Source: Liolophura sinensis (lineage: Eukaryota; Mollusca; Polyplacophora; Chitonida; Chitonidae). Taken from it: 64,000 bases of DNA. Below are positions 1 to 64,000 of the stretch, one piece after another. Each line of letters starts with the position of its first letter. Positions within the stretch are counted from its first letter, which is position 1. Below the pieces are notes generated by a model. It had not been told where the DNA came from. It was given only the letters and a program-made list of their open reading frames with translations, and ran no database searches. The DNA lies in contig NC_088305.1 in assembly GCF_032854445.1 (NCBI RefSeq), positions 29,288,628 through 29,352,627 on the forward strand. Reading direction: 5' to 3'. Made by a program: the position numbers and the translations under genes.

Positions 1-73
1 TTCTCAGCAATTATAACGTCTGTTCATGAATTAATATATATTCACCTATATATAGCCTCGTCGGCCAAACAAC

Positions 74-125
<52 letters not shown>

Positions 126-1050
126 AAACGGGGTGTGATATTACATCCGGGTCTTTCTGTAGCTATTTACAAAACCTATGACCCCCTTCAACTCACGCTT
201 TCAATTAAGCCATGCACAATGTATATTAAAACGCATGTAAATGGAAATAAAATTGAGAAACAGCGATACGTGTACGGAAAATAATTTACATTTTCCTCAG
301 AAATAATTATCTTCTTGGTGTAAAACAACCATATTCACATAAGTGCAGAATGCTTTTTTTAAATTTTTTATTTTTACCTACATATTTGTAATCAAGACAG
401 ACACATAGCCCCTATACACAGAATGAATAAGCTTATACTGTATAACCAGAGTAAGACATTTACATCTTCATGCATATCCATGATACATGAAGCTAAGGAG
501 TATTTCTTCCAATATACACGTGTCCAAACTTTTCAACAGAAAAGAAATAAACGGAAAGACCGGGTTTCCTTACACATGACAGTGCGCGAAATACACCATG
601 TGCCCCTCATATATAACTGCCCATTCCCATGCACCCCCACCCGCTGTAAGCCTAACCAATATAAAATCACCATTCGTGGTCTATAGGGATTTAAGGATTA
701 TACAAAGAGTAATGTCTACATACGAGTTAAAAAGTGCAAGAATGCAAGGATTTCTGCAAACATATACAATGACGCCAATATTGTAGCATACAAAATGCAA
801 ATCTGATGAACTTCCATGCACTGTATATATATTTATGGATAATGAGTGGAAAGTCATAGACGATGCGCAGCATGGAAGTCCATTATGCGAGTAACAAATA
901 AAGAATAAAGACGTTCCTGATACAAAATTTAACTTAAATCTCGTGCGCTTAGGGATGGGGGGGGGGGGGGGATTGGCTTTTGGGTATGGGGAGTTGCAAG
1001 GGGTACATATGGTTGGCTTACCTACGAGAAATTATGGGATTAATAAATAA
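1..1050. other. AT-rich non-coding DNA
   Basis: No reading frame here looks like a gene: the open frames are short and of low-complexity composition. The stretch holds a (TA)n run at about 76-122 and a poly-G run at about 957-971. Confidence 0.6.
74..122. repeat. (TA)n microsatellite
   Basis: Uninterrupted TA dinucleotides, directly visible. Confidence 0.95.
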
Positions 1051-1076
1051 ATTATATGTTGATCATAAATTCTTAT

Positions 1077-1269
1077 TTCTATTTGATTTATATTTTACGC
1101 CGTACTCAAGAATATTTCACTTATGCGACAGCGGCCAGCATTATGGCGGGAGGAAACCGGCAGAGCCCGAGGAAACCCACAACCATCCGCAGGTTGCTGG
1201 TAGACTTTCCAGCGTACGGACGACGGTATTGGTGAGAGGCGCCGCGCTGGCGTGCCACGGAGGCCCCTA
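1077..1269 (-). mobile_element. SINE, family 1, 5'-degraded copy
   Basis: Read on the minus strand this matches the other family-1 copies in the window: a tRNA-like remnant next to CACGGAGGC, then CAACCTGCGGATGGTTGTG, then the ACGGCGTAAAA 3' tail. Compared with the full copies at 40986 and 59787, part of the head is missing. No target-site duplication was seen. Confidence 0.8.
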
Positions 1270-1575
1270 AAGGCTTATATGCTTATAATATCTTTGGCAA
1301 AAGGCATATTAGATATATTATGTCAGTGGGGCAGTATAAAAGATCACTAATACGGAAGTACATATGGACTCATTAGATACGTATACTCGTGGGCAAGCGT
1401 ACACGGTCTGAAATCGTAGGTTTCACATCAGGGTTGAACCGTAGGTTCAACAGAATAGACACGTGAAAACAGAGCCTATGTCAGTTAGTTTACCAAATAT
1501 GCCATGGTTATGAATGTGGTTTCATATGTGGTAATGGCACATGTATATATATATAGGTGTCATACATATATAGAC

Positions 1576-1576
<1 letters not shown>

Positions 1577-1620
<44 letters not shown>
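1577..1620. repeat. (TA)n microsatellite
   Basis: Perfect TA repeat; shorter TA runs lie just upstream, from about 1541. Confidence 0.95.
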
Positions 1621-1622
<2 letters not shown>

Positions 1623-1740
1623 CATGATATATAGAAACAATTATTACTAATCGTGGTTTGAAATGAGTCAATCTTAGATCATCAGAAAGACGCTAATGAG
1701 GGTATAGCAGTCACATACTGACCGAATTCAGTACATCATA

Positions 1741-1742
<2 letters not shown>

Positions 1743-1805
<63 letters not shown>
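1743..1805. repeat. (TA)n microsatellite
   Basis: About 31 TA units without interruption, the longest TA run in the window. Confidence 0.95.
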
Positions 1806-1807
<2 letters not shown>

Positions 1808-2025
1808 ATGAATCTGATGGTATACACATATTGGTAGAGAACTCGTAAAAATGAAGAGTGAGGTCATCCTAGAGGAAAACAAACCCGACTTTCAAATAGG
1901 TTAGCTGGGATCTATGTTTAGCCCAGATGTAGGTTCATAGCGTACCCAGGCGTATATACCAACACACACACACACACAGCATATGGAACAGTTTACATAC
2001 TGAGTGTATATAGCATATACGTACA

Positions 2026-2240
2026 AGACGCTGATATTCCTCTCTGCTTGCGCCGAATACGATATTCCAAGCCGTAGCAGCGTCATCGGTGCCAAGTACA
2101 TTAATATAGTACGACGCGGCCCTGCCCAGGAGCGAGGCAGCAGGCATGACTGTGAGTAGCTTTGAGCCTTCTCTTGTTGGCTTGTCGACAGAGAGGCGCG
2201 TTTGTGAGGCAAGCTCGAAGAGTCGGCATCCACTCAGCAT
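2026..2240 (-). CDS. Possible first coding exon, unknown protein
   Basis: An ATG at 2240-2238 opens a frame of about 70 residues, starting MLSGCRLFELASQ and containing ASYYINVLGTDDAATAWN and FGASREEYQRL. It then meets a GTACGT donor-like site near 2025. Beyond that the frame runs into a CA repeat, which fits an intron better than coding sequence. The stretch is clearly richer in G+C and CpG than its AT-rich surroundings, as promoter-proximal first exons often are. I do not recognise the peptide. If real, later exons would lie to the left of the window. A chance open frame in CpG-rich DNA is the main alternative. Confidence 0.22.
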
Positions 2241-2249
2241 TAGCCCGTG

Positions 2250-4490
2250 CGGAGCGTGCGTTTAGAACGACTCAATCCTGACAGGGAAAACACTACCCCG
2301 TTACATGTAACCGACCGTGTTATGCAAATCTCTGATAATACCCCAACATGAATGCTGTAACCCGGAAATAAAAAGGGACTGGAGTTGATATAGTGTGTAC
2401 ATTAGCATTACGCAGTATCCAATAGCTGTAACACCATGATTGGCACGAGCAGTATATATGCATGCAGTACAAAGACAGCACGTTGGCTTGGTTTGCTCGA
2501 AGCGAGCAGATGTCGTGAAATCAGGCAGATCTAACAAACGGAACCGTATACTGTACCGATAGGATAACGGATACGTCATTCACTTAATGAGTAAATAGAC
2601 CCCAAGGCCTATACGGTAAAAACGACATGAAAGAAGCTAAGCCTAATTTGGATTCAAAACCAGGGCAGTACTGATGGCTTTCATCGAATTTCTACGGCGG
2701 CTCATCGGAACCAAAGAGGTACAAAGAAAGACGAGAGGATGCTATAGCTGGTTGCTTACCGTCCATGCTGGCGATGTGTCGTGTTCCTAGGCGGTAGCCA
2801 AGACTGACTGACAAGACTGGCTAAGACAGAGGGGAAGTGGTAGACAGCTGGGGGTAGAAAACAGCCTACAACTGCCTCCTCTATCCGCTGTCTACTCACT
2901 CGCCGACTCTCGCACAGAAATAGACAAGCAGCACGGACGGGACTTAATGAACACTGGGGTCGTAATCAGCCAGATTACTGTCTGTCTGTCCGTTTACCGC
3001 TTTCTCTTTGTAGAACAGCATTAGTCACTAGTATTTTGCCCTGTGTAGCTCCCAGCAAATTGCCCCAGGCAGGTCGTTTGCACCTGTCCCCTTTGGTTCC
3101 ACACACTCATTACAAAATGCAGGGGACCTGTGTAGGCCTATTTCTGATACGTATAATGCAAGTGGTGTTTTCGTTAACATAGCTATATTGCATAAAACTG
3201 TGGGGAATTTTGTCCCTCCACGTATAAATTTCAGATTTATGGGAAATCTATAATTTCGTTGAAATGCTACAAAATTCAAATTTAATTTGCTTTATGTACA
3301 CACTCTGTAGATTTACACGCCGTGAGTTTATATGCCTAGCTCTACCGGCTTGGCATTTTCGTAATTAGTTACAAACTAATTTATAACTTAAATGGCCTTG
3401 AATTACTCGTTGTGTATATTAATAGGCATAAACATGCATGTAATTTGCTTCAGTGATGGTCGAAAAGCGATAAAACGAACTCCACGAGCTGCAGATTAGC
3501 CTCACACCGATATGGTTACAAGTTCCGGTCCAGAGTATGATAGTGTAGTTTTCGCAAGCCGAATAATTGCTTTATTGTTCGAATGAGTTAACTAATTAAT
3601 TGAAACGATAATGCACAAGTTAAACAAAATAACCTGTGTATTGGTATTATATAGAACAGAGATTCAAAAAATTGACGGGCTTCACTGCACACGGCTTATA
3701 ATATATGCGGAAGTTTGTCGTTTCTCCCGTGTCGCGCTGGTTTTACCAAGCGAAAGAAAGGTGTAGTTTTACGAGGTTAGGTAAACCGCCATCGTAACAA
3801 CCATCGTAAATCGGCCTAAAATAACAGTTGATAATATCAAGTCAATATACGCAGTTCTTTTCTTTCAAAAACAACGAATTAAACAAACAACAAAAGTTCC
3901 GGAGACTAATCAACCTGCAGATGCTGGATTCGAACCCGCGATTTTCAGTATTAAAGTTTTCTTCGTCTACTGACTTAAATGACAGTTAAACTGTTTAACC
4001 TGTATATATTAATTTAAAATCATGCTTCAGAAGATAATTAATACATATATAGACAGAATTTAGAATACTATTGAAATTATTCAATATTGTGATCAACATG
4101 ATTCAAATACTGACTATATATAACCTTTCAGACCATACCACGTATGTCTAATCTGTATAGTATATATGTGAGCATAACTTCCATTTCATATAACCTACAG
4201 CAACTCCCCCACTTCCGTCATCTTGTCTTCTTCCCGGAAACTGCAGGTCTCAGATGGCGGGATTTTTGTGTTAAATATGACCCGGGCTGTAGATGTATGC
4301 CATGAATACTTCATACTATATGGTCTCCCGTGTGATAGTCATCTCTGCGAGTGGAAGCTAGAGATGGGAAATATATACTTTATTTAGTACACGAGTACTA
4401 GCCCACAATAAGAGCAGTGGCTGTAATATATTTAATCATAGTGGTCCAAGCCAAGCATCGCTCCAGGGGAATAGCCTTTACCTTTATAGT
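2250..4490. other. Non-coding stretch, no gene seen
   Basis: No recognisable domain or homologous pair of reading frames. A tRNA-like B-box sequence (GGATTCGAACCC, about 3927-3938) lies on the minus strand without a complete cloverleaf; it is probably an old SINE head. Confidence 0.5.
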
Positions 4491-4498
4491 TAAGCTGT

Positions 4499-4690
4499 CT
4501 GCAGATCAGTAAGTAAGGCGCACGACTCCTAACCATGCATAGGTTCGGTTCCGGCTTGGGACAGAGAATTTGTAGATTCACTCCCCAGGGATAGTATTTA
4601 TCAAGAATTAAAGTCTAGAATTACAAATGTTTTAAATGCCAAACTGGCTGATGCCGGGCTCTCTGGTTTCCCCCATAAATAAATAAGTAA
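4499..4690 (+). mobile_element. SINE, family 3, decayed copy
   Basis: A tRNA-like head with a B-box-like GGTTCGGTTCC is followed by GTAGATTCACTCCC. The same order (B box, then a GTAGATTC-type stretch) appears on the minus strand near 37320-37400 and 46560-46700, which defines a third SINE-like family in the window. The copy is divergent, with no target-site duplication seen. Confidence 0.45.
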
Positions 4691-4908
4691 AAAGATCTTG
4701 ATTGTAATAGTATTTCTAACCAAACATCAAGCTTAAGTCCAAGTGTAGCCTTGTCCACGAATCGAAAACCAATCCTGCATGCAATAAATCTAACGTACTA
4801 CCATAATGGCCTTTTCCGGCTTCCATACTCTTCACATGTCTCTATACACCGACATCTCGATGATCGTAGGTGCCTTCGACACTAGCGCAGCACTATATGA
4901 CTGGAATG

Positions 4909-5083
4909 TCTGGCCATGCAGTGCGGGTGCTGTGTGTTCAAGTCCAGCTCTCGCTGGCTTCCTTTGCGGCGTACGTGGGAAGGGCTGTCAGCAACCTCTG
5001 GATGGATGTGGGTTCACCCAGGCTCTGTCCGGTTTTCTCCCACCATAATGCTGACTATAATCGTGTATAAGTGAATATTCTTA
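4909..5083 (+). mobile_element. SINE, family 1, 5'-decayed copy
   Basis: Contains the family-1 landmarks in order: GTGTTCAAGTCCAGCTC, GTACGTGGGAAGG, CAGCAACCT, CTCCCACCATAATGCTG and the GTATAAGTGAATATTCTT tail. The head is degraded and the final CGGCGTAAAAC is lost. Confidence 0.8.
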
Positions 5084-5189
5084 TCTGCATGCAATAAATA
5101 AAACGCTTTTGAGAATGCTGCTCTGGTAATATGGTAATCCCGTAATGACCTTTTCCGCCTTCCATACACCTATCGTGTCGCTTTATTTA

Positions 5190-5262
5190 TTATTTGTGAT
5201 TATTTACCTGGGACGTTCTTATTGGTTGACGGCTGATACACGAATGTCTGTTTCGACGCATA
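5190..5262 (+). repeat. Dispersed repeat R1, short copy
   Basis: The segment with CGTTCTTATTGGTTGACGGC and CGAATGTCTGTTTCGA matches the 3' part of the longer copies at 8957-9212 and 21400-21715. All three are in the same orientation. Confidence 0.75.
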
Positions 5263-5304
5263 GATTATATGTAGACAAATATACAAACAAATAAATGTGA
5301 TGGT

Positions 5305-5380
5305 AGGGGATCTACCCACTTTCCTTCCACTATAATGTTGGCTGACGTCGTATAAGAGAAATGGAACAAAACACCAATCG
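5305..5380 (+). mobile_element. SINE, family 1, 3' fragment
   Basis: Only the 3' third is present: CTTCCACTATAATGTTGGC, GTCGTATAAG and AAAACACCAATC. Confidence 0.6.
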
Positions 5381-5708
5381 AATGAGTACATACATAAACA
5401 AAAATAAATAAATATGATCGCATATCTCTGCATTGACAATTCTGACAGCATGGTCAGAAGGAGCAGTTCGGAACTATGAATGTAGATAACGCAGTTAGCG
5501 TCAGCTGCTACTGACATCTCATCAATCACAACAATAGCAGTAATGAATCTCTCTTCTGTACACTGAATGGTTAATTCAAGTTATACGTATACGTAAAGAA
5601 CAAACCATGTGTGATAGACAAGGAAGAGGGCAGCTTGCAAAAACAGCCATTCCCGGGGTATACATGTAGATATAATAATCATTACCAAGTGTTGTTCAAG
5701 TTCCCCTA

Positions 5709-6687
5709 TTCACAGAGACCATGAATAATGCCACAGGAGTGTCCTGGTATACCATGGATAAACACACGAGTGTGCTGGTATACGATGGATAAACACACGA
5801 GTGTGCTGGTATACGATGGATAAACACACGAGTGTGCTGGTATACGATGGATAAACACACGAGTGTCCTGGTATACCATGGATAAACACACGAGTGTCCT
5901 GGTATACCATGGATAAACACACGAGTGTGCTGGTATACGATGGATAAACACACGAGTGTCCTGGTATACCATGGATAAACACACGAGTGTCCTGGTATAC
6001 CATGGATAAACACACGAGTGTCCTGGTATACCATGGATAAACACACGAGTGTCCTGGTATACCATGAATAATGCCACACGAGTGTCCTGGTATACCATGG
6101 ATAAACACACGAGTGTCCTGGTAAACCATGGATAAACAAATGGAGTGTCCTGGTATACCATGGATAAACACACGAGTGCCCTGGTAAACCATGGATAAAC
6201 ACACGAGTGTCCTGGTATACCATGGATAAACACACGAGTGTCCTGGTAAACCATGGATAAACACACGAGTGTCCTGGTATACCATGGATAAACACACGAG
6301 TGTCCTGGTATACCATGGATAAACACACGAGTGTCCTGGTATACCATGGATAAACACACGAGTGTCCTGGTATACCATGGATAAACACACGAGTGTCCTG
6401 GTATACCATGGATAAACACACGAGTGCCCTGGTGTACCATGAATAATGCCACATGAGTGTCCTGGTATACCATGGATAAACACATGAGTGTCCTGGTATA
6501 CCATGGATAAACACACGAGTGTCCTGGTATACCATGGATAAACACACGAGTGTCCTGGTATACCATGGATAAACACACGAGTGTCCTGGTATACCATGGA
6601 TAAACACACGAGTGTCCTGGTATACCATGAATAATGCCACACAAGTGTCCTGGTATACCATGGATAAACACACGAGTGTCCTGGTAT
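5709..6687. repeat. 31-bp minisatellite, about 31 copies
   Basis: Tandem copies of a 31-bp unit containing CCATGGATAAACACACGAG and TGTCCTGGTATA. Successive CCATG starts at 5876 and 5907 give the period directly. A minority variant replaces GGATAAACACACGAG with a GAATAATGCCACACGAG-type sequence (near 5718, 6063, 6430 and 6628). A second variant, with GTGCTGGTATACGATGG, is concentrated in the first 250 bp. Because 31 is not a multiple of three and the unit has no minus-strand stop in any frame, three overlapping minus-strand frames stay open for over 300 codons each. These are a by-product of the repeat, not three genes. Confidence 0.97.
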
Positions 6688-6689
6688 TC

Positions 6690-7050
6690 ACTAAAGGATG
6701 TATTATTATATAGTCAGATGTTTACCGTTTGAGATGCTGTGTGTCATCTGCAGATACGGGCGGGGGATATTAATTTGTAATGGCGTTTCCCCATCCAAGT
6801 TGAATGATGCACGCCAATAACGGAACGCTGAATAAATTATTTTCCCAAGAGAACTAAGCCTTTACACAGCTGTCGTAAAGAACACCGATGGTATAAGGAT
6901 ACACGCGTGGACAGTAAAGAGGGGGAATGTTAACACATTGAAAATGCTAGACAATTGAAAATTGAAAATTGACAAATTACGCATGTTCAAACAACGATAG
7001 ATAACATTTCAAGACATGCTTGGGTACACCGTTAAGTACACATTTTAGGT
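6690..7050. other. Non-coding flank of the LINE fragment
   Basis: No gene seen. It contains a short AATTGAAA repeat near 6955-6972, which could be the 3' untranslated tail of the retroelement on the minus strand that ends at 7052. Confidence 0.4.
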
Positions 7051-7051
7051 G

Positions 7052-8262
7052 TTAGAATCTGTAGCAGCGAGTGAGAAAATTGGCAACAGTCTGAAAAACT
7101 TTGTTGTGATTTCTCACCGGTTTTAAAACCGTGCCTTCTGACGGGTTCCTAACACCCACACGAGTTAATTCTGCGTAAAATACGCGCCTGGCGTCATTAT
7201 AATGTCTACAACGAAAAAGAACATGCGCAACAGTATCTTCTACAAAACATTCCTCACAATGACCCGTGTAATGGAGATTGATTTTATGCAAATAGCTGTT
7301 TGTTTTAATGTGACCAGAGAAGAGTCTAAATACGAGTATTTCGTCACAGCGACAGTTGAGAGAGAGATTGAAGCTTACAGAGATTTGAGGGTTGTGAGAG
7401 TAAAAGAATCTTCCTGTAACATTAGTTATCCCATTCATGTTGCCATACTGGTATAAATTTCGGTTTGACATAACTAATAGCTTCTTGTACAGACAACAGG
7501 ATGGTGTGGGATATATTGGGTAGATCAAGGGCCTTTTTGGCCAGTTTGTCGGCCAACTCATTTCCGTCAACACCAGTGTGGGCCGGCACCCATTCAAACG
7601 CCACAGATACACCTTGATAGCCCAATATAGTACAGATATACAGTATTTCATACACAAGCGCTGCCGACTTATTCCAAATAAAGTTACCAAGTCCCTGTTA
7701 AAGAACTTAAGGAGTCTGTGAAAATAACAGCCCTAATCGGTCTTAACTCGAGTAGATAGTTAAGAGCACTCAAGATTGCGGAAAGCTCTGCCGTGAACAC
7801 GGAAACATAACCTGACAAGCGGAAAGATTTTTCATACCTCATTTCTGAAATACATACTGATGCGCCCACTTTGTTAGTGTCGGGGCATTTGGAAGCGTCG
7901 GTAAATACTTGTATGTACTCGTTCCAGCTTGATTTAATATGGTCCTTGACACATAACAACGATACATTACTGTTATCCGTCTTTTTGACTTTAGAATGTA
8001 ATTCCACAGAGACAAATGGGTTCGATAACTTCCAGGGAGGAAAATGAGGAACACAACCAGGCTGAATAGAAATATCCCTGGCCTGAAAGAAGTCAGAAAT
8101 TTCGGTAGACCGGAAATTAAATGGCAAGGCTTTCTTACTGTCTTTACTATATAACTGATCATAATATGAGGGTTTAAGTACAGACGTTGCAGAATTATTA
8201 ATGGCAGACTTTAGCCTGAAAGTAAACTGCAGATACTGGGAAGGGCTCTCGTATTTATATTC
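7052..8262 (-). pseudogene. Non-LTR retrotransposon 3' fragment with RNase H
   Basis: On the minus strand three frames together encode the end of a LINE polyprotein. From about 8262 there is a stretch typical of the RT/RNase H connection (PSQYLQFTFRLKSA). Next come RNase H motifs: QVFTDASK (first Asp), VFTAELSAIL (Glu) and IFTDSLSSL (second Asp). A frameshift near 7700 leads to WVPAHTGVDGNELADKLAKK, the conserved last RNase H block. A second frameshift near 7430 leads to HIKTNSYLHKI and a Cys/His cluster (CEECFVEDTVAHVLFRCRHY) common at the end of such elements. The 5' part, including the polymerase domain, is absent. Family knowledge places RNase H-bearing LINEs in the I/Jockey/R1 group; I cannot assign the clade. 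The copy is dead because of frameshifts and truncation. Confidence 0.85.
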
Positions 8263-8269
8263 AAAGGCC

Positions 8270-8950
8270 TATGGTCACGTGACCTAAGTTAACCAATCAT
8301 GACATAGCTTGACCGATCGGCTAGATATAGAGAACTAATTTCCCAGACAAAAATGCAGGAAACTGTAACTATAGACTTGTATACAACAAGAGCTTTTGTG
8401 CTTATGTGAGACCCTTTTTCTTGAAGTTTAAAAAGCACCAAATATTTACATTGAATAAGATAAACTGACAAAAAGCTCTCAAGGGATCGAACAGGTTGGG
8501 GTATTATCCCCAATTCCACATCACGCAGTGTCAAGTGCAGACCATAGTAAGAATTCTTTCGATCAGCATGACCAAAGCGTTTTTGGTACTTAACAGTATA
8601 TTCTGAGGAGCATTATTCACAAACTAACAAAATTCCGTATTATATTATTCGTCATATTATGTGTTGTTACACACAGTACTATGTCTTACAATATGTATCG
8701 ATAAAGGGTCAGATTTAAAATTCAAAACACGCCACTTTTTGTGATGTAGGATAACCGAGATGTCGCAGTTTAAAGTATGCAAAAACACTCACGTGAGGAA
8801 AATTGAACGGGCCGCTATGCTCTCAGTTTGAACCGGTCAAAGGCGAGATATTTCTACCACCCTGAAAGGCATCTGTTCTGATGTGACGTCATCCGTTCCT
8901 AGTTCACCATTTTTTCAAGTAAAAGTAGCATTAAGCCAGCTGTTCCCACG
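8270..8950. other. Non-coding stretch between repeats
   Basis: Nothing supportable as a gene. Short open frames have no recognisable domains. Confidence 0.4.
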
Positions 8951-8956
8951 TTGGAT

Positions 8957-9212
8957 ATATGAACAGTTGCAATAAAAGCGAAACTGAGGTATTTTGTTAT
9001 CTTGCGTCTTTCCTGCATCACTGAAAACTGTTGACCGCTTCTATTTGTATGATTCGCTCCTATTTATGTACTTTTATATACTTTTTTAGTTCTTGGGTAA
9101 TTTCCGTTAAACGTCGTTTAGGGAATTGACCTTACGATTATTGACCCGGAACGTTCTTATTGGTTGACGGCTGGTATACGAATGTCTGTTTCGATACATA
9201 GATTTCTTCTGA
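8957..9212 (+). repeat. Dispersed repeat R1
   Basis: Alignable by eye with 21400-21715. Shared landmarks in order are ATATGAACAGTTGCAAT, TATTTTGTTATC or TACATTTTGTTATC, GTCTTTCC, AAACTGTTG, GATTCGCTCC or GATTCTCTCC, TTGACCTTACGATTATTGAC, CTTATTGGTTGACG and ATACGAATGTCTGT. The 21.4-kb copy lies directly downstream of a reverse-transcriptase fragment, so R1 may be the 3' untranslated region of that element. Confidence 0.8.
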
Positions 9213-9658
9213 TTACGAGAGAATTAAAGCCATTTAATTTCAACGAGAAAGTTTTAGTGGAATACGTCTGGAGTTATTTACCAATGTCCCAAACAGGAGG
9301 CCACAATGCGTGGCCTTCCGTTGTAATAATAAGAGAAACCTAGATCTGAGATCTGTTTTATTCTTCCCAGCTCGGCTTTCAGAAATACAGATCTGTACTC
9401 TTTCATTCACTAACCTCGAACTCCAGTATGCTGTCCTCAACATGCCAAAGCTGTGCGATACAAAAACATGTTTTCTGTAATCCTTCAGTAATTCTTACTT
9501 CACATCACATAGTTATTTGTGAATAATAAAAACCATAACGTCACAGTTAACACAAACGTATCTGTTACATCGACAGCAAGCCAAACTTCGCTAACCACCA
9601 TTTTCAGTTAGAGTCGACCGCACTCGGCATCGTCTGGAAGAAGATAATCTCGTGGAAT

Positions 9659-9703
9659 GGTTTCATTGAAACCAATAAGATGTACACCATGTACATCTTA
9701 TTG
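9659..9703. repeat. Two adjacent perfect small hairpins
   Basis: GGTTTCA-T-TGAAACC is followed directly by a 14-bp perfect stem (CAATAAGATGTACA and its exact complement) around a CCA loop at 9687-9689. It could be the remnant of a small inverted-repeat element; no function can be assigned. Confidence 0.6.
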
Positions 9704-9750
9704 ATTGATAAATTGTTTGGGGATCTTAACTTTAACTTTTGTGTTAGAGC

Positions 9751-9828
9751 TACCACATTGATGAGAGGTTCCTGGGTCATTGCGTCGCACTGGTGTGCTA
9801 ACTCTCTCGGCCACGGAAGCCCCCTAAT
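9751..9828 (-). mobile_element. SINE, family 1, head fragment
   Basis: Minus-strand tRNA-like head: GGGGGCTTCCGTGGCC, AGCACACCAG and GACCCAGGAACCTCTCATC match the first 70 bp of the full copy at 59787. Confidence 0.7.
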
Positions 9829-10481
9829 GTCATTTTAGGCGACAGGGAAATCTGTCCCCTCAAATAACTTCCAGTTATTTATTTATTTTTCAGAATTTTC
9901 GTTGTTTCGTAAAAAAAAAACTATTAAAGTAGGGTAAAATGTGCATGATGACCCTTTCAGACCGAGTCTAGATGAGAAGTTATCCTTGTCAACAGAAAAT
10001 TTTGGAAACATCTCTTTTCTGTGAAATCATCTCATGAACTACCGGTGCCTACGAATCATTGTAGTGTAAGTATTAATGGATTTTTAAGTACCGGTACCCA
10101 TAACAATGTGACAAACCTTTCAAGAATATGGTGTCAAAATAATATGGGGGTAGGGGTGGGGGGGGGGGGGGGAGGTGGAATTTCTTGGTAAGGAAAAATG
10201 TAAAAAAAAAATTTCTGCACACAGTTCTTTGTTGTCTTTCCTGTGAGACACACCTTATGTTTGATTTTATGTAGGACTACACTTTAAAGAGACACGTATA
10301 AATACTAAAACCATAACTTCAAATATCAGAGTAATCTCAGTGTGATGGCCGAGTGCATGGAGTGTTCAAATCCTATCCACCCTATGTCAATACATATCGG
10401 ATGGGCCAATAAAAAGGGTAAATCTGTTAATTTCACTATTTCTGAAAATGATTTAATCGTTAGGCTTTATTCTATTACGGA

Positions 10482-10580
10482 CAAGATGGCATATTTCACC
10501 GGTTACGTGTGATCATTTGCCAGCTATCACACTGTCGTTGCTACTCTGGTTTTTCTGTTTATGCTGTACGTCTTAATTTT
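10482..10580 (+). repeat. Local duplication, copy 1
   Basis: Shares TTCACCGGTT, CGTGTGA, ATCACACTG or ACCACACTG, and TATGCTGTACGTC with 10853-10953, in the same order and strand and about 371 bp apart. Confidence 0.7.
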
Positions 10581-10852
10581 ATTGTATTCCTGCATAAGCT
10601 AGAACTTTGCGGGTGGTCTAAGCATCCCTGAGGCCTGGTTCCTTTTGAATTGTTTTAACGTGATCGCATGTTAAATGTGATGACAACTCAGCATTTTGAG
10701 TAATTCGAGACCACTGACGTCTAATAAATTGCAATTAACATCGCTGCATTTTGCTTTTATGTAATTCCATTTCAGCTATGGTGCTAACGGGCGTGTAATT
10801 TGCTACTATTTATGCATTACATGAACAGTTAGAATAAAACCCTTAGTTAAAT

Positions 10853-10953
10853 TGACAGAGGGCGTAATTCACCGGTTTCGTGTGACCGTTTGTCAGATAC
10901 CACACTGCCGTCGCTGCTGTGTTTTTTCGCTCTATGCTGTACGTCAAAATTAA
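10853..10953 (+). repeat. Local duplication, copy 2
   Basis: Second copy of the segment at 10482-10580, with scattered substitutions. A 112-codon minus-strand open frame that crosses it has no recognisable domain and is not called as a gene. Confidence 0.7.
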
Positions 10954-11331
10954 ATTTGCTTTTTCATATACGTCACTCAATGCTATTGGATACGTTTGAT
11001 AGACGTTTAGACTTTTAATTGAGTCAAAAATGGCTGTGCGGGACCAATCAAGGGTCCATGGGGTAAAGTTGCTGTCTGCACGCGAAAAACATGGCGAATA
11101 CGGTCCAAGGCGGTCCGCCAATTTTTCGTCTTTAATACCTGAGTAAGCTACACCCTTTTTCACACAAATGAGGATCTTCATGGTATTAACAAATGCAAGA
11201 TTACTAAGTGACAGGATACGAAGTATTTAAGACATGAACGCTCTTGAGTGGCCATGAATGGGTGTTTGCATGATTTCGCTATAAGTTATAAAACTTGCTG
11301 ACCCAACTCCTACCTAAGGTTTGAAAATCCT

Positions 11332-14122
11332 TTAATGTTTCTGGGAGGGGCATTTGAAATCTATTTCACTAGTAGTCCGATTATCGATGATAAAGTTATT
11401 GATAGCTGGGTTGGTGATGCAATTGCCTCCTATGGTGAAATTGACGAATTGCCAATCTGTGATGCGGCTCTCACGTGAACCGGATATGACGTTGTGTAGT
11501 GCAGCGTCCAATGGCTGGGGGGCCATCGTCCAATTCAAGAAACGGAAGTTGGACACTGAACCAACAGCGCCGTCAGACATCTGGTAATAGATTGTTCGTG
11601 GGCAAGGGTCCTCGATCCGTATGTTTCGGAATTCGACGTCGGATGTCTCAAAATCATTGGTCTGTCCCCCGAGATCGAGAACGGCGTCATTGTCGCTGAT
11701 GCGGCAGTTTTCTCCCCTGAATGTACACCAGTCAGTGTGGATAACGTCGATGTTGCTTAGTGTGGCGTTCCTCATGCGACGATCCGGCCACCAACCCATT
11801 TGAAAGACGGCGCCATTTTGAGCTTGCCAAACGACGCAACGTCTGACGACCAAGTTACTTTGGTAAACCTGGGAAAACGAAAAGAAAACAATATTTACAG
11901 CCTTCTACACTAATTTTCCGTCGCTGGCCAGTTGATTTCTCGATTTCCCATTTCTTAATGTTTGTGAGACCATAGTTACAGTAAGACTAGGTCTTGGCAG
12001 AGGAATTTTAGTTTTAAAGTTTTAAAAGAAAACACTAACATAAAGTATATTTCAGAAAGAAGATCATTAAACACTGTCGAGGAATGTAGTTTGATTTATT
12101 TTAAAATCCTGGTAAATATGCCATGCATTTGAAATGTTGGAGTCTACAAATTCTACATTCTGATTATATTGGAACCAGAGACGTCACATCAGGGTTTTGC
12201 CACTTAACACAGACAGACTGCAACACTTTATTCTTTAAAAAGACTCCATTCACCAAACTGACCTTCAAACGAATTACATTTCAAGCTAAAATATTGTGAC
12301 GTTCTTGATAACCTCTGGGTCCCAACAGACCATGGTTGAATCTGATGTTTTGAAAGCATGTCACTCGGTTGGAAAATTCTAAAGAATTCTAAATCGAACT
12401 ACTTTTCTTGACATTCTTAAATGGTCTTTAATTCTATTAGACTTCATTTTAGTGGGGTTTTTTTTTTTGGGGTTTTAACACTTAAAGTGGTCGAGATTTC
12501 CAATTAAAAAGAAAAGTTTAAGTTCAAAGCCCCGATTTCTTTCTACCATAATGCTGACGGCTGTCGTGTGAATGAGATATTCTTGACTATGCGTAAAAAC
12601 ACCAATCAATTAAATGTTTGGAGCTATAATCTTCATAAATACCACAATTTAAGATTAAGCTTGACTTAAAGGATCGATACATGAAAAGGTACTATAAAAC
12701 GAAAAGTATGGCTTTATGGAAAATGAAGAAAGATGTGGCCAAATAAAAATAAAATAAAATTAAAATACATTTTTAATTCTTATTTTATGTCTTAATAAAT
12801 CCTATATTTCATGCATCTTTTCTGGGAATATTCAAAAATGACCTCACAGATGAAGTTGAACATATTCTGGAGATTGGGAACAGCTTAGTGCAACCAATTT
12901 GGGCTCTCTCCCTCCAACAAAGTTGCTTTGCCGACTACACTATCACAGTTGTTGACCACAGCACGGCAGGGTACATAATTTCTTCACTGACCGTTGTTAC
13001 CTTAGGAAAACTGTAACTTAAAGTCATATTTAGACCCCAAGAAGAAAAAGTAAGATGAGAAGCCTTTTCTGTACTTCTAGGTGTAGACCACATCCTGAAC
13101 TCCATATTAGGAACTGAAAACCAAACGTTTAATGTATCATGTCTAAAACAGCTTCGTGATCCTCAAGCGAGAGCAACACGAAAATGACATCTAGACCCTA
13201 CCTTGAATGTATCGTCATTCGCCCAGATGAAGGAGTCCTCGACAAGCCCATCCATACCGATCCCCACTCCATCAGAGTTGTATGTCCATGGGGCCAGCAT
13301 TTTCACATTCCTGACAGTGTTAAATGAACTTTGACCCCTGTAGAAGAACTGAGGGGAATCTACCAACGTGACCCCTTCTAAGAGGTGGTTTGAGCCCTTG
13401 TCCATATTCACGAGGCCCCACACGAAGCGGTTATCGTGAAAGGGGTATATGGCCCCAGACATTATACCCCTTCCGGTTATGTTGACGGGGTGCGAAGCCG
13501 TAGTGATGAAGCCCCCCTGGAGGAACGCTCCAGGAGCGAGATACACCTGGCGAATTCCCGGCGGAAGGTGAAGCTGGCCGTTTAAGTCGTGAACGCCGAC
13601 GTCAAAAAACATGACGCTGGGATCAGTCTTTAGAGGCACATGAGTTTCAGGCTCGTCGACGAAGATGAAGAGCTTGTCGGTGATGTCTTTAGTGGTCGAC
13701 GACTGGTCCGTGTCAAATTCAACCGACATCGTGAGCCCGTTGTGCGGGACGTCAAATCGGGCAACGTTTGAGGTGATCCTATGGCACGGTATATTGTACC
13801 TCCGCGGTCGCACGTAGCATTTGCTGAAGGATCTGGCTGCGTAGATTTCCACCGTAACTGGAGTAGACGTAAACGCGAATGACGTCCAAGAGACGGAGCG
13901 GTTGGGCTTGACGCTGGAGGCGTCTTTCATGCGATGGTTTGATGTGCTGATGTACGTAAAACTGGGGAACGTCGGACCTCTTTGTGTGAGCGTCACTGCG
14001 AACTTTGTCGATGGCGTCAAAATGTCGGCGTGTGGATACACTACTAAATCTCCACGGCTACCGATGATAACTGCAATGACCACAAGTACACTTTTTACGA
14101 TTATGTCCAATGCAGATGTCAT
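11332..14122 (-). CDS. Secreted GH49-like glycoside hydrolase, copy A
   Basis: Two exons, 14122-13202 and 11868-11332, join to 485 residues. Donor GTAGGG and acceptor TTTCCCAG are visible, and the intron is phase 0. Residues 1-24 form a hydrophobic signal peptide. An N-terminal beta-rich domain (from VVYPHAD; contains SFTYISTS and SVSWTSFAF) leads into a right-handed beta-helix-like region with YLAPGAFLQGGF and ITGRGIMSG. Catalytic-type acids appear as NSDG (Asp284) and NDD (Asp303-Asp304). Their spacing of 19 and 20 residues is the one I know from GH49 dextranase (376, 395, 396) and differs from GH28 polygalacturonase. NGAVFQMGWW replaces the GH28 GHG motif. Known GH49 enzymes cut dextran or pullulan, but the substrate here is unknown. 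Its divergent neighbour at 17841-20607 is a clear paralogue with the same intron position. No break is seen. Confidence is high for a beta-helix hydrolase of clan GH-N and moderate for GH49. Confidence 0.85.
12533..12618 (+). mobile_element. SINE, family 1, 3' fragment
   Basis: Matches the family-1 tail: TTCTACCATAATGCTGACGG, GTCGTGTGAATGAGATATTCTTGA (shifted from consensus) and AAAACACCAATCAA. It sits antisense in the intron of hydrolase copy A. Confidence 0.75.
12660..13090 (+). repeat. Dispersed repeat R2, copy 1
   Basis: Aligns with 47463-47835 (plus strand) and 51116-51470 (minus strand). Shared landmarks are GGAAAATGAAGAAAG, an AGCTTAGTG/AGCTTAGCG/AGCTTAGAG block, a GGCTCTCTCCC-like block and GGAAAACTGTAACTTAAAG. 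Roughly 400 bp, divergent. Confidence 0.65.
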
Positions 14123-14265
14123 TGCGCTTTGGACATTGGTTTTCAGTCAGTATAGGCAAGCTGATATTCGTGGGTATACGTGGAAGGTTTTGTCTCAAGC
14201 ACAACCAGTGCTTTTCTCAGGTCACAGTTCTGAACCGTTCTTTTTTTCTCAAGGTCACCTTTCAA

Positions 14266-14275
14266 CCTATATACA
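14266..14275 (-). promoter_or_regulatory. Candidate TATA box of hydrolase copy A
   Basis: Minus strand reads GTGTATATAGG, with TATATA at 14273-14268. It lies about 146 bp upstream of the ATG at 14122 and would imply a 5' untranslated region of about 115 bp. Positional inference only. Confidence 0.3.
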
Positions 14276-14529
14276 CCGCGATTACTAATGTACTTGCTAA
14301 GATCTGATCACGTGCACAAAGCATGACCACGAAGTTCGTATTGATCTCAGTAGTTATCATGAAACGTTTTGTAAGATATTTGCTGGAAGCTATCTGCTAA
14401 AATGTATTTGGTAAGGGAAATTTGGATGTTGTCTTCTGGCAGTACAGGTAAGATTACGAAGATATAACAAAATACTTTCAACGGGTGTAGTGAACTTGAA
14501 TAAAACATTCACATCATGCTGAAGAAAGA

Positions 14530-14658
14530 GTTAGCACGCAAGCTCTACGCAATGACCTAGGAGCCTCCCATCAATGCGGTTGCCGTGTGTTCAAGTTCAG
14601 CTCATGATGGCTTCCTCTCCGGCCGTACGTGGGGAGGTCTTCCAGCAACCTGCAGATG
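14530..14658 (+). mobile_element. SINE, family 1, 5' half
   Basis: Carries the tRNA-like head (GTTAGCACGC, TGACCTAGGAGCCTC, GTGTTCAAGTTC), GGCCGTACGTGG and CAGCAACCTGCAGATG, then stops. The next part of the same element resumes at 16112 on the same strand, so the palindrome nest in between looks inserted into this SINE. Confidence 0.8.
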
Positions 14659-14702
14659 ATTAAGAGTTTAACACCGCCATAGCATGGTTGCGGGCCATGT
14701 GC

Positions 14703-15492
14703 AAATGTACATATTAAATAGAGTTGACCTTTCAAACAACATCAGCTGCGTCACGCAACACACTGACCCGTACGCTTACATCCCCGAGTAATTTCAGTAA
14801 TTTCATGCTGTTTATGTCTACAAAAAAAAAATTCAGTTTGTTTACTTGTTAGATTTGCTTCGTGATTTATACAAAGGTCACCTATCGGCATTTCCATCAG
14901 GGATGACAGTGTTATTTTGCACAATTTAGAGATATCGCTTTCTTTTTTTTTTTTACATTTTTTACATTTTGCCCCCAGATGCCATGACGTTGAAAAAGAA
15001 ACATTTGTTTCACGACGTTCCAATATGACCTCAGCGTTATGACGTCATAATAATGTACAGTAAACTTATACATTTTTACGTCACACAACAATAAGACACG
15101 ACGTCATACATACACAGCTTTGACGTACCGAGGTCTTTACGTAAAAATGTAAAAGTTTACGGTGCATGTATTATGACGTCATACCACTGAGATTGGAACG
15201 TCTTGAAACAAATGTTTCTTTTTCAACGTCATGGCGTCTGGTTTTAAAATATAAAACATGTACAAATAGAGATATATAGAAATTGTGCGAAATAACACTT
15301 TTATCACTGAAGGAATATCCGATAATTCTCCTTCATATAAATCATAAAAGCAAATCTAACAAGGAAACAAACTTATATTTTTTGATTTGTAGAAACAAAA
15401 AGCATTAAATGATATTATTTGGGGAGGTAAACATGTGTTGCGTGACACACTCGATGTTGTTTGAAAGGTCATCTCCATTTAATATGTATATT
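14703..15492. repeat. Long palindrome (foldback 1)
   Basis: Left arm landmarks (TTGACCTTTCAAACAACATC, CATGACGTTGAAAAAGAAAC, TAAACTTATACATTTTTACG) return as complements on the right arm at 15453-15472, about 15215-15235 and 15140-15159. Each arm includes one perfect TGACGTCA palindrome (15040-15047 and 15174-15181). Confidence 0.85.
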
Positions 15493-15513
15493 TAAGGTTT
15501 AACACCGCCTAGC

Positions 15514-15615
15514 GGTGTTTGTTGTGTAAACCGATACCGCTGGCCCTTGCGCATTCGAGAGATTTGGCATGGCACGTAACACGGTTCAGCGGTATCGGGT
15601 TACACAACAAACACC
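15514..15615. repeat. Hairpin (foldback 2)
   Basis: GGTGTTTGTTGTG ... ACCGCTG at 15514-15542 pairs with 15587-15615 around a 44-bp loop, with a single mismatch. A flanking GTTTAACACC/GGTGTTAAA pair (about 15497 and 15624) extends the symmetry. Confidence 0.85.
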
Positions 15616-15810
15616 AAGACGATGGTGTTAAAGTCTATTCTACCCCAAGAAAGGAAGAAAATGAAGCAAAAACTGCATATTTCATGCTACCATACAAACA
15701 AAAATACAAACAAACTCAAATTCGTATAATTATAGAAATAATGGCATGGACAAATATTATTCGGGGAGGTAAACGTACCGGCCGGTGTGTTGGGTGACAC
15801 ACTCGTTGTT

Positions 15811-15940
15811 AATAATGAAGTTCAAACATCACCAGGTAAATGTAAAAGGTTTCACAAGTTCAAGATAATGATATCGACATTTGGATCGAAAGTTTGTGAA
15901 ACCCTTTACATTTACGTGGTGATGCCTTGACTTCATCATT
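15811..15940. repeat. Hairpin (foldback 3)
   Basis: AATAATGAAG ... GGTTTCACAA at 15811-15857 pairs with 15894-15940, with a few mismatches and a loop of about 36 bp. Confidence 0.8.
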
Positions 15941-16111
15941 ATTATTGAACCCAGGTACAACTATGAGTCTTAAACACTCGATGTTGTTTGAAAGGTCACC
16001 TCTATTTGATATGTATATTTGCACAGGGCCCGCAACTAACAGCGGGATAGAATTTCACACGGCCCGCAAGTGAGCGGGGGGGGGGGGGGGGGGGCGAGGG
16101 GGGTCCGCGGT

Positions 16112-16208
16112 CCCTGCCAGGTTTCCTCCCACCATTATTATGCTGGTTGCCGTCGTATGAGTGAAATATTTTTGAGTACAGCGTAAAACACCAGTCAAGG
16201 AAATAAAA
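16112..16208 (+). mobile_element. SINE, family 1, 3' half
   Basis: TGCCAGGTTTCCTCCCACC, TATGCTGGTTGCCGTCGTAT, GTGAAATATTTTTGAGTAC and GCGTAAAACACCAGTCAA continue the element interrupted at 14658. Confidence 0.8.
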
Positions 16209-16257
16209 AATATTTTCGAAAACAAAATGCCTTTGATAGAATCGTTGTTTACACATA

Positions 16258-16335
16258 TGAAAGAGTGAGTGAGTGAGTGCTTGGGGTTTAACGTCATACT
16301 CAACAATTTTTCAGTCATTTGACGACGACACATAT
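16258..16335 (-). mobile_element. SINE, family 2, 3' tail
   Basis: On the minus strand, GTCGTCAAATGACTGAAAAA, TTGTTGAGTATGACGTTAAA and CCCCAAGCACTCACTCACTC. The same tail, less the CACTC repeats, ends the longer copy at 35590-35928. Confidence 0.7.
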
Positions 16336-16339
16336 GAAA

Positions 16340-17780
16340 GAAACCTGTCACAAAGTTACTGGGAACTAAACCCGGTGCCATCCGGGCTGTATCCCATAGC
16401 TTTATTATTCACTTACCTTAAAAAATCTGTTAACTTTAACAATATGGTTTGTTGTCTGAGTCATGCTAGAATGTGTTTTGCTATTATAACATATTACTGT
16501 GTCACGCTCAACATTATGATAATATCCTATATCTGTGTTAACAATGGAATATGTCTGCTGAATTTAACAGAATAACCTCTAATTCTAGGTAATTCTAGTG
16601 CATTCTAACGCCGCTCAGAAAACACAGTTCTGTTAAATTTGACAGATATTTTCTCTGACATCACCATGTCTTCTGGTGGATGATTAGATTCCCTCCCCTG
16701 GTTCATCAGGTTAGTTGTAACTTTTAGATCGGCCTCGAAATGATGCCAGGTCCTCAGATTTGTATAAAAGATACCCCAGAGAATCGGAACGCACCTTGGG
16801 CGTAGGTCTTAGGATGATTATACATCTCTTGGATGTGAGAATGTAAGAATTTGAAACTGTACAGACGTTGTCCACCTCAAACTACTAGACTGTTAGGGAC
16901 GTTGTTATGTTCTTCTTTTAATTTCGTCGAATTTAGCGACCATGACACGGGTGTTTGGTTGGCGTTGAATCAGTTCTCGTGGTCGTGGATGCCATACATC
17001 TACATGGGGATGACCATCATTGTCCATAGAGTGTGGACCTTGACGATGGCAGGGGAGCAGGTAAAGGTAAAGAAACGTCCTGGAGATGGACATCCATGGC
17101 TTGGCGAAACTAGTGTCATGCGTACCATTTGGACTAATTTTACGCTAACGAAAAAAATCCCACGAAGGTTTACACCTGGCCACTTGGTTATCTCCATCCA
17201 TTAAACTGTCCGCCATCGCGTAAGAAAATAATTCCTGAGTTTTGTGTTTAACAATAACCAGAAAAATACATAAATAATAAAAAAATAATAATAAAAAAAA
17301 TAAATAAGTACATAAATAAATCAATAAATAAATAAATAAAGCGTACACAACCATTATGGGAGATGTATGATGCTGTAGTTGGGTCTTGAACTCGTCCTGC
17401 AGTCGTCTTGAAGTCGTCTGAAAAACTATGGCTTATTTACATGTTATGCATGGCAACTGTATTAACAGATAAACCAAACCGGTTTTTTCCGGATGAAGTA
17501 AAATTAGGTCACCGCTTTCATCCTTATATAACCTAAATTTTGCAAAGAACATCCATTTTTTGGGTTCATTTGAGGTTTTGGGCACAAAACACTTAAGCGA
17601 TACACATATACAACACTGCCACATCAGAAAACAGCAGAGTGTTTCACTGTTTCAGATTTCACATTGCCATGATCGGTGTGACAAATTGTCAGTGGACAGG
17701 GTTTGTCTAGACCAGGGTGTGTGGGTGGTCGTAGAACTGGGTCGTCTTAAACATCTGGCCTGTCTGTGGAGGCTTGAGAA
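16340..17780. other. Intergenic DNA upstream of hydrolase copy B
   Basis: No gene recognised. It contains an A/T-rich run of TAAATAAATAAA type at about 17255-17340. The longest open frames (about 100-117 codons) show no domain. Confidence 0.5.
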
Positions 17781-17786
17781 TTTACA

Positions 17787-17792
17787 TATATA
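17787..17792 (+). promoter_or_regulatory. Candidate TATA box of hydrolase copy B
   Basis: TATATA within TTACATATATAGATAGG, 48 bp before the ATG at 17841. Transcription starting about 25-30 bp downstream would leave a 5' untranslated region of about 20 bp. Inferred from position and motif only. Confidence 0.4.
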
Positions 17793-17840
17793 GATAGGCG
17801 CTATGCAAAGCTTGATCTGTTTAGGACGTTCATATCAAAC

Positions 17841-19816
17841 ATGGCACTACTCCCGACATCAGCGGTTTTGTTCATGTTAATGATTTGTCAACAAGGAAGC
17901 ACTAATCTCGTCATCTACCCGCATGCGAATGGACCACCAGCCTCCAACCACTTCACCATTTTCCTGAGCCAAGGTGGAAACAAGCACAAAAGTTTCACCT
18001 ATATCTCCACCTCGGATCACCGCACGCACGACGCTAGTTCTGTCAAGCCACACAGGTCCGTCTCCTGGACGTCTTTTGCTTTTACCGGTTCTCCAGTCAC
18101 CGTCGAGGTTCACACTCAGTCAGATTTCCACAACTGCTTGGTTAGGCCCATGAGCTACGGTTTTCATTGTAGGCGAACCGGGCCTAAGGTTGCCCAATTC
18201 ACCGTCCAACACAACACCCGTATGATGTCCGTGGAATTCGACAACGACCAAACTAACAACCACAAGGACATCACCAACAAACTGGTGGTTTTCGCGGACC
18301 CACCGGAAACCAATATCCCTTCAAAACACGACGCAAGCGTTCTCTTCTATGACGTCGGTTTGCATAATTTAAACGGACAAAAACTCCTGGACTCTCACAT
18401 CAAGGAGGTGTATTTGGCCCCAGGGGCCTTCGTTCAAGGAGGATTCCGGACCTCTGGGGGTTCGGTAAAAATCAGAGGCCGAGGAATCATGTCCGGGACA
18501 ATATACAAGTTCCACGACAAGAGGTTTTTGTGGGGTATGATCAACCTAGACAAAGGATCGCATCACGTGGTAGAAGGTATCACCCTGGTGGACTCACCTC
18601 AGTTCTTTTATCGGGGCCTCAGTGACAACAATGTGGTGAGGAACTTGAAGACATTGGCGCCGTGGACGTACAACTCTGATGGAGTGGGAATCGGACATGA
18701 CGGCTTGGTAGAGGACAGTTTCTTCATGGCTAACGACGATTCGATCAAGGTGAAGATTCAGTGGTAGCTTTCTGCTGCATTGTTTCAATGCAGCGGAAAG
18801 CTGTCCAGAAAGTTCTGCCTGTTACACCCATTAAATCTCAGTCAATTTTTAGTGCTTCTTCGTTACACAAATGGCTGACTGCAATTCTACTTGCGACGAA
18901 AATTGTCGAATATAAAAGTTAATGTTTCTAATTGCATCTTGGTAATGTCACACGCAAGACGCAATGGCCTAAGACTTAAGTTTAAGTCCAGCTCATGCTG
19001 GCTTTCTGTGCGGTCAGATGTATATAGATGTACACATTTTGCTGTCCACTTTGAGTTGGGATCAGTTAGCTTACTTTCCTTGGCAGTAACTTTTCAAACT
19101 AGGTTTTATTTACCAAAACTAGTTCAGAGAGCTCCCCTGCCATCCCGCATCGTATGATCGAACGCTAGAACACCATAGCCAAACACAAGCGTCTTTTATT
19201 TTATTTTTTTTTTTGATTGGTGTTTTACGCCGTACTCAAGAATATTTCACTTATACGACGGCGGCCAGCATTATGGTGGGTGGAAACCGGGCAGAGCCCG
19301 GGGGAAACCCACGACCATCCGCAGCAAGCGTCTTTTAACTTCATATTGAAATTTCTCTAGTTCTTATGTAAGCAGAACTTTTCTCTACCTCCCTCTCTTG
19401 ACATGTAGCATGATAAAATGGTAGCTAGGTAAATGTAGCATGGTAACGTGGTACATGTAATATGGTAACGAGGTAGCGAGGTAGATGCAGCATGGTAACG
19501 TGGTAGCGAGGTAAATGTAGCAGGGTAACGAGGTAGCAAGGTACATGCAGCATGGTAACGAGGTAGCGAGGTAAATGTAGCATGGTAACGAGGTAGCGAG
19601 CTTCATGGCGCATGGTAACGAGGTAGCGAGGTACATGTTGCATGGTAACGTGGCAGCGAGGTACATGTAGCATGACAGCGAGGTAGCGAATTAAGGTAGG
19701 GGTGCTTCGTAGTATAAGTGAAATATTCTTGAGTACGGCGTAAAACACCAATAAATAAATAAGTAAATATTTTATTCTAAGACCCTGTAGATTTCATGGT
19801 GAAAACACCTGTTGTT

Positions 19817-19859
<43 letters not shown>

Positions 19860-20607
19860 TATATTTATTTATTTATTTATTTATTTATTCATTGATTGGT
19901 GATTTATTGATTGGTGTTTTACGCCGTAGAATATTTCACTTCTACGACGGCGACCAACATTATGGTGGGAAGAAACCAGACAGAGCCGGGGTAAAACCCA
20001 TGACAATTCGCAGGTTGCTGGCAGACATTCCCACGTGCCTTGTTGTTTAAGCACAGTTGCTATTCTTTCTTCATAATAGGTATATACGGATAACATGGTG
20101 GTCCGTCGCTGTGTGGTTTGGCAAGCTCAGAATGGGGCCGTGTTTCAGACGGGCTGGTGGACCGGAAGAGACATGCAAAAGGTCCGCATCAGCGACATCG
20201 ACGTCATTCACACTGACTGGTGTACATTCAAGGGAGACAACTGCCACATCAGCGACAATGACGCCGTTTTGGACCAGGCAGGAGACACAAAACATTTCAA
20301 AACTACCGACATCTCCTTCGAGAACATCAGAATCGAAGGATCTTGCCCTCGGATCATCAATTTCAAGATGCACCCAGGCGCCACAGGGACCGTCTCAAAT
20401 GTTCGCTTCACGAACTGGGACGTGGAATCTCAGCCGACTCATGACTCACTCCATAACGAGATAGCAGGCAGCTCTTCGGGCGGTCAAGTGACGAACTGGC
20501 ACTTTACCAATTTCAAGATCGGCGGCCATTGTGTGCACAACCCTACTTCGGAAGACTTCAAAATTGACCCCCACACCACCAGTGACATACACTTCACTTG
20601 CCACTAA
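17841..20607 (+). CDS. Secreted GH49-like glycoside hydrolase, copy B
   Basis: Exons 17841-18749 and 20080-20607 join in phase 0 (AAG|GTGAAG donor, TTCATAATAG acceptor) to give 478 residues and a TAA at 20605. Residues 1 to about 20 are a signal peptide. The order of blocks follows copy A: VIYPHAN, SFTYISTSDHR, SVSWTSFAF, YLAPGAFVQGGF, RGRGIMSG, VDSPQFFYRG, NSDG (Asp280) and NDD (Asp299-Asp300), then KVYTDNMVVRRCVVWQ across the splice and NGAVFQTGWW. By eye about 60% of residues match copy A, with both catalytic-type motifs kept. The spacing of 19 and 20 residues between NSDG and NDD fits GH49. The copies diverge most at residues 24-36 and 95-120 and at the extreme C-terminus, so substrate range may differ. 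The gene looks intact. The family's known substrates are alpha-glucans, but the substrate here cannot be read from sequence. Confidence 0.87.
18950..19021 (+). mobile_element. SINE, family 1, head fragment
   Basis: CACGCAAGACGCAATGGCC, AAGTCCAGCTCATGCTGGC and TTTCTGTGCGGTC match the start of the family, with losses. Confidence 0.45.
19199..19324 (-). mobile_element. SINE, family 1, 5'-truncated, with target duplication
   Basis: The minus strand starts within GCGGATGGTCGTGGG and runs to the ACGGCGTAAAACACCAATC tail. A perfect 13-bp target-site duplication, CAAGCGTCTTTTA, flanks it (19186-19198 and 19325-19337), so insertion through the 5'-truncated copy is directly supported. Confidence 0.92.
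19408..19690. repeat. 30-bp minisatellite, about 9 copies
   Basis: The unit is of the type GCATGGTAACGAGGTAGCGA plus GGTAAATGTA, length 30, with substitutions between copies. The minus strand shows an open frame through it only because the unit is a multiple of three and lacks stops. Confidence 0.93.
19697..19768 (+). mobile_element. SINE, family 1, 3' fragment
   Basis: GTATAAGTGAAATATTCTTG, AGTACGGCGTAAAACACCAA and a TAAATAAATAAG tail. Confidence 0.8.
19812..20041 (-). mobile_element. SINE, family 1, with expanded (TTTA)n tail
   Basis: The minus strand has CAACCTGCGAATTGTCATG (diverged from consensus), CCACCATAATGTTGGTCG and TACGGCGTAAAACACCAATC, then about 90 bp of (TAAA)n. The microsatellite at 19816-19888 is therefore the element's own A-rich tail. 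Its 5' end lies only about 40 bp before exon 2 of hydrolase copy B. Confidence 0.8.
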
Positions 20608-20622
20608 AGAGAACAATGAATT

Positions 20623-20628
20623 AATAAA
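20623..20628 (+). terminator. Polyadenylation signal of hydrolase copy B
   Basis: AATAAA 15 bp after the stop codon, implying a very short 3' untranslated region. Confidence 0.7.
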
Positions 20629-20711
20629 ACAAAGGTTGTAGAGAACACCATGTGTTATATTTTGTGACATTTTATTGTCTCTTGTCTGTTGGGTGAAAAG
20701 AATAACAGTTG

Positions 20712-20902
20712 AGGATCGCTTTGGCGTTCTAAAGGTAGGGGCGTCCGCCTCAAAGTCGGGAGACCCGGGATCAAACCCGAGTCTTGTCATATACCAAATA
20801 CTTTAAAAATGGTACTTATCACTGCCTCGTTTGGAGCTTACAACTGAGAGGTTAGAGCATGGAAACAGGGCTGCTTGGCCTGGTGTCAACGGCTATATGC
20901 AG
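20712..20902 (+). mobile_element. SINE, family 2, 5' part
   Basis: GGCGTCCGCCTCAAAGTCGG, GAGACCCGGGATCAAACCCG (B box), TGGTACTTATCACTGCCTCG, GAGAGGTTAGAGCATGG and TTGGCCTGGTGTCAACG align with 35590-35790. The copy stops where the reverse-transcriptase fragment begins. Confidence 0.75.
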
Positions 20903-20908
20903 AAACTA

Positions 20909-21327
20909 TTAAAGCGTAATCCTCTGCAGGTCCGATCTTTCTCATTCACAAAACGGTATATTGATGGTCTGCTAGCTTTAAATATAGAGGAAGGACTGTG
21001 AAAGATAATTACCAACCTTCGTTGGATTTAAAGGAATCCATGCACAATCAATCCATCCATGGACTCCAGGTGGTACATCTTATCTGGACGTATAATATAC
21101 CGAAGGGTCCTGCACATAGCGTCATATCTCGCCTTGTAGCATTTGTTAGATCATGTGTGTTGTGTTATGATTTCCATCAACGTCACAAATTATTACTGGA
21201 AAAACTGGTGGGTCAAGGTTATTCCATTAAATTCCTTCACTCCAAGTTTCTTAACTTTTACAATGAGTATAACTGTCTTGTAAGTAAATATGGACAGAAC
21301 GTCCAGAATCTATGGCGCTCTGCTTAA
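20909..21327 (+). pseudogene. Reverse transcriptase fragment, catalytic motif lost
   Basis: One frame reads RSFSFTKRYIDGLLALN and then stops at 20998. Another, from 20998, reads KDNYQPSLDLKES ... ISRLVAFVRSC ... RHKLLLEKLVGQGY ... FLNFYNEYNCLVSKYGQ to 21327. Together these resemble the C-terminal part of a reverse transcriptase type widespread in invertebrate retroelements, where the first block is normally RYIDD. Here the second Asp of the catalytic pair is Gly (YIDG) and the frame is broken, so the copy is dead. I cannot name the clade. It lies between a SINE fragment and repeat R1. Confidence 0.7.
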
Positions 21328-21399
21328 TGACTGATTTAATTTCGCTTAACCCGGGGCTTGGGACTGCGTATTCATCGTGTTGAATTAGATCGCCAAGAA

Positions 21400-21715
21400 G
21401 AATATATGAACAGTTGCAATCAAAGCACAACTGAGATATACATTTTGTTATCGACAACTTATATTCTAGCATCCTCCGCGACTTGAATATTGACTTTTCA
21501 CTCAGTAGCCAGGAACATACCTTGTGTCTTTCCAACATTGGAAACTGTTGGCTGCTTCAGTTTTGCATGATTCTCTCCTATTTTCGTACTTTATATACTT
21601 CCTTAGTCTTTTGGCGGTTTGTGTTATATGTCGTTTCGTTAACTGACCTTACGATTATTGACCTGGAACCTCCTTATTGGTTGACGAGTGATATACGAAT
21701 GTCTGTAAATGACTC
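21400..21715 (+). repeat. Dispersed repeat R1, longest copy
   Basis: Aligns with 8957-9212, with an extra segment of about 60 bp (around 21435-21520). It begins about 70 bp after the reverse-transcriptase fragment ends. Confidence 0.8.
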
Positions 21716-21765
21716 TTCGTCGTCACATGACTGAAAAATTCATAAGTCTGACGTTAAAATAAAAG
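21711..21765 (+). mobile_element. SINE, family 2, 3' fragment
   Basis: GACTCTTCGTCGTCACATGA, CTGAAAAATTCATAAGTCTG and ACGTTAAAA match the family-2 tail. Confidence 0.5.
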
Positions 21766-21834
21766 TGATAAACGTCACCACATTGGCAGTAGTACTGTTT
21801 GTGTCAGCGTCATCACACAAGATCTCACGGTTTT

Positions 21835-22110
21835 TTCACGTTATAGATTATGGACGCTGAATCATCCATGTTCCATGTCTGTGCACGTTGAATGTTCTGG
21901 ACGTTTTAGTGGACCCTGCATACTTCACATTCCATGCCTGTACACGTTATAGTTTATAGTGGCACGACGATTTTAGTGCCACTAAATCATCCATATACCA
22001 AGTCTTACACGTTGTACGTATGGATGATTTGGATGCCGGCGTATCATGCATGGTCTGTGTCTGTACACAGTGTACGTTGTGAATTTGGGGATTGGATTCT
22101 CCTTGAAATG
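21835..22110 (+). repeat. Diverged outlier copies of the 58-bp unit
   Basis: Several degenerate units with recognisable pieces (CATCCATGTTCCATGTCTGT, CACGTTGAATGTTCTGGAC, CATTCCATGCCTGTACACGT) lie about 290 bp before the homogeneous array. They look like its decayed edge or ancestral monomers. Confidence 0.6.
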
Positions 22111-22398
22111 GTCATTCATGCGCACCTGTTTGAACAGCAACAGTCGCCCTGAATGAAAGAACTGAGATCAAAGTGCTGTGTAGGTGTTGTCTCTTATGAC
22201 GCTGTACCCAAAATGACGGTATAAAGAGTACCGGCTGATACCAAACATACTGATATAAAACAAAAATAGCATGGGGAGAAACGACAAAAATGTGATAGTT
22301 GACAAGTGGTCACACACGAACGGCGAAATTCGGCCTCTTTGTCTACTTTCCTAAATATAAGGGTTAACCATACGTATTCCAAGTGTTAGGCGTTTTGA

Positions 22399-25300
22399 GG
22401 GCTGTGCACGATTATGGTGCCGCTGAGCATCCATATTCCATGTTTCTACACGTTGGATGTTGTGGACAATTATGGTGCCGCTGAGCATCCATATTCCATG
22501 TTTCTACACGTTGGATGTTGTGGACAATTTGGGTGACGCTGAAAATCCATATTCCATGTTTGTACACGTTGGATGTTGTGGGCAATTTTGGTGCCGCTGA
22601 ACATCCATATTCCTTGTTTGTACACGTTGGTTGTTGTGGCAATTTGGTGACGCTGACATCCATATTCCTTGTTTGTACACGTTGGATGTTATGGACAATT
22701 TGGGTGCCGCCTAGCATCCATATTCCTTGTTTGTACACGTTGGTTGTTGTGGGCAATTTGGGTGACGCTGAGCATCCATATTCCATGTTTGTACACGTTG
22801 GTTGTTGTGAACAATTTGGTGCCGCTGAGCATCCATATTCCCTTGTTTGTACACGTTGGATGTTGTGGATAATTTGGGTGCCCCAGAACATCCATATTCC
22901 ATGTTTGTACACGTTGGATGTTGTGGTCAATTTGGTTGCTGTTGAACATCCATATTCCTTGTTTGTACATGTTGGATGTTGTGGACAATTTGGGTGCTCC
23001 AGAACATCCATATTCCATGTTGTACACGTTGGATGTTGTGACAATTTGGTTGCTGTTAAACATCCATATTCCTTGTTGTACACGTTGGATGTTGTGGACA
23101 ATTTGGTTGCCGCTGAGCATCCATATTCCATGTTTGCACACGTTGGATGTTGTGGACAATTTGGTTACTGTTGAACATCCATATTCCTTGTTTGTACACG
23201 TTGGATGTTGTGGACAATTTGGGTGCTCCAGAACATCCATATTCCATGTTCTACACGTTGGATGGTTGTGGACAATTTGGGTGACGCTGAACATCCATAT
23301 TCCCTGTTTATACACGTTGGATGTTGTGGACAATTTGGGTGACGCTAAATATCCATGTTCCATATTTGTACACGTTGGATGTTGTGGAAAATTTGGGTGA
23401 CGCTGAACATCCATATTCCCTGTTTGTACACGATGCATGTTGTGGACAATTTGGGTGACGCTGAACATCCATATTCCATGTTTATACACGTTGGATGTTG
23501 TGGACAATTTGGGTGACGCTGAGCATCCATATTTTATGCTTGTACATGTTGGATGTTGTGGACAATTTGGGTGACGCTGAACATCCATATTCCATGTTTG
23601 TACACGTTGGATGTTGTGGACAATTTGGGTGCCGCTGAGCATCCATATTCCTTGTTTGTACACGTTGGATGTTGTGGACAATTTGGTTGCCGCTGAGCAT
23701 CCATATTCCATGTTTGTACATGTTTGGATGTTGTGGACAATTTGGGTTACTGTTGAACATCCATATTCCTTGTTTGTACACGTTGGATGTTGTGGACAAT
23801 TTGGGTGCTCCAGAACATCCATATTCCATGTTTGCACACGTTGATGTTGTGGACAATTTGGGTGACGCTGAACATCCATATTCCCTGTTATACACGTTGT
23901 GTTGTGGACAATTTGGGTGACGCTAAATATCCATGTTCCATATTTTGTACACGTTGGATGTTGTGGAAAATTTGGGTGACGCTGAACATCCATATTCCCT
24001 GTTTGTACACGATGCATGTTGTGGACAATTTGGGTGACGCTGAACATCCATATTCCATGTTTATACACGTTGGATGTTGTGGACAATTTGGGTGACGCTG
24101 AACATCCACATTCCATGCTTGTACATGTTGGATGTTGTGGACAATTTGGTTGACGCTGAACATCCATCTTCCATGTTTGTACACGTTGGATGTTGTGGAC
24201 AATTTGGGTGCCGCTGAGCATCCATATTCCTTGTTTGTACACGTTGGATGTTGTGGACAATTTGGGTGACGCTGAACATCCATATTCCCTGTTTATACAC
24301 GTTGGATGTTGTGGACAATTTGGGTGACGCTAAATATCCATGTTCCATATTTGTACACGTTGGATGTTGTGGACAATTTGGGTGACGCTGAACATCCATA
24401 TTCCCTGTTTGTACACGATGCATGTTGTGGACAATTTGGGTGACGCTGAACATCCATATTCCATGTTTATACACGTTGGATGTTTGTGGACAATTTGGGT
24501 GACGCTGAACATCCACATTCCATGCTTGTACATGTTGGATGTTGTGGACAATTTGGGTGACGCTGAGCATCCATATTTTATGCTTGTACATGTTGGATGT
24601 TGTGGACAATTTGGTTGACGCTGAACATCCATCTTCCATGTTTGTACACGTTGGATGTTGTGGACAATTTGGGTGCCGCTGAGCATCCATATTCCATGTT
24701 TGTACACGTTGGATGTTGTGGACAATTTGGTTGCTGTTGAACATCCATATTCCATGTTTCTACACGTTGGATGTTGTGGACAATTTGGGTGCCGCTGAAT
24801 ATCCATCTTCCATGTTTCAACACGTTGGATGATGTGGACAATTTGGGTGACACTGAAAATCCATATTCCATGTTTGTACACGTTGGATGTTGTGGACAAT
24901 TTGGGTGACCTTGAACATCCATATTCCATGTTTGTACACGTTGGATGTTGTGGACAATTTGGGTGCCGCTGAACATCCATATTCCATGTTTGTACACGTT
25001 GGATGTTGTGGACAATTTGGGTGCCGCAGAACATCACAAAACTTGGATGTTGTGGACAATTTGGGTGCCCCTGAGCATCCATATTCCATGTTTGTACACG
25101 TTGGATGTTGTGGACAATTTTGGTGACGCTGAAGATCCATGTTCCATGTTTGTACACGTTGGATGTTGTGGACAATTTGTGTGCCGCAGAACATCCATAT
25201 TCCATGTTTGTACATGCTGGATGCTGTGGACAATTTGGGTGACTCTGAATATCCATGTTCCATGTTTGTACAGGGTGGATGTTGTGTACAATTTGGGTGA

Positions 25301-28300
25301 CGCTGAACATCCATATTCCATGTTTGTACACGTTGGTTGTTGTGGACAATTTGGGTGACGCTGAGCATCCATATTCCTCGTTTGTACACGTTGGATGTTG
25401 TGGACAATTTGGGTGCTCCAAAACATCCATATTCATTTTTTGTACAAGTTGGTTGTTGTGGACAATTTGGGTGACTCTGAACATCCATATTCCATGTTTG
25501 TACACGTTGGATGTTGTGGACAATTTGGGTGACTCTGAACATCCATATTCCATGTTTGTACACGTTGGATGTTTGTGGACAATTTGGGTGCCGCTGAACA
25601 TCCATATTCCATGTTTGTTCACGTTGGATGTTGTGGACAATTTGGGTGCCGCAGAACATCACAAAACTTGGATGTTGTGTACAATTTGGGTGCCGCTGAG
25701 CATCCCTGTTCCATGTTTGTACACGTTGGATTTTGTGGACAATTTGGTTGCTGTTGAACATCCATATTCCTTGTTTGTAAACGTTTGTTGTTGTGGACAA
25801 TTTGGGTGCTCCAGAACATTCATATTCCATGTTTGTACACGTTGGATGTTGTGGAGAGTTTGGGTGACGCTAAACATCCATATTCCCTGTTTGTACACGT
25901 TGGATGTTGTGGACAATTTGGGTGAGGCTAAATATCCATGTTCCATATTTGTACACGTTGGATGTTGTGGACAATTTGGGTTCTCCAGAACATCCACATT
26001 CCATGTTTATACACGTTGGATGTTGTGGACAATTTGGGTGCCGCTGAACATCCATATTCCATGTTTATACACGTTGGATGTTGTGGACAATTTGGGTGCT
26101 CCAGAACATCCATATTCCATGTTTGTACACGTTTGGATGTTGTGGACAATTTTGGTGACACTGAACATCCACATTCCATGTTTGTACACGTTGGACGTTG
26201 TGGACAATTTGGGTTTGGCTGAATATCATCTTCCATGTTTGTACACGTTGGATGTTGTGGACAATTTGGGTGACGCGGAACATCCATATTCCATGTTTAT
26301 ACACGTTGGATGTTGTGGACAATTTGGGTGACGCTGAACATCCATATTCCATGTTTGTACATGTTGGATGTTGTGGACAATTTGTGTTTGGCTGAATATC
26401 CATATTCCATGTTTCTACACGTTGGATGTTGTGGACAATTTGGGTGACGCTGAGCATCCATATTCCATGCTTGTACATGTTGGATGTTGTGGACAATTTG
26501 GGTGACGCTGAGCATCCATATTCCATGCTTGTACACGTTGGATGTTGTGGACAATTTGGTTGACGCTGAACATCCATATTCCATGTTTGTACACGTTGGA
26601 TGTTGTGAACAATTTGGGTGCCGCTGAGCATCCATATTCCATGTTTGTACACGTTGGATATTGTGGACAATTTGGTTGCTGTTGAACATCCATATTCCTT
26701 GTTTCTACACGTTGGATGTTGTGGACAATTTGGGTGACGCTGAATATCCATCTTCCATGTTTCAACACGTTGGATGATGTGGACAATTTGGGTGACGCTG
26801 AAAATCCATATTCCATGTTTGTACACGTTGGATGTTGTGGACAATTTGGGTGACGCTGAACATCCATACTCCATGTTTGTACACGTTGGATGTTGTGGAC
26901 AATTTGGGTTCTCCAGAACATCCATATTCCATGTTTATACACGTTGGATGTTGTGGACAATTTGGGTGCCGCTGAACATCCATATTCCATGTTTATACAC
27001 GTTGGATGTTGTGGACAATTTGGGTGCTCCAGAACATCCATATTCCATGTTTGTACACGTTGGATGTTGTGGACAATTTTGGTGACACTGAACATCCACA
27101 TTCCATGTTTGTACACGTTGGACGTTGTGGACAATTTGGGTTTGGCTGAATATCCATCTTCCATGTTTGTACACGTTGGATGTTGTGGACAATTTGGGTG
27201 ACGCTGAACATCCATATTCCATGTTTATACACGTTGGATGTTGTGGACAATTAGGGTCACGCTGAACATCCATATTCCATGTTTGTACACGTTGGATGTT
27301 GTGGACAATTTGTGTTTGGCTGAATATCCATATTCCATGTTTGTACACGTTGGATGTTGTGGACAATTTGGGTGACGCTGAGCATCCATATTCCATGCTT
27401 GTACATGTTGGATGTTGTGGACAATTTGGGTGACGCTGAGCATCCATATTCCATGCTTGTACATGTTGGATGTTGTGGACAATTTGGTTGACGCTGAACA
27501 TCCATATTCCATGTTTGTACACGTTGGATGTTGTGGACAATTTGGGTGCCGCTGAGCATCCATATTCCATGTTTGTACACGTTGGATATTGTGGACAATT
27601 TGGTTGCTGTTGAACATCCATATTCCTTGTTTCTACACGTTGGATGTTGTGGACAATTTGGGTGACGCTGAATATCCATCTTCCATGTTTCAACACGTTG
27701 GATGATGTGGACAATTTGGGTGACGCTGAAAATCCATATTCCATGTTTGTACACGTTGGATGTTGTGGACAATTTGGGTGACGCTGAACATCCATACTCC
27801 ATGTTTGTACACGTTGGATGTTGTGGACAATTTGGGTGCCGCTGAACATCCATATTCCATGTTTGTACACGTTGGTTGTTGTGGACAATTTGGGTGCCGC
27901 AGAGCATCACAAAACTTGGATGTTGTGGACAATTTGGGTGCCGCTGAGCATCCATATTCCATGTTTGTGCACGTTGGATGTTGTGGACAATTTGGGTGCC
28001 ACTGAACATCCATATTCCATTTTTCTACACGTTGGATGTTGTGGACAATTTGGGTGACGCTGAACATCCATATTCCATGTTTATACACGTTGGTTGTTGT
28101 GGACAATTTGGTTGACGCTGAACATCCATATTCCATGTTTGTACACGTTGGTTGTTGTGGACAATTTGGGTGACGCTGAACATCCATATTCCTTGTTTCT
28201 ACTCGTTAGTTGTTGTGGACAATTTGGTTGACGCTGAACATCCATATTCCATGTTTGTACACGTTGGATGTTGTGGACAATTTGGGTGACGCTGAACATC

Positions 28301-30497
28301 CATATTCCATGTTTGTACACGTTGGTTGTTGTGGACAATTTGGGTGACGCTGAAGATCCATGTTCCTTGTTTGTACACGTTGGATGTTGTGGACAATTTG
28401 GGTGACGCTGAAAATCCATATTCCATGTTTCTACACATTGGATGTCGTGGACAATTTGGGTGACGCTAAATATCCATGTTCCATATTTGTACACGTTGGA
28501 TGTTGTGTACAATTTGGGTGACGCTGAACATCCATATTCCATGTTTGTACACGTTGGTTGTTGTGGACAATTTGGGTGACGCTGAACATCCATATTCCTT
28601 GTTTGTACACGTTGGATGTTGTGGACAATTTGGGTGACGCTGAACATTCATATTCCATGTTTGTACACGTTAGATGTTGTGGACAATTTGGGTGACACTG
28701 AACATCCATATTCCATGTTTGTACACATTGGTTGTTGTGGACAATTTGGGTGACACTGAACATCCATATTCCATGTTTGTACACGTTGGTTGTTGTGGAC
28801 AATTTGGGTGCCGCTGAACATCCATATTCCATGCTTGTACATGTTGGATGTTGTGGACAATTTGGGTGACGCTGAACATCCATATTCTATGTTTGTACAC
28901 GTTGGATGTTGTGGACAATTTGGGTGACGCTGAACATCCATATTCCATGTTTGTACACATTGGTTGTTGTGGACAATTTGGGTGACACTGAACATCCATA
29001 TTCCGTGTTTGTACACGTTGGTTGTTGTGGACAATTTGGGTGACACTGAACATCCATATTCCATGTTTATACACATTGGTTGTTGAGGACAATTTGGGTG
29101 CCGCTGAACATCCATATTCCATGTTTGTACACGTTGGTTGTTGTGGACAATTTGGGTGCCGCTGAACATCCATATTCCATGTTTGTACATGTTGAAAATG
29201 GTGGACAATTTGGGTGACGCTGAACATCCATATTCTATGTTTGTACACGTTGGATGTTGTGGACAATTTGGGTGACGCTGAACATCCATATTCCATGTTT
29301 GCACATGTTGGTTGTTGTGAACAATTTGGGTGCCGCAGAACATCACAACAGTTGGATGTTGTGGACAATTTGGGTGTGGCTGAATGTTCATGTTCCATGT
29401 TTGTACACGTTGGTTGTTGTGGACAATTTGGGTGCCGCTGAACATCCATATTCCATGTTTGTACATGTTGGTTGTTGTGAACAATTTGGGTGCCGCAGAA
29501 CATCACAACAGTTGGATGTTGTGGACAATTTGGGTGTGGCTGAATGTTCATGTTCCATGTTTGTACACGGTGGTTGTTGTGGACAATTTGGGTGACGCTG
29601 AACATCCATATTCCATGTTTGTACATGTTGGATGTTGTGAACAATTTGGGTGCCGCAGAACATCCATATTCCATGTTGTACACGTTGGATGTTGTGGACA
29701 ATTTGGGTGACGCTGAATATTCATGTTCCATGTTTGTATACGTTGGATTTTATGAACAATCTGGGTGCCCCTGAGCATCCATATTCCATGTTTATACACG
29801 TTGGTTGTTGTGGATAATTTGGGTGCCGCAGAACATCACAACAGTTGGATGTTGTGGACAATTTGGGTGTGGCTGAATATTCATGTTCCATGTTTGTTCA
29901 CGTTGGATGTTGTGGACAATTAGGGTGACGCTGAACATCCATATTCAATGTTTGTACACGTTGGATGTTGTGGACACTTTGGGTGCCGCTGAACATCCAT
30001 ATTCCATGTTTGTACACGTTGGATTTTGTGGACAATTTGGGTGCCGCTGAGCATCCATATTCAATGTTTGTACATGCTGGATGCTGTGGACAATTTGGGT
30101 GACGCTGAATATTCATGTTCCATGTTTGTATACGTTGGATTTTATGAACAATCTGGGTGCCCCTGAGCATCCATATTCCATGTTTATACACGTTGGTTGT
30201 TGTGGATAATTTGGGTGCCGCAGAACATCACAACAGTTGGATGTTGTGGACAATTTGGGTGTGGCTGAATATTCATGTTCCATGTTTGTACACGTTGGAT
30301 GTTGTGGACAATTTGGGTGACGCTGATTATTCATCTTCCATGTTTGTACACGTTGGATGTTGTGGACACTTTGGGTGCCGCTGAACATCCATATTCCATG
30401 TTTGTACACGTTGGATTTTGTGGACAATTTGGGTGCCGCTGAGCATCCATATTTAATGTTTGTACATGCTGGATGCTGTGGACAGTTTGGGTGACGC
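22399..30497. repeat. 58-bp tandem array, about 140 copies (8.1 kb)
   Basis: Head-to-tail units containing CATCCATATTCCATGTTTGT, ACACGTTGGATGTTGTGG and ACAATTTGGGTGACGCTGAA, total 58 bp. Variants include GTGCCGCTGAG, GTGCTCCAGAAC, GTTGCTGTTGAAC, GTTTGGCTGAAT and a 44-bp short unit with GCCGCAGAACATCAC. Blocks repeat at multiples of 58: a marker with ACACGATGCATG recurs at 23419, 23999 and 24405 (10 and 7 units apart), and about 930 bp (16 units) from 26.0 kb is duplicated at 26.93 kb. The many long open frames on both strands result from a unit with few stops and a length of 1 mod 3. I see no protein gene in it. Confidence 0.97.
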
Positions 30498-30814
30498 TGA
30501 ATCATGCAAACTGTAGACATGCAGACTACATTGATGGAAGACAAGTGGTCTTCAGTTACGAACGTTGGACTATGTAAACGACCATACCAGTGTGGAAGAC
30601 CGCTTAATATCACACAGGCCCCACGATCAATGAAAGCGGTGAAATACACACATTTTGGCCCGTATATTAAGGTGATGAAACCAACACCACTCGACAAGCT
30701 ATACCGACAGGTTTCCCTACTTGAAACCAAGAAGAACTCGGCCTAATCTGGATTCGAGACCGTGGTCTCATTGATCACGGGCTGTTGATTCGGGGGAAGG
30801 TTTTTCATCAACCT

Positions 30815-30925
30815 ACGAAACCTGTCGGTTTACCCCGGGCTCTGCCTGGATTCCTTCCACCACAATGCTGACCGTCGATGGGGAAACTATTCTTGAGTAC
30901 AGAGTGAAAACACCAGTGAAATTTA
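30815..30925 (+). mobile_element. SINE, family 1, 3' half
   Basis: TTTACCCCGGGCTCTGCC, TTCCTTCCACCACAATGCTG and TTCTTGAGTACAGAGTGAAA. Confidence 0.75.
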
Positions 30926-30935
30926 TTAATTTATT

Positions 30936-30985
30936 TGATTGGTGTTTTACGCCGTACTCAAGTATATTTCACTTAGACGACTTGG
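30936..30985 (-). mobile_element. SINE, family 1, 3' fragment
   Basis: On the minus strand AAGTCGTCTAAGTGAAATAT, ACTTGAGTACGGCGTAAAAC and ACCAATCAA. It lies tail to tail with the fragment at 30815. Confidence 0.75.
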
Positions 30986-31115
30986 ACTCACCACCAATGA
31001 AATAAATTAAATTAATTAAACAATGCATGCTGAGCCCTTCTTGGATGTAAAATTCAAACACTTTGAGACCCCAATCATCTTGCTAATTACGCCAAGTAAA
31101 GCCTCATTAAAGTCT

Positions 31116-31252
31116 GATTCTCATGGAACCGGCGGTCAGCACTGCCGGTCTCCGGCGGCTGTATGAGAGCATGGCCACCCGTGATAACTTATCGCCAGCG
31201 GTCCACCGCCAGTCGGCACCGTGACCGCCGGTATTCAATATCATGAGATCAC
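31116..31252. repeat. GC-rich imperfect inverted repeat
   Basis: TCTCATGGAACCGGCGGTCA at one end is mirrored by TGACCGCCGG ... ATCATGAGA at the other. The interior is also rich in CCGGCGG/CCGCCGG. It may be a small hairpin element. Confidence 0.5.
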
Positions 31253-32379
31253 TGGACGTCTCCCCGAATTTAACTGCCAGCCATAGCCGGTCATCCGTCG
31301 GGTTAATGAGAACACATGTGTGACGCACACATTCTCGTTTAGGCTTATAGCACTTATAATCATGTCGCAAAACCGGTGTTGCCAGATTATGAGGACCAAT
31401 CACTTAACAATAACGACGATTAACGTCACACGATTTGCTAGTTACGCCAATATTTCCGTATAATCGTAAGAGCCCTTAGGCACATCACTAAAGTCTTTGT
31501 GCAGAACTATTTAATCAGCAGTCGTCAATAAAACTGTTTCAGCTGTTTGATAGAATCATGTTGTGCATACTTTAGATTAAGAGAATGCATGTGTATTAAG
31601 CATTATTAGAAACAAAGGATTGCCGGTGTCTAAAGAAACGCCTACTATCAAGCTCTTCAATGTCTGTCCAGTCAATAGACTTGTATTATTTTCATTCAAC
31701 TGGTCAAATTCGACAAGTCGATGGGATAAATCACATTGTGTGAAACCTTAACAGAATTGACTGTTTTCCCATTTTGTGCATTGACGTAGAATTGGTAGGA
31801 AGGCCACAAAAGAGCTCGACGGTATGAGACATTTGAAAGCAGAACTTCATGCAAAAAGCTATATGCATAAAGAACTGAAATCCTGAATTGATAATTTAAC
31901 GTATTTAGTATGCTCACAGAGCATCAGCGATGGAACATACCCCTTGAACCAATGTGCTTTACATGCATGTAAAACTTCGGGTCAATAAATGGGGCACTTT
32001 TAGGCAAACTATCTCTAACAATTTGTTTAACATTGATTCTTGTGTACACAATATACTAAGTCGAAAATTCGTGCTATTGTATTCTACGTGTGTGCTCAAT
32101 ACCTGCAGTACTTTTTAAGATACCACCCCTAACATTTTGTTTAATGTTGTTATCTCTATTATTGGACACTCATGCCGACGCTCATGGTACGACATCAGCT
32201 ACGCCTTTACTTCCTATCAAGCTAATAACAGAAGGTCCATGTATGTTATACAGTCACTTTCCACATCATTTCAGTCCAGTTAAATTCTTGTACCAAGAAG
32301 ATCCGAATTGTATCTTTTCCTTTCTGGGTTTTTCTCAAGCTGCCTCGGCATCATACTGCCGACACTAGAAGTACTGGTA

Positions 32380-32705
32380 ATAGTCTCAAAAGCCTGAAAA
32401 TCGCCTATTCACAAGGTGTCATGTCGACAGGGCATACCATTCCTCCTGAAGTCCAGCCTAATTTACAAACCTGAGTATGTTACTAATGGACACTGTTTCA
32501 AAAGCCTGAAAATCACTCCATGTCAATGTCGAACCCACACATAAGTATATTTGTTGAAGACACCGTTTCATAAACCTAAAAGTCACCCCATTCACAGTGT
32601 GTAAGGGCGAGAGGGCATCCCAGCACTCTCAATGTCCAACCCAAACCCAAGTAAATCTGTAGAAGACACCATTTCAAAAACCTGAAAATCATCCCACTCA
32701 ACACA
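32380..32705. repeat. Degenerate repeat of about 110 bp, 4 partial copies
   Basis: An AAAAGCCTGAAAATC-type block recurs at about 32389, 32501, 32571 (shortened) and 32677, each followed by CCCATTCACA or similar. Confidence 0.6.
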
Positions 32706-33289
32706 AAAATGAATTTATTGTATCTAACCACAACATTACATTTTTTTCCCCACAATACTTTAAAAGTTTAAAAATAAAAAATTACATAGTTTACAATTGA
32801 GAATAAAAGATTATTCAAACTGCAATTTCCTGCAAGAAATTGTCAGGGCTAGACAAATAAAGTAGATGATGGTAACACACAGTAAACAAATAGTGGTAAA
32901 AACGCCAGCCACAAACTAACAAACATATGACTATATGCCCTAACTTTCCTGTGCATACTGAATATACCTGTATATATAAGTTTCACTTTTTTTTCTGCAA
33001 CAGTGCTATTAGTGATACAAACTGTGCAGTGTCATATGAGCAGTATTTAGAGACACAAACTGGCTGTGTCACCTAGCAAAGGTCAGATACTGATATAAAA
33101 AAAATCTTTCTAAAATCAATATAATGTTGCATAACGTTACACAAATCATGTCCACATCTGAACACTGTATTGTACAAGCTGTCACAAGTAAGTGGTTAAC
33201 AACATCCGTGTTAACATAAAGCTGAACAAGGTTACATAACCAGTTGTACATCTGGAGTTGAGAGGTAAGAGAAGACAAAAACTAGCTGA

Positions 33290-34640
33290 ACAACTGAAAA
33301 TGGACTAGGCTGAATGGTTGAAACAAACTAGTTGTACATCTGAACAATGCACAGTACAGGGCACCATAAACTAGCTGTACAGGGTAAGACCAAATAGCTG
33401 TACATCTGAACAATGTACTGTACAGGGCAACATAAACTAGCTGTACAGGGTGAGTCCAGCCAGCTGTACATCAGAACAATGTACTGTACAGGGCAACATG
33501 AATTAGCTGTACAGGGTGAAACGAACTAGTTGTACATCTGAACAATGTACTGTACAGGGCAACATAAACTAGCTATACAGGGTGAGTCCAGCCAGCTGTA
33601 CATCTCAACAATGTGCTGTACAGGGCAACATGAATTAGCTGTACAGGGTGATACCAACTAGTTGTACATCTGAACAATGTACTGTAAAGGGCAACATAAA
33701 CTGGCTGTACAAGGTAAGACCAAGTAGCTGTACATCTGAACAATGCACCATACAGGGCAACATAAACTAGCTTTACAGGGCGAGATCAACTAGCTGTACA
33801 TCTGAACAATGTACTGTAAAGGGCAACATAAACTAGCTGTACAGGGTGAGTCCAGCCAGCTGTACATCTGAACAATGTACTGTAAAGGGCAATATTAACT
33901 AGCTGTACAAGGTAAGACCAAGTAGCTGTACATCTGAACAATGCACCATACAGGGCAACATAAACTAGCTGTACAGGGTGAGACCAAGTAGCTGTACATC
34001 AGAACAATGTACTGTAAAGGGCAACATAAACTAGCTGTACAGGGTGAGACCAAGTAGCTGTACATCTGAACAATGCACTGTACAGGGCAACATAAACTAG
34101 CTGTACAGGGTGAGACCAACTAGCTGTGCATCAGAACAATGTACTGTACAGGGCAACATAAACTAGCTGTACAGGGTGAGACCAAGTAGCTGTACATCTG
34201 AACAATGTACTGTAAAGGGCAATATAAACTGGCTGTACAAGATAAGACCAAGTAGTTGTACATCTGAACAATGCACCGTACAGGGCAACATAAACTAGCT
34301 GTACAGGGTGAGACCAAGTAGCTGTACATCTGAACAATGCACTGTACAGGGCAACATAAACTAGCTGAACAGGGTGAGACCAAGTAGCTGTATATCTGAA
34401 CAATGCATTGTACAGGGCAAAATACCCTACCTGTACAGAGTGAGACCAACTAGCTGTACATCTGAACAGTGCACTGTACAAAGCAACATAAACTAGCTGT
34501 ACAGGGTGAGACAAACTACCTGTACATCTGAACATTGCATTGTATAGGGCAAAATTAACTAGCTGTACTTCTGAACAATGCACTGTACAGGATGATACAA
34601 ATTAGCTGTATATCTTAACAATTTACAGTAAAAGGTGACA
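33290..34640. repeat. 66-bp minisatellite, about 20 copies
   Basis: The unit includes TAAACTAGCTGTACAGGGTG, AGACCAAGTAGCTGTACATC and TGAACAATGCACTGTACAGG; successive TAAACT starts at 33961 and 34027 give 66 bp. The core is homogeneous and both edges decay (from about 33215 and to about 34800). Because 66 is a multiple of three, the minus strand carries one open 22-residue repeat frame of up to 150 codons. It lacks any start context or flanking exon that would make it a gene. Confidence 0.95.
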
Positions 34641-35589
34641 CAAACATGGTGTATGGGGTGCTGCAAATTAGCGTTAGTTTCTGTACAATTCACCATAAAT
34701 GGTCATAAATTAGCTTGCAAGCAAACACTGGGCTGTTCAGTGTGATGCAAATCATTAGTTGTATATCTGAACACTTGGCGGTGACGCAAATACTCTTTAC
34801 ATTTGTACAAGTATAAGATTGTATAAGATAACAAAAACTAGCAGTACACTGTACTTCTGAAAACATATATGATAACTTTTTTTACACAAAAGTCACATAG
34901 ACTAATATGAAGAAACATATTATTGTAACAAGAAAAAGAAGCATAAAACTGTATCCTTTTCTGCTAAAAAAACATCATAAGTTTATTACAATTAGAACAA
35001 ATAAGTACACACTGTATCAAGGAAATGTTTGAGCAGAAATTTACAATAATATAGCTGTGGCAAACTTTGCCATATAATGCATATGTACTGTACTTTTAAA
35101 AATTTTCATAAATAAATATTATGATTTCCTGAATAAACATGCACTAATACCTATAAAAGGTAACTTGGTTGAACACTTTGAATGCCAAAGTAAATTCAAG
35201 AGCAAATAACAAACCCTGGAATAAATTCACCTTAAATACAACGACATACATTCAATGTGAAATACCTGATGAGATTACAATGAGCAAATACAAACCGGCA
35301 ACAAAAATATCACTTGAATAGTAAATATATTGTGTAGCATGAGACTTCAGATTGTCTTTTACATTAGACATGTATATTATTGGGAGCATCAACATTGTTA
35401 AAGTCAGAGAGTTTAACGATGCCCTCCTCACTAATAATGGTATCAACATGATGTATAGATGAAGCAGGGAAAAGGCTGTTGGTCTGTCCTCAAGTTAAAA
35501 CAGAGAAGAAACCCTGCAGAACAGAGAAAATACCCTTACTTTCAAATTCTATCAATTCAAGGTGTACATCTATGTTTGATATTGTCGCA

Positions 35590-35928
35590 GTCTATTATCT
35601 GAATTATGTAATCAGGAGGCCAAGGTTCAAACCTAAGTCTGGTCACACCAAAGACTTAGTACTAGTTTCTGCCTCGCTAGGTGTTCATCAGTGACAGGTT
35701 AGAGCAAAAAAACATGACTGGTTGGCCCGATGCCAGTCAATGCGACTGGATGGGATCTCATGTCTGGTGTTTTCGGCATGATGCTTCAGTGGCGGCAGCA
35801 CTGTTACTGCGGCAGCAGTGTTATAGCGGTATGGACTCGCCCTGCTACAAAAAGGTACAGTATATGCACACACACCTAATGACTCCTTGTCGTCATATAA
35901 CTGAAAAATTGGTTGACGCAAAACCCCC
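35590..35928 (+). mobile_element. SINE, family 2, near full length
   Basis: A B-box-like GGTTCAAACCTAAG is followed by CTGCCTCGCTAGGTGTTCAT, GACAGGTTAGAGC, GACTGGTTGGCCCGATG, AGTGGCGGCAGCACTGTTAC, GACTCGCCCTGCTAC, CACACCTAATGACTCC and TCGTCATATAACTGAAAAAT. It ends in an ATAC/GTAC microsatellite. The best-preserved member of this family in the window. Confidence 0.75.
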
Positions 35929-35929
35929 A

Positions 35930-36062
35930 TACATATATACATACATACAAACACACACACACGCATACATACATACGTACATACATACATACATACGTAC
36001 AGACGTACATACGTACAGACGTACATACATACATACATACAGACGTACAGACGTACATACAC
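35930..36062. repeat. (ATAC)n/(GTAC)n microsatellite
   Basis: Runs of ATACATAC interspersed with GTACAGAC units directly follow the SINE tail. Open frames on both strands here are artefacts. Confidence 0.95.
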
Positions 36063-37317
36063 AATGTTGGAAAAAATTTGACGTTTTTGGATTGGAACTC
36101 CAGGCTACTATACTTAAAGCATGGGCTTGAAAAAATGCCCGAAACCACATAAGACAAAAACAACTGTAATATCATGCATGTGTACTATTATCCTGATTAA
36201 TAATGGATACACCATGCTAACTAACATGCAAATATTGTCAATTCTTGCTAAGCATTACTGCTAATATTGTTAAAAAAAAATACTGCATGAAATACTTTGT
36301 TCAGCTGCAGGCATTTATGTCATGCCCTACAGACTCTCCCTAATAACTGTCACTAGATAGTGGTGTATGTGCAAAACTATTATGCAGTGTTGAAATATGT
36401 GGTATGATAAATACAACCCAAACTTTATTGTTCCGATACTATGCATAAATTTACATGTGAAATCTAATTTAACAATCTGATAACATCCCCTCGATGTACA
36501 GTTGGACATCAAAACTGCATCACACTCTAAAAGACATAAATTTGGCTACAATTTTAAAATAAAATGCAACCAGGTTCTTTTATAATCCAATTGTTCTAGA
36601 TGAAACCATATTTAGCAAATATAAACTCCATATTAATATAGTATGCAAGAAAAATAGCGATGTAACTTGAGTGGTACATAATGGCCAAGTTCACCATATG
36701 ATTGGATTTTTTTGTTAAAATCAAATATTGCAATGATTGTAAAATCCTGAGGTTTTGTAACAACAATTTGCAACAGTAAATCATGCCCAAACATCAACAT
36801 ACATGTTAGCTTTATCTCAGCTTTCATCAACAGTCTATCTCACAAAACCATTAGACAACAGACAAATCGTCACTGTTTAAATGCCATGTAGTAACACAAT
36901 AACGTTGAATTTTAAACATCCTCACCTCAACAACATTCAAATCTGTTGAAAATTATCCTCAGATAATACATGCAGTTAAAGAGAAAATGAACTTGACAAA
37001 TTGGCTCATTAACAATACAGGGGAAAAACCCAGGTGCAGAAGTACAAAATCAGCTTTTACTACTCAAATATAAACAGCAGAATTAACTTGCTACATCAGT
37101 TATGTGTATCACCAGGAATAAAAATGTATTGCTTGATAAATATTAGGTCCAACATCAATAGAACAAACAATATGAGCTCTTCTCAGGCAAAACATATATG
37201 TTTTAAAAAGTAATAGCACAAAAAAAAAGGAACAAAAAAGCTTTTTTTTCTCTTTTCCTCCGACAAATTACACAAGTGTTGATAACATGTCTATCTGCTT
37301 AACATGACTGCTTATTG

Positions 37318-37402
37318 CAACAAAGGCACCATGAACATTAAGAGCGAGGGAATCTACAATTCCCTGTCCAAGGCTGGGTTTGAACCCACAACTTGCGTCC
37401 TA
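37318..37402 (-). mobile_element. SINE, family 3, head fragment
   Basis: The minus strand has AAGTTGTGGGTTCAAACCCA, GCCTTGGACAGGGAATTGTA and GATTCCC. The same arrangement occurs at 46560-46700. Confidence 0.5.
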
Positions 37403-38042
37403 AAAAGCAAATTATTTGCGTACAAAATAAATGAACCTCACCTATTCAGCTTTCACATACATGTACATGTATAAAATTCCCACTGATGAAGACTCAGTTA
37501 TTGCACAACTTGTTTACAAAAAGTTAAAAACAAATAATAACTGTGAGTGAATAGTGACACCTCTGTGACGCAACACAGCTGTTTGAATCATGCATTATCT
37601 GGCCCCTGCCACCAGATGGCACCTCCACCAATACAGTGTGATGGGCAGGTAGAATCAAACAAAGCAGCAAAATGGGGTAAGATACATGTGTCAGGACATT
37701 ACAATACTGGTCACTATGGAAACACTGCAGTCCAAAATAAAGTCATCTCAATCCTGAGCATATTATTCGACAATCATGGTCATTTTTAATGTATTGTCAG
37801 CATTTTGCTGATGGATAAATTAGGTTTCCTTACTGCCCTTAACCCAAACTCCCTTTCGAAAAACAAACTGTTGTCATGTTTCATGAAAATATGACCAGTG
37901 TCTATGCATTTTGTACCTTATCACAAAAGGCATCATCTAAAACAGGCCATTTACAATTAAGGAAAAAAAGAAACTCTTGACAAGTACTTGGTCTTCTGGA
38001 AAACGTATATGCAACTAAATAAATGATGTTTTTTCCGGCATT

Positions 38043-39405
38043 TGTGTGTCAAGTCTGGAAACAATTTTACAGAAAAATGTCATACCAGGTTTTGGATGAA
38101 GTTTGTACACAGGATGGCTCTGGGCTAAGGACCATGCATTGTGTGTCAGTATGGAAACAATTTTACAGAAAAATGTCATACCAGGTTTTGGATGAAGTTT
38201 TGTACACAGGATGGCTCTGGGCTAAGGACCATGCATTGTGTGTCAGAATGGAAACAATTTTACAGAAAAATGTCATACAAGGTTTTGGATGAAGTTTTGT
38301 ACACAGGATGGCTCCGGGCTAAGGACCATGCATTGTGTGTCAGTATGGAAACAATTTTACAGAAAAATGTCATACCAGGTTTTGGATGAAGTTTTGTACA
38401 CAGGATGGCTCTGGGCTAAGGACCATGCATTGTGTGTCAGTATGGAAACAATTTTACAGAAAAATGTCATACCAGGTTTTGGATGAAGTTTTGTACACAG
38501 GATGGCTCTGGGCTAAGGACCATGCATTGTGTGTCAGTATGGAAACAATTTTACAGAAAAATGTCATACCAGGTTTTGGATGAAGTTTTGTACACAGGAT
38601 GGCTCTGGGCTAAGGACCATGCATTGTGTGTCAGTATGGAAACAATTTTACAGAAAAATGTCATACAAGGTTTTGGATGAAGTTTTGTACACAGGATGGC
38701 TCTGGGCTAAGGACCATGCATTGTGTGTTAGTATGGAAACAATTTTACAGAAAAATGTCATACAAGGTTTTGGATGAAGTTTTGTACACAGGATGGCTCT
38801 GGGCTAAGGACCATGCATTGTATGTCAGTATGGAAACAATTTTACAGAAAAATGTCATGCCAGGTTTTGGATGAAGTTTTGTACACAGGATGGCTCCGGG
38901 CTAAGGACCGTGCATTGTGTGTCAGTATGGAAACAATTTTACAGAAAAATGTCATACCAGGTTTTGGATGAAGTTTTGTACACAGGATGGCTCTGGGCTA
39001 AGGACCGTGCATTGTGTGTCAGTATGGAAACAATTTTACAGAAAAATGTCATACCAGGTTTTGGATGAAGTTTTGTACACAGGATGGCTCTGGGCTAAGG
39101 ACCATGCATTGTGTGTCAGTATTGAAACAATTTTACAGAAAAATGTCATATCAGGTTTTGGATGAAGTTTTGTACACAGGATGGCTCCGGGCTAAGGACC
39201 ATGCATTGTGTGTCAGTATGGAAACAATTTTACAGAAAAATATCATACCAGGTTTTGGATGAGGTTTGCATACAGGATGGCTCTGGGCTAAGGACCATGC
39301 ATTGTGTGTCAGTATTGAAACAATTTTACAGAAAAATGTCATATCAGGTTTTGGATGACATTTTGTACACAGGTTGGCTCTGGGCTAAGGACCATGCAGC
39401 CTGTT
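38043..39405. repeat. 97-bp tandem array, about 14 copies
   Basis: The unit begins with TGTGTGTCAGTATGGAAACA and includes ATTTTACAGAAAAATGTCAT, ACCAGGTTTTGGATGAAG and GGCTAAGGACCATGCAT. ATG-containing landmarks recur every 97 bp (38141, 38238, 38335, 38432 and on). First and last copies carry small deletions. A length of 1 mod 3 makes overlapping 65- to 114-codon frames that are not genes. Confidence 0.97.
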
Positions 39406-39409
39406 TGGT

Positions 39410-40136
39410 ATTAGTGGAGATCAGGTTTGAAATTCGATGCAGAATTTTTCACGATTTTTCATCAAATGGCAGGTATACCAGCAACGTATTTTCCCTTTGC
39501 CTATAGGGCTGGAATTATGACATTTCTTTGCTTTCAAAATGCATTTTTAGGGTAACCTAACCCAGCTATGGAAAATGCCCTAAAGTGTCAACCTGGGACT
39601 TGGAAAGTGTATCCCAGGATTCACTGCATTCATTGTGACTGTTACTGAGCATCAGGGGTGGTTTCTTTGTGCAAGCTTTGTACTGTGAACGAGGCAAAAT
39701 TTTGTCCAAAAATGTATATTTAGAAGCTAATAATGGTCATAAAATATTACTTTTGGAGCTGAAATCTTTTCGCACTAGAATATCATGCTACCTTCCAAAC
39801 AAAGTTCAATACATCCATCCCAGGATATAGTATGGATACTATAGCACAGACCTGTCTAACAGCAACAGAACTTCCACAATCAGGAAAAATGAGTAGCCTC
39901 GTCACTGACAAAATGTTTTGTCATTCACAGTAATATCTAAGGGGTTCATTAGAAGTTGATCACTATTTCAGGTCCAAGACGAGGGTCCACTTGCACTAGG
40001 CCCTCTCCATGTAATATGCAACTGACTGCCATGTCAACTAGCACTTCAGACATTATGTGGCCAAGGCAACTTCTTGCAAGTGGGCCCTGTGCTAAAAAAA
40101 AAAAAAAACCCCAAACTTCCTACCATAGTTCAGAGA
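39410..40136. other. Probable 3' flank or UTR of INPP1
   Basis: Immediately downstream of the INPP1 stop on the minus strand. It contains a run of T on that strand (about 40108-40094). No other gene seen. Confidence 0.4.
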
Positions 40137-43100
40137 TCAGAGAGCTGACAATTTCTCTAATAATTTCAACAAGAAAGTCTTCTCTGAGTACACTATGATG
40201 CCTCCTTCATTACACCACATCTTTGCTCCCTGAGCGTTGACCTTGTCGGGTGTGGCATACCTGACCTGAAGCTCACACAGGTCGGATTCAGTCAGCTGCC
40301 CTGCCTTTTCCTTGAACAACTGTGTGGCCTTCGAGTATCGGACCACGCCCCCTCCCCGTGACTTCATGATAGCATGTGGCCCGCACACGTCCCATTTGTA
40401 AGTTGTGCTCTTGCTGATAACGTAAGCATCTACAAGGCCTAGCACCGTGACTAGTATCTTGTACCCAGCCCCTGAGGCATATGTGACCTGTGACACGGCC
40501 TTAAGGGCACCCTCCACCTGGGGGTCCTCACTCGAGCTCAACATGACAATGCCCCTGGGTACAGTGGACTGCACCTCCACGGGCTGGCTTAACGAGTTTA
40601 CTTGTAAGTTTCCGATGGACACACCCCACTCACTCCGCCCTGCCCATCTGTGAACAGATAGAGGATGTAATCCACAATCAGCTGTTGTGTCATATTTGCA
40701 TATTTATTTACTTACTTAACTGCTGTTTAACCACATTCTCAAGAATTCATTTCACTTATATGATGGCAGTTGGATTTATAGAGGTGAAACTGAAATGTCC
40801 AGAATAAACCACCAACCACTGGCAATAAGCGATCATTGATAATCAGTGTAACACCAGATGCACCAATAAATGTGGTACTTACTCTCAGACAGCACTGGTT
40901 AAACATTTCAAAATCTGTCATGTTTACTGTCTTTAGAGACCAGAAAAATGTTTCCAGTATATTTAGAAACTGCATATGTAGTATTTATTTCTTAATTTAT
41001 TTGATTGGTGTTTTATGCCATAATCAAGAATACTTCGCTTATACCATAGCGGCCAGCTTTATGGTGAGAGGAAACCGGGCACAGCTCGGGAAAAACCCAC
41101 AACCATCTGCAGGTTGCTGGCAGACCATCCAACGTACGGCCGGAGAGGAAGCCAGCATGAACTGAACTTGAACTCACAGTGACCTCACTGGTGAGAGGCT
41201 CCTTGGTCATTACGCTGCGCTGGCGAGCTAACCAACTGAGCCACGGAAGCAAAACATATGTAGTATTCTTTTCGCCAAATCAAAAATCATAAAAAAAGAA
41301 AAATATATACTTTAATAGAAATTTGGAAAGTGCAATGCACAACTAATCTAACTGAACTGGGGACAGAATATGACAACTTGTATCCCAGACTGTACTAACA
41401 TTTCTGGTGATGTATAATGTACATTTTATTAGGAGTACGGGGTAAAATGGCTAAAAACCAAAACCAAAACCACACCAAATGTCAGCAAGATGGTGTAAAA
41501 ACTATGGCAACAGCTAACCCAAACAAAAACCCTTACCCTGGCCTACTATAGTACTGGCTTGTGAAGTCCAAAACCTGATAATTTGAATAAAAATGCAAAC
41601 ATCCCTAATTTATAATCAAAATGGAGTAAATGTCCAAATCATGTTCATCATTCCCACCAAGTTTCATAAAATTGATGTGAGAACTGTGAGACTAGCAGAC
41701 CCAAACATAAAACATAACTCAACTGACCCAAACATAAAACGTAACTCAACTGACTCAAACAAAAAAGGCTACACCTACACCGATGCCACTCCCCCCCCCA
41801 CACACACACACTCGCAATACACAACACTAAAGTGACATGTATAAGGGCTGGCTATTCATTTTGCATAGACTAACCTGTCTGTGTCAGGGTTGTACTTGTG
41901 GAAAGGCTGATTGGTCACCCCGATGAGCGGTTGTCCAGTCAGCTGATCATACACACCAATGAGGACCAGGACATTCTGGAGGCCGTGCTCAGTCAGTCCG
42001 TCCTCACCTGTCAAACCATTCTCACCACTGATGTACTGAGCAGTGGAGTCTGGTAACAAAAGTTCCATAATTGTACTTCCTTATTATGCATGACCTTTCA
42101 GATTACAGGCTCAGTCACCTTGACCTTTGACCTCAGAATGACCTGCATGAAACCAGCAGCAGCTGAATTTGAACAGTAATGTTATTTGTTACCACCTCTT
42201 TTCTGCAGCGAGAAGAACACCTTTGACAACAGTCTTTTTGTATATGCATACATGTTTCTTCTCACATGATTCATATTTTGTTTTGCATTTACCCTAACTC
42301 ATTTCAGTGCAATTTATGCATATTCATAATCTAATTTTGGAGGCAAAACTACATTTGTCAAAGTCAAAGTACAATATAACAGTTCATGTAACGTGCATGT
42401 ATGGTTCTAGAAGTTTAACATGTAACAGATGTATGGATCTATAATCATAACATGCAACGTGCATGTATGGTTCTAGAAGTTTAACATGTAACAGACGTAT
42501 GGATCTATAAGTTTAAAATGTAACAGATGTATGGTTCTAGAAGCTTAACGTCTAACAGATGTATGGTTCTAGAAGTTTAACATGTAACAGATGTATGGTT
42601 CTAGAAGTTTAACATGTAACAGACGTATGGATCTATCAGTTTAAAATGTAACAGATGTATGGTTCTAGAAGCTTAACGTCTAACAGATGTACGGTTCTAG
42701 AAGTTTAACATGTAACAGATGTATGGTTCTATATGTTTAACATGTAACAGATGTATGGTTCTAGAAGTTTAACATGTAACAGATGTATGGTTCTATATGT
42801 TTAACATGTAACAGATGTATGGTTCTAGAAGTTTAACATGTAACAGATGTATGGTTCTAGAAGTTTAACATGTAACAGATGTATGGTTCTAGAAGTTTAA
42901 CATGTAGCAGATGTATGGTTCTAGAAGTTTAACATGTAACAGATGTATGGTTCTAGAAGTTTAACATGTAGCAGATGTATGGTTCTAGAAGTTTAACATG
43001 TAACAGATGTATGGTTCTAGAAGTTTAACATGTAACAGATGTATGGTTCTAGAAGTTTAACATGTAGCAGATGTATGGTTCTAGAAGTTTAACATGGAAC

Positions 43101-46100
43101 AGATGTATGGTTCTAGAAGTTTAACATGTAACAGATGTATGGTTCTAGAAGTTTAACGTCTAACAGATGTATGGTTCCAGAAGTTTACCATGTAACAGAT
43201 GTATGGTTCTAGAAGTTTAATGTGTAACAGACGTATGGTTCTATATGTTTAACATGTAACAGATGTATGGTTCTATATGTTTAACATGTAACAGATGTAT
43301 GGTTCTAGAAGTTTAACATGTAACAGATGTATGGATCTATAAGTTTAAAATGTAACAGATGTATGGTTCTAGAAGCTTAACGTCTAACAGATGTATGGTT
43401 CTAGAAGTTTAACATGTAACAGATGTATGGTTTTAGAAGTTTAATGTGCAACACATGTATGGTTCTATAACATTAACATGTAACAGATGTATGGTTCTAA
43501 AAGTTTAACGTGTAGCAGATGTGGGCATGAAGACTGGCTTTGCAAAGTCTTCTGTTTGCTTGCACAGACTGACCTATAGGGTCTATCCACAAGCCCAGCA
43601 TGTGGACGGGCAGGCAGTGCTGGCCGGTGCGGATGGGTAGCTCAGTAGAGGTGTTGATGTCTGCATGGACTGCCTCTGACAAGAGCTCAGCTGCTTTCCT
43701 GTTACCGTCCAAAATCGTCTCTGAAACACATGAACTGCATTTTTTAGACTCAGTACTCAAGTACTTAAGCCTGATGTTTCATGGAACTAAGAAAGTAAAT
43801 ACAGTATGTACACTTTTTACATATACATGTACGTACGACATGTTAGACAAAAATGTATGTGTAATAATTCAATAATTAACTACAAATACCAATTTAAGGG
43901 GTAATTTTTGAATTGCACTCTTAACGAAAAATACTGTGGAAGTTTATACATTGTGTATACTGACAGTATATCCACAGTCTGATGATAGCCAGTTTCAAAG
44001 CTAATGGAGTTGACAATGAAATACTTGGCATGCAGAGTACAATAATGGCATAGTAAATGCATTTTCATGCAAATTGTAACTGTTTACGCTAGCTTTTAAT
44101 TCGTTTGCTGGAATATTTATCAAGATTATTTAGATTAGCATTTGGAGATCACGGTGTGAGGATCGTAAGTTAGTGTCAACAGTTTAAAACTACATTAAGA
44201 TGCATTTACCTCTTGATCATTATTATTACTGAACCTTCAATGATATTATGGTTTATTCATTGATTGGTGTTTTATGCTGTACTCAAGAATATTTCATTTA
44301 TACGACGGTGGCCAGCATTATGGAGGGAAGAAACCAGGCAGAGCCTGGGGGTAACCCACGACCATTCGCAAGTTGCTAGCAAACCTTCCCACAAACGGCC
44401 GGAGAGGAAGACACTATGAGCTGAACTCAAGATATTATGAGTCTTAAACAGCATATATGTGTACCATGTAGAGTACACATGTTCTTTCTCACTGTAACAT
44501 ACACCTATCTCTCTATTTCACCAAACTCCAACTACAGCTGGATGGAAGCAATGCAAGCAAACAAATATACAAAATATTTCACAACTGATTTTGAACATGT
44601 TCAAGGGATGCACAATTGACTCTAATTGGCTGATGTGAGAGATAGGCAAGTCCCAGCATAAGCTGAATTTCAGGTATGATGGATTCAATCAAGCGTGACC
44701 GAGGCTGCAGGGATTAACTTAGGAAGCACTATCTTCACTGTCAGCCAATCGGCGTCAGAACTGTATACCTTAAAATGCACCCTCAGTCCCCAGAGAAACT
44801 ACACTTAGGTGGAAATATTAAAAGGAAACCCTGCTACAGAGGAGAGGATTTGAAAAGGATTTACAATGGCTAACAGCAGTTAACCCCCACAGCTGAAGAG
44901 CGCTCAAAATCAAATCTTTGGTGGCTTCCATAAAATATGACTGATGTGATAATAGTCCTTCATGTAAGAATGCATCATGCAAACATTGGGTATGTAAATT
45001 ACACTAGGAACAATGTCAAGGATGTGTGATGCTATGTACTTCTGCGTGATGTCACGCCAGGTGACAAGTGGAAACAACAGAAAATTCTGGTTTCTGTGCG
45101 ATCCTCCAACCTGTAAAATATCTGTTTTAATATCCTGCAATTTTTGTTTTATTATGGAAAGCAACTTGGACCATTATAATCCTTATCCTTTAACCTTTCT
45201 TTTAAGATGCAGAGGTTTTGATACGGATGTAGCTCTTTAAACATTTGGGTAAAGAATCCATGAGAGACATTTTTTATATATTAACATATCTGTTACTTTC
45301 TCTAGTTCTGATTAGTCAGTTAAGTTTCATTGATACATGTACATTTGATCACATCAAAAGATGTTGTTGAATAGGCCAGTTCTGTTTATTCAAACATCTG
45401 TTGTCTAATGTCGACTTTCAATGACAGAATATCATGTACTAAAAAACTGGACTCACCCAAAAGAGCACATGTCTCTTCACGTGTAGCTTTCACCTCCACC
45501 AGAATGGACTCTCCCATAGTGTTTGTAAACTTACTGCTCTCCTCTCCATGGAAATTCCGCTCAATTCCTGGAAACTATTTCAAAACATTTTAGATGTTTT
45601 ATGCATTAAATCTAACACTGAGTGATTGCAGATCTGGCATCACAATATTTGGGTAAGACTGAATAATCAATAAAATAGATACAATCTCACATAATGATGG
45701 AAGCTTGATTTTAATACCAGCTACTGTACATGTATTGTATTACACTGCATACTAATTTTTGATATGGTTGCACAATTTCATGAAACCGATTGTCAGACGA
45801 CTGATCAAGCAGACAGAGTAATGTATTAGTTTGTTTTTCTTGGTACAATTTCCACAGTCTCACACAGTGATAACTTGGTAACCCTTCAGATATAGTAATA
45901 CTGTTGAATGATTTTTCGCACCAATGACTAAATCTCACATGATACCAATCAGTTGACCTACAGACAGCAAATATGGTAACATATGAGTACATGTTACAGT
46001 TTTTGGTACCATTGCATAGAAAATCTCACATACAAATTACTATTAATGATACATACATTAATAAATAATGTATGGTTATGACAAAGTTAGGTACAGCTGC

Positions 46101-46430
46101 ACAGTCTGACATAAAGACAATTGGTTGACCCTGTAGGTATGGCTTGATAAATAACTGTTGGTGTTGGTGTCTATAAATTCTGACATGATAAAGGATTAAG
46201 GACAATGAAAGCACAGGTACCTGTTTACTCAGATCATGCCGCACCACTTCCTGTACCAAAACATCAGCTAGAGTTTTGAAATCGTTGACAAATCTGTCAT
46301 TCTTCTGCTGTCCTGATTTCTCCTCCACCAAAAGAGAGAGAAGTTCTTCCTCTGCTCGAATGACGCGGGCGATATTAGCCCCTTTCTCTGCTGTGGAGAT
46401 CAGGGCTTTTGTTAGACTGACTACATCCAT
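40137..46430 (-). CDS. INPP1: Inositol polyphosphate 1-phosphatase
   Basis: Five coding exons, 46430-46221, 45574-45457, 43720-43574, 42049-41875 and 40647-40137, join to 386 residues. All junctions are GT-AG and keep frame. The protein removes the 1-phosphate of Ins(1,4)P2 and Ins(1,3,4)P3, is Mg-dependent and is lithium-inhibited in characterised relatives. The metal-site signature is complete: KTLAD (Asp56), GEES (Glu81-Glu82), WIDPIDST (Asp156, Asp159) and KWDVCGPHA (Asp303). Length is close to that of vertebrate INPP1 (about 400). The ATG at 46430 is the first in an exon that opens at an acceptor (TTTTCAG, ending 46438) a few bases upstream, so a non-coding 5' exon must lie further right; I could not place it. 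Introns carry a 32-bp array and two SINEs. The gene looks intact. Confidence 0.93.
40986..41254 (-). mobile_element. SINE, family 1, full length, with target duplication
   Basis: The minus strand runs from GCTTCCGTGGCTCAGTTGGT (A box) through GTGAGTTCAAGTTCAG (B box), CGGCCGTACGTTGG and CAACCTGCAGATGG to AAAACACCAATCAAATAAAT. A perfect 13-bp duplication, CATATGTAGTATT, flanks it (40973-40985 and 41255-41267). It lies in INPP1 intron 4 in the same orientation as the gene. Confidence 0.95.
42121..42133 (-). promoter_or_regulatory. Perfect DR1 nuclear-receptor-type motif
   Basis: TGACCTTTGACCT, the complement of AGGTCAAAGGTCA, 72 bp upstream of INPP1 exon 4 within intron 3. A third half-site (TGACCT) is at 42139-42144. 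DR1 is the consensus bound by RXR heterodimers and HNF4 in animals. Use here is speculative. Confidence 0.3.
42395..43520. repeat. 32-bp minisatellite, about 35 copies, in INPP1 intron 3
   Basis: The unit ATGGTTCTAGAAGTTTAACA plus TGTAACAGATGT is 32 bp. Variants include ATGGATCTATAAG, TCTATATGTTT and AAGCTTAACGTC. The array ends about 55 bp from exon 3, occupying most of the 1.5-kb intron. Confidence 0.97.
44251..44430 (-). mobile_element. SINE, family 1, 5'-truncated, with target duplication
   Basis: The minus strand runs from TTGAGTTCAGCTCATAGTG to the ACAGCATAAAACACCAATC tail. A 9-bp duplication, GATATTATG, flanks it at 44242-44250 and 44431-44439. It lies in INPP1 intron 2. Confidence 0.88.
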
Positions 46431-46454
46431 CACCAATCTGAAAACAGATAGATT

Positions 46455-46705
46455 TCATTACTGTTTAAAGTCATACTCAAGTCAGTTTTACAGATGAGAA
46501 AGTTGGAGTGACCAGAGTAAACCACTGGCATTTGGCAAGATATGAACAAACTTTCCTACCTGTGATCTAAGGTCCCACGAACAGCACAGCAACGGTATCT
46601 ACAAATCTCCTGCCCAAGGCCAGACTAGAACTTACACCTTGTCAATCCTTTTGATTGAAAGGCAAGTACCTTAACCACTCTGCCAGGGTCCACCCCAAGT
46701 CCCCT
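46455..46705 (-). mobile_element. SINE, family 3
   Basis: The minus strand has GGACCCTGGCAGAGTGGTTA (A-box-like tRNA head), AGGTACTTGCCTTTC, AAGTTCTAGTCTGGCC and GATTTGTAGATACC, then a decayed body and tail. It lies just upstream of the first INPP1 coding exon. A related tail-like stretch is at 40715-40830. Confidence 0.6.
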
Positions 46706-47462
46706 ACCTGAAAACAGAACAGCAAATTATACCCTTCCTAAAGCTGGCCCCTGTGCATCTAGTCATCATAATGATCACCTTTTCACCATATGGCCGTGTC
46801 TCAGGTTCAAGAATGACTGTCCACTGTTCTCTAGTACTACCGTATTTCCTCGACCCTTTCACATTTTCATTTTGATTTTGGAGACAAAACTACATTGGCT
46901 GTATTGACCAGTTTCAGGGCTTTACAAAAAGGTATGATTTTATCAGTCAAACAGAATAATGCCCTCAGAATATGTTTGAATGAATACCGTGTAAAGGAGG
47001 ATATAGAATTGCAGTATGTGCATGCGATATGCATTACCAGTTTGCACACAAATCAACTACACGCTCCATAGCTTGGACCAGAATTATACTAGGTGAGAAA
47101 GAAAGGTTCTCCACTAGCTTTACAGGATACATCTCTTGCAGCAAAAAGCTGAATTGAGATGACGACAAACTTTTGGTGTCTTTAAAATAAAAACTCCAAA
47201 GCAACTTTCAGCTCCTTCACGGTGGCCAAAGTTTTCAGCATTGTGCCATTATTATGCGACATCATCTGTACAGTGACCATCTTACAAAGCAGTTGCAGCA
47301 AGTACTTGGTAAAGCCTTCAGTCAAGAATACACTGAGAGAGATACCAGGATGTCACCAGGATTTACAATACACACAGATGTAATGTACATGTAAAGTTCA
47401 GGCAGCGTTGTAAGACAGGTTCAAGGATGGCAATGTCTGTATTTAATCTGTCCTTCTATATT

Positions 47463-47835
47463 AAAGGAATCATAAAAAGTAACTCTAAAATGAAGATCAT
47501 CCTTTTGAGGAAAATGAAGAAAGTTATGTCAAAAAACACCCCAAAACTCATATCCTAATTACTCCTTTAATTTTTGCATATATTCCATCAATTGTCGAAA
47601 ATTTTTGGAATTGATATCAACTATGAAATCACTGCGAACAGAGGGCTAGCTTAGCGCCCCTAATTCGGCTTCTCCCCTAGAGTTGTTTTGACAGCCATAA
47701 CTATTTACAACGTATTTCACCACTCCAGGCTTCATGTTTTCCAGACTGCCAGCTGGGGCTTGCCGCAATTGGAAAACTGTAATTTAAAGCTGTTTTTATG
47801 CTCCACGAAGAAGGCTTAGACATCATAAATTGGTA
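47463..47835 (+). repeat. Dispersed repeat R2, copy 2
   Basis: Aligns with 12660-13090: TAAAGGA, GGAAAATGAAGAAAG, GCTTAGCGCCCCTAATTCGG and GGAAAACTGTAATTTAAAGC, followed by CTCCACGAAGAAGGCTTAGA. Confidence 0.7.
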
Positions 47836-49964
47836 CATGTATATGTTGGGACACTGTTACATCCTACATGGCATACTAAGAAACAAAAGGCAAGCTCTTT
47901 CATGTATCATTTACATGTAAGTCGTCCTTTAGATGTAAAACACAAGGTGTCCTCTAGGTCACAGACTTACCTGTATCCAGTAGTCAGACAAACAAGGACT
48001 AGAACCTTCTCTTATAAGCGTAATACTAGCTGAAATCAGCCTTTAGTGACAGTAGTCAGACTGAAGGTGGTCCCCATCTACATATGGCGGAATCATTGTC
48101 CAGGCTGCACAGCACTATAAAGTGTAAGCCACATGCAGGTGTAATAATGTCAGTGTTCATTCCGCAATGCTGTAGTAAAGTATAAAGCAAGCTACAGGTG
48201 TGCATGTATCACTGAACCCAGGTACAGTGACAAGATGCGCTACAAGCATTAAATTGATTTTTTCTTAGGCGTGGTCAGGAATGTGTAAGGCTATATATCA
48301 TGACCCACAAGACACACAGTACATGTACGTGCTCTAAACATATATACATGTACCCAATGCTCCTTGTATTGATTAATGCAGCCCGATTTTCAAATCCACA
48401 CTTCTTTCATTTGACAAAAATAAAAATCTGAAGAATTTACCAACAGGTGCTGTGAGCAAATTTTGCTGCAGTTTTCATACATGTAGGCCTACTCTAAAAA
48501 AAAAAGAAAACAAAATAAAACCCAGCATATGTGAAACTGATTTTATTTCATGTTTCAGAGGCGAGCCGATACTAATCAAATTTAAAAATTGAATAAAATA
48601 AAAATCCACAATTTTATTTTGTCCTGCGGAAACATTTTTACAATTTTCTGAAGAGAATCTCTCATACACTGATGACTTGTCACTTATATTTTTATACCTT
48701 CCTCCAACTTTGAAAAAAAAGTTATTTTGCCCATAAAAAATAAATAAATCTGTGTGGCCTAATATAAAACACTGTACTCCATAGACACACTGAATCATGG
48801 CCATAATATCACAGACTGTGCAAACTGAAAAGGGTGGGGTAATCCACCAGCGAACTCTAATTAGTTATAACCATGGCAACGGACTATAAGATATGAGCAG
48901 ATTACCTCCAGCACGTGTAGACTGTACAGGTGCCATGATGGAGCCAAGCATGCAGGTAGATGCTAACCAGTTCTGTGATGGGAACTACAGGTAAGTACTA
49001 TACTGTACATGCATAACTGACACCAACAGGTGACAAATGTTAATTGCTTTATGCATTGAAATACACCATGTAGATACATGTAGGTAGAACATACGTGTAT
49101 CAGTGTGTCTGTCTGCATGCAAATGCCGACACAGAGTGGGCAAAAACTGACATTCATCTTGAAAAATATACTTTTGTACTCTATGTACATGGACTTGCTC
49201 ATTTTTTTTTTCTTCTTTTTTTCTGCTGCTAACACTGCTTTAAATATTGAATCAGTTATGTCACATTGCAGGGCATAACCTATCTATGCTCCAGTGGCTG
49301 ATGTTTGGACAAGTCAGCACAGTCAACCAAAATAATTTTTTGACAGTATTCTGGCCATACATTGCTATGATGCCTCCTTGCACCAAGGCCTGGCTGGACT
49401 GAATGCCAACATATTCACAGTGCTGCCTCACTAAAATGACATGAGACACGACACCCACCGGTCACTTATTTTGACTGCCAAGTGAGGTATATGTACATGC
49501 AATACCATGAGTAATGATTTTAGAGCCATTTTTATTATTCTGTTTGATCTTAAATGTCTCAGATGATTTTACTGCTTTTCGATCACATACATGTAAATAT
49601 GACTTTAACTTGAACAATTGCTGGGACAGTAAACAATTCCCACAAATAACTTTTCAGTTCTTTAGTTTTAGTTTTATACCCTCTTTCGACATTGCAAAAA
49701 AAAAATATTTAAATTCATGTGACCTTACATAAGATTCAACTAAAGACTGAATCTTGGATCTATCGCTTATAAAGCAGGCAATACTTGCACGCTGGACCGC
49801 CGAGACCAGTGTGATCGCTACAGGACCTTTACATCACGTTATACACTTACATTAGCTTTTCATTATTTGGGATTTGGTAATAGAAGGACGAGAAGCAGGG
49901 GGAGATAAGCCTCCTCCTGCAACAGCAGACACTTACATGTACATCAGCTCATTTCACTTGTTAG

Positions 49965-50140
49965 CACGACATTGTCATTAATGATGTAAATAAGACTGTA
50001 TAGTTTGCCATTGACATTTGACAGATATTGTCATTAATCATGTAAAGGAGACTCTGTAGAGTTTTCCTCTGACATTTGACAGATATTGTCATTAATGATG
50101 TAAACAAGACTCTGTAGGGTTTGCCACTGACATTTGACAA
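49965..50140 (+). repeat. 58-bp-period repeat, about 3 copies
   Basis: GACATTTGACAGATATTGTC recurs at 50013 and 50071, and its start GACATTTGACA at 50129. Unrelated in sequence to the large 58-bp array. Confidence 0.85.
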
Positions 50141-51115
50141 CTAGCGGACAAACTTTCCTACACCTGAGGCACACTCACTGTCACAGATTTACAAGCTCAA
50201 TGTATACATGCCATAATAGCTTCACAGGTGCTGACAGTCACTAATGGGGAACAACGCCATGATACCACAGGAGCCGAGGAGCTACAAGTTTCTCTAAAAC
50301 CCGCGAACGTAGTACATGTAGTTTTCCCTTACGTCATCTGAACTCTGGTTTGCCTTTTAACATGTGCATCGCTAGGCCCTGTAAGAATTCCAGATCAAAA
50401 ATTGATTTAGTGAGTCACCAAGCACATCAGGAAAAAATCGCTCTTGTTGCTTAGGTTTGTTTCCATCCCTCTCACTTATTAACTTAGTTTATATCATATG
50501 TTTCCTTTAAAATGAAAAATGAAAAACGAAAAATATATATGTTACAATGATGCCAACGGAAAAGTTTGTGCAAATCAAATCCAAATAAGGATGATGTCTG
50601 TTGTCCCCAAACAAGTACATCCGTACCAAGATACGTGAACAAAATCAAATTCAGCTGTAGTGTAAGTAGATTATCACCTCTCACTGATGATCATCAGATC
50701 AAACCTACCAGTACCCAAAACAGGAGACAGTCTACTTGAGATATCATTCACAAAATTGTAAATTTATTGGGGCTGTGTGACTGGCAAAAAAATCAGACTT
50801 CTAAGTAGACAAATCTGTTGGCATAAGACTCTTTTTTCTACATGTACAGAGACATGTATGTAGGGTTGTCATTAAAAAGAAAAACTGATTGTATCTTCCT
50901 TAATTGTCATATGAAGGCTCCCTTTCAATTTTTGAAATGTTGCAAACAAAATTATATTGGTAAGCAACACATATTATATAAGCCAAATCCTTTATCTGTG
51001 CATTTCTTTAAATAAATAGAATGCTAATTGTTTCAACAGATAAGGTTCTACTCCTAGTCTTTTTCATCAAAAGACCTACTTGTTTCACGTTCCAGCGACC
51101 ATTCTCAGTCTGTTT

Positions 51116-51470
51116 TTAAAAGGACACATGAAACTCTATGTTTTTATTTTTAATAAGGACTTTAAGATGTGACCTATTATAAAAAGGTACAAAACAGCTT
51201 TTCAGCCTTTTTTTGTGGAGTGTAAAATTGGCTGTAAAAGTAAAGTTTTCCAAAGGCCCCAAATTAAGTAGCATACGGTCACTGGTGATAGCTGTCAAAA
51301 CTTCCTTGATGAAAGGAGAGCCCATTCCAGGGGCTCTAAGCTGGTCTGGCAATTCCAAAATGTTCATCGGAGATTTCTGAATATTCCTAACTCTTGATGG
51401 AAAATACACTCACCATTATAGAGTTATTAAGAAATATTAAATATGCCTCAGAAATGAAAAATATATTCTT
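51116..51470 (-). repeat. Dispersed repeat R2, copy 3 (inverted)
   Basis: The minus strand has GCTTAGAGCCCCTGGAATGG, GAAGTTTTGACAGCTATCAC, GGAAAACTTTACTTTTACAG and ACACTCCACAAAAAAAGGCT, in the same order as 47640-47820. A 97-codon minus-strand frame covers it, but the other two copies do not keep that frame. Confidence 0.7.
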
Positions 51471-54148
51471 TGGGGCACATCTTTTTCTTTTTCCTTGAAA
51501 CCATATTCTTCATTTTATAGTAGCTTTTCATATATCCATTAAAGAAACTTCACATACAAACAACTTATGACATAACATCATCTGTCTACTACATGTTTTG
51601 TGGGCATTTTTGTTCAACCCAGTGTCCAACCATATAATAAACTTCCTTGGCTCAAGGTTTATCAGTCAGACTGGTACGTGTAAACCTAGAAATGTAAATG
51701 GCATTACCAAGATGCTATTTGTAGTATATTGTTCAATGTGACTCCCTTGCACAAGTGAACACTTCATGGAATCATGTATTTCCTTAAGATATATCAGTAA
51801 GTGAAATACAGCTCTTCTAACTAAAACGTTGAAGATGGAATTAAGATACTGATCATAGATATCTAACTAGATACTGGGACCATGGAAACACTGATGTGAG
51901 TCCACTCCTCCCCTCCCACCCCACAAAGCACACCTATTTTTTTTTCCCACATTCCTCTATTTCCTAGCCATTCCTACAGACCATGTGCTAATGAGGATGT
52001 TAAAGAATTGCACGCAGTCCGCTGAAACACTTTAGTGTTCCATCAAATCTGTGTAATTTCCATAAAGGGGTACATTGCATGACCCATTTCTGGCAGCCAT
52101 ATTAGAGTACTGCAGCTTCGACTGAGACCTCAGTCTAAGAGTGGCTTATACATACTGATACACGGGGACTGCTGGCCTCCCTTAGCCCGAGAACTATGTG
52201 GATCCAATTCAGGTATAATGCTTACAAAGATATTTACGCACATTTTGCCACAATCGCTATTTGCCTTTACATCACCATCATCCTGTAAATTTTAGCTGAA
52301 GTCAAAAACAGGCTCATATTTAGCTGGTTGCCATGCGTGGCCATGTTTTTAAAATCTGGGTGAGCGAGGCATGCATGCACAGTCGTGGTTGACCTTTCCA
52401 TGAAATTGAATGGAACGGATGCTGAAGATAAGCCCCCTTTTTCACTGCAAACTTAATTTGACAGTTCTCACAAACTGTGGGGTCTGATATTCTGTTCCAT
52501 ACCCTTCAGTCAATTGCAAATTCATGCCCCTTCAGCCACATGGCTTCCTGTCTGTCAAAACTGACAGCCAGCTGATCAAAACACAGTGATGTCGTGAAAG
52601 GTCCACCACGCATGCGCGGGGAAGAAGAACCCGATTTATTAGGTCACCATGTCACAACTGCGAATTATCTTAGATTTACTGGTCGTACAGGCTACAGGAT
52701 GTGGAAAAAAAAATTGGCACAGGAGCAGAGAATGTGTTGGTGAACATGCTTTATTGGAGTATTGCCCGGTTAATGCATGTATTGTTTTATGAAGCACAGA
52801 TTTGTTGCGTGGTGTTTCTTCACGCTGAGCTTTTCCTAAATAACAATATTTTAACCTGGAAGACTCCTTGGCTGTGATCTACGTCTAGCCCCATATTAAA
52901 AGATCACAGAGGAGGTCCTTGGCTATACTGCGGCTATACCAGTCCATGTTAAAAGGACTCCAAAAGGCAGACAGGCTATTGTTATGCCAGAGTGATGATG
53001 TCACATTCAACTTCTCTATTCTCAGGAAAAATGACAGATGAGTACCGGTACCCGGTAATCCCAAACACAGTCATATGTAGTGGAAACACAGCATTAAAAG
53101 TCATGATATTCAATGGCTTATCTTTTGATCAAGTTGTAATTACTAAAGAGTAAAATTAAATTACGAAGAACTATATAATCTTTTATTAAAAACAGATGCA
53201 GTTTTCCCACATAAATTTACTGAATGTCTTGCATTCCTACCCATTTTTTTTAGAACTAATGCTTTATGTTACATACGACTCAGAGATGCGTACACGGTTG
53301 AGTAGGTACAACACGTACATGACGGCCTAGATGAGCCGCTATAATAGGCTCTCTCTGTCCAAATCCCAATGACAAACGTTGCTATTAACCTTTCATGTGA
53401 TTGTAATATTTGCTATAAGATTGTGCAACACAACGACCACAACCTAACCACTAACCTGCTTTTTCGGGAAACACTCACATTCTTTGTAAAACCATGGAAA
53501 TCAGTGTTTTTTTCTAATTCTGTTTCCTGGTTACCAAACCACCTGTGTAGTTCATATTGACGTCATCAGAATTTGTGATTGATCCCAGAATGCTCCTCAA
53601 GCAGAGTTAGGACGTTTAGCGATGGCGTGAAGCTAAAATTGGCTGTCTAAATCCTTGTAAAATAATATGCTCAGAAATTCCATCCATCGTCCAAATCGTC
53701 ATCTATTGAATATTAACTATTCAACGATAGTTGCAGAAATATAATTTTTGTCGTAACTGCAGTATTGAAAGAGAAAAGTTTGTCAAAACTCGTCCATAGA
53801 TGAAAAGCTATTCTTTCTACAAGGCGGACATGGATCAATGTTCGTGAAGCCTACAGTCAGCTAGAGTAACTAGTTCTTTACGCAGTTGGAGTGCACTTTG
53901 TCGTTGATTCGTTTGCCGACCTGATCCTATGGAGAAGGGTGTGTTTAATACATGGCTCTGAATTTGGGAGGACAAAAACAGAAATACAGGGAATAGATAA
54001 TGGCTGCCGAACGACCTTCATTGGACTGACTGAAGCGCCCTCTGTCGAGTAACACTGGGAACAGGGGACAACACGATGAAATGGTATGGAGGAAATGAAC
54101 ACGTGTTTCAAGTAAGTTTTCTGTGATTTTCCCACCCCCCTCCAAAAT

Positions 54149-54891
54149 ATGCCAGGACCAAGGCACAGGAGGGGTATGCCCTCAAATATGCACGATGACT
54201 ACGATCCAGAATTTGATGCAAGGAGATACAGTAGTACATCATATGCGTCAAAAAGTAACAATGGCAGGCAATACAGTGCGGGTCAGTATGACGACCAAGA
54301 AGGCTCGGGCAGCAAAAAACGAAAGAAATCAAAGCACAAAATGAAACGGAAACGCGACAAGGAGAAAGACAGGGCAGAAAAGCAGCATATGAAATCAGAG
54401 AAGAAGAGTTCAAAACCAGTGAAATCTCTAGTTAGTTACGACGACATCAGTTCAGATTCTGATGTTGGTTCCTTGCATTCCCCAATAAGTAGCCGTGTCC
54501 CTTCAGATAAGGAGGTGGAAAACAGAGGCTCTTCGCCAGCTACAGCAATCAAGTCCTACATGTTCGAGCGAAGTCACAGTAATTCCCCGGTTGCTGTGAG
54601 AGATCGGGACAGTTCCCCATCGGGAAGTGGAAGTGTGAGTGCAAGACGGAGCAAGAAACGAGGTCACTCCCCCTCCGAAGTGTCGCCTACGCCCAGAGCT
54701 TATATTGAGCCACCCAAAGCGTATGCAAATCCGCCAAAGGCCTATGCTGATCCACCCAAAGCATATGCTGATCCACCCAAATCATACAGAGACGATTTTA
54801 GAGACCAAAATGACAGTCCACGTAAAAAATACAGGTCTTCTCCATGGTCACCCAACCGTTCTCGGAAAGGTGGTGAGAGTCCCTATTCTAG
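54149..54891 (+). CDS. CDK12/CDK13-like kinase, first coding exon (partial)
   Basis: A single exon encodes residues 1-248 and ends at a TCTAG|GTAAGAA donor with two bases of the last codon; an in-frame stop at 54113 precedes the ATG. The kinase domain is not in this window. A Lys/Arg-rich nuclear-localisation-type block spans residues 56-75 (KKRKKSKHKMKRKRDKEKDR). The motif LVSYDDISSDSD at 94-105 closely resembles the conserved N-terminal motif of animal CDK12/13. Ser-Pro and Arg-Ser rich sequence follows, and a six-residue repeat (PPKAYA/PPKAYADPPKAYAD) at 188-213. CDK12/13 with cyclin K phosphorylates the RNA polymerase II C-terminal domain during elongation. The disordered N-terminus normally lies far before the kinase domain. 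Identification rests mainly on the one motif and the composition; another SR-like nuclear protein is the alternative. Confidence 0.68.
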
Positions 54892-57814
54892 GTAAGAAAT
54901 GTCTCCATCAGGGCAATTGTTGAATTATTGTGTTCATCTACACATAGAAAAAAAAAACAGGTAAGTGTATTAAGGTAAGTGAGTCATTGTTAAAACATAT
55001 TAGAGCTAGGATTAGCATGCGATCCCGTGCTTATTTACATGTAAATATTGTAATGCTGAGAGTCTCATCTGCGTCAAACAGATGCAAGGTTGCATGCCTT
55101 GCAAAGTAAGCAAAATGGTGCACAGTGAGAAAGAAAAAAGTGCCACCTTGTTGTCAGTTTTAACCAATCAGGAGCATGTTACTTCTATAATCCGAGAATC
55201 AAAGGGTTAGCCAGCTATCTGTTCACTTGTCCAAGTGGACGGGCGAAGAAGAAAACTAGTGCTACTGGGACACTGCTTCCAGCACTTTTAACATTGGAGA
55301 GGTAGGAGAAAATAAAATCTAGACGCCCTGCTTTAACAAAATAGCATCAAAAAGGGATGTTTGGACACCCTCTGTCATATTTCTGGCTAACCCTTCTTCT
55401 GAAAAAGAAGAAATACATGTGAGGTTATATTATGTGTTGATTTTTCTGAAAGCCTGACACTTACAAGAAGGTGGTCGAAAAGATTAATTTCAACCCCATG
55501 AATTTCCAGAGTTACTACTGATTATCCAAAGACAGGTTGTTAGCCAGCATTTGATTACAACTCAGACAGGACTTGCTGGGCTTCGTGTCTAGGGTTGATA
55601 GTGGGCAGGGGTGTGCTGCGAAGGTGTAAATCTGAAACGTTAAATGTATGTAACTTTTGCAAAGGGAGGTAAATCCAACAGTTGTATTTGAGAATTAACC
55701 GCCAATTTACCTCCCTTGAAAGTTTTAAATACTATCATGAGGCTATAATTCGCGGAGTGAATTGCGGAATATGTATCAGTAATTGATTTATATAGATTTG
55801 CAAGAACAGTATATTGGCACTTGTAACCTGTTTCTTGATAAAATAGCAAAAGAAAAAGTGACAATACTGGTAGAGAAAATGGGTACAAACTTGATTAAGC
55901 TTTAGTCATTATTTACTCTGCTAGGTTTCTCAATCACTCTTTAGCCCTTCTGTTTGATAAATTTCTCAAAGGGGTAAATGAATACGCTGTACCACCCGTC
56001 TGACAGTAAAACTGACAGCCATTATAAAGAGTGAAAAATTCTTAATTTATGAAGATGGCAAACAACAGTCAGATAAATATTTACTCTCTGTAAATGTGAT
56101 GGAGCTCTTCTGTTATTGTTTTTTTCCTTTCAATTTTTGTTTCTGTTAACATCCAGAAGTAGACTGTTGCTGAAACCTACAATTTAGAGAATGGAATCTT
56201 CAGACTACGTTGTGTAACATACATACACATACTGCTTTCTGTGCACTCAGGATATCTCAATCTGAACAAGGTTGACAATCTTGTATATTTAGAAATGTAG
56301 TTTTTCACGCCTTTGTAAAAATTGTACCCAGGGGTTGTCGTGCTGGTGGGAGTCCGTTCATTTGTCCTTCTGATATTATTTTTGTAAACACTTAATGATC
56401 TCTTGAACACTTTTTTTATCGAACACACCGTGCCACTTTGTAATCGACCAATTCATTTTCAATAACCTTGGCTTATTTTTCAAGGTCATTGGGTCAAAAC
56501 ATTCTCTTCAATGTTTTATTCAATTTCTTCAAACTAACACCACATTTGCACCTGGAGATTATTACTGTTTTTATGGACCTTGACCTATTTTGTTTTTTCA
56601 AGGTCATTGGGCCTATGCCTTCATTACCTTGTAAACACTCACATGTTGAATGCTTGCAGCCAGGGCCTGGATGAGCCAGTTTTCAATCCTTCGATTGAAT
56701 AAAAAAACTCAATAACTGGTTATATATATTCAAGTTGAGGTTGTTCTTTGAAAGAAATATTTAGAATTTTACATAAAGTCCATTTGGACATATCCAAAGT
56801 TCTGCGAAGAAACCAGTTCGCACAACGAGCTATCTCCCTTTTATGGAAGTCTTCATGACCATCTGCTTTGATTAGATTTAAGAAGGCACTTTTTGGAATT
56901 GGAGGGACTTATGAAATCAAATATGATACATAGGAAGCTTCTTTGGTCTGTGGCATATTGGTCCCCAAGAATAATTTGACCTACTTCAGCTTTCAGTCGT
57001 TTTGTCTTTAGCATACATCAGCGTAGCATGAGTGACTGCGTGTTAGCGCACGCGGTGTGACTGGTTTCCTACCCGTGACATCAGGTGGCACTAATACCTT
57101 CAGCTCCCTTCAAGGCAAGTACGCAGTTTGCCTCCAGGCATGCCAGGCATTTTGTTTTCGGGAGTCTTTAAGTTTGATAAATGGCTTATGAGAGCCTTCT
57201 TGGCCAGACATGAACATTTACCAGTGACATGAATTCACAAGGAAAGCATGTTTTGATCAAAGACTGAACGTGGAGATGTGTGCCAGACAGGATTTCAGGC
57301 AGTTGGGATCAAGCTGTATTCGTCGCAGAAAAAGTGAAAATTCATTGATACATATAGTAGCAGTGTATTTTATCTCTCGAAATATGTAGCATCTATATTT
57401 AAAGATTATTATAGTTAATATTCCATGGGGTAATTCACTATAAGTGGATCTCTTAATTTCATGATTACCAGTGGCTGATTTTTAGCAGTAATTTTCATGT
57501 GATTAGTACGCTATCAATCAGTCAAATCAGACTTCATTTTGAACAGCTTTTGTTCATTGGAATTTTTGTTTATCGGTGCAGATAAGGGTAACATTTCAAA
57601 AGAATCTAGATAATACACAGAACATTCATTTGAATTCATTCATCTGAATGCATTATTCAGATTAGTTTCTAGTGTGTAAGATTTTTGATTTTCTGAAATG
57701 TTTTTTTTTTCTTTCCAATAAGTCATTTTTGACATATCCTTTTACAGACAGTCACATATTCCATAAGCCATTAATGCATGACCATTTCGTCTTGATATGG
57801 AGTTTCAGTCCATT

Positions 57815-57885
57815 TAGAATGAATGAATGATTGTGGCTTAATGCCACATTGGCAATATTTCAGCCATATCGTGGCGAGTCAGTCC
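57815..57885 (-). mobile_element. Short SINE-tail-like fragment
   Basis: GAATGAATGAATGATTGTGG, TTAATGCCACATTGGCAATA and TTTCAGCCATATCGTGGCGA resemble the terminal part of a common molluscan repeat (GTTTTACGCC ... CAATATT ... ATATCACGGCG type). Family knowledge only; divergent here. Confidence 0.4.
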
Positions 57886-58902
57886 ATTTAAAGTGATGCT
57901 CTAGGTTGTAAGCCTTCCGAGCAGGTCTTCACACTTCACTGGACTGGTATCCTGAATTAATTGTAACGATAACTGCAGTATGCGTTGATTATCAGTTTTG
58001 TAGTATCAACTAGGTGGTAAATTTGGGGCAGTAATAATGCTTTACTTTAATGGAGTTAAATTTTTGTATCTTTAACGGTTGGTAAAAGCAAAAAAAAAAA
58101 AGAAAAAAACTTTATTTCAGTTAAAAGAAAAACTCAATTTTGCCAAAGAAGTTGTGGTGGGTACGTGGAAAAATGACTTATATGAACCCCTAGGCTATCA
58201 GACGGTTTGTTTCAGTGACCTTGGCTCATTGCAATCAACATTGTACAACAACAATATGCTGTGTGCATAGAATCGTGAAGGTTTACAAAGGTTGATTTCT
58301 GTGAGAACCAATGTTTTAATTCAGTGCAAAAGCAAAACTGAAAGGTTCAATATTAACTCCAAAGAGCCTCCAGAACTAAAGTGTTGAACATTGGAACATC
58401 AACCAATAGAAAAGCAGCATTCTCTTGGTAGAGATCAACACGTCGCATGTCTGATTCTGTTGGTAGAATACTTACAGGTACATGGTCAGATGGGTGCTAC
58501 ATATTTCTCCCACGTGATATCGTATACTTCGCTATTGTTTCTAAACAAAAGTCACATATACGTCGTTCATAAGGAAATATCAGTAACTTAATGTGCAGTT
58601 ATTGATCTGATTTTTTGTACTCGAAGTAAAAATTTGTGTGCACTGGCCAAAAACTGTATGCACCCATTATTTGTGTGTTACCAGCTGGTAAATTTTTCAA
58701 GCATTCATGTCGGATCCTGAAACTAGCAGGAATTTTTTACTTTAGATCTTCAGAGCTTGTCATTGTAGCAAAAGTGTGCTTAAAAACCAGAATCAGGTGA
58801 TACAAAATTGAGAAAGCAATAATTCTGCCAACGATTCGTAAATGTTCACGTGTCAAACATGTCTTAGTTGTGCCCTGTAGCAATCGTGTTCACTGTGAAG
58901 CC

Positions 58903-59340
58903 ACTTACTTGTATCTTGAGGAATACCCAGGATACATATGCGTTTACTATGGTCCGCTGTATGCTTTGTATCTTGAAAACTACCCAGGGTGCATACATGT
59001 ACGTATTTACTGTGTATGCTTTGCATGTATCCCGAACTACCTAGGGTGCACACCTGTTTACTGTGGGTGTATGCTTTGCTTGTATCAAGAACTACCCAGG
59101 GTGCTCACAGATTTACTGTGGGGCTGCTTTGCTTGCATCTTGAGAACTACGCAGGGTGCACATGCGTTCATTGTTGGTATGCTTTGCTTGTATCTTGAGA
59201 ACTACCCAAGGTGCATACCTGTTTATTGTGTGTGTATGCTTTGCTTGTATGGAGAACTACCCAGGGTGCACGCAGATTTACTGTGGGTATGCTTTGCTAG
59301 TATCTTGAGAACTGCCCAGGGATTTAGAAGAATCCTGAAA
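58903..59340 (+). repeat. Degenerate repeat of about 57-60 bp, 7 copies
   Basis: TATCTTGAGAACTACCCAGG, GTGCACAC and TTTACTGTGGGTGTATGC recur with indels. A 165-codon plus-strand frame through it, with repeated ENYPGC-like peptides, is a by-product. Confidence 0.85.
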
Positions 59341-59786
59341 TGCCCACAGGGTACATTGACAATGTGAAGAAAAACAGTTTGATTTGTGCTGAAGTTTTTG
59401 TATATTTAGTTTGAAATATATAATCTATGAAATTAGCTTGTTGTGCTCCGTTCTGGATAAGATATGATATTGATAGCTCAGGCAGGTAAGGTTTTTTGTA
59501 ATTTGCTGTTAATATCTTGAAAAATAATACAAGGAGTGCATATCATATGGGGGTGCTGAACATATAAGATTGTGTATATCACCCTCTGAATTCGACAGTA
59601 AGCTAGTACTTTGGATGCAGTTTGAAAACCTAATTCATAAGATTTTCAAGACTAAATATGTTTTATTGAAGTATGGCACACATAAACCTTAGAGACTTTA
59701 TATAATAACCTCTCCATATAAGACATTTCAATACGCCAAAACAATGCTGTATGTACATGTATGTGTAGTAGGTCGAAGATTTAGGG

Positions 59787-60055
59787 GGCCTCCATGGCTC
59801 AGTCGGTTAGCCCGCTAGCGCAGCGTAGTGACCCAGAAGCCTCTCACCAATGCGGTCGCTGTGAGTTCAAGACCAGATCATGTTGGCTTCCTCTCCGGCT
59901 GTACGTGGGAAGGTCTGCCAGCAACCTGCGGATGGTCATGGGTTTCCCCCGGGCTGTGCCCGGTTTCCACCCACCATAATGCTGGCCACAGTCGTATAAG
60001 TGAAATATTCTTGAGTACGGCGTAAAACACTAATCAAAATCAAATCAAATCAAAA
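59787..60055 (+). mobile_element. SINE, family 1, full length and young
   Basis: A complete 269-bp element: A box TGGCTCAGTCGGTTAG, B-box region GTGAGTTCAAGACC, core GGCTGTACGTGGGAAGG, CAGCAACCTGCGGATGG and CCACCATAATGCTGGCC, tail GTACGGCGTAAAACACTAAT then (CAAAT)n. A perfect 14-bp target-site duplication, TCGAAGATTTAGGG, flanks it (59773-59786 and 60056-60069). Confidence 0.97.
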
Positions 60056-60090
60056 TCGAAGATTTAGGGTATGTACTTGAAGTGATATCT

Positions 60091-60260
60091 GCAGTCTTTG
60101 ACTGAAACCTGTATTGTTGTAATACTTACATGTGTGTTCCGAGAATGGTCGGAGGACATTGATACTTGCAGTCTTTGACTGAAACCTGTATTGTTGTAAT
60201 ACTCACATGTGTGTTCCGAGAATGGTCGGAGGACATTGATACTTGCAATCTTTGACTGAA
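60091..60260 (+). repeat. 77-bp tandem repeat, about 2.3 copies
   Basis: GCAGTCTTTGACTGAAACCT starts at 60091 and again at 60168, and a third partial copy at 60245. The first two differ by one or two bases. Confidence 0.92.
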
Positions 60261-60589
60261 ACTAGTTATAGTACTTACGTGTAAGTTCCTAGAATTTTAA
60301 AGACCCTTTTCCTTGCTGTGTTGGCATATTTCTTTAAAGAGATAAATTTTCAAGTTAGTATCTCTGTGCAAGTAAATTTTAACCACCTACATGTACATGC
60401 ATCATCTTTCTGATTTTGACAAATTGCAAGTTTAACCTTTTCTGGTCTGCAGAAAGAAAAAATAATACTGACCCAACACCATAAGATCTCAGCTATCCAC
60501 CAGGTGACAGCTCCACTGATACTCCTCAGATTTTGTCCAAGGTCAATTACAAAAAATCATGTTATCCAAGCCAGAACAAATTCACCAAC

Positions 60590-60790
60590 TCACCAACTTG
60601 ATAGGTGCAAGTTCAAGTCCAACTCATGTTGGCTTCCTCTTCAGTCTTACTTCCAAAGGTCTGACAGTAACTTGCAGTTGGTTGTGGGTTTCTGCGGAGT
60701 TCTGCCAGGTTTCCACCATAATGCTGGAAGCCCTCACATGAGTGAAATTTTCTTGAGTATGGTGTACAATTCCAGTCAAGTAAATAAATT
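60590..60790 (+). mobile_element. SINE, family 1, old copy
   Basis: GTTCAAGTCCAACTCATG, TTGGCTTCCTCTTCAGTC, TTTCCACCATAATGCTGG, TTCTTGAGTATGG and CCAGTCAAGTAAATAAAT are recognisable but diverged. Confidence 0.8.
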
Positions 60791-62881
60791 TGACCATATT
60801 CATTAAGGTTCGGGGCCATTTTTTTTTTTGAATTTTTGGACAGTACTTGCATATCTATTATTCTGATGGCTCAAATTGGTTCTCAAATGCTTGTTTTCAC
60901 ATATTTTTTTGGTATGATTTTCTGTTACATGTAATAAAGTGGAGTTTCATCGTTTACTAGAACAAAATTTACAGGCAGCATCAGAGGAGAGACATCTATG
61001 AAACAGTTATGATTTTAACACACCATAGTTCTTGCTGAACGGTGCTGCTGCTTCAAGAGTTTGATATTGTTTTTATGTGGCATTGTCTGTTATGGTGTGC
61101 GCTATTTCTAGTTGCTAGCGTTGGCGATTGTGCGTGAAAATTTGGTTTAAAACAATGTTTTAAAGGGAAGACCTCTTTGTGCGAGACATCCCCTTGCTCT
61201 TCCTACTCAAAGCCAGTTTGAACCAAAACAGGCTAGTCCACTACTGACCTTATCTACCAGTCTTGTGTACTGTGTAGATTTAAAGCTTCAGTGTTACATG
61301 CAACTCTTACGTTTCAGAATACTGCAACTGCAAAAGTAATTAGTGATGGATACAGGATTTTGTGTCCATCAGGAGGACTCTTTGAACAAATCAAATGGGC
61401 AAAAATTTGAAACAAATCAAAACGATTTTTTCTTCTAAGAATGAAATACTAGTAATAGTGAATTTGTACTTAAAATTTAAGATGTCACTATTCATTTCAT
61501 AGCCATTACTTAAAAATATCTAAACTATTTAAGAGCTTCTAGAAAATCAGTGGAGTTGGGGTTTAAATACATGTATTTAATAAAATAAAAAAGCATGAAG
61601 ATTTGTCTTGTTTCAGTTCATGAATTGTAGGATTAACTCCCTGCAATTAGAGGTCAGTGATATCAGATTTCCATTGCCTAGAAGTATGCAACTTCCCTAT
61701 GGCTAGTCTGCTCGGCACTTTACACTTTTCTTGGATTTCTATCACATTATGTGACGTATCTGCGAATCCGTGTATTTTTCTTTTTCTCCATTGTGCAGCA
61801 AACGTTTGGGAAACGGCAGATGCATGATGGGTTCCAAACCACAGTTGTTTTGAAATAGACTTAGTAAAAATACGACAGCAGACAGTTTTGTGAAAGGACA
61901 ATGTCTTTGATAATAATCGTTTTATAGTTGCTTGGAAATTTAAGAATAGTCGATAGATTCTTAACCGCATAGCAACAATGATCAGCAAAATCGTAGTTTT
62001 TAAACACAGAGTTTTGGGTTCAAGTTCTGGATAGTTCCTGTATTAGCCGTTTACAATTAGATTTCCCATGATTTAGTTCACAATTTCCACCCAAGAGGTT
62101 GACATATTTATAATAATTTTATTTCTCGAAGGTGGCTTGATCAATTTACGACGACACTGTTCTTTCTCAAGGCCTTCACAGAGGAAACAAATATGTAGGA
62201 CACGCGTACTTCAGAGTCCAATCCAAAAAATACTTCAACTATATATATAGATATATATATTTATAAAGCACCATGTAGTTTGAAAAGAGAAACTATATCT
62301 ATTCATATGTACAAAAAAACCCAAAAAACATAAGCTTCTACAGATGACGTAACATGTTTACTGTGCCATGGAGACTCGCTATAGGGAAGTTGCGTACATG
62401 TAGGTAATGGACCTCTGGTGATATACATTGTATAATATGCACAGAAATAGCCTAAAATGGTTGAGAATGCATTTCCAGAAAATCTTTGCCATTTTGATTT
62501 CGCTGCACGGGGCGAAAAGTGTTTAAAAAAAAAATTCAATTATAAGGACAAAAGTTCCTGGATCTAGCAGTTGTAATGGAGTTTGCCCACCTTTTTTGCT
62601 GTCTGCTTCATTATTTGTCAGAGTTGCTGCAGGCCAACATCTTTTGTGTTATAACAGGAGTGTGATTAGCACACCTGATTTTATTCACCTGAGACTTTTG
62701 CTTGCTATGTCAAACATAGACATCGTTTCAGGTGTGTGTTGGGGGTGGAAGTATGATAGGATGGCTCGCATTCGAAGGCCTCTTGCTGAGCTTGCATACT
62801 GAGCTAGAATACTGAGCATTGTACATGCAGTTGCATATTGAGACGTTGTGCAGTTACTAGAACGTGGATTATGGAACATTG

Positions 62882-63355
62882 TCAGGTGAAAGGGGCTAGT
62901 TCATTCATCTGACTGTCCGGGATGTCACTAAAAGTTATGTTCCCACTGTACCCTATTTCTTCTAATTTTTGTGACACCTGGTCTGCTCGTTTTAACCGAT
63001 GTGCATTAAGCTGTAGCAAGAATATTGAGTTTTTTCTCGCATGGTAAGACCATCTAATGAACAACAAACGTGTATTTTTACTTTTCAAAAAAGCTGGGAA
63101 AGAAATGTAATAATCTGCTTTCAGCGCTACTGTTATGTTCCAAAAATTAAAAGAATTTGGGTACATTTTGAACATGGATGACATGATAGGCTCCACAAAT
63201 GACATTCTCCATTTTTGTAATGATTGCCCTAATGATACAATATATTTTTCATAAAAGTTTATAACAGTATTCAAAGGGTTGGGATTTGAGGATTGAGGGA
63301 TAAAGCATAAGCTGTCGACCATGTCTTCCGGTCCCACTACAATACAGGACTACTT
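62882..63355 (-). CDS. Unrecognised 150-residue open frame
   Basis: On the minus strand an open frame follows a TAG near 63353 and ends at 62882 with TGA. It has an internal ATG near 63322 (MVDSLCFIPQSS). The peptide is of mixed, non-repetitive composition (KYIVSLGQSLQKWRMSFVEP, RWSYHARKNSIFLLQLNAHR, QVSQKLEEIGYSGNITFSDI), unlike the artefact frames elsewhere. I do not recognise a domain. It lies antisense in the presumed CDK12/13 intron. It could be an exon of another gene, a retroelement piece or chance. Confidence 0.25.
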
Positions 63356-64000
63356 CTAGCAATAAATTCTAAGTAAGTAAGTGTGAACTTACATTCACAC
63401 ATACAGGTAACTGCATGTCAGCAGAAAAGCTGTAGACTTACGGCACCATGTTCTATAACGAACAACAAAGACTACTGTAGATAAAAACAAATCACGATTC
63501 TTAATTTGAAGTCAATAAAATGTTGCAAGCCCTGTTTCTGGGTGTTTACTGTGTCTCTGTTGATGCTGGTAGTGAAATATTTGTAAGGAACTCGGGAGAA
63601 AGGGGCATTTTTCCTACAATTTATGCTCATACATGTGGCCCCCTGTACATCTAAAACCTTGATTTATGGCCTCAAAGCAGTGTGTGAAAGGGATGCAAAT
63701 TGTGCTGCATGCTTAGCAGATAGTATTTTATTCCTAGAGAAATAAAGGAAATGAAGTCTATAAAAGTTGGCTTAAACCCAGAATTTTAGGATTGTTCAGG
63801 ACTCCCTCTTGTATAGATAGGATTATAAACTTGGTAAGGCCTACAGAAGTCTTCCTGAATCTCCTGACGTGGTTATCTCCCATCGCAGTGTGCTGTAATT
63901 CTTCAATTTTTTTGCATATTTGCAAAGTGTTTATTCAACCACACTCTGAAGACAGTATTATGTGCAGACAGATTTGTCTCCAAAATCAAATTAAAAACAT

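Follow-up and report, generated by a model that had tools for sequence, protein, structure and literature searches.

Genes A and B, a head-to-head pair in a mollusc genome, are real and apparently functional and encode GH49-type proteins on a divergent branch. In our preferred reading, to which we give a probability of roughly 0.55, they would be paralogous, secreted, two-domain GH49 hydrolases with an intact catalytic triad and an inverting mechanism, probably digestive and acting on an arabinose-rich, possibly sulfated algal or plant polysaccharide, and would form a deep lineage on the GH49 side of the tree.

Structure of the gene pair

Both genes lie in the window, the whole stretch of 64,000 nucleotides that was analysed, with the following features.

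13202..14122, minus strand: gene A exon 1; hydrophobic N-terminus, GH49N Ig-like sandwich, then the opening turns of the beta-helix, which hold the catalytic Asp (PF17433, 27.9 bits)
11869..13201, minus strand: gene A intron; phase 0, GT..AG, 1333 bp
11332..11868, minus strand: gene A exon 2; C-terminal beta-helix turns and stop
13271..13273, minus strand: gene A Asp284 codon (NSDG)
13211..13216, minus strand: gene A Asp303 and Asp304 codons (NDD)
14123..17840, no strand: interval between the start codons of A and B, 3.7 kb
17841..18749, plus strand: gene B exon 1; encodes the hydrophobic N-terminus, the Ig-like sandwich and the opening turns of the beta-helix, which hold the catalytic Asp
18678..18680, plus strand: gene B Asp280 codon (NSDG), corresponding in the alignment to Asp376 in the dextranase of Penicillium
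18735..18740, plus strand: gene B Asp299 and Asp300 codons (NDD), aligned with Asp395/Asp396
18750..20079, plus strand: gene B intron; phase 0, GT..AG, 1330 bp, at the same site as in A
20080..20607, plus strand: gene B exon 2; stop, with AATAAA 15 bases past the stop codon; model pLDDT 89.9, best Foldseek row GH49

The preliminary description had proposed two intact, spliced paralogues with a common intron, and the gene models bear this out exactly: A (485 aa) and B (478 aa) have no internal stops, are 60% identical (282 of 471 columns) and carry NSDG and NDD at the described 19/20-residue spacing (Asp284, Asp303 and Asp304 in A; Asp280, Asp299 and Asp300 in B). The introns, both phase 0, split the same residue pair (K/VY) three residues past the DD; sequence common to the two is confined to segments of 18 to 80 bases, which probably belong to a dispersed repeat. 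Identity between A and B at the three codon positions is 65, 78 and 40%, as expected of genes that are constrained at the protein level and whose third positions are saturated; dN is 0.34. Since third positions are saturated and the intron is common to both, an old duplication under constraint is indicated, and the later duplication proposed earlier fits with it. A genome search with B returned four exon matches, those of genes A and B, giving two copies at the sensitivity of that search. The 3.7 kb between the genes could possibly serve as a common regulatory region. Of the signal peptides described earlier, hydrophobic N-termini are present in both proteins, with 11-residue Kyte-Doolittle maxima of 3.15 in A and 2.08 in B (windows taken at every second position over the first 30 residues), from which we infer a signal peptide and hence secretion.

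Family membership, phylogeny and origin

Searched against solved structures, protein B (the only query) gave four matches up to an E-value of 10, all of them GH49 and the best at 4e-21. The Pfam model PF17433 (GH49) scored 27.9 bits in A against a curated cut-off of 21.3, the only GH49 model to pass and in A only; PF03718 (16.1 in B, cut-off 27) and PF18783 (21.2 in A and 17.5 in B, cut-off 30.2) remained below theirs, and NCBIfam gave no match for A or B up to E 1. The exons of gene B, modelled apart and not as one chain, showed the fold of GH49, an Ig-like sandwich and a parallel beta-helix, and exon 2 (pLDDT 89.9) had GH49 as its best Foldseek row, albeit with no E below 0.001. Closest fold gave no clear decision for or against GH87 and GH110, further beta-helix families with the same machinery.

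The equation of the three Asp with Asp376, Asp395 and Asp396 of a fungal dextranase, made in the preliminary description, agrees with the alignment in both A and B. Residues were counted in 38 of the 44 aligned rows, comprising 13 canonical GH49 (two fungal), three Alteromonadales-type, three Verrucomicrobia/Persicobacter and 19 GH28-like rows, with the pair, L105, L097, L063_1 and L121 outside these groups. Whilst the catalytic Asp are invariant in 38/38 rows, GH28-like included, Lys303 and Trp329 are present in all canonical (13/13), Alteromonadales-type (3/3) and Verrucomicrobia/Persicobacter (3/3) rows and in 0/19 GH28-like rows. In the same order of groups, Trp76 is found in 12/13, 3/3, 3/3 and 0/19 rows, Gln326 in 12/13, 3/3, 2/3 and 0/19, and Asn321 in 12/13, 3/3, 3/3 and 1/19. 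The excerpt of PMC6723167 lists 14 conserved residues of DEX49A, the triad among them, of which 12 are covered in the pair and nine kept, Trp568 and Trp571 lying outside the fragment. In the pair Thr375 is replaced by Ser, Tyr463 is without an equivalent, and Trp267 is replaced by Gln or Glu; at this last position 12/12 other canonical rows have Trp, as do none of the other bacterial rows counted. Four cysteines common to A and B (110, 351, 358 and 477 in B) occur in 0/42 other rows, and both proteins are probably disulfide-stabilised.

A quick first tree of 112 rows, with several long branches, was replaced by a careful tree of 44 rows and two of 39 rows (L121, L105, L110, L097 and L063_1 removed), one of full length and one of the catalytic part. 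In the 44-row tree the pair, borne on a stem of 0.88, grouped with the canonical, fungal and Alteromonadales-type rows with a support of 97/92, and the same side (18 rows) was recovered at 100/96 with full-length and 100/95 with catalytic-part sequences, although those 18 rows without L097 and L063_1 reached only 68/7 in the 44-row tree. The pair is with the GH49 side and away from the GH28-like rows, yet is not nested in the canonical clade, and on this sequence basis we read it as a deep separate lineage outside the dextranase-isopullulanase clade. Sequence comparison, modelled fold, the residues that mark the family and the tree all support the earlier GH49-like call; the tree with bacterial and fungal rows that had been suggested settles the side but not the place of the pair within it.

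Union of the pair with the fungal rows, of which there were only two and neither complete, was rejected (AU p 8e-50), and on those rows we reject a fungal origin as in the whitefly. Union with members of the Verrucomicrobia/Persicobacter group, which holds the best pairwise identity to the pair (34%), was disfavoured (AU p 0.038, 0.011 and 0.021), and union with the Alteromonadales-type rows was not rejected (AU p 0.076). Matches to B were found in 47/288 genomes of the phylum holding a Kiritimatiellales genome (which we take to be Verrucomicrobiota), 14/395 of the phylum of a Flavobacterium, 3/394 of the order of an Alteromonadaceae genome and 4/28 of the order of the best match, as well as in 11 plasmid records; 39 stretches of viral contigs matched a pattern, with no relatives of the pair among them. 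Horizontal acquisition of this lineage is possible, as the preliminary description had suggested together with an old date, but the long branch, the bacterial best of 34% and the rejected fungal union all temper that proposal. Ancient vertical descent within eukaryotes, accompanied by numerous losses, in place of bacterial transfer, would account for the lack of a near donor among the bacteria searched, for the deep branch of the pair's own and for the rejected union with the fungal rows; the wider family is, however, common in bacteria, as the count for the Kiritimatiellales-holding phylum shows, and we consider this origin doubtful though a serious possibility.

Proposed substrate and catalytic mechanism

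The pair would have the two-domain GH49 architecture of an Ig-like sandwich and a right-handed parallel beta-helix and, as in solved GH49 enzymes, would hydrolyse a glycosidic bond by single displacement, that is with inversion, in the cleft of the helix. In B, Asp299 is the likely acid whilst Asp280 and Asp300 would activate the water and so bring about inversion, roles that we presume by analogy to clan GH-N. The excerpt of PMC7939477 describes enzymes of that clan as having fold and catalytic machinery in common. The pair would act outside the cell and probably in digestion, degrading a polysaccharide of algae or plants that is arabinose-rich and possibly sulfated, rather than dextran or pullulan.

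Bacterial relatives with genes 24-34% identical to the pair were scanned for their neighbourhoods, including four (all but L141) of a set of five cut from further genomes. The Persicobacter relative (L062) has two GH43 and two sulfatases as neighbours and the Catenovulum relative (L063) three GH43, one GH27-like protein and four annotated sulfatases; L138 has GH127 and a rhamnosidase, L139 a GH43, and L142 a GH27-like protein and a sulfatase. L140 carries a BNR domain in the GH49-like frame itself and has DUF6259 as a neighbour and no arabinose gene. Around more distant relatives of GH28-like type, carried on plasmids, the genes are different ones, namely a fucose permease (L064), a xylanase and an alpha-galactosidase (L065), an alginate lyase and a GH78 (L067) and a GH116 (L068). 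An arabinose-rich, perhaps sulfated algal substrate, the weakest link of our reading, is suggested by analogy because of the relatives' neighbour genes, the walls of Codium, which contain polymers of sulfated 3-linked beta-L-arabinopyranose (excerpt of PMC7550628), and the remark in the whitefly paper that arabinan is a possible GH49 substrate (excerpt of PMC11800479).

Structures have been solved for GH49 relatives of the dextranase and isopullulanase kinds, and nine of the 12 covered DEX49A residues are kept, as would be expected if A and B were ordinary dextranase- or isopullulanase-like enzymes acting on alpha-glucans such as biofilm dextran or starch-like algal glucans. This is nevertheless unlikely given the change of Thr375 to Ser, the position of the pair outside the canonical clade and the loss of Trp267 and Tyr463, because of which dextran and pullulan are disfavoured as substrates. 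Quite unlikely, too, is a non-digestive part for a secreted GH49-fold protein, be it immune, in the egg coat or in mucus, or catalytically silent: the cysteines confined to the pair would suit it, but both proteins retain the triad and the Lys, Asn and Trp close to it, although third codon positions are saturated.

If, on our preferred reading, the pair is digestive, it is a directly testable candidate for algal polysaccharide digestion by an animal. That molluscs encode their own hydrolase for the sulfated, arabinose-rich wall polysaccharide of green algae, as a deep GH49 lineage and new subfamily, so that a grazer digests siphonous or other green algae without bacteria, is a considerably longer shot.

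Family limits, host genome and known systems

GH28 and GH49 both belong to clan GH-N (excerpt of PMC7939477), and home-built profiles, unequal in size and diversity, scored the pair at 279-281 bits for Verrucomicrobia/Persicobacter, 216-243 for mixed GH28-like proteins and 120-135 for canonical GH49 (built without and with fungal rows). That A and B might be GH28-type, pectin-acting enzymes merely resembling GH49 is nonetheless very improbable, and although the GH28-like profile outscores that of canonical GH49 we rule it out by the diagnostic residues, by the fold, in which GH28 matched only the helix part of the B exon 1 model, and by PF00295 (GH28), which had no match up to E 1 in A or B and none in the genome. 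The GH28 motifs GHG and RIK are absent from A and B, as read by eye. The Persicobacter relative matched no GH49 model and scored 22.2 for PF00295 against a cut-off of 22.9. In the profile-HMM comparison proposed earlier, PF17433 passes in A only, the other two Pfam models are below cut-off and PF00295 is unmatched.

The host assembly (609 Mb, 632 contigs) is that of an animal, as described previously: eight mollusc-type haemocyanin beta-sandwich units lie in tandem over about 11.4 kb of contig C8 (frames of 429-529 aa), and two exons of INPP1 (inositol polyphosphate 1-phosphatase; E 8e-24 and 1.3e-14) lie in the window, so A and B are near an ordinary animal gene. The haemocyanin model matched 0/14 control genomes, a weak control since the four named ones are prokaryotes. 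Searches of the window with Rfam, and of its positions 30500-64000 for a CDK12 kinase motif, gave no match. Bacterial or fungal contamination, conceivable in that the family is mainly bacterial or fungal, is dismissed on the GT..AG introns of both genes, the INPP1 exon about 20 kb from the pair, the more than 29 Mb of contig ahead of the window and a GC3 (0.61 in A, 0.63 in B) like that of one INPP1 exon (0.63), yet above the other INPP1 (0.45) and CDK12-like (0.43) exons.

Literature searches on mollusc, gastropod or invertebrate GH49 or dextranase returned nothing on topic among the matches listed, and the main text of PMC6011409 does not mention GH49. The whitefly GH49 was the only animal GH49 found in the literature searched, which covered few subscription journals. 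The under-described animal clan GH-N family envisaged in the preliminary description fits the pair, except that an animal GH49 already has a precedent in Bemisia tabaci, of which the mollusc pair is a different lineage and to which it adds another case in animals. Orthologues of A and B, annotated or not, may well occur in other molluscs and would make the pair less novel. A mollusc lineage that is intact, duplicated and under constraint, and whose cleft is altered, would widen the GH49 family.

Characterised members of GH49 are, to our knowledge, from bacteria or fungi. The canonical dextranases and isopullulanases (PDB 1ogm, 6nzs, 1wmr/3wwg) have, like the pair, the two-domain fold, the Asp triad at 19/20 spacing, K.Y past the DD and a W..NG..Q.GW stretch, but are 24-27% identical to it (four rows measured), whereas the pair lacks Trp267 and Tyr463, has extra cysteines and is encoded by spliced animal genes. 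The Catenovulum adriaticum protein L063, which passes PF17433, and the Alteromonadales-type L099 and L101 fall on the same tree side but are bacterial, 24-27% identical and longer (frames of 596-777 aa). The GH49/GH28-intermediate L116 and L104 (Kiritimatiellales-containing phylum) and L062 are of near-equal length and top identity (28-34%), yet their union with the pair is the one disfavoured above. GH28 polygalacturonases have the clan GH-N fold and Asp triad (excerpt of PMC7939477) but differ from the pair in the PF00295, fold and residue results. The whitefly gene, known by its description in the excerpt of PMC11800479, is likewise a GH49 gene in an animal genome, but is there assigned to HGT from a fungal donor, unlike the pair, whose union with the two fungal rows was rejected.

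Repeats around the gene pair

Repeat analysis placed an 8 kb satellite array a short way downstream of gene B, the plus-strand member of the head-to-head GH49-type pair, and its period may alternatively be read as 174 bp. The window also carries four minisatellite arrays, a putative mobile-element remnant and other coding sequence.

Features in the window
5732-6687, minisatellite array, 31 bp units
7055-8268, minus strand, putative LINE-type element remnant
22416-30501, satellite array, 58-bp units
33319-34568, minisatellite array, 66 bp units
38042-39398, minisatellite array, 97 bp units
40140-46454, minus strand, inositol polyphosphate 1-phosphatase exons
42397-43522, minisatellite array, 32 bp units
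54116-54892, plus strand, LVSYDDISSDSD-containing Ser/Arg-rich frame

The segment at 7055-8268 probably derives from a LINE-type element, as judged from RNase H and reverse-transcriptase zinc-binding matches, each below its own Pfam cut-off. The introns of genes A and B have in common an 80-bp piece (12531-12609 and 19213-19291, 80% identity), with a further match elsewhere in intron B, and this piece is probably a dispersed repeat. By eye, positions 20720-20790, shortly 3' of gene B, resemble a B box such as tRNA-derived SINEs carry.

Other coding sequence

The Ser/Arg-rich frame, with its LVSYDDISSDSD motif, resembles the N-terminus of CDK12/13; it had no Pfam match, and a kinase motif scan of 30500-64000 found none. 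Elsewhere in the genome, an eight-unit mollusc haemocyanin gene lies on contig C8 (37880506-37891931).

Relatives in bacterial genomes

Predicted clan GH-N-type enzymes are expanded in two bacterial genomes, with 11 matches to GH49/GH28-like proteins in G913 and seven in G1085. At a locus in a third, G854 (L140, 142-2799), a BNR (sialidase-like) repeat domain is fused to the GH49-like frame.
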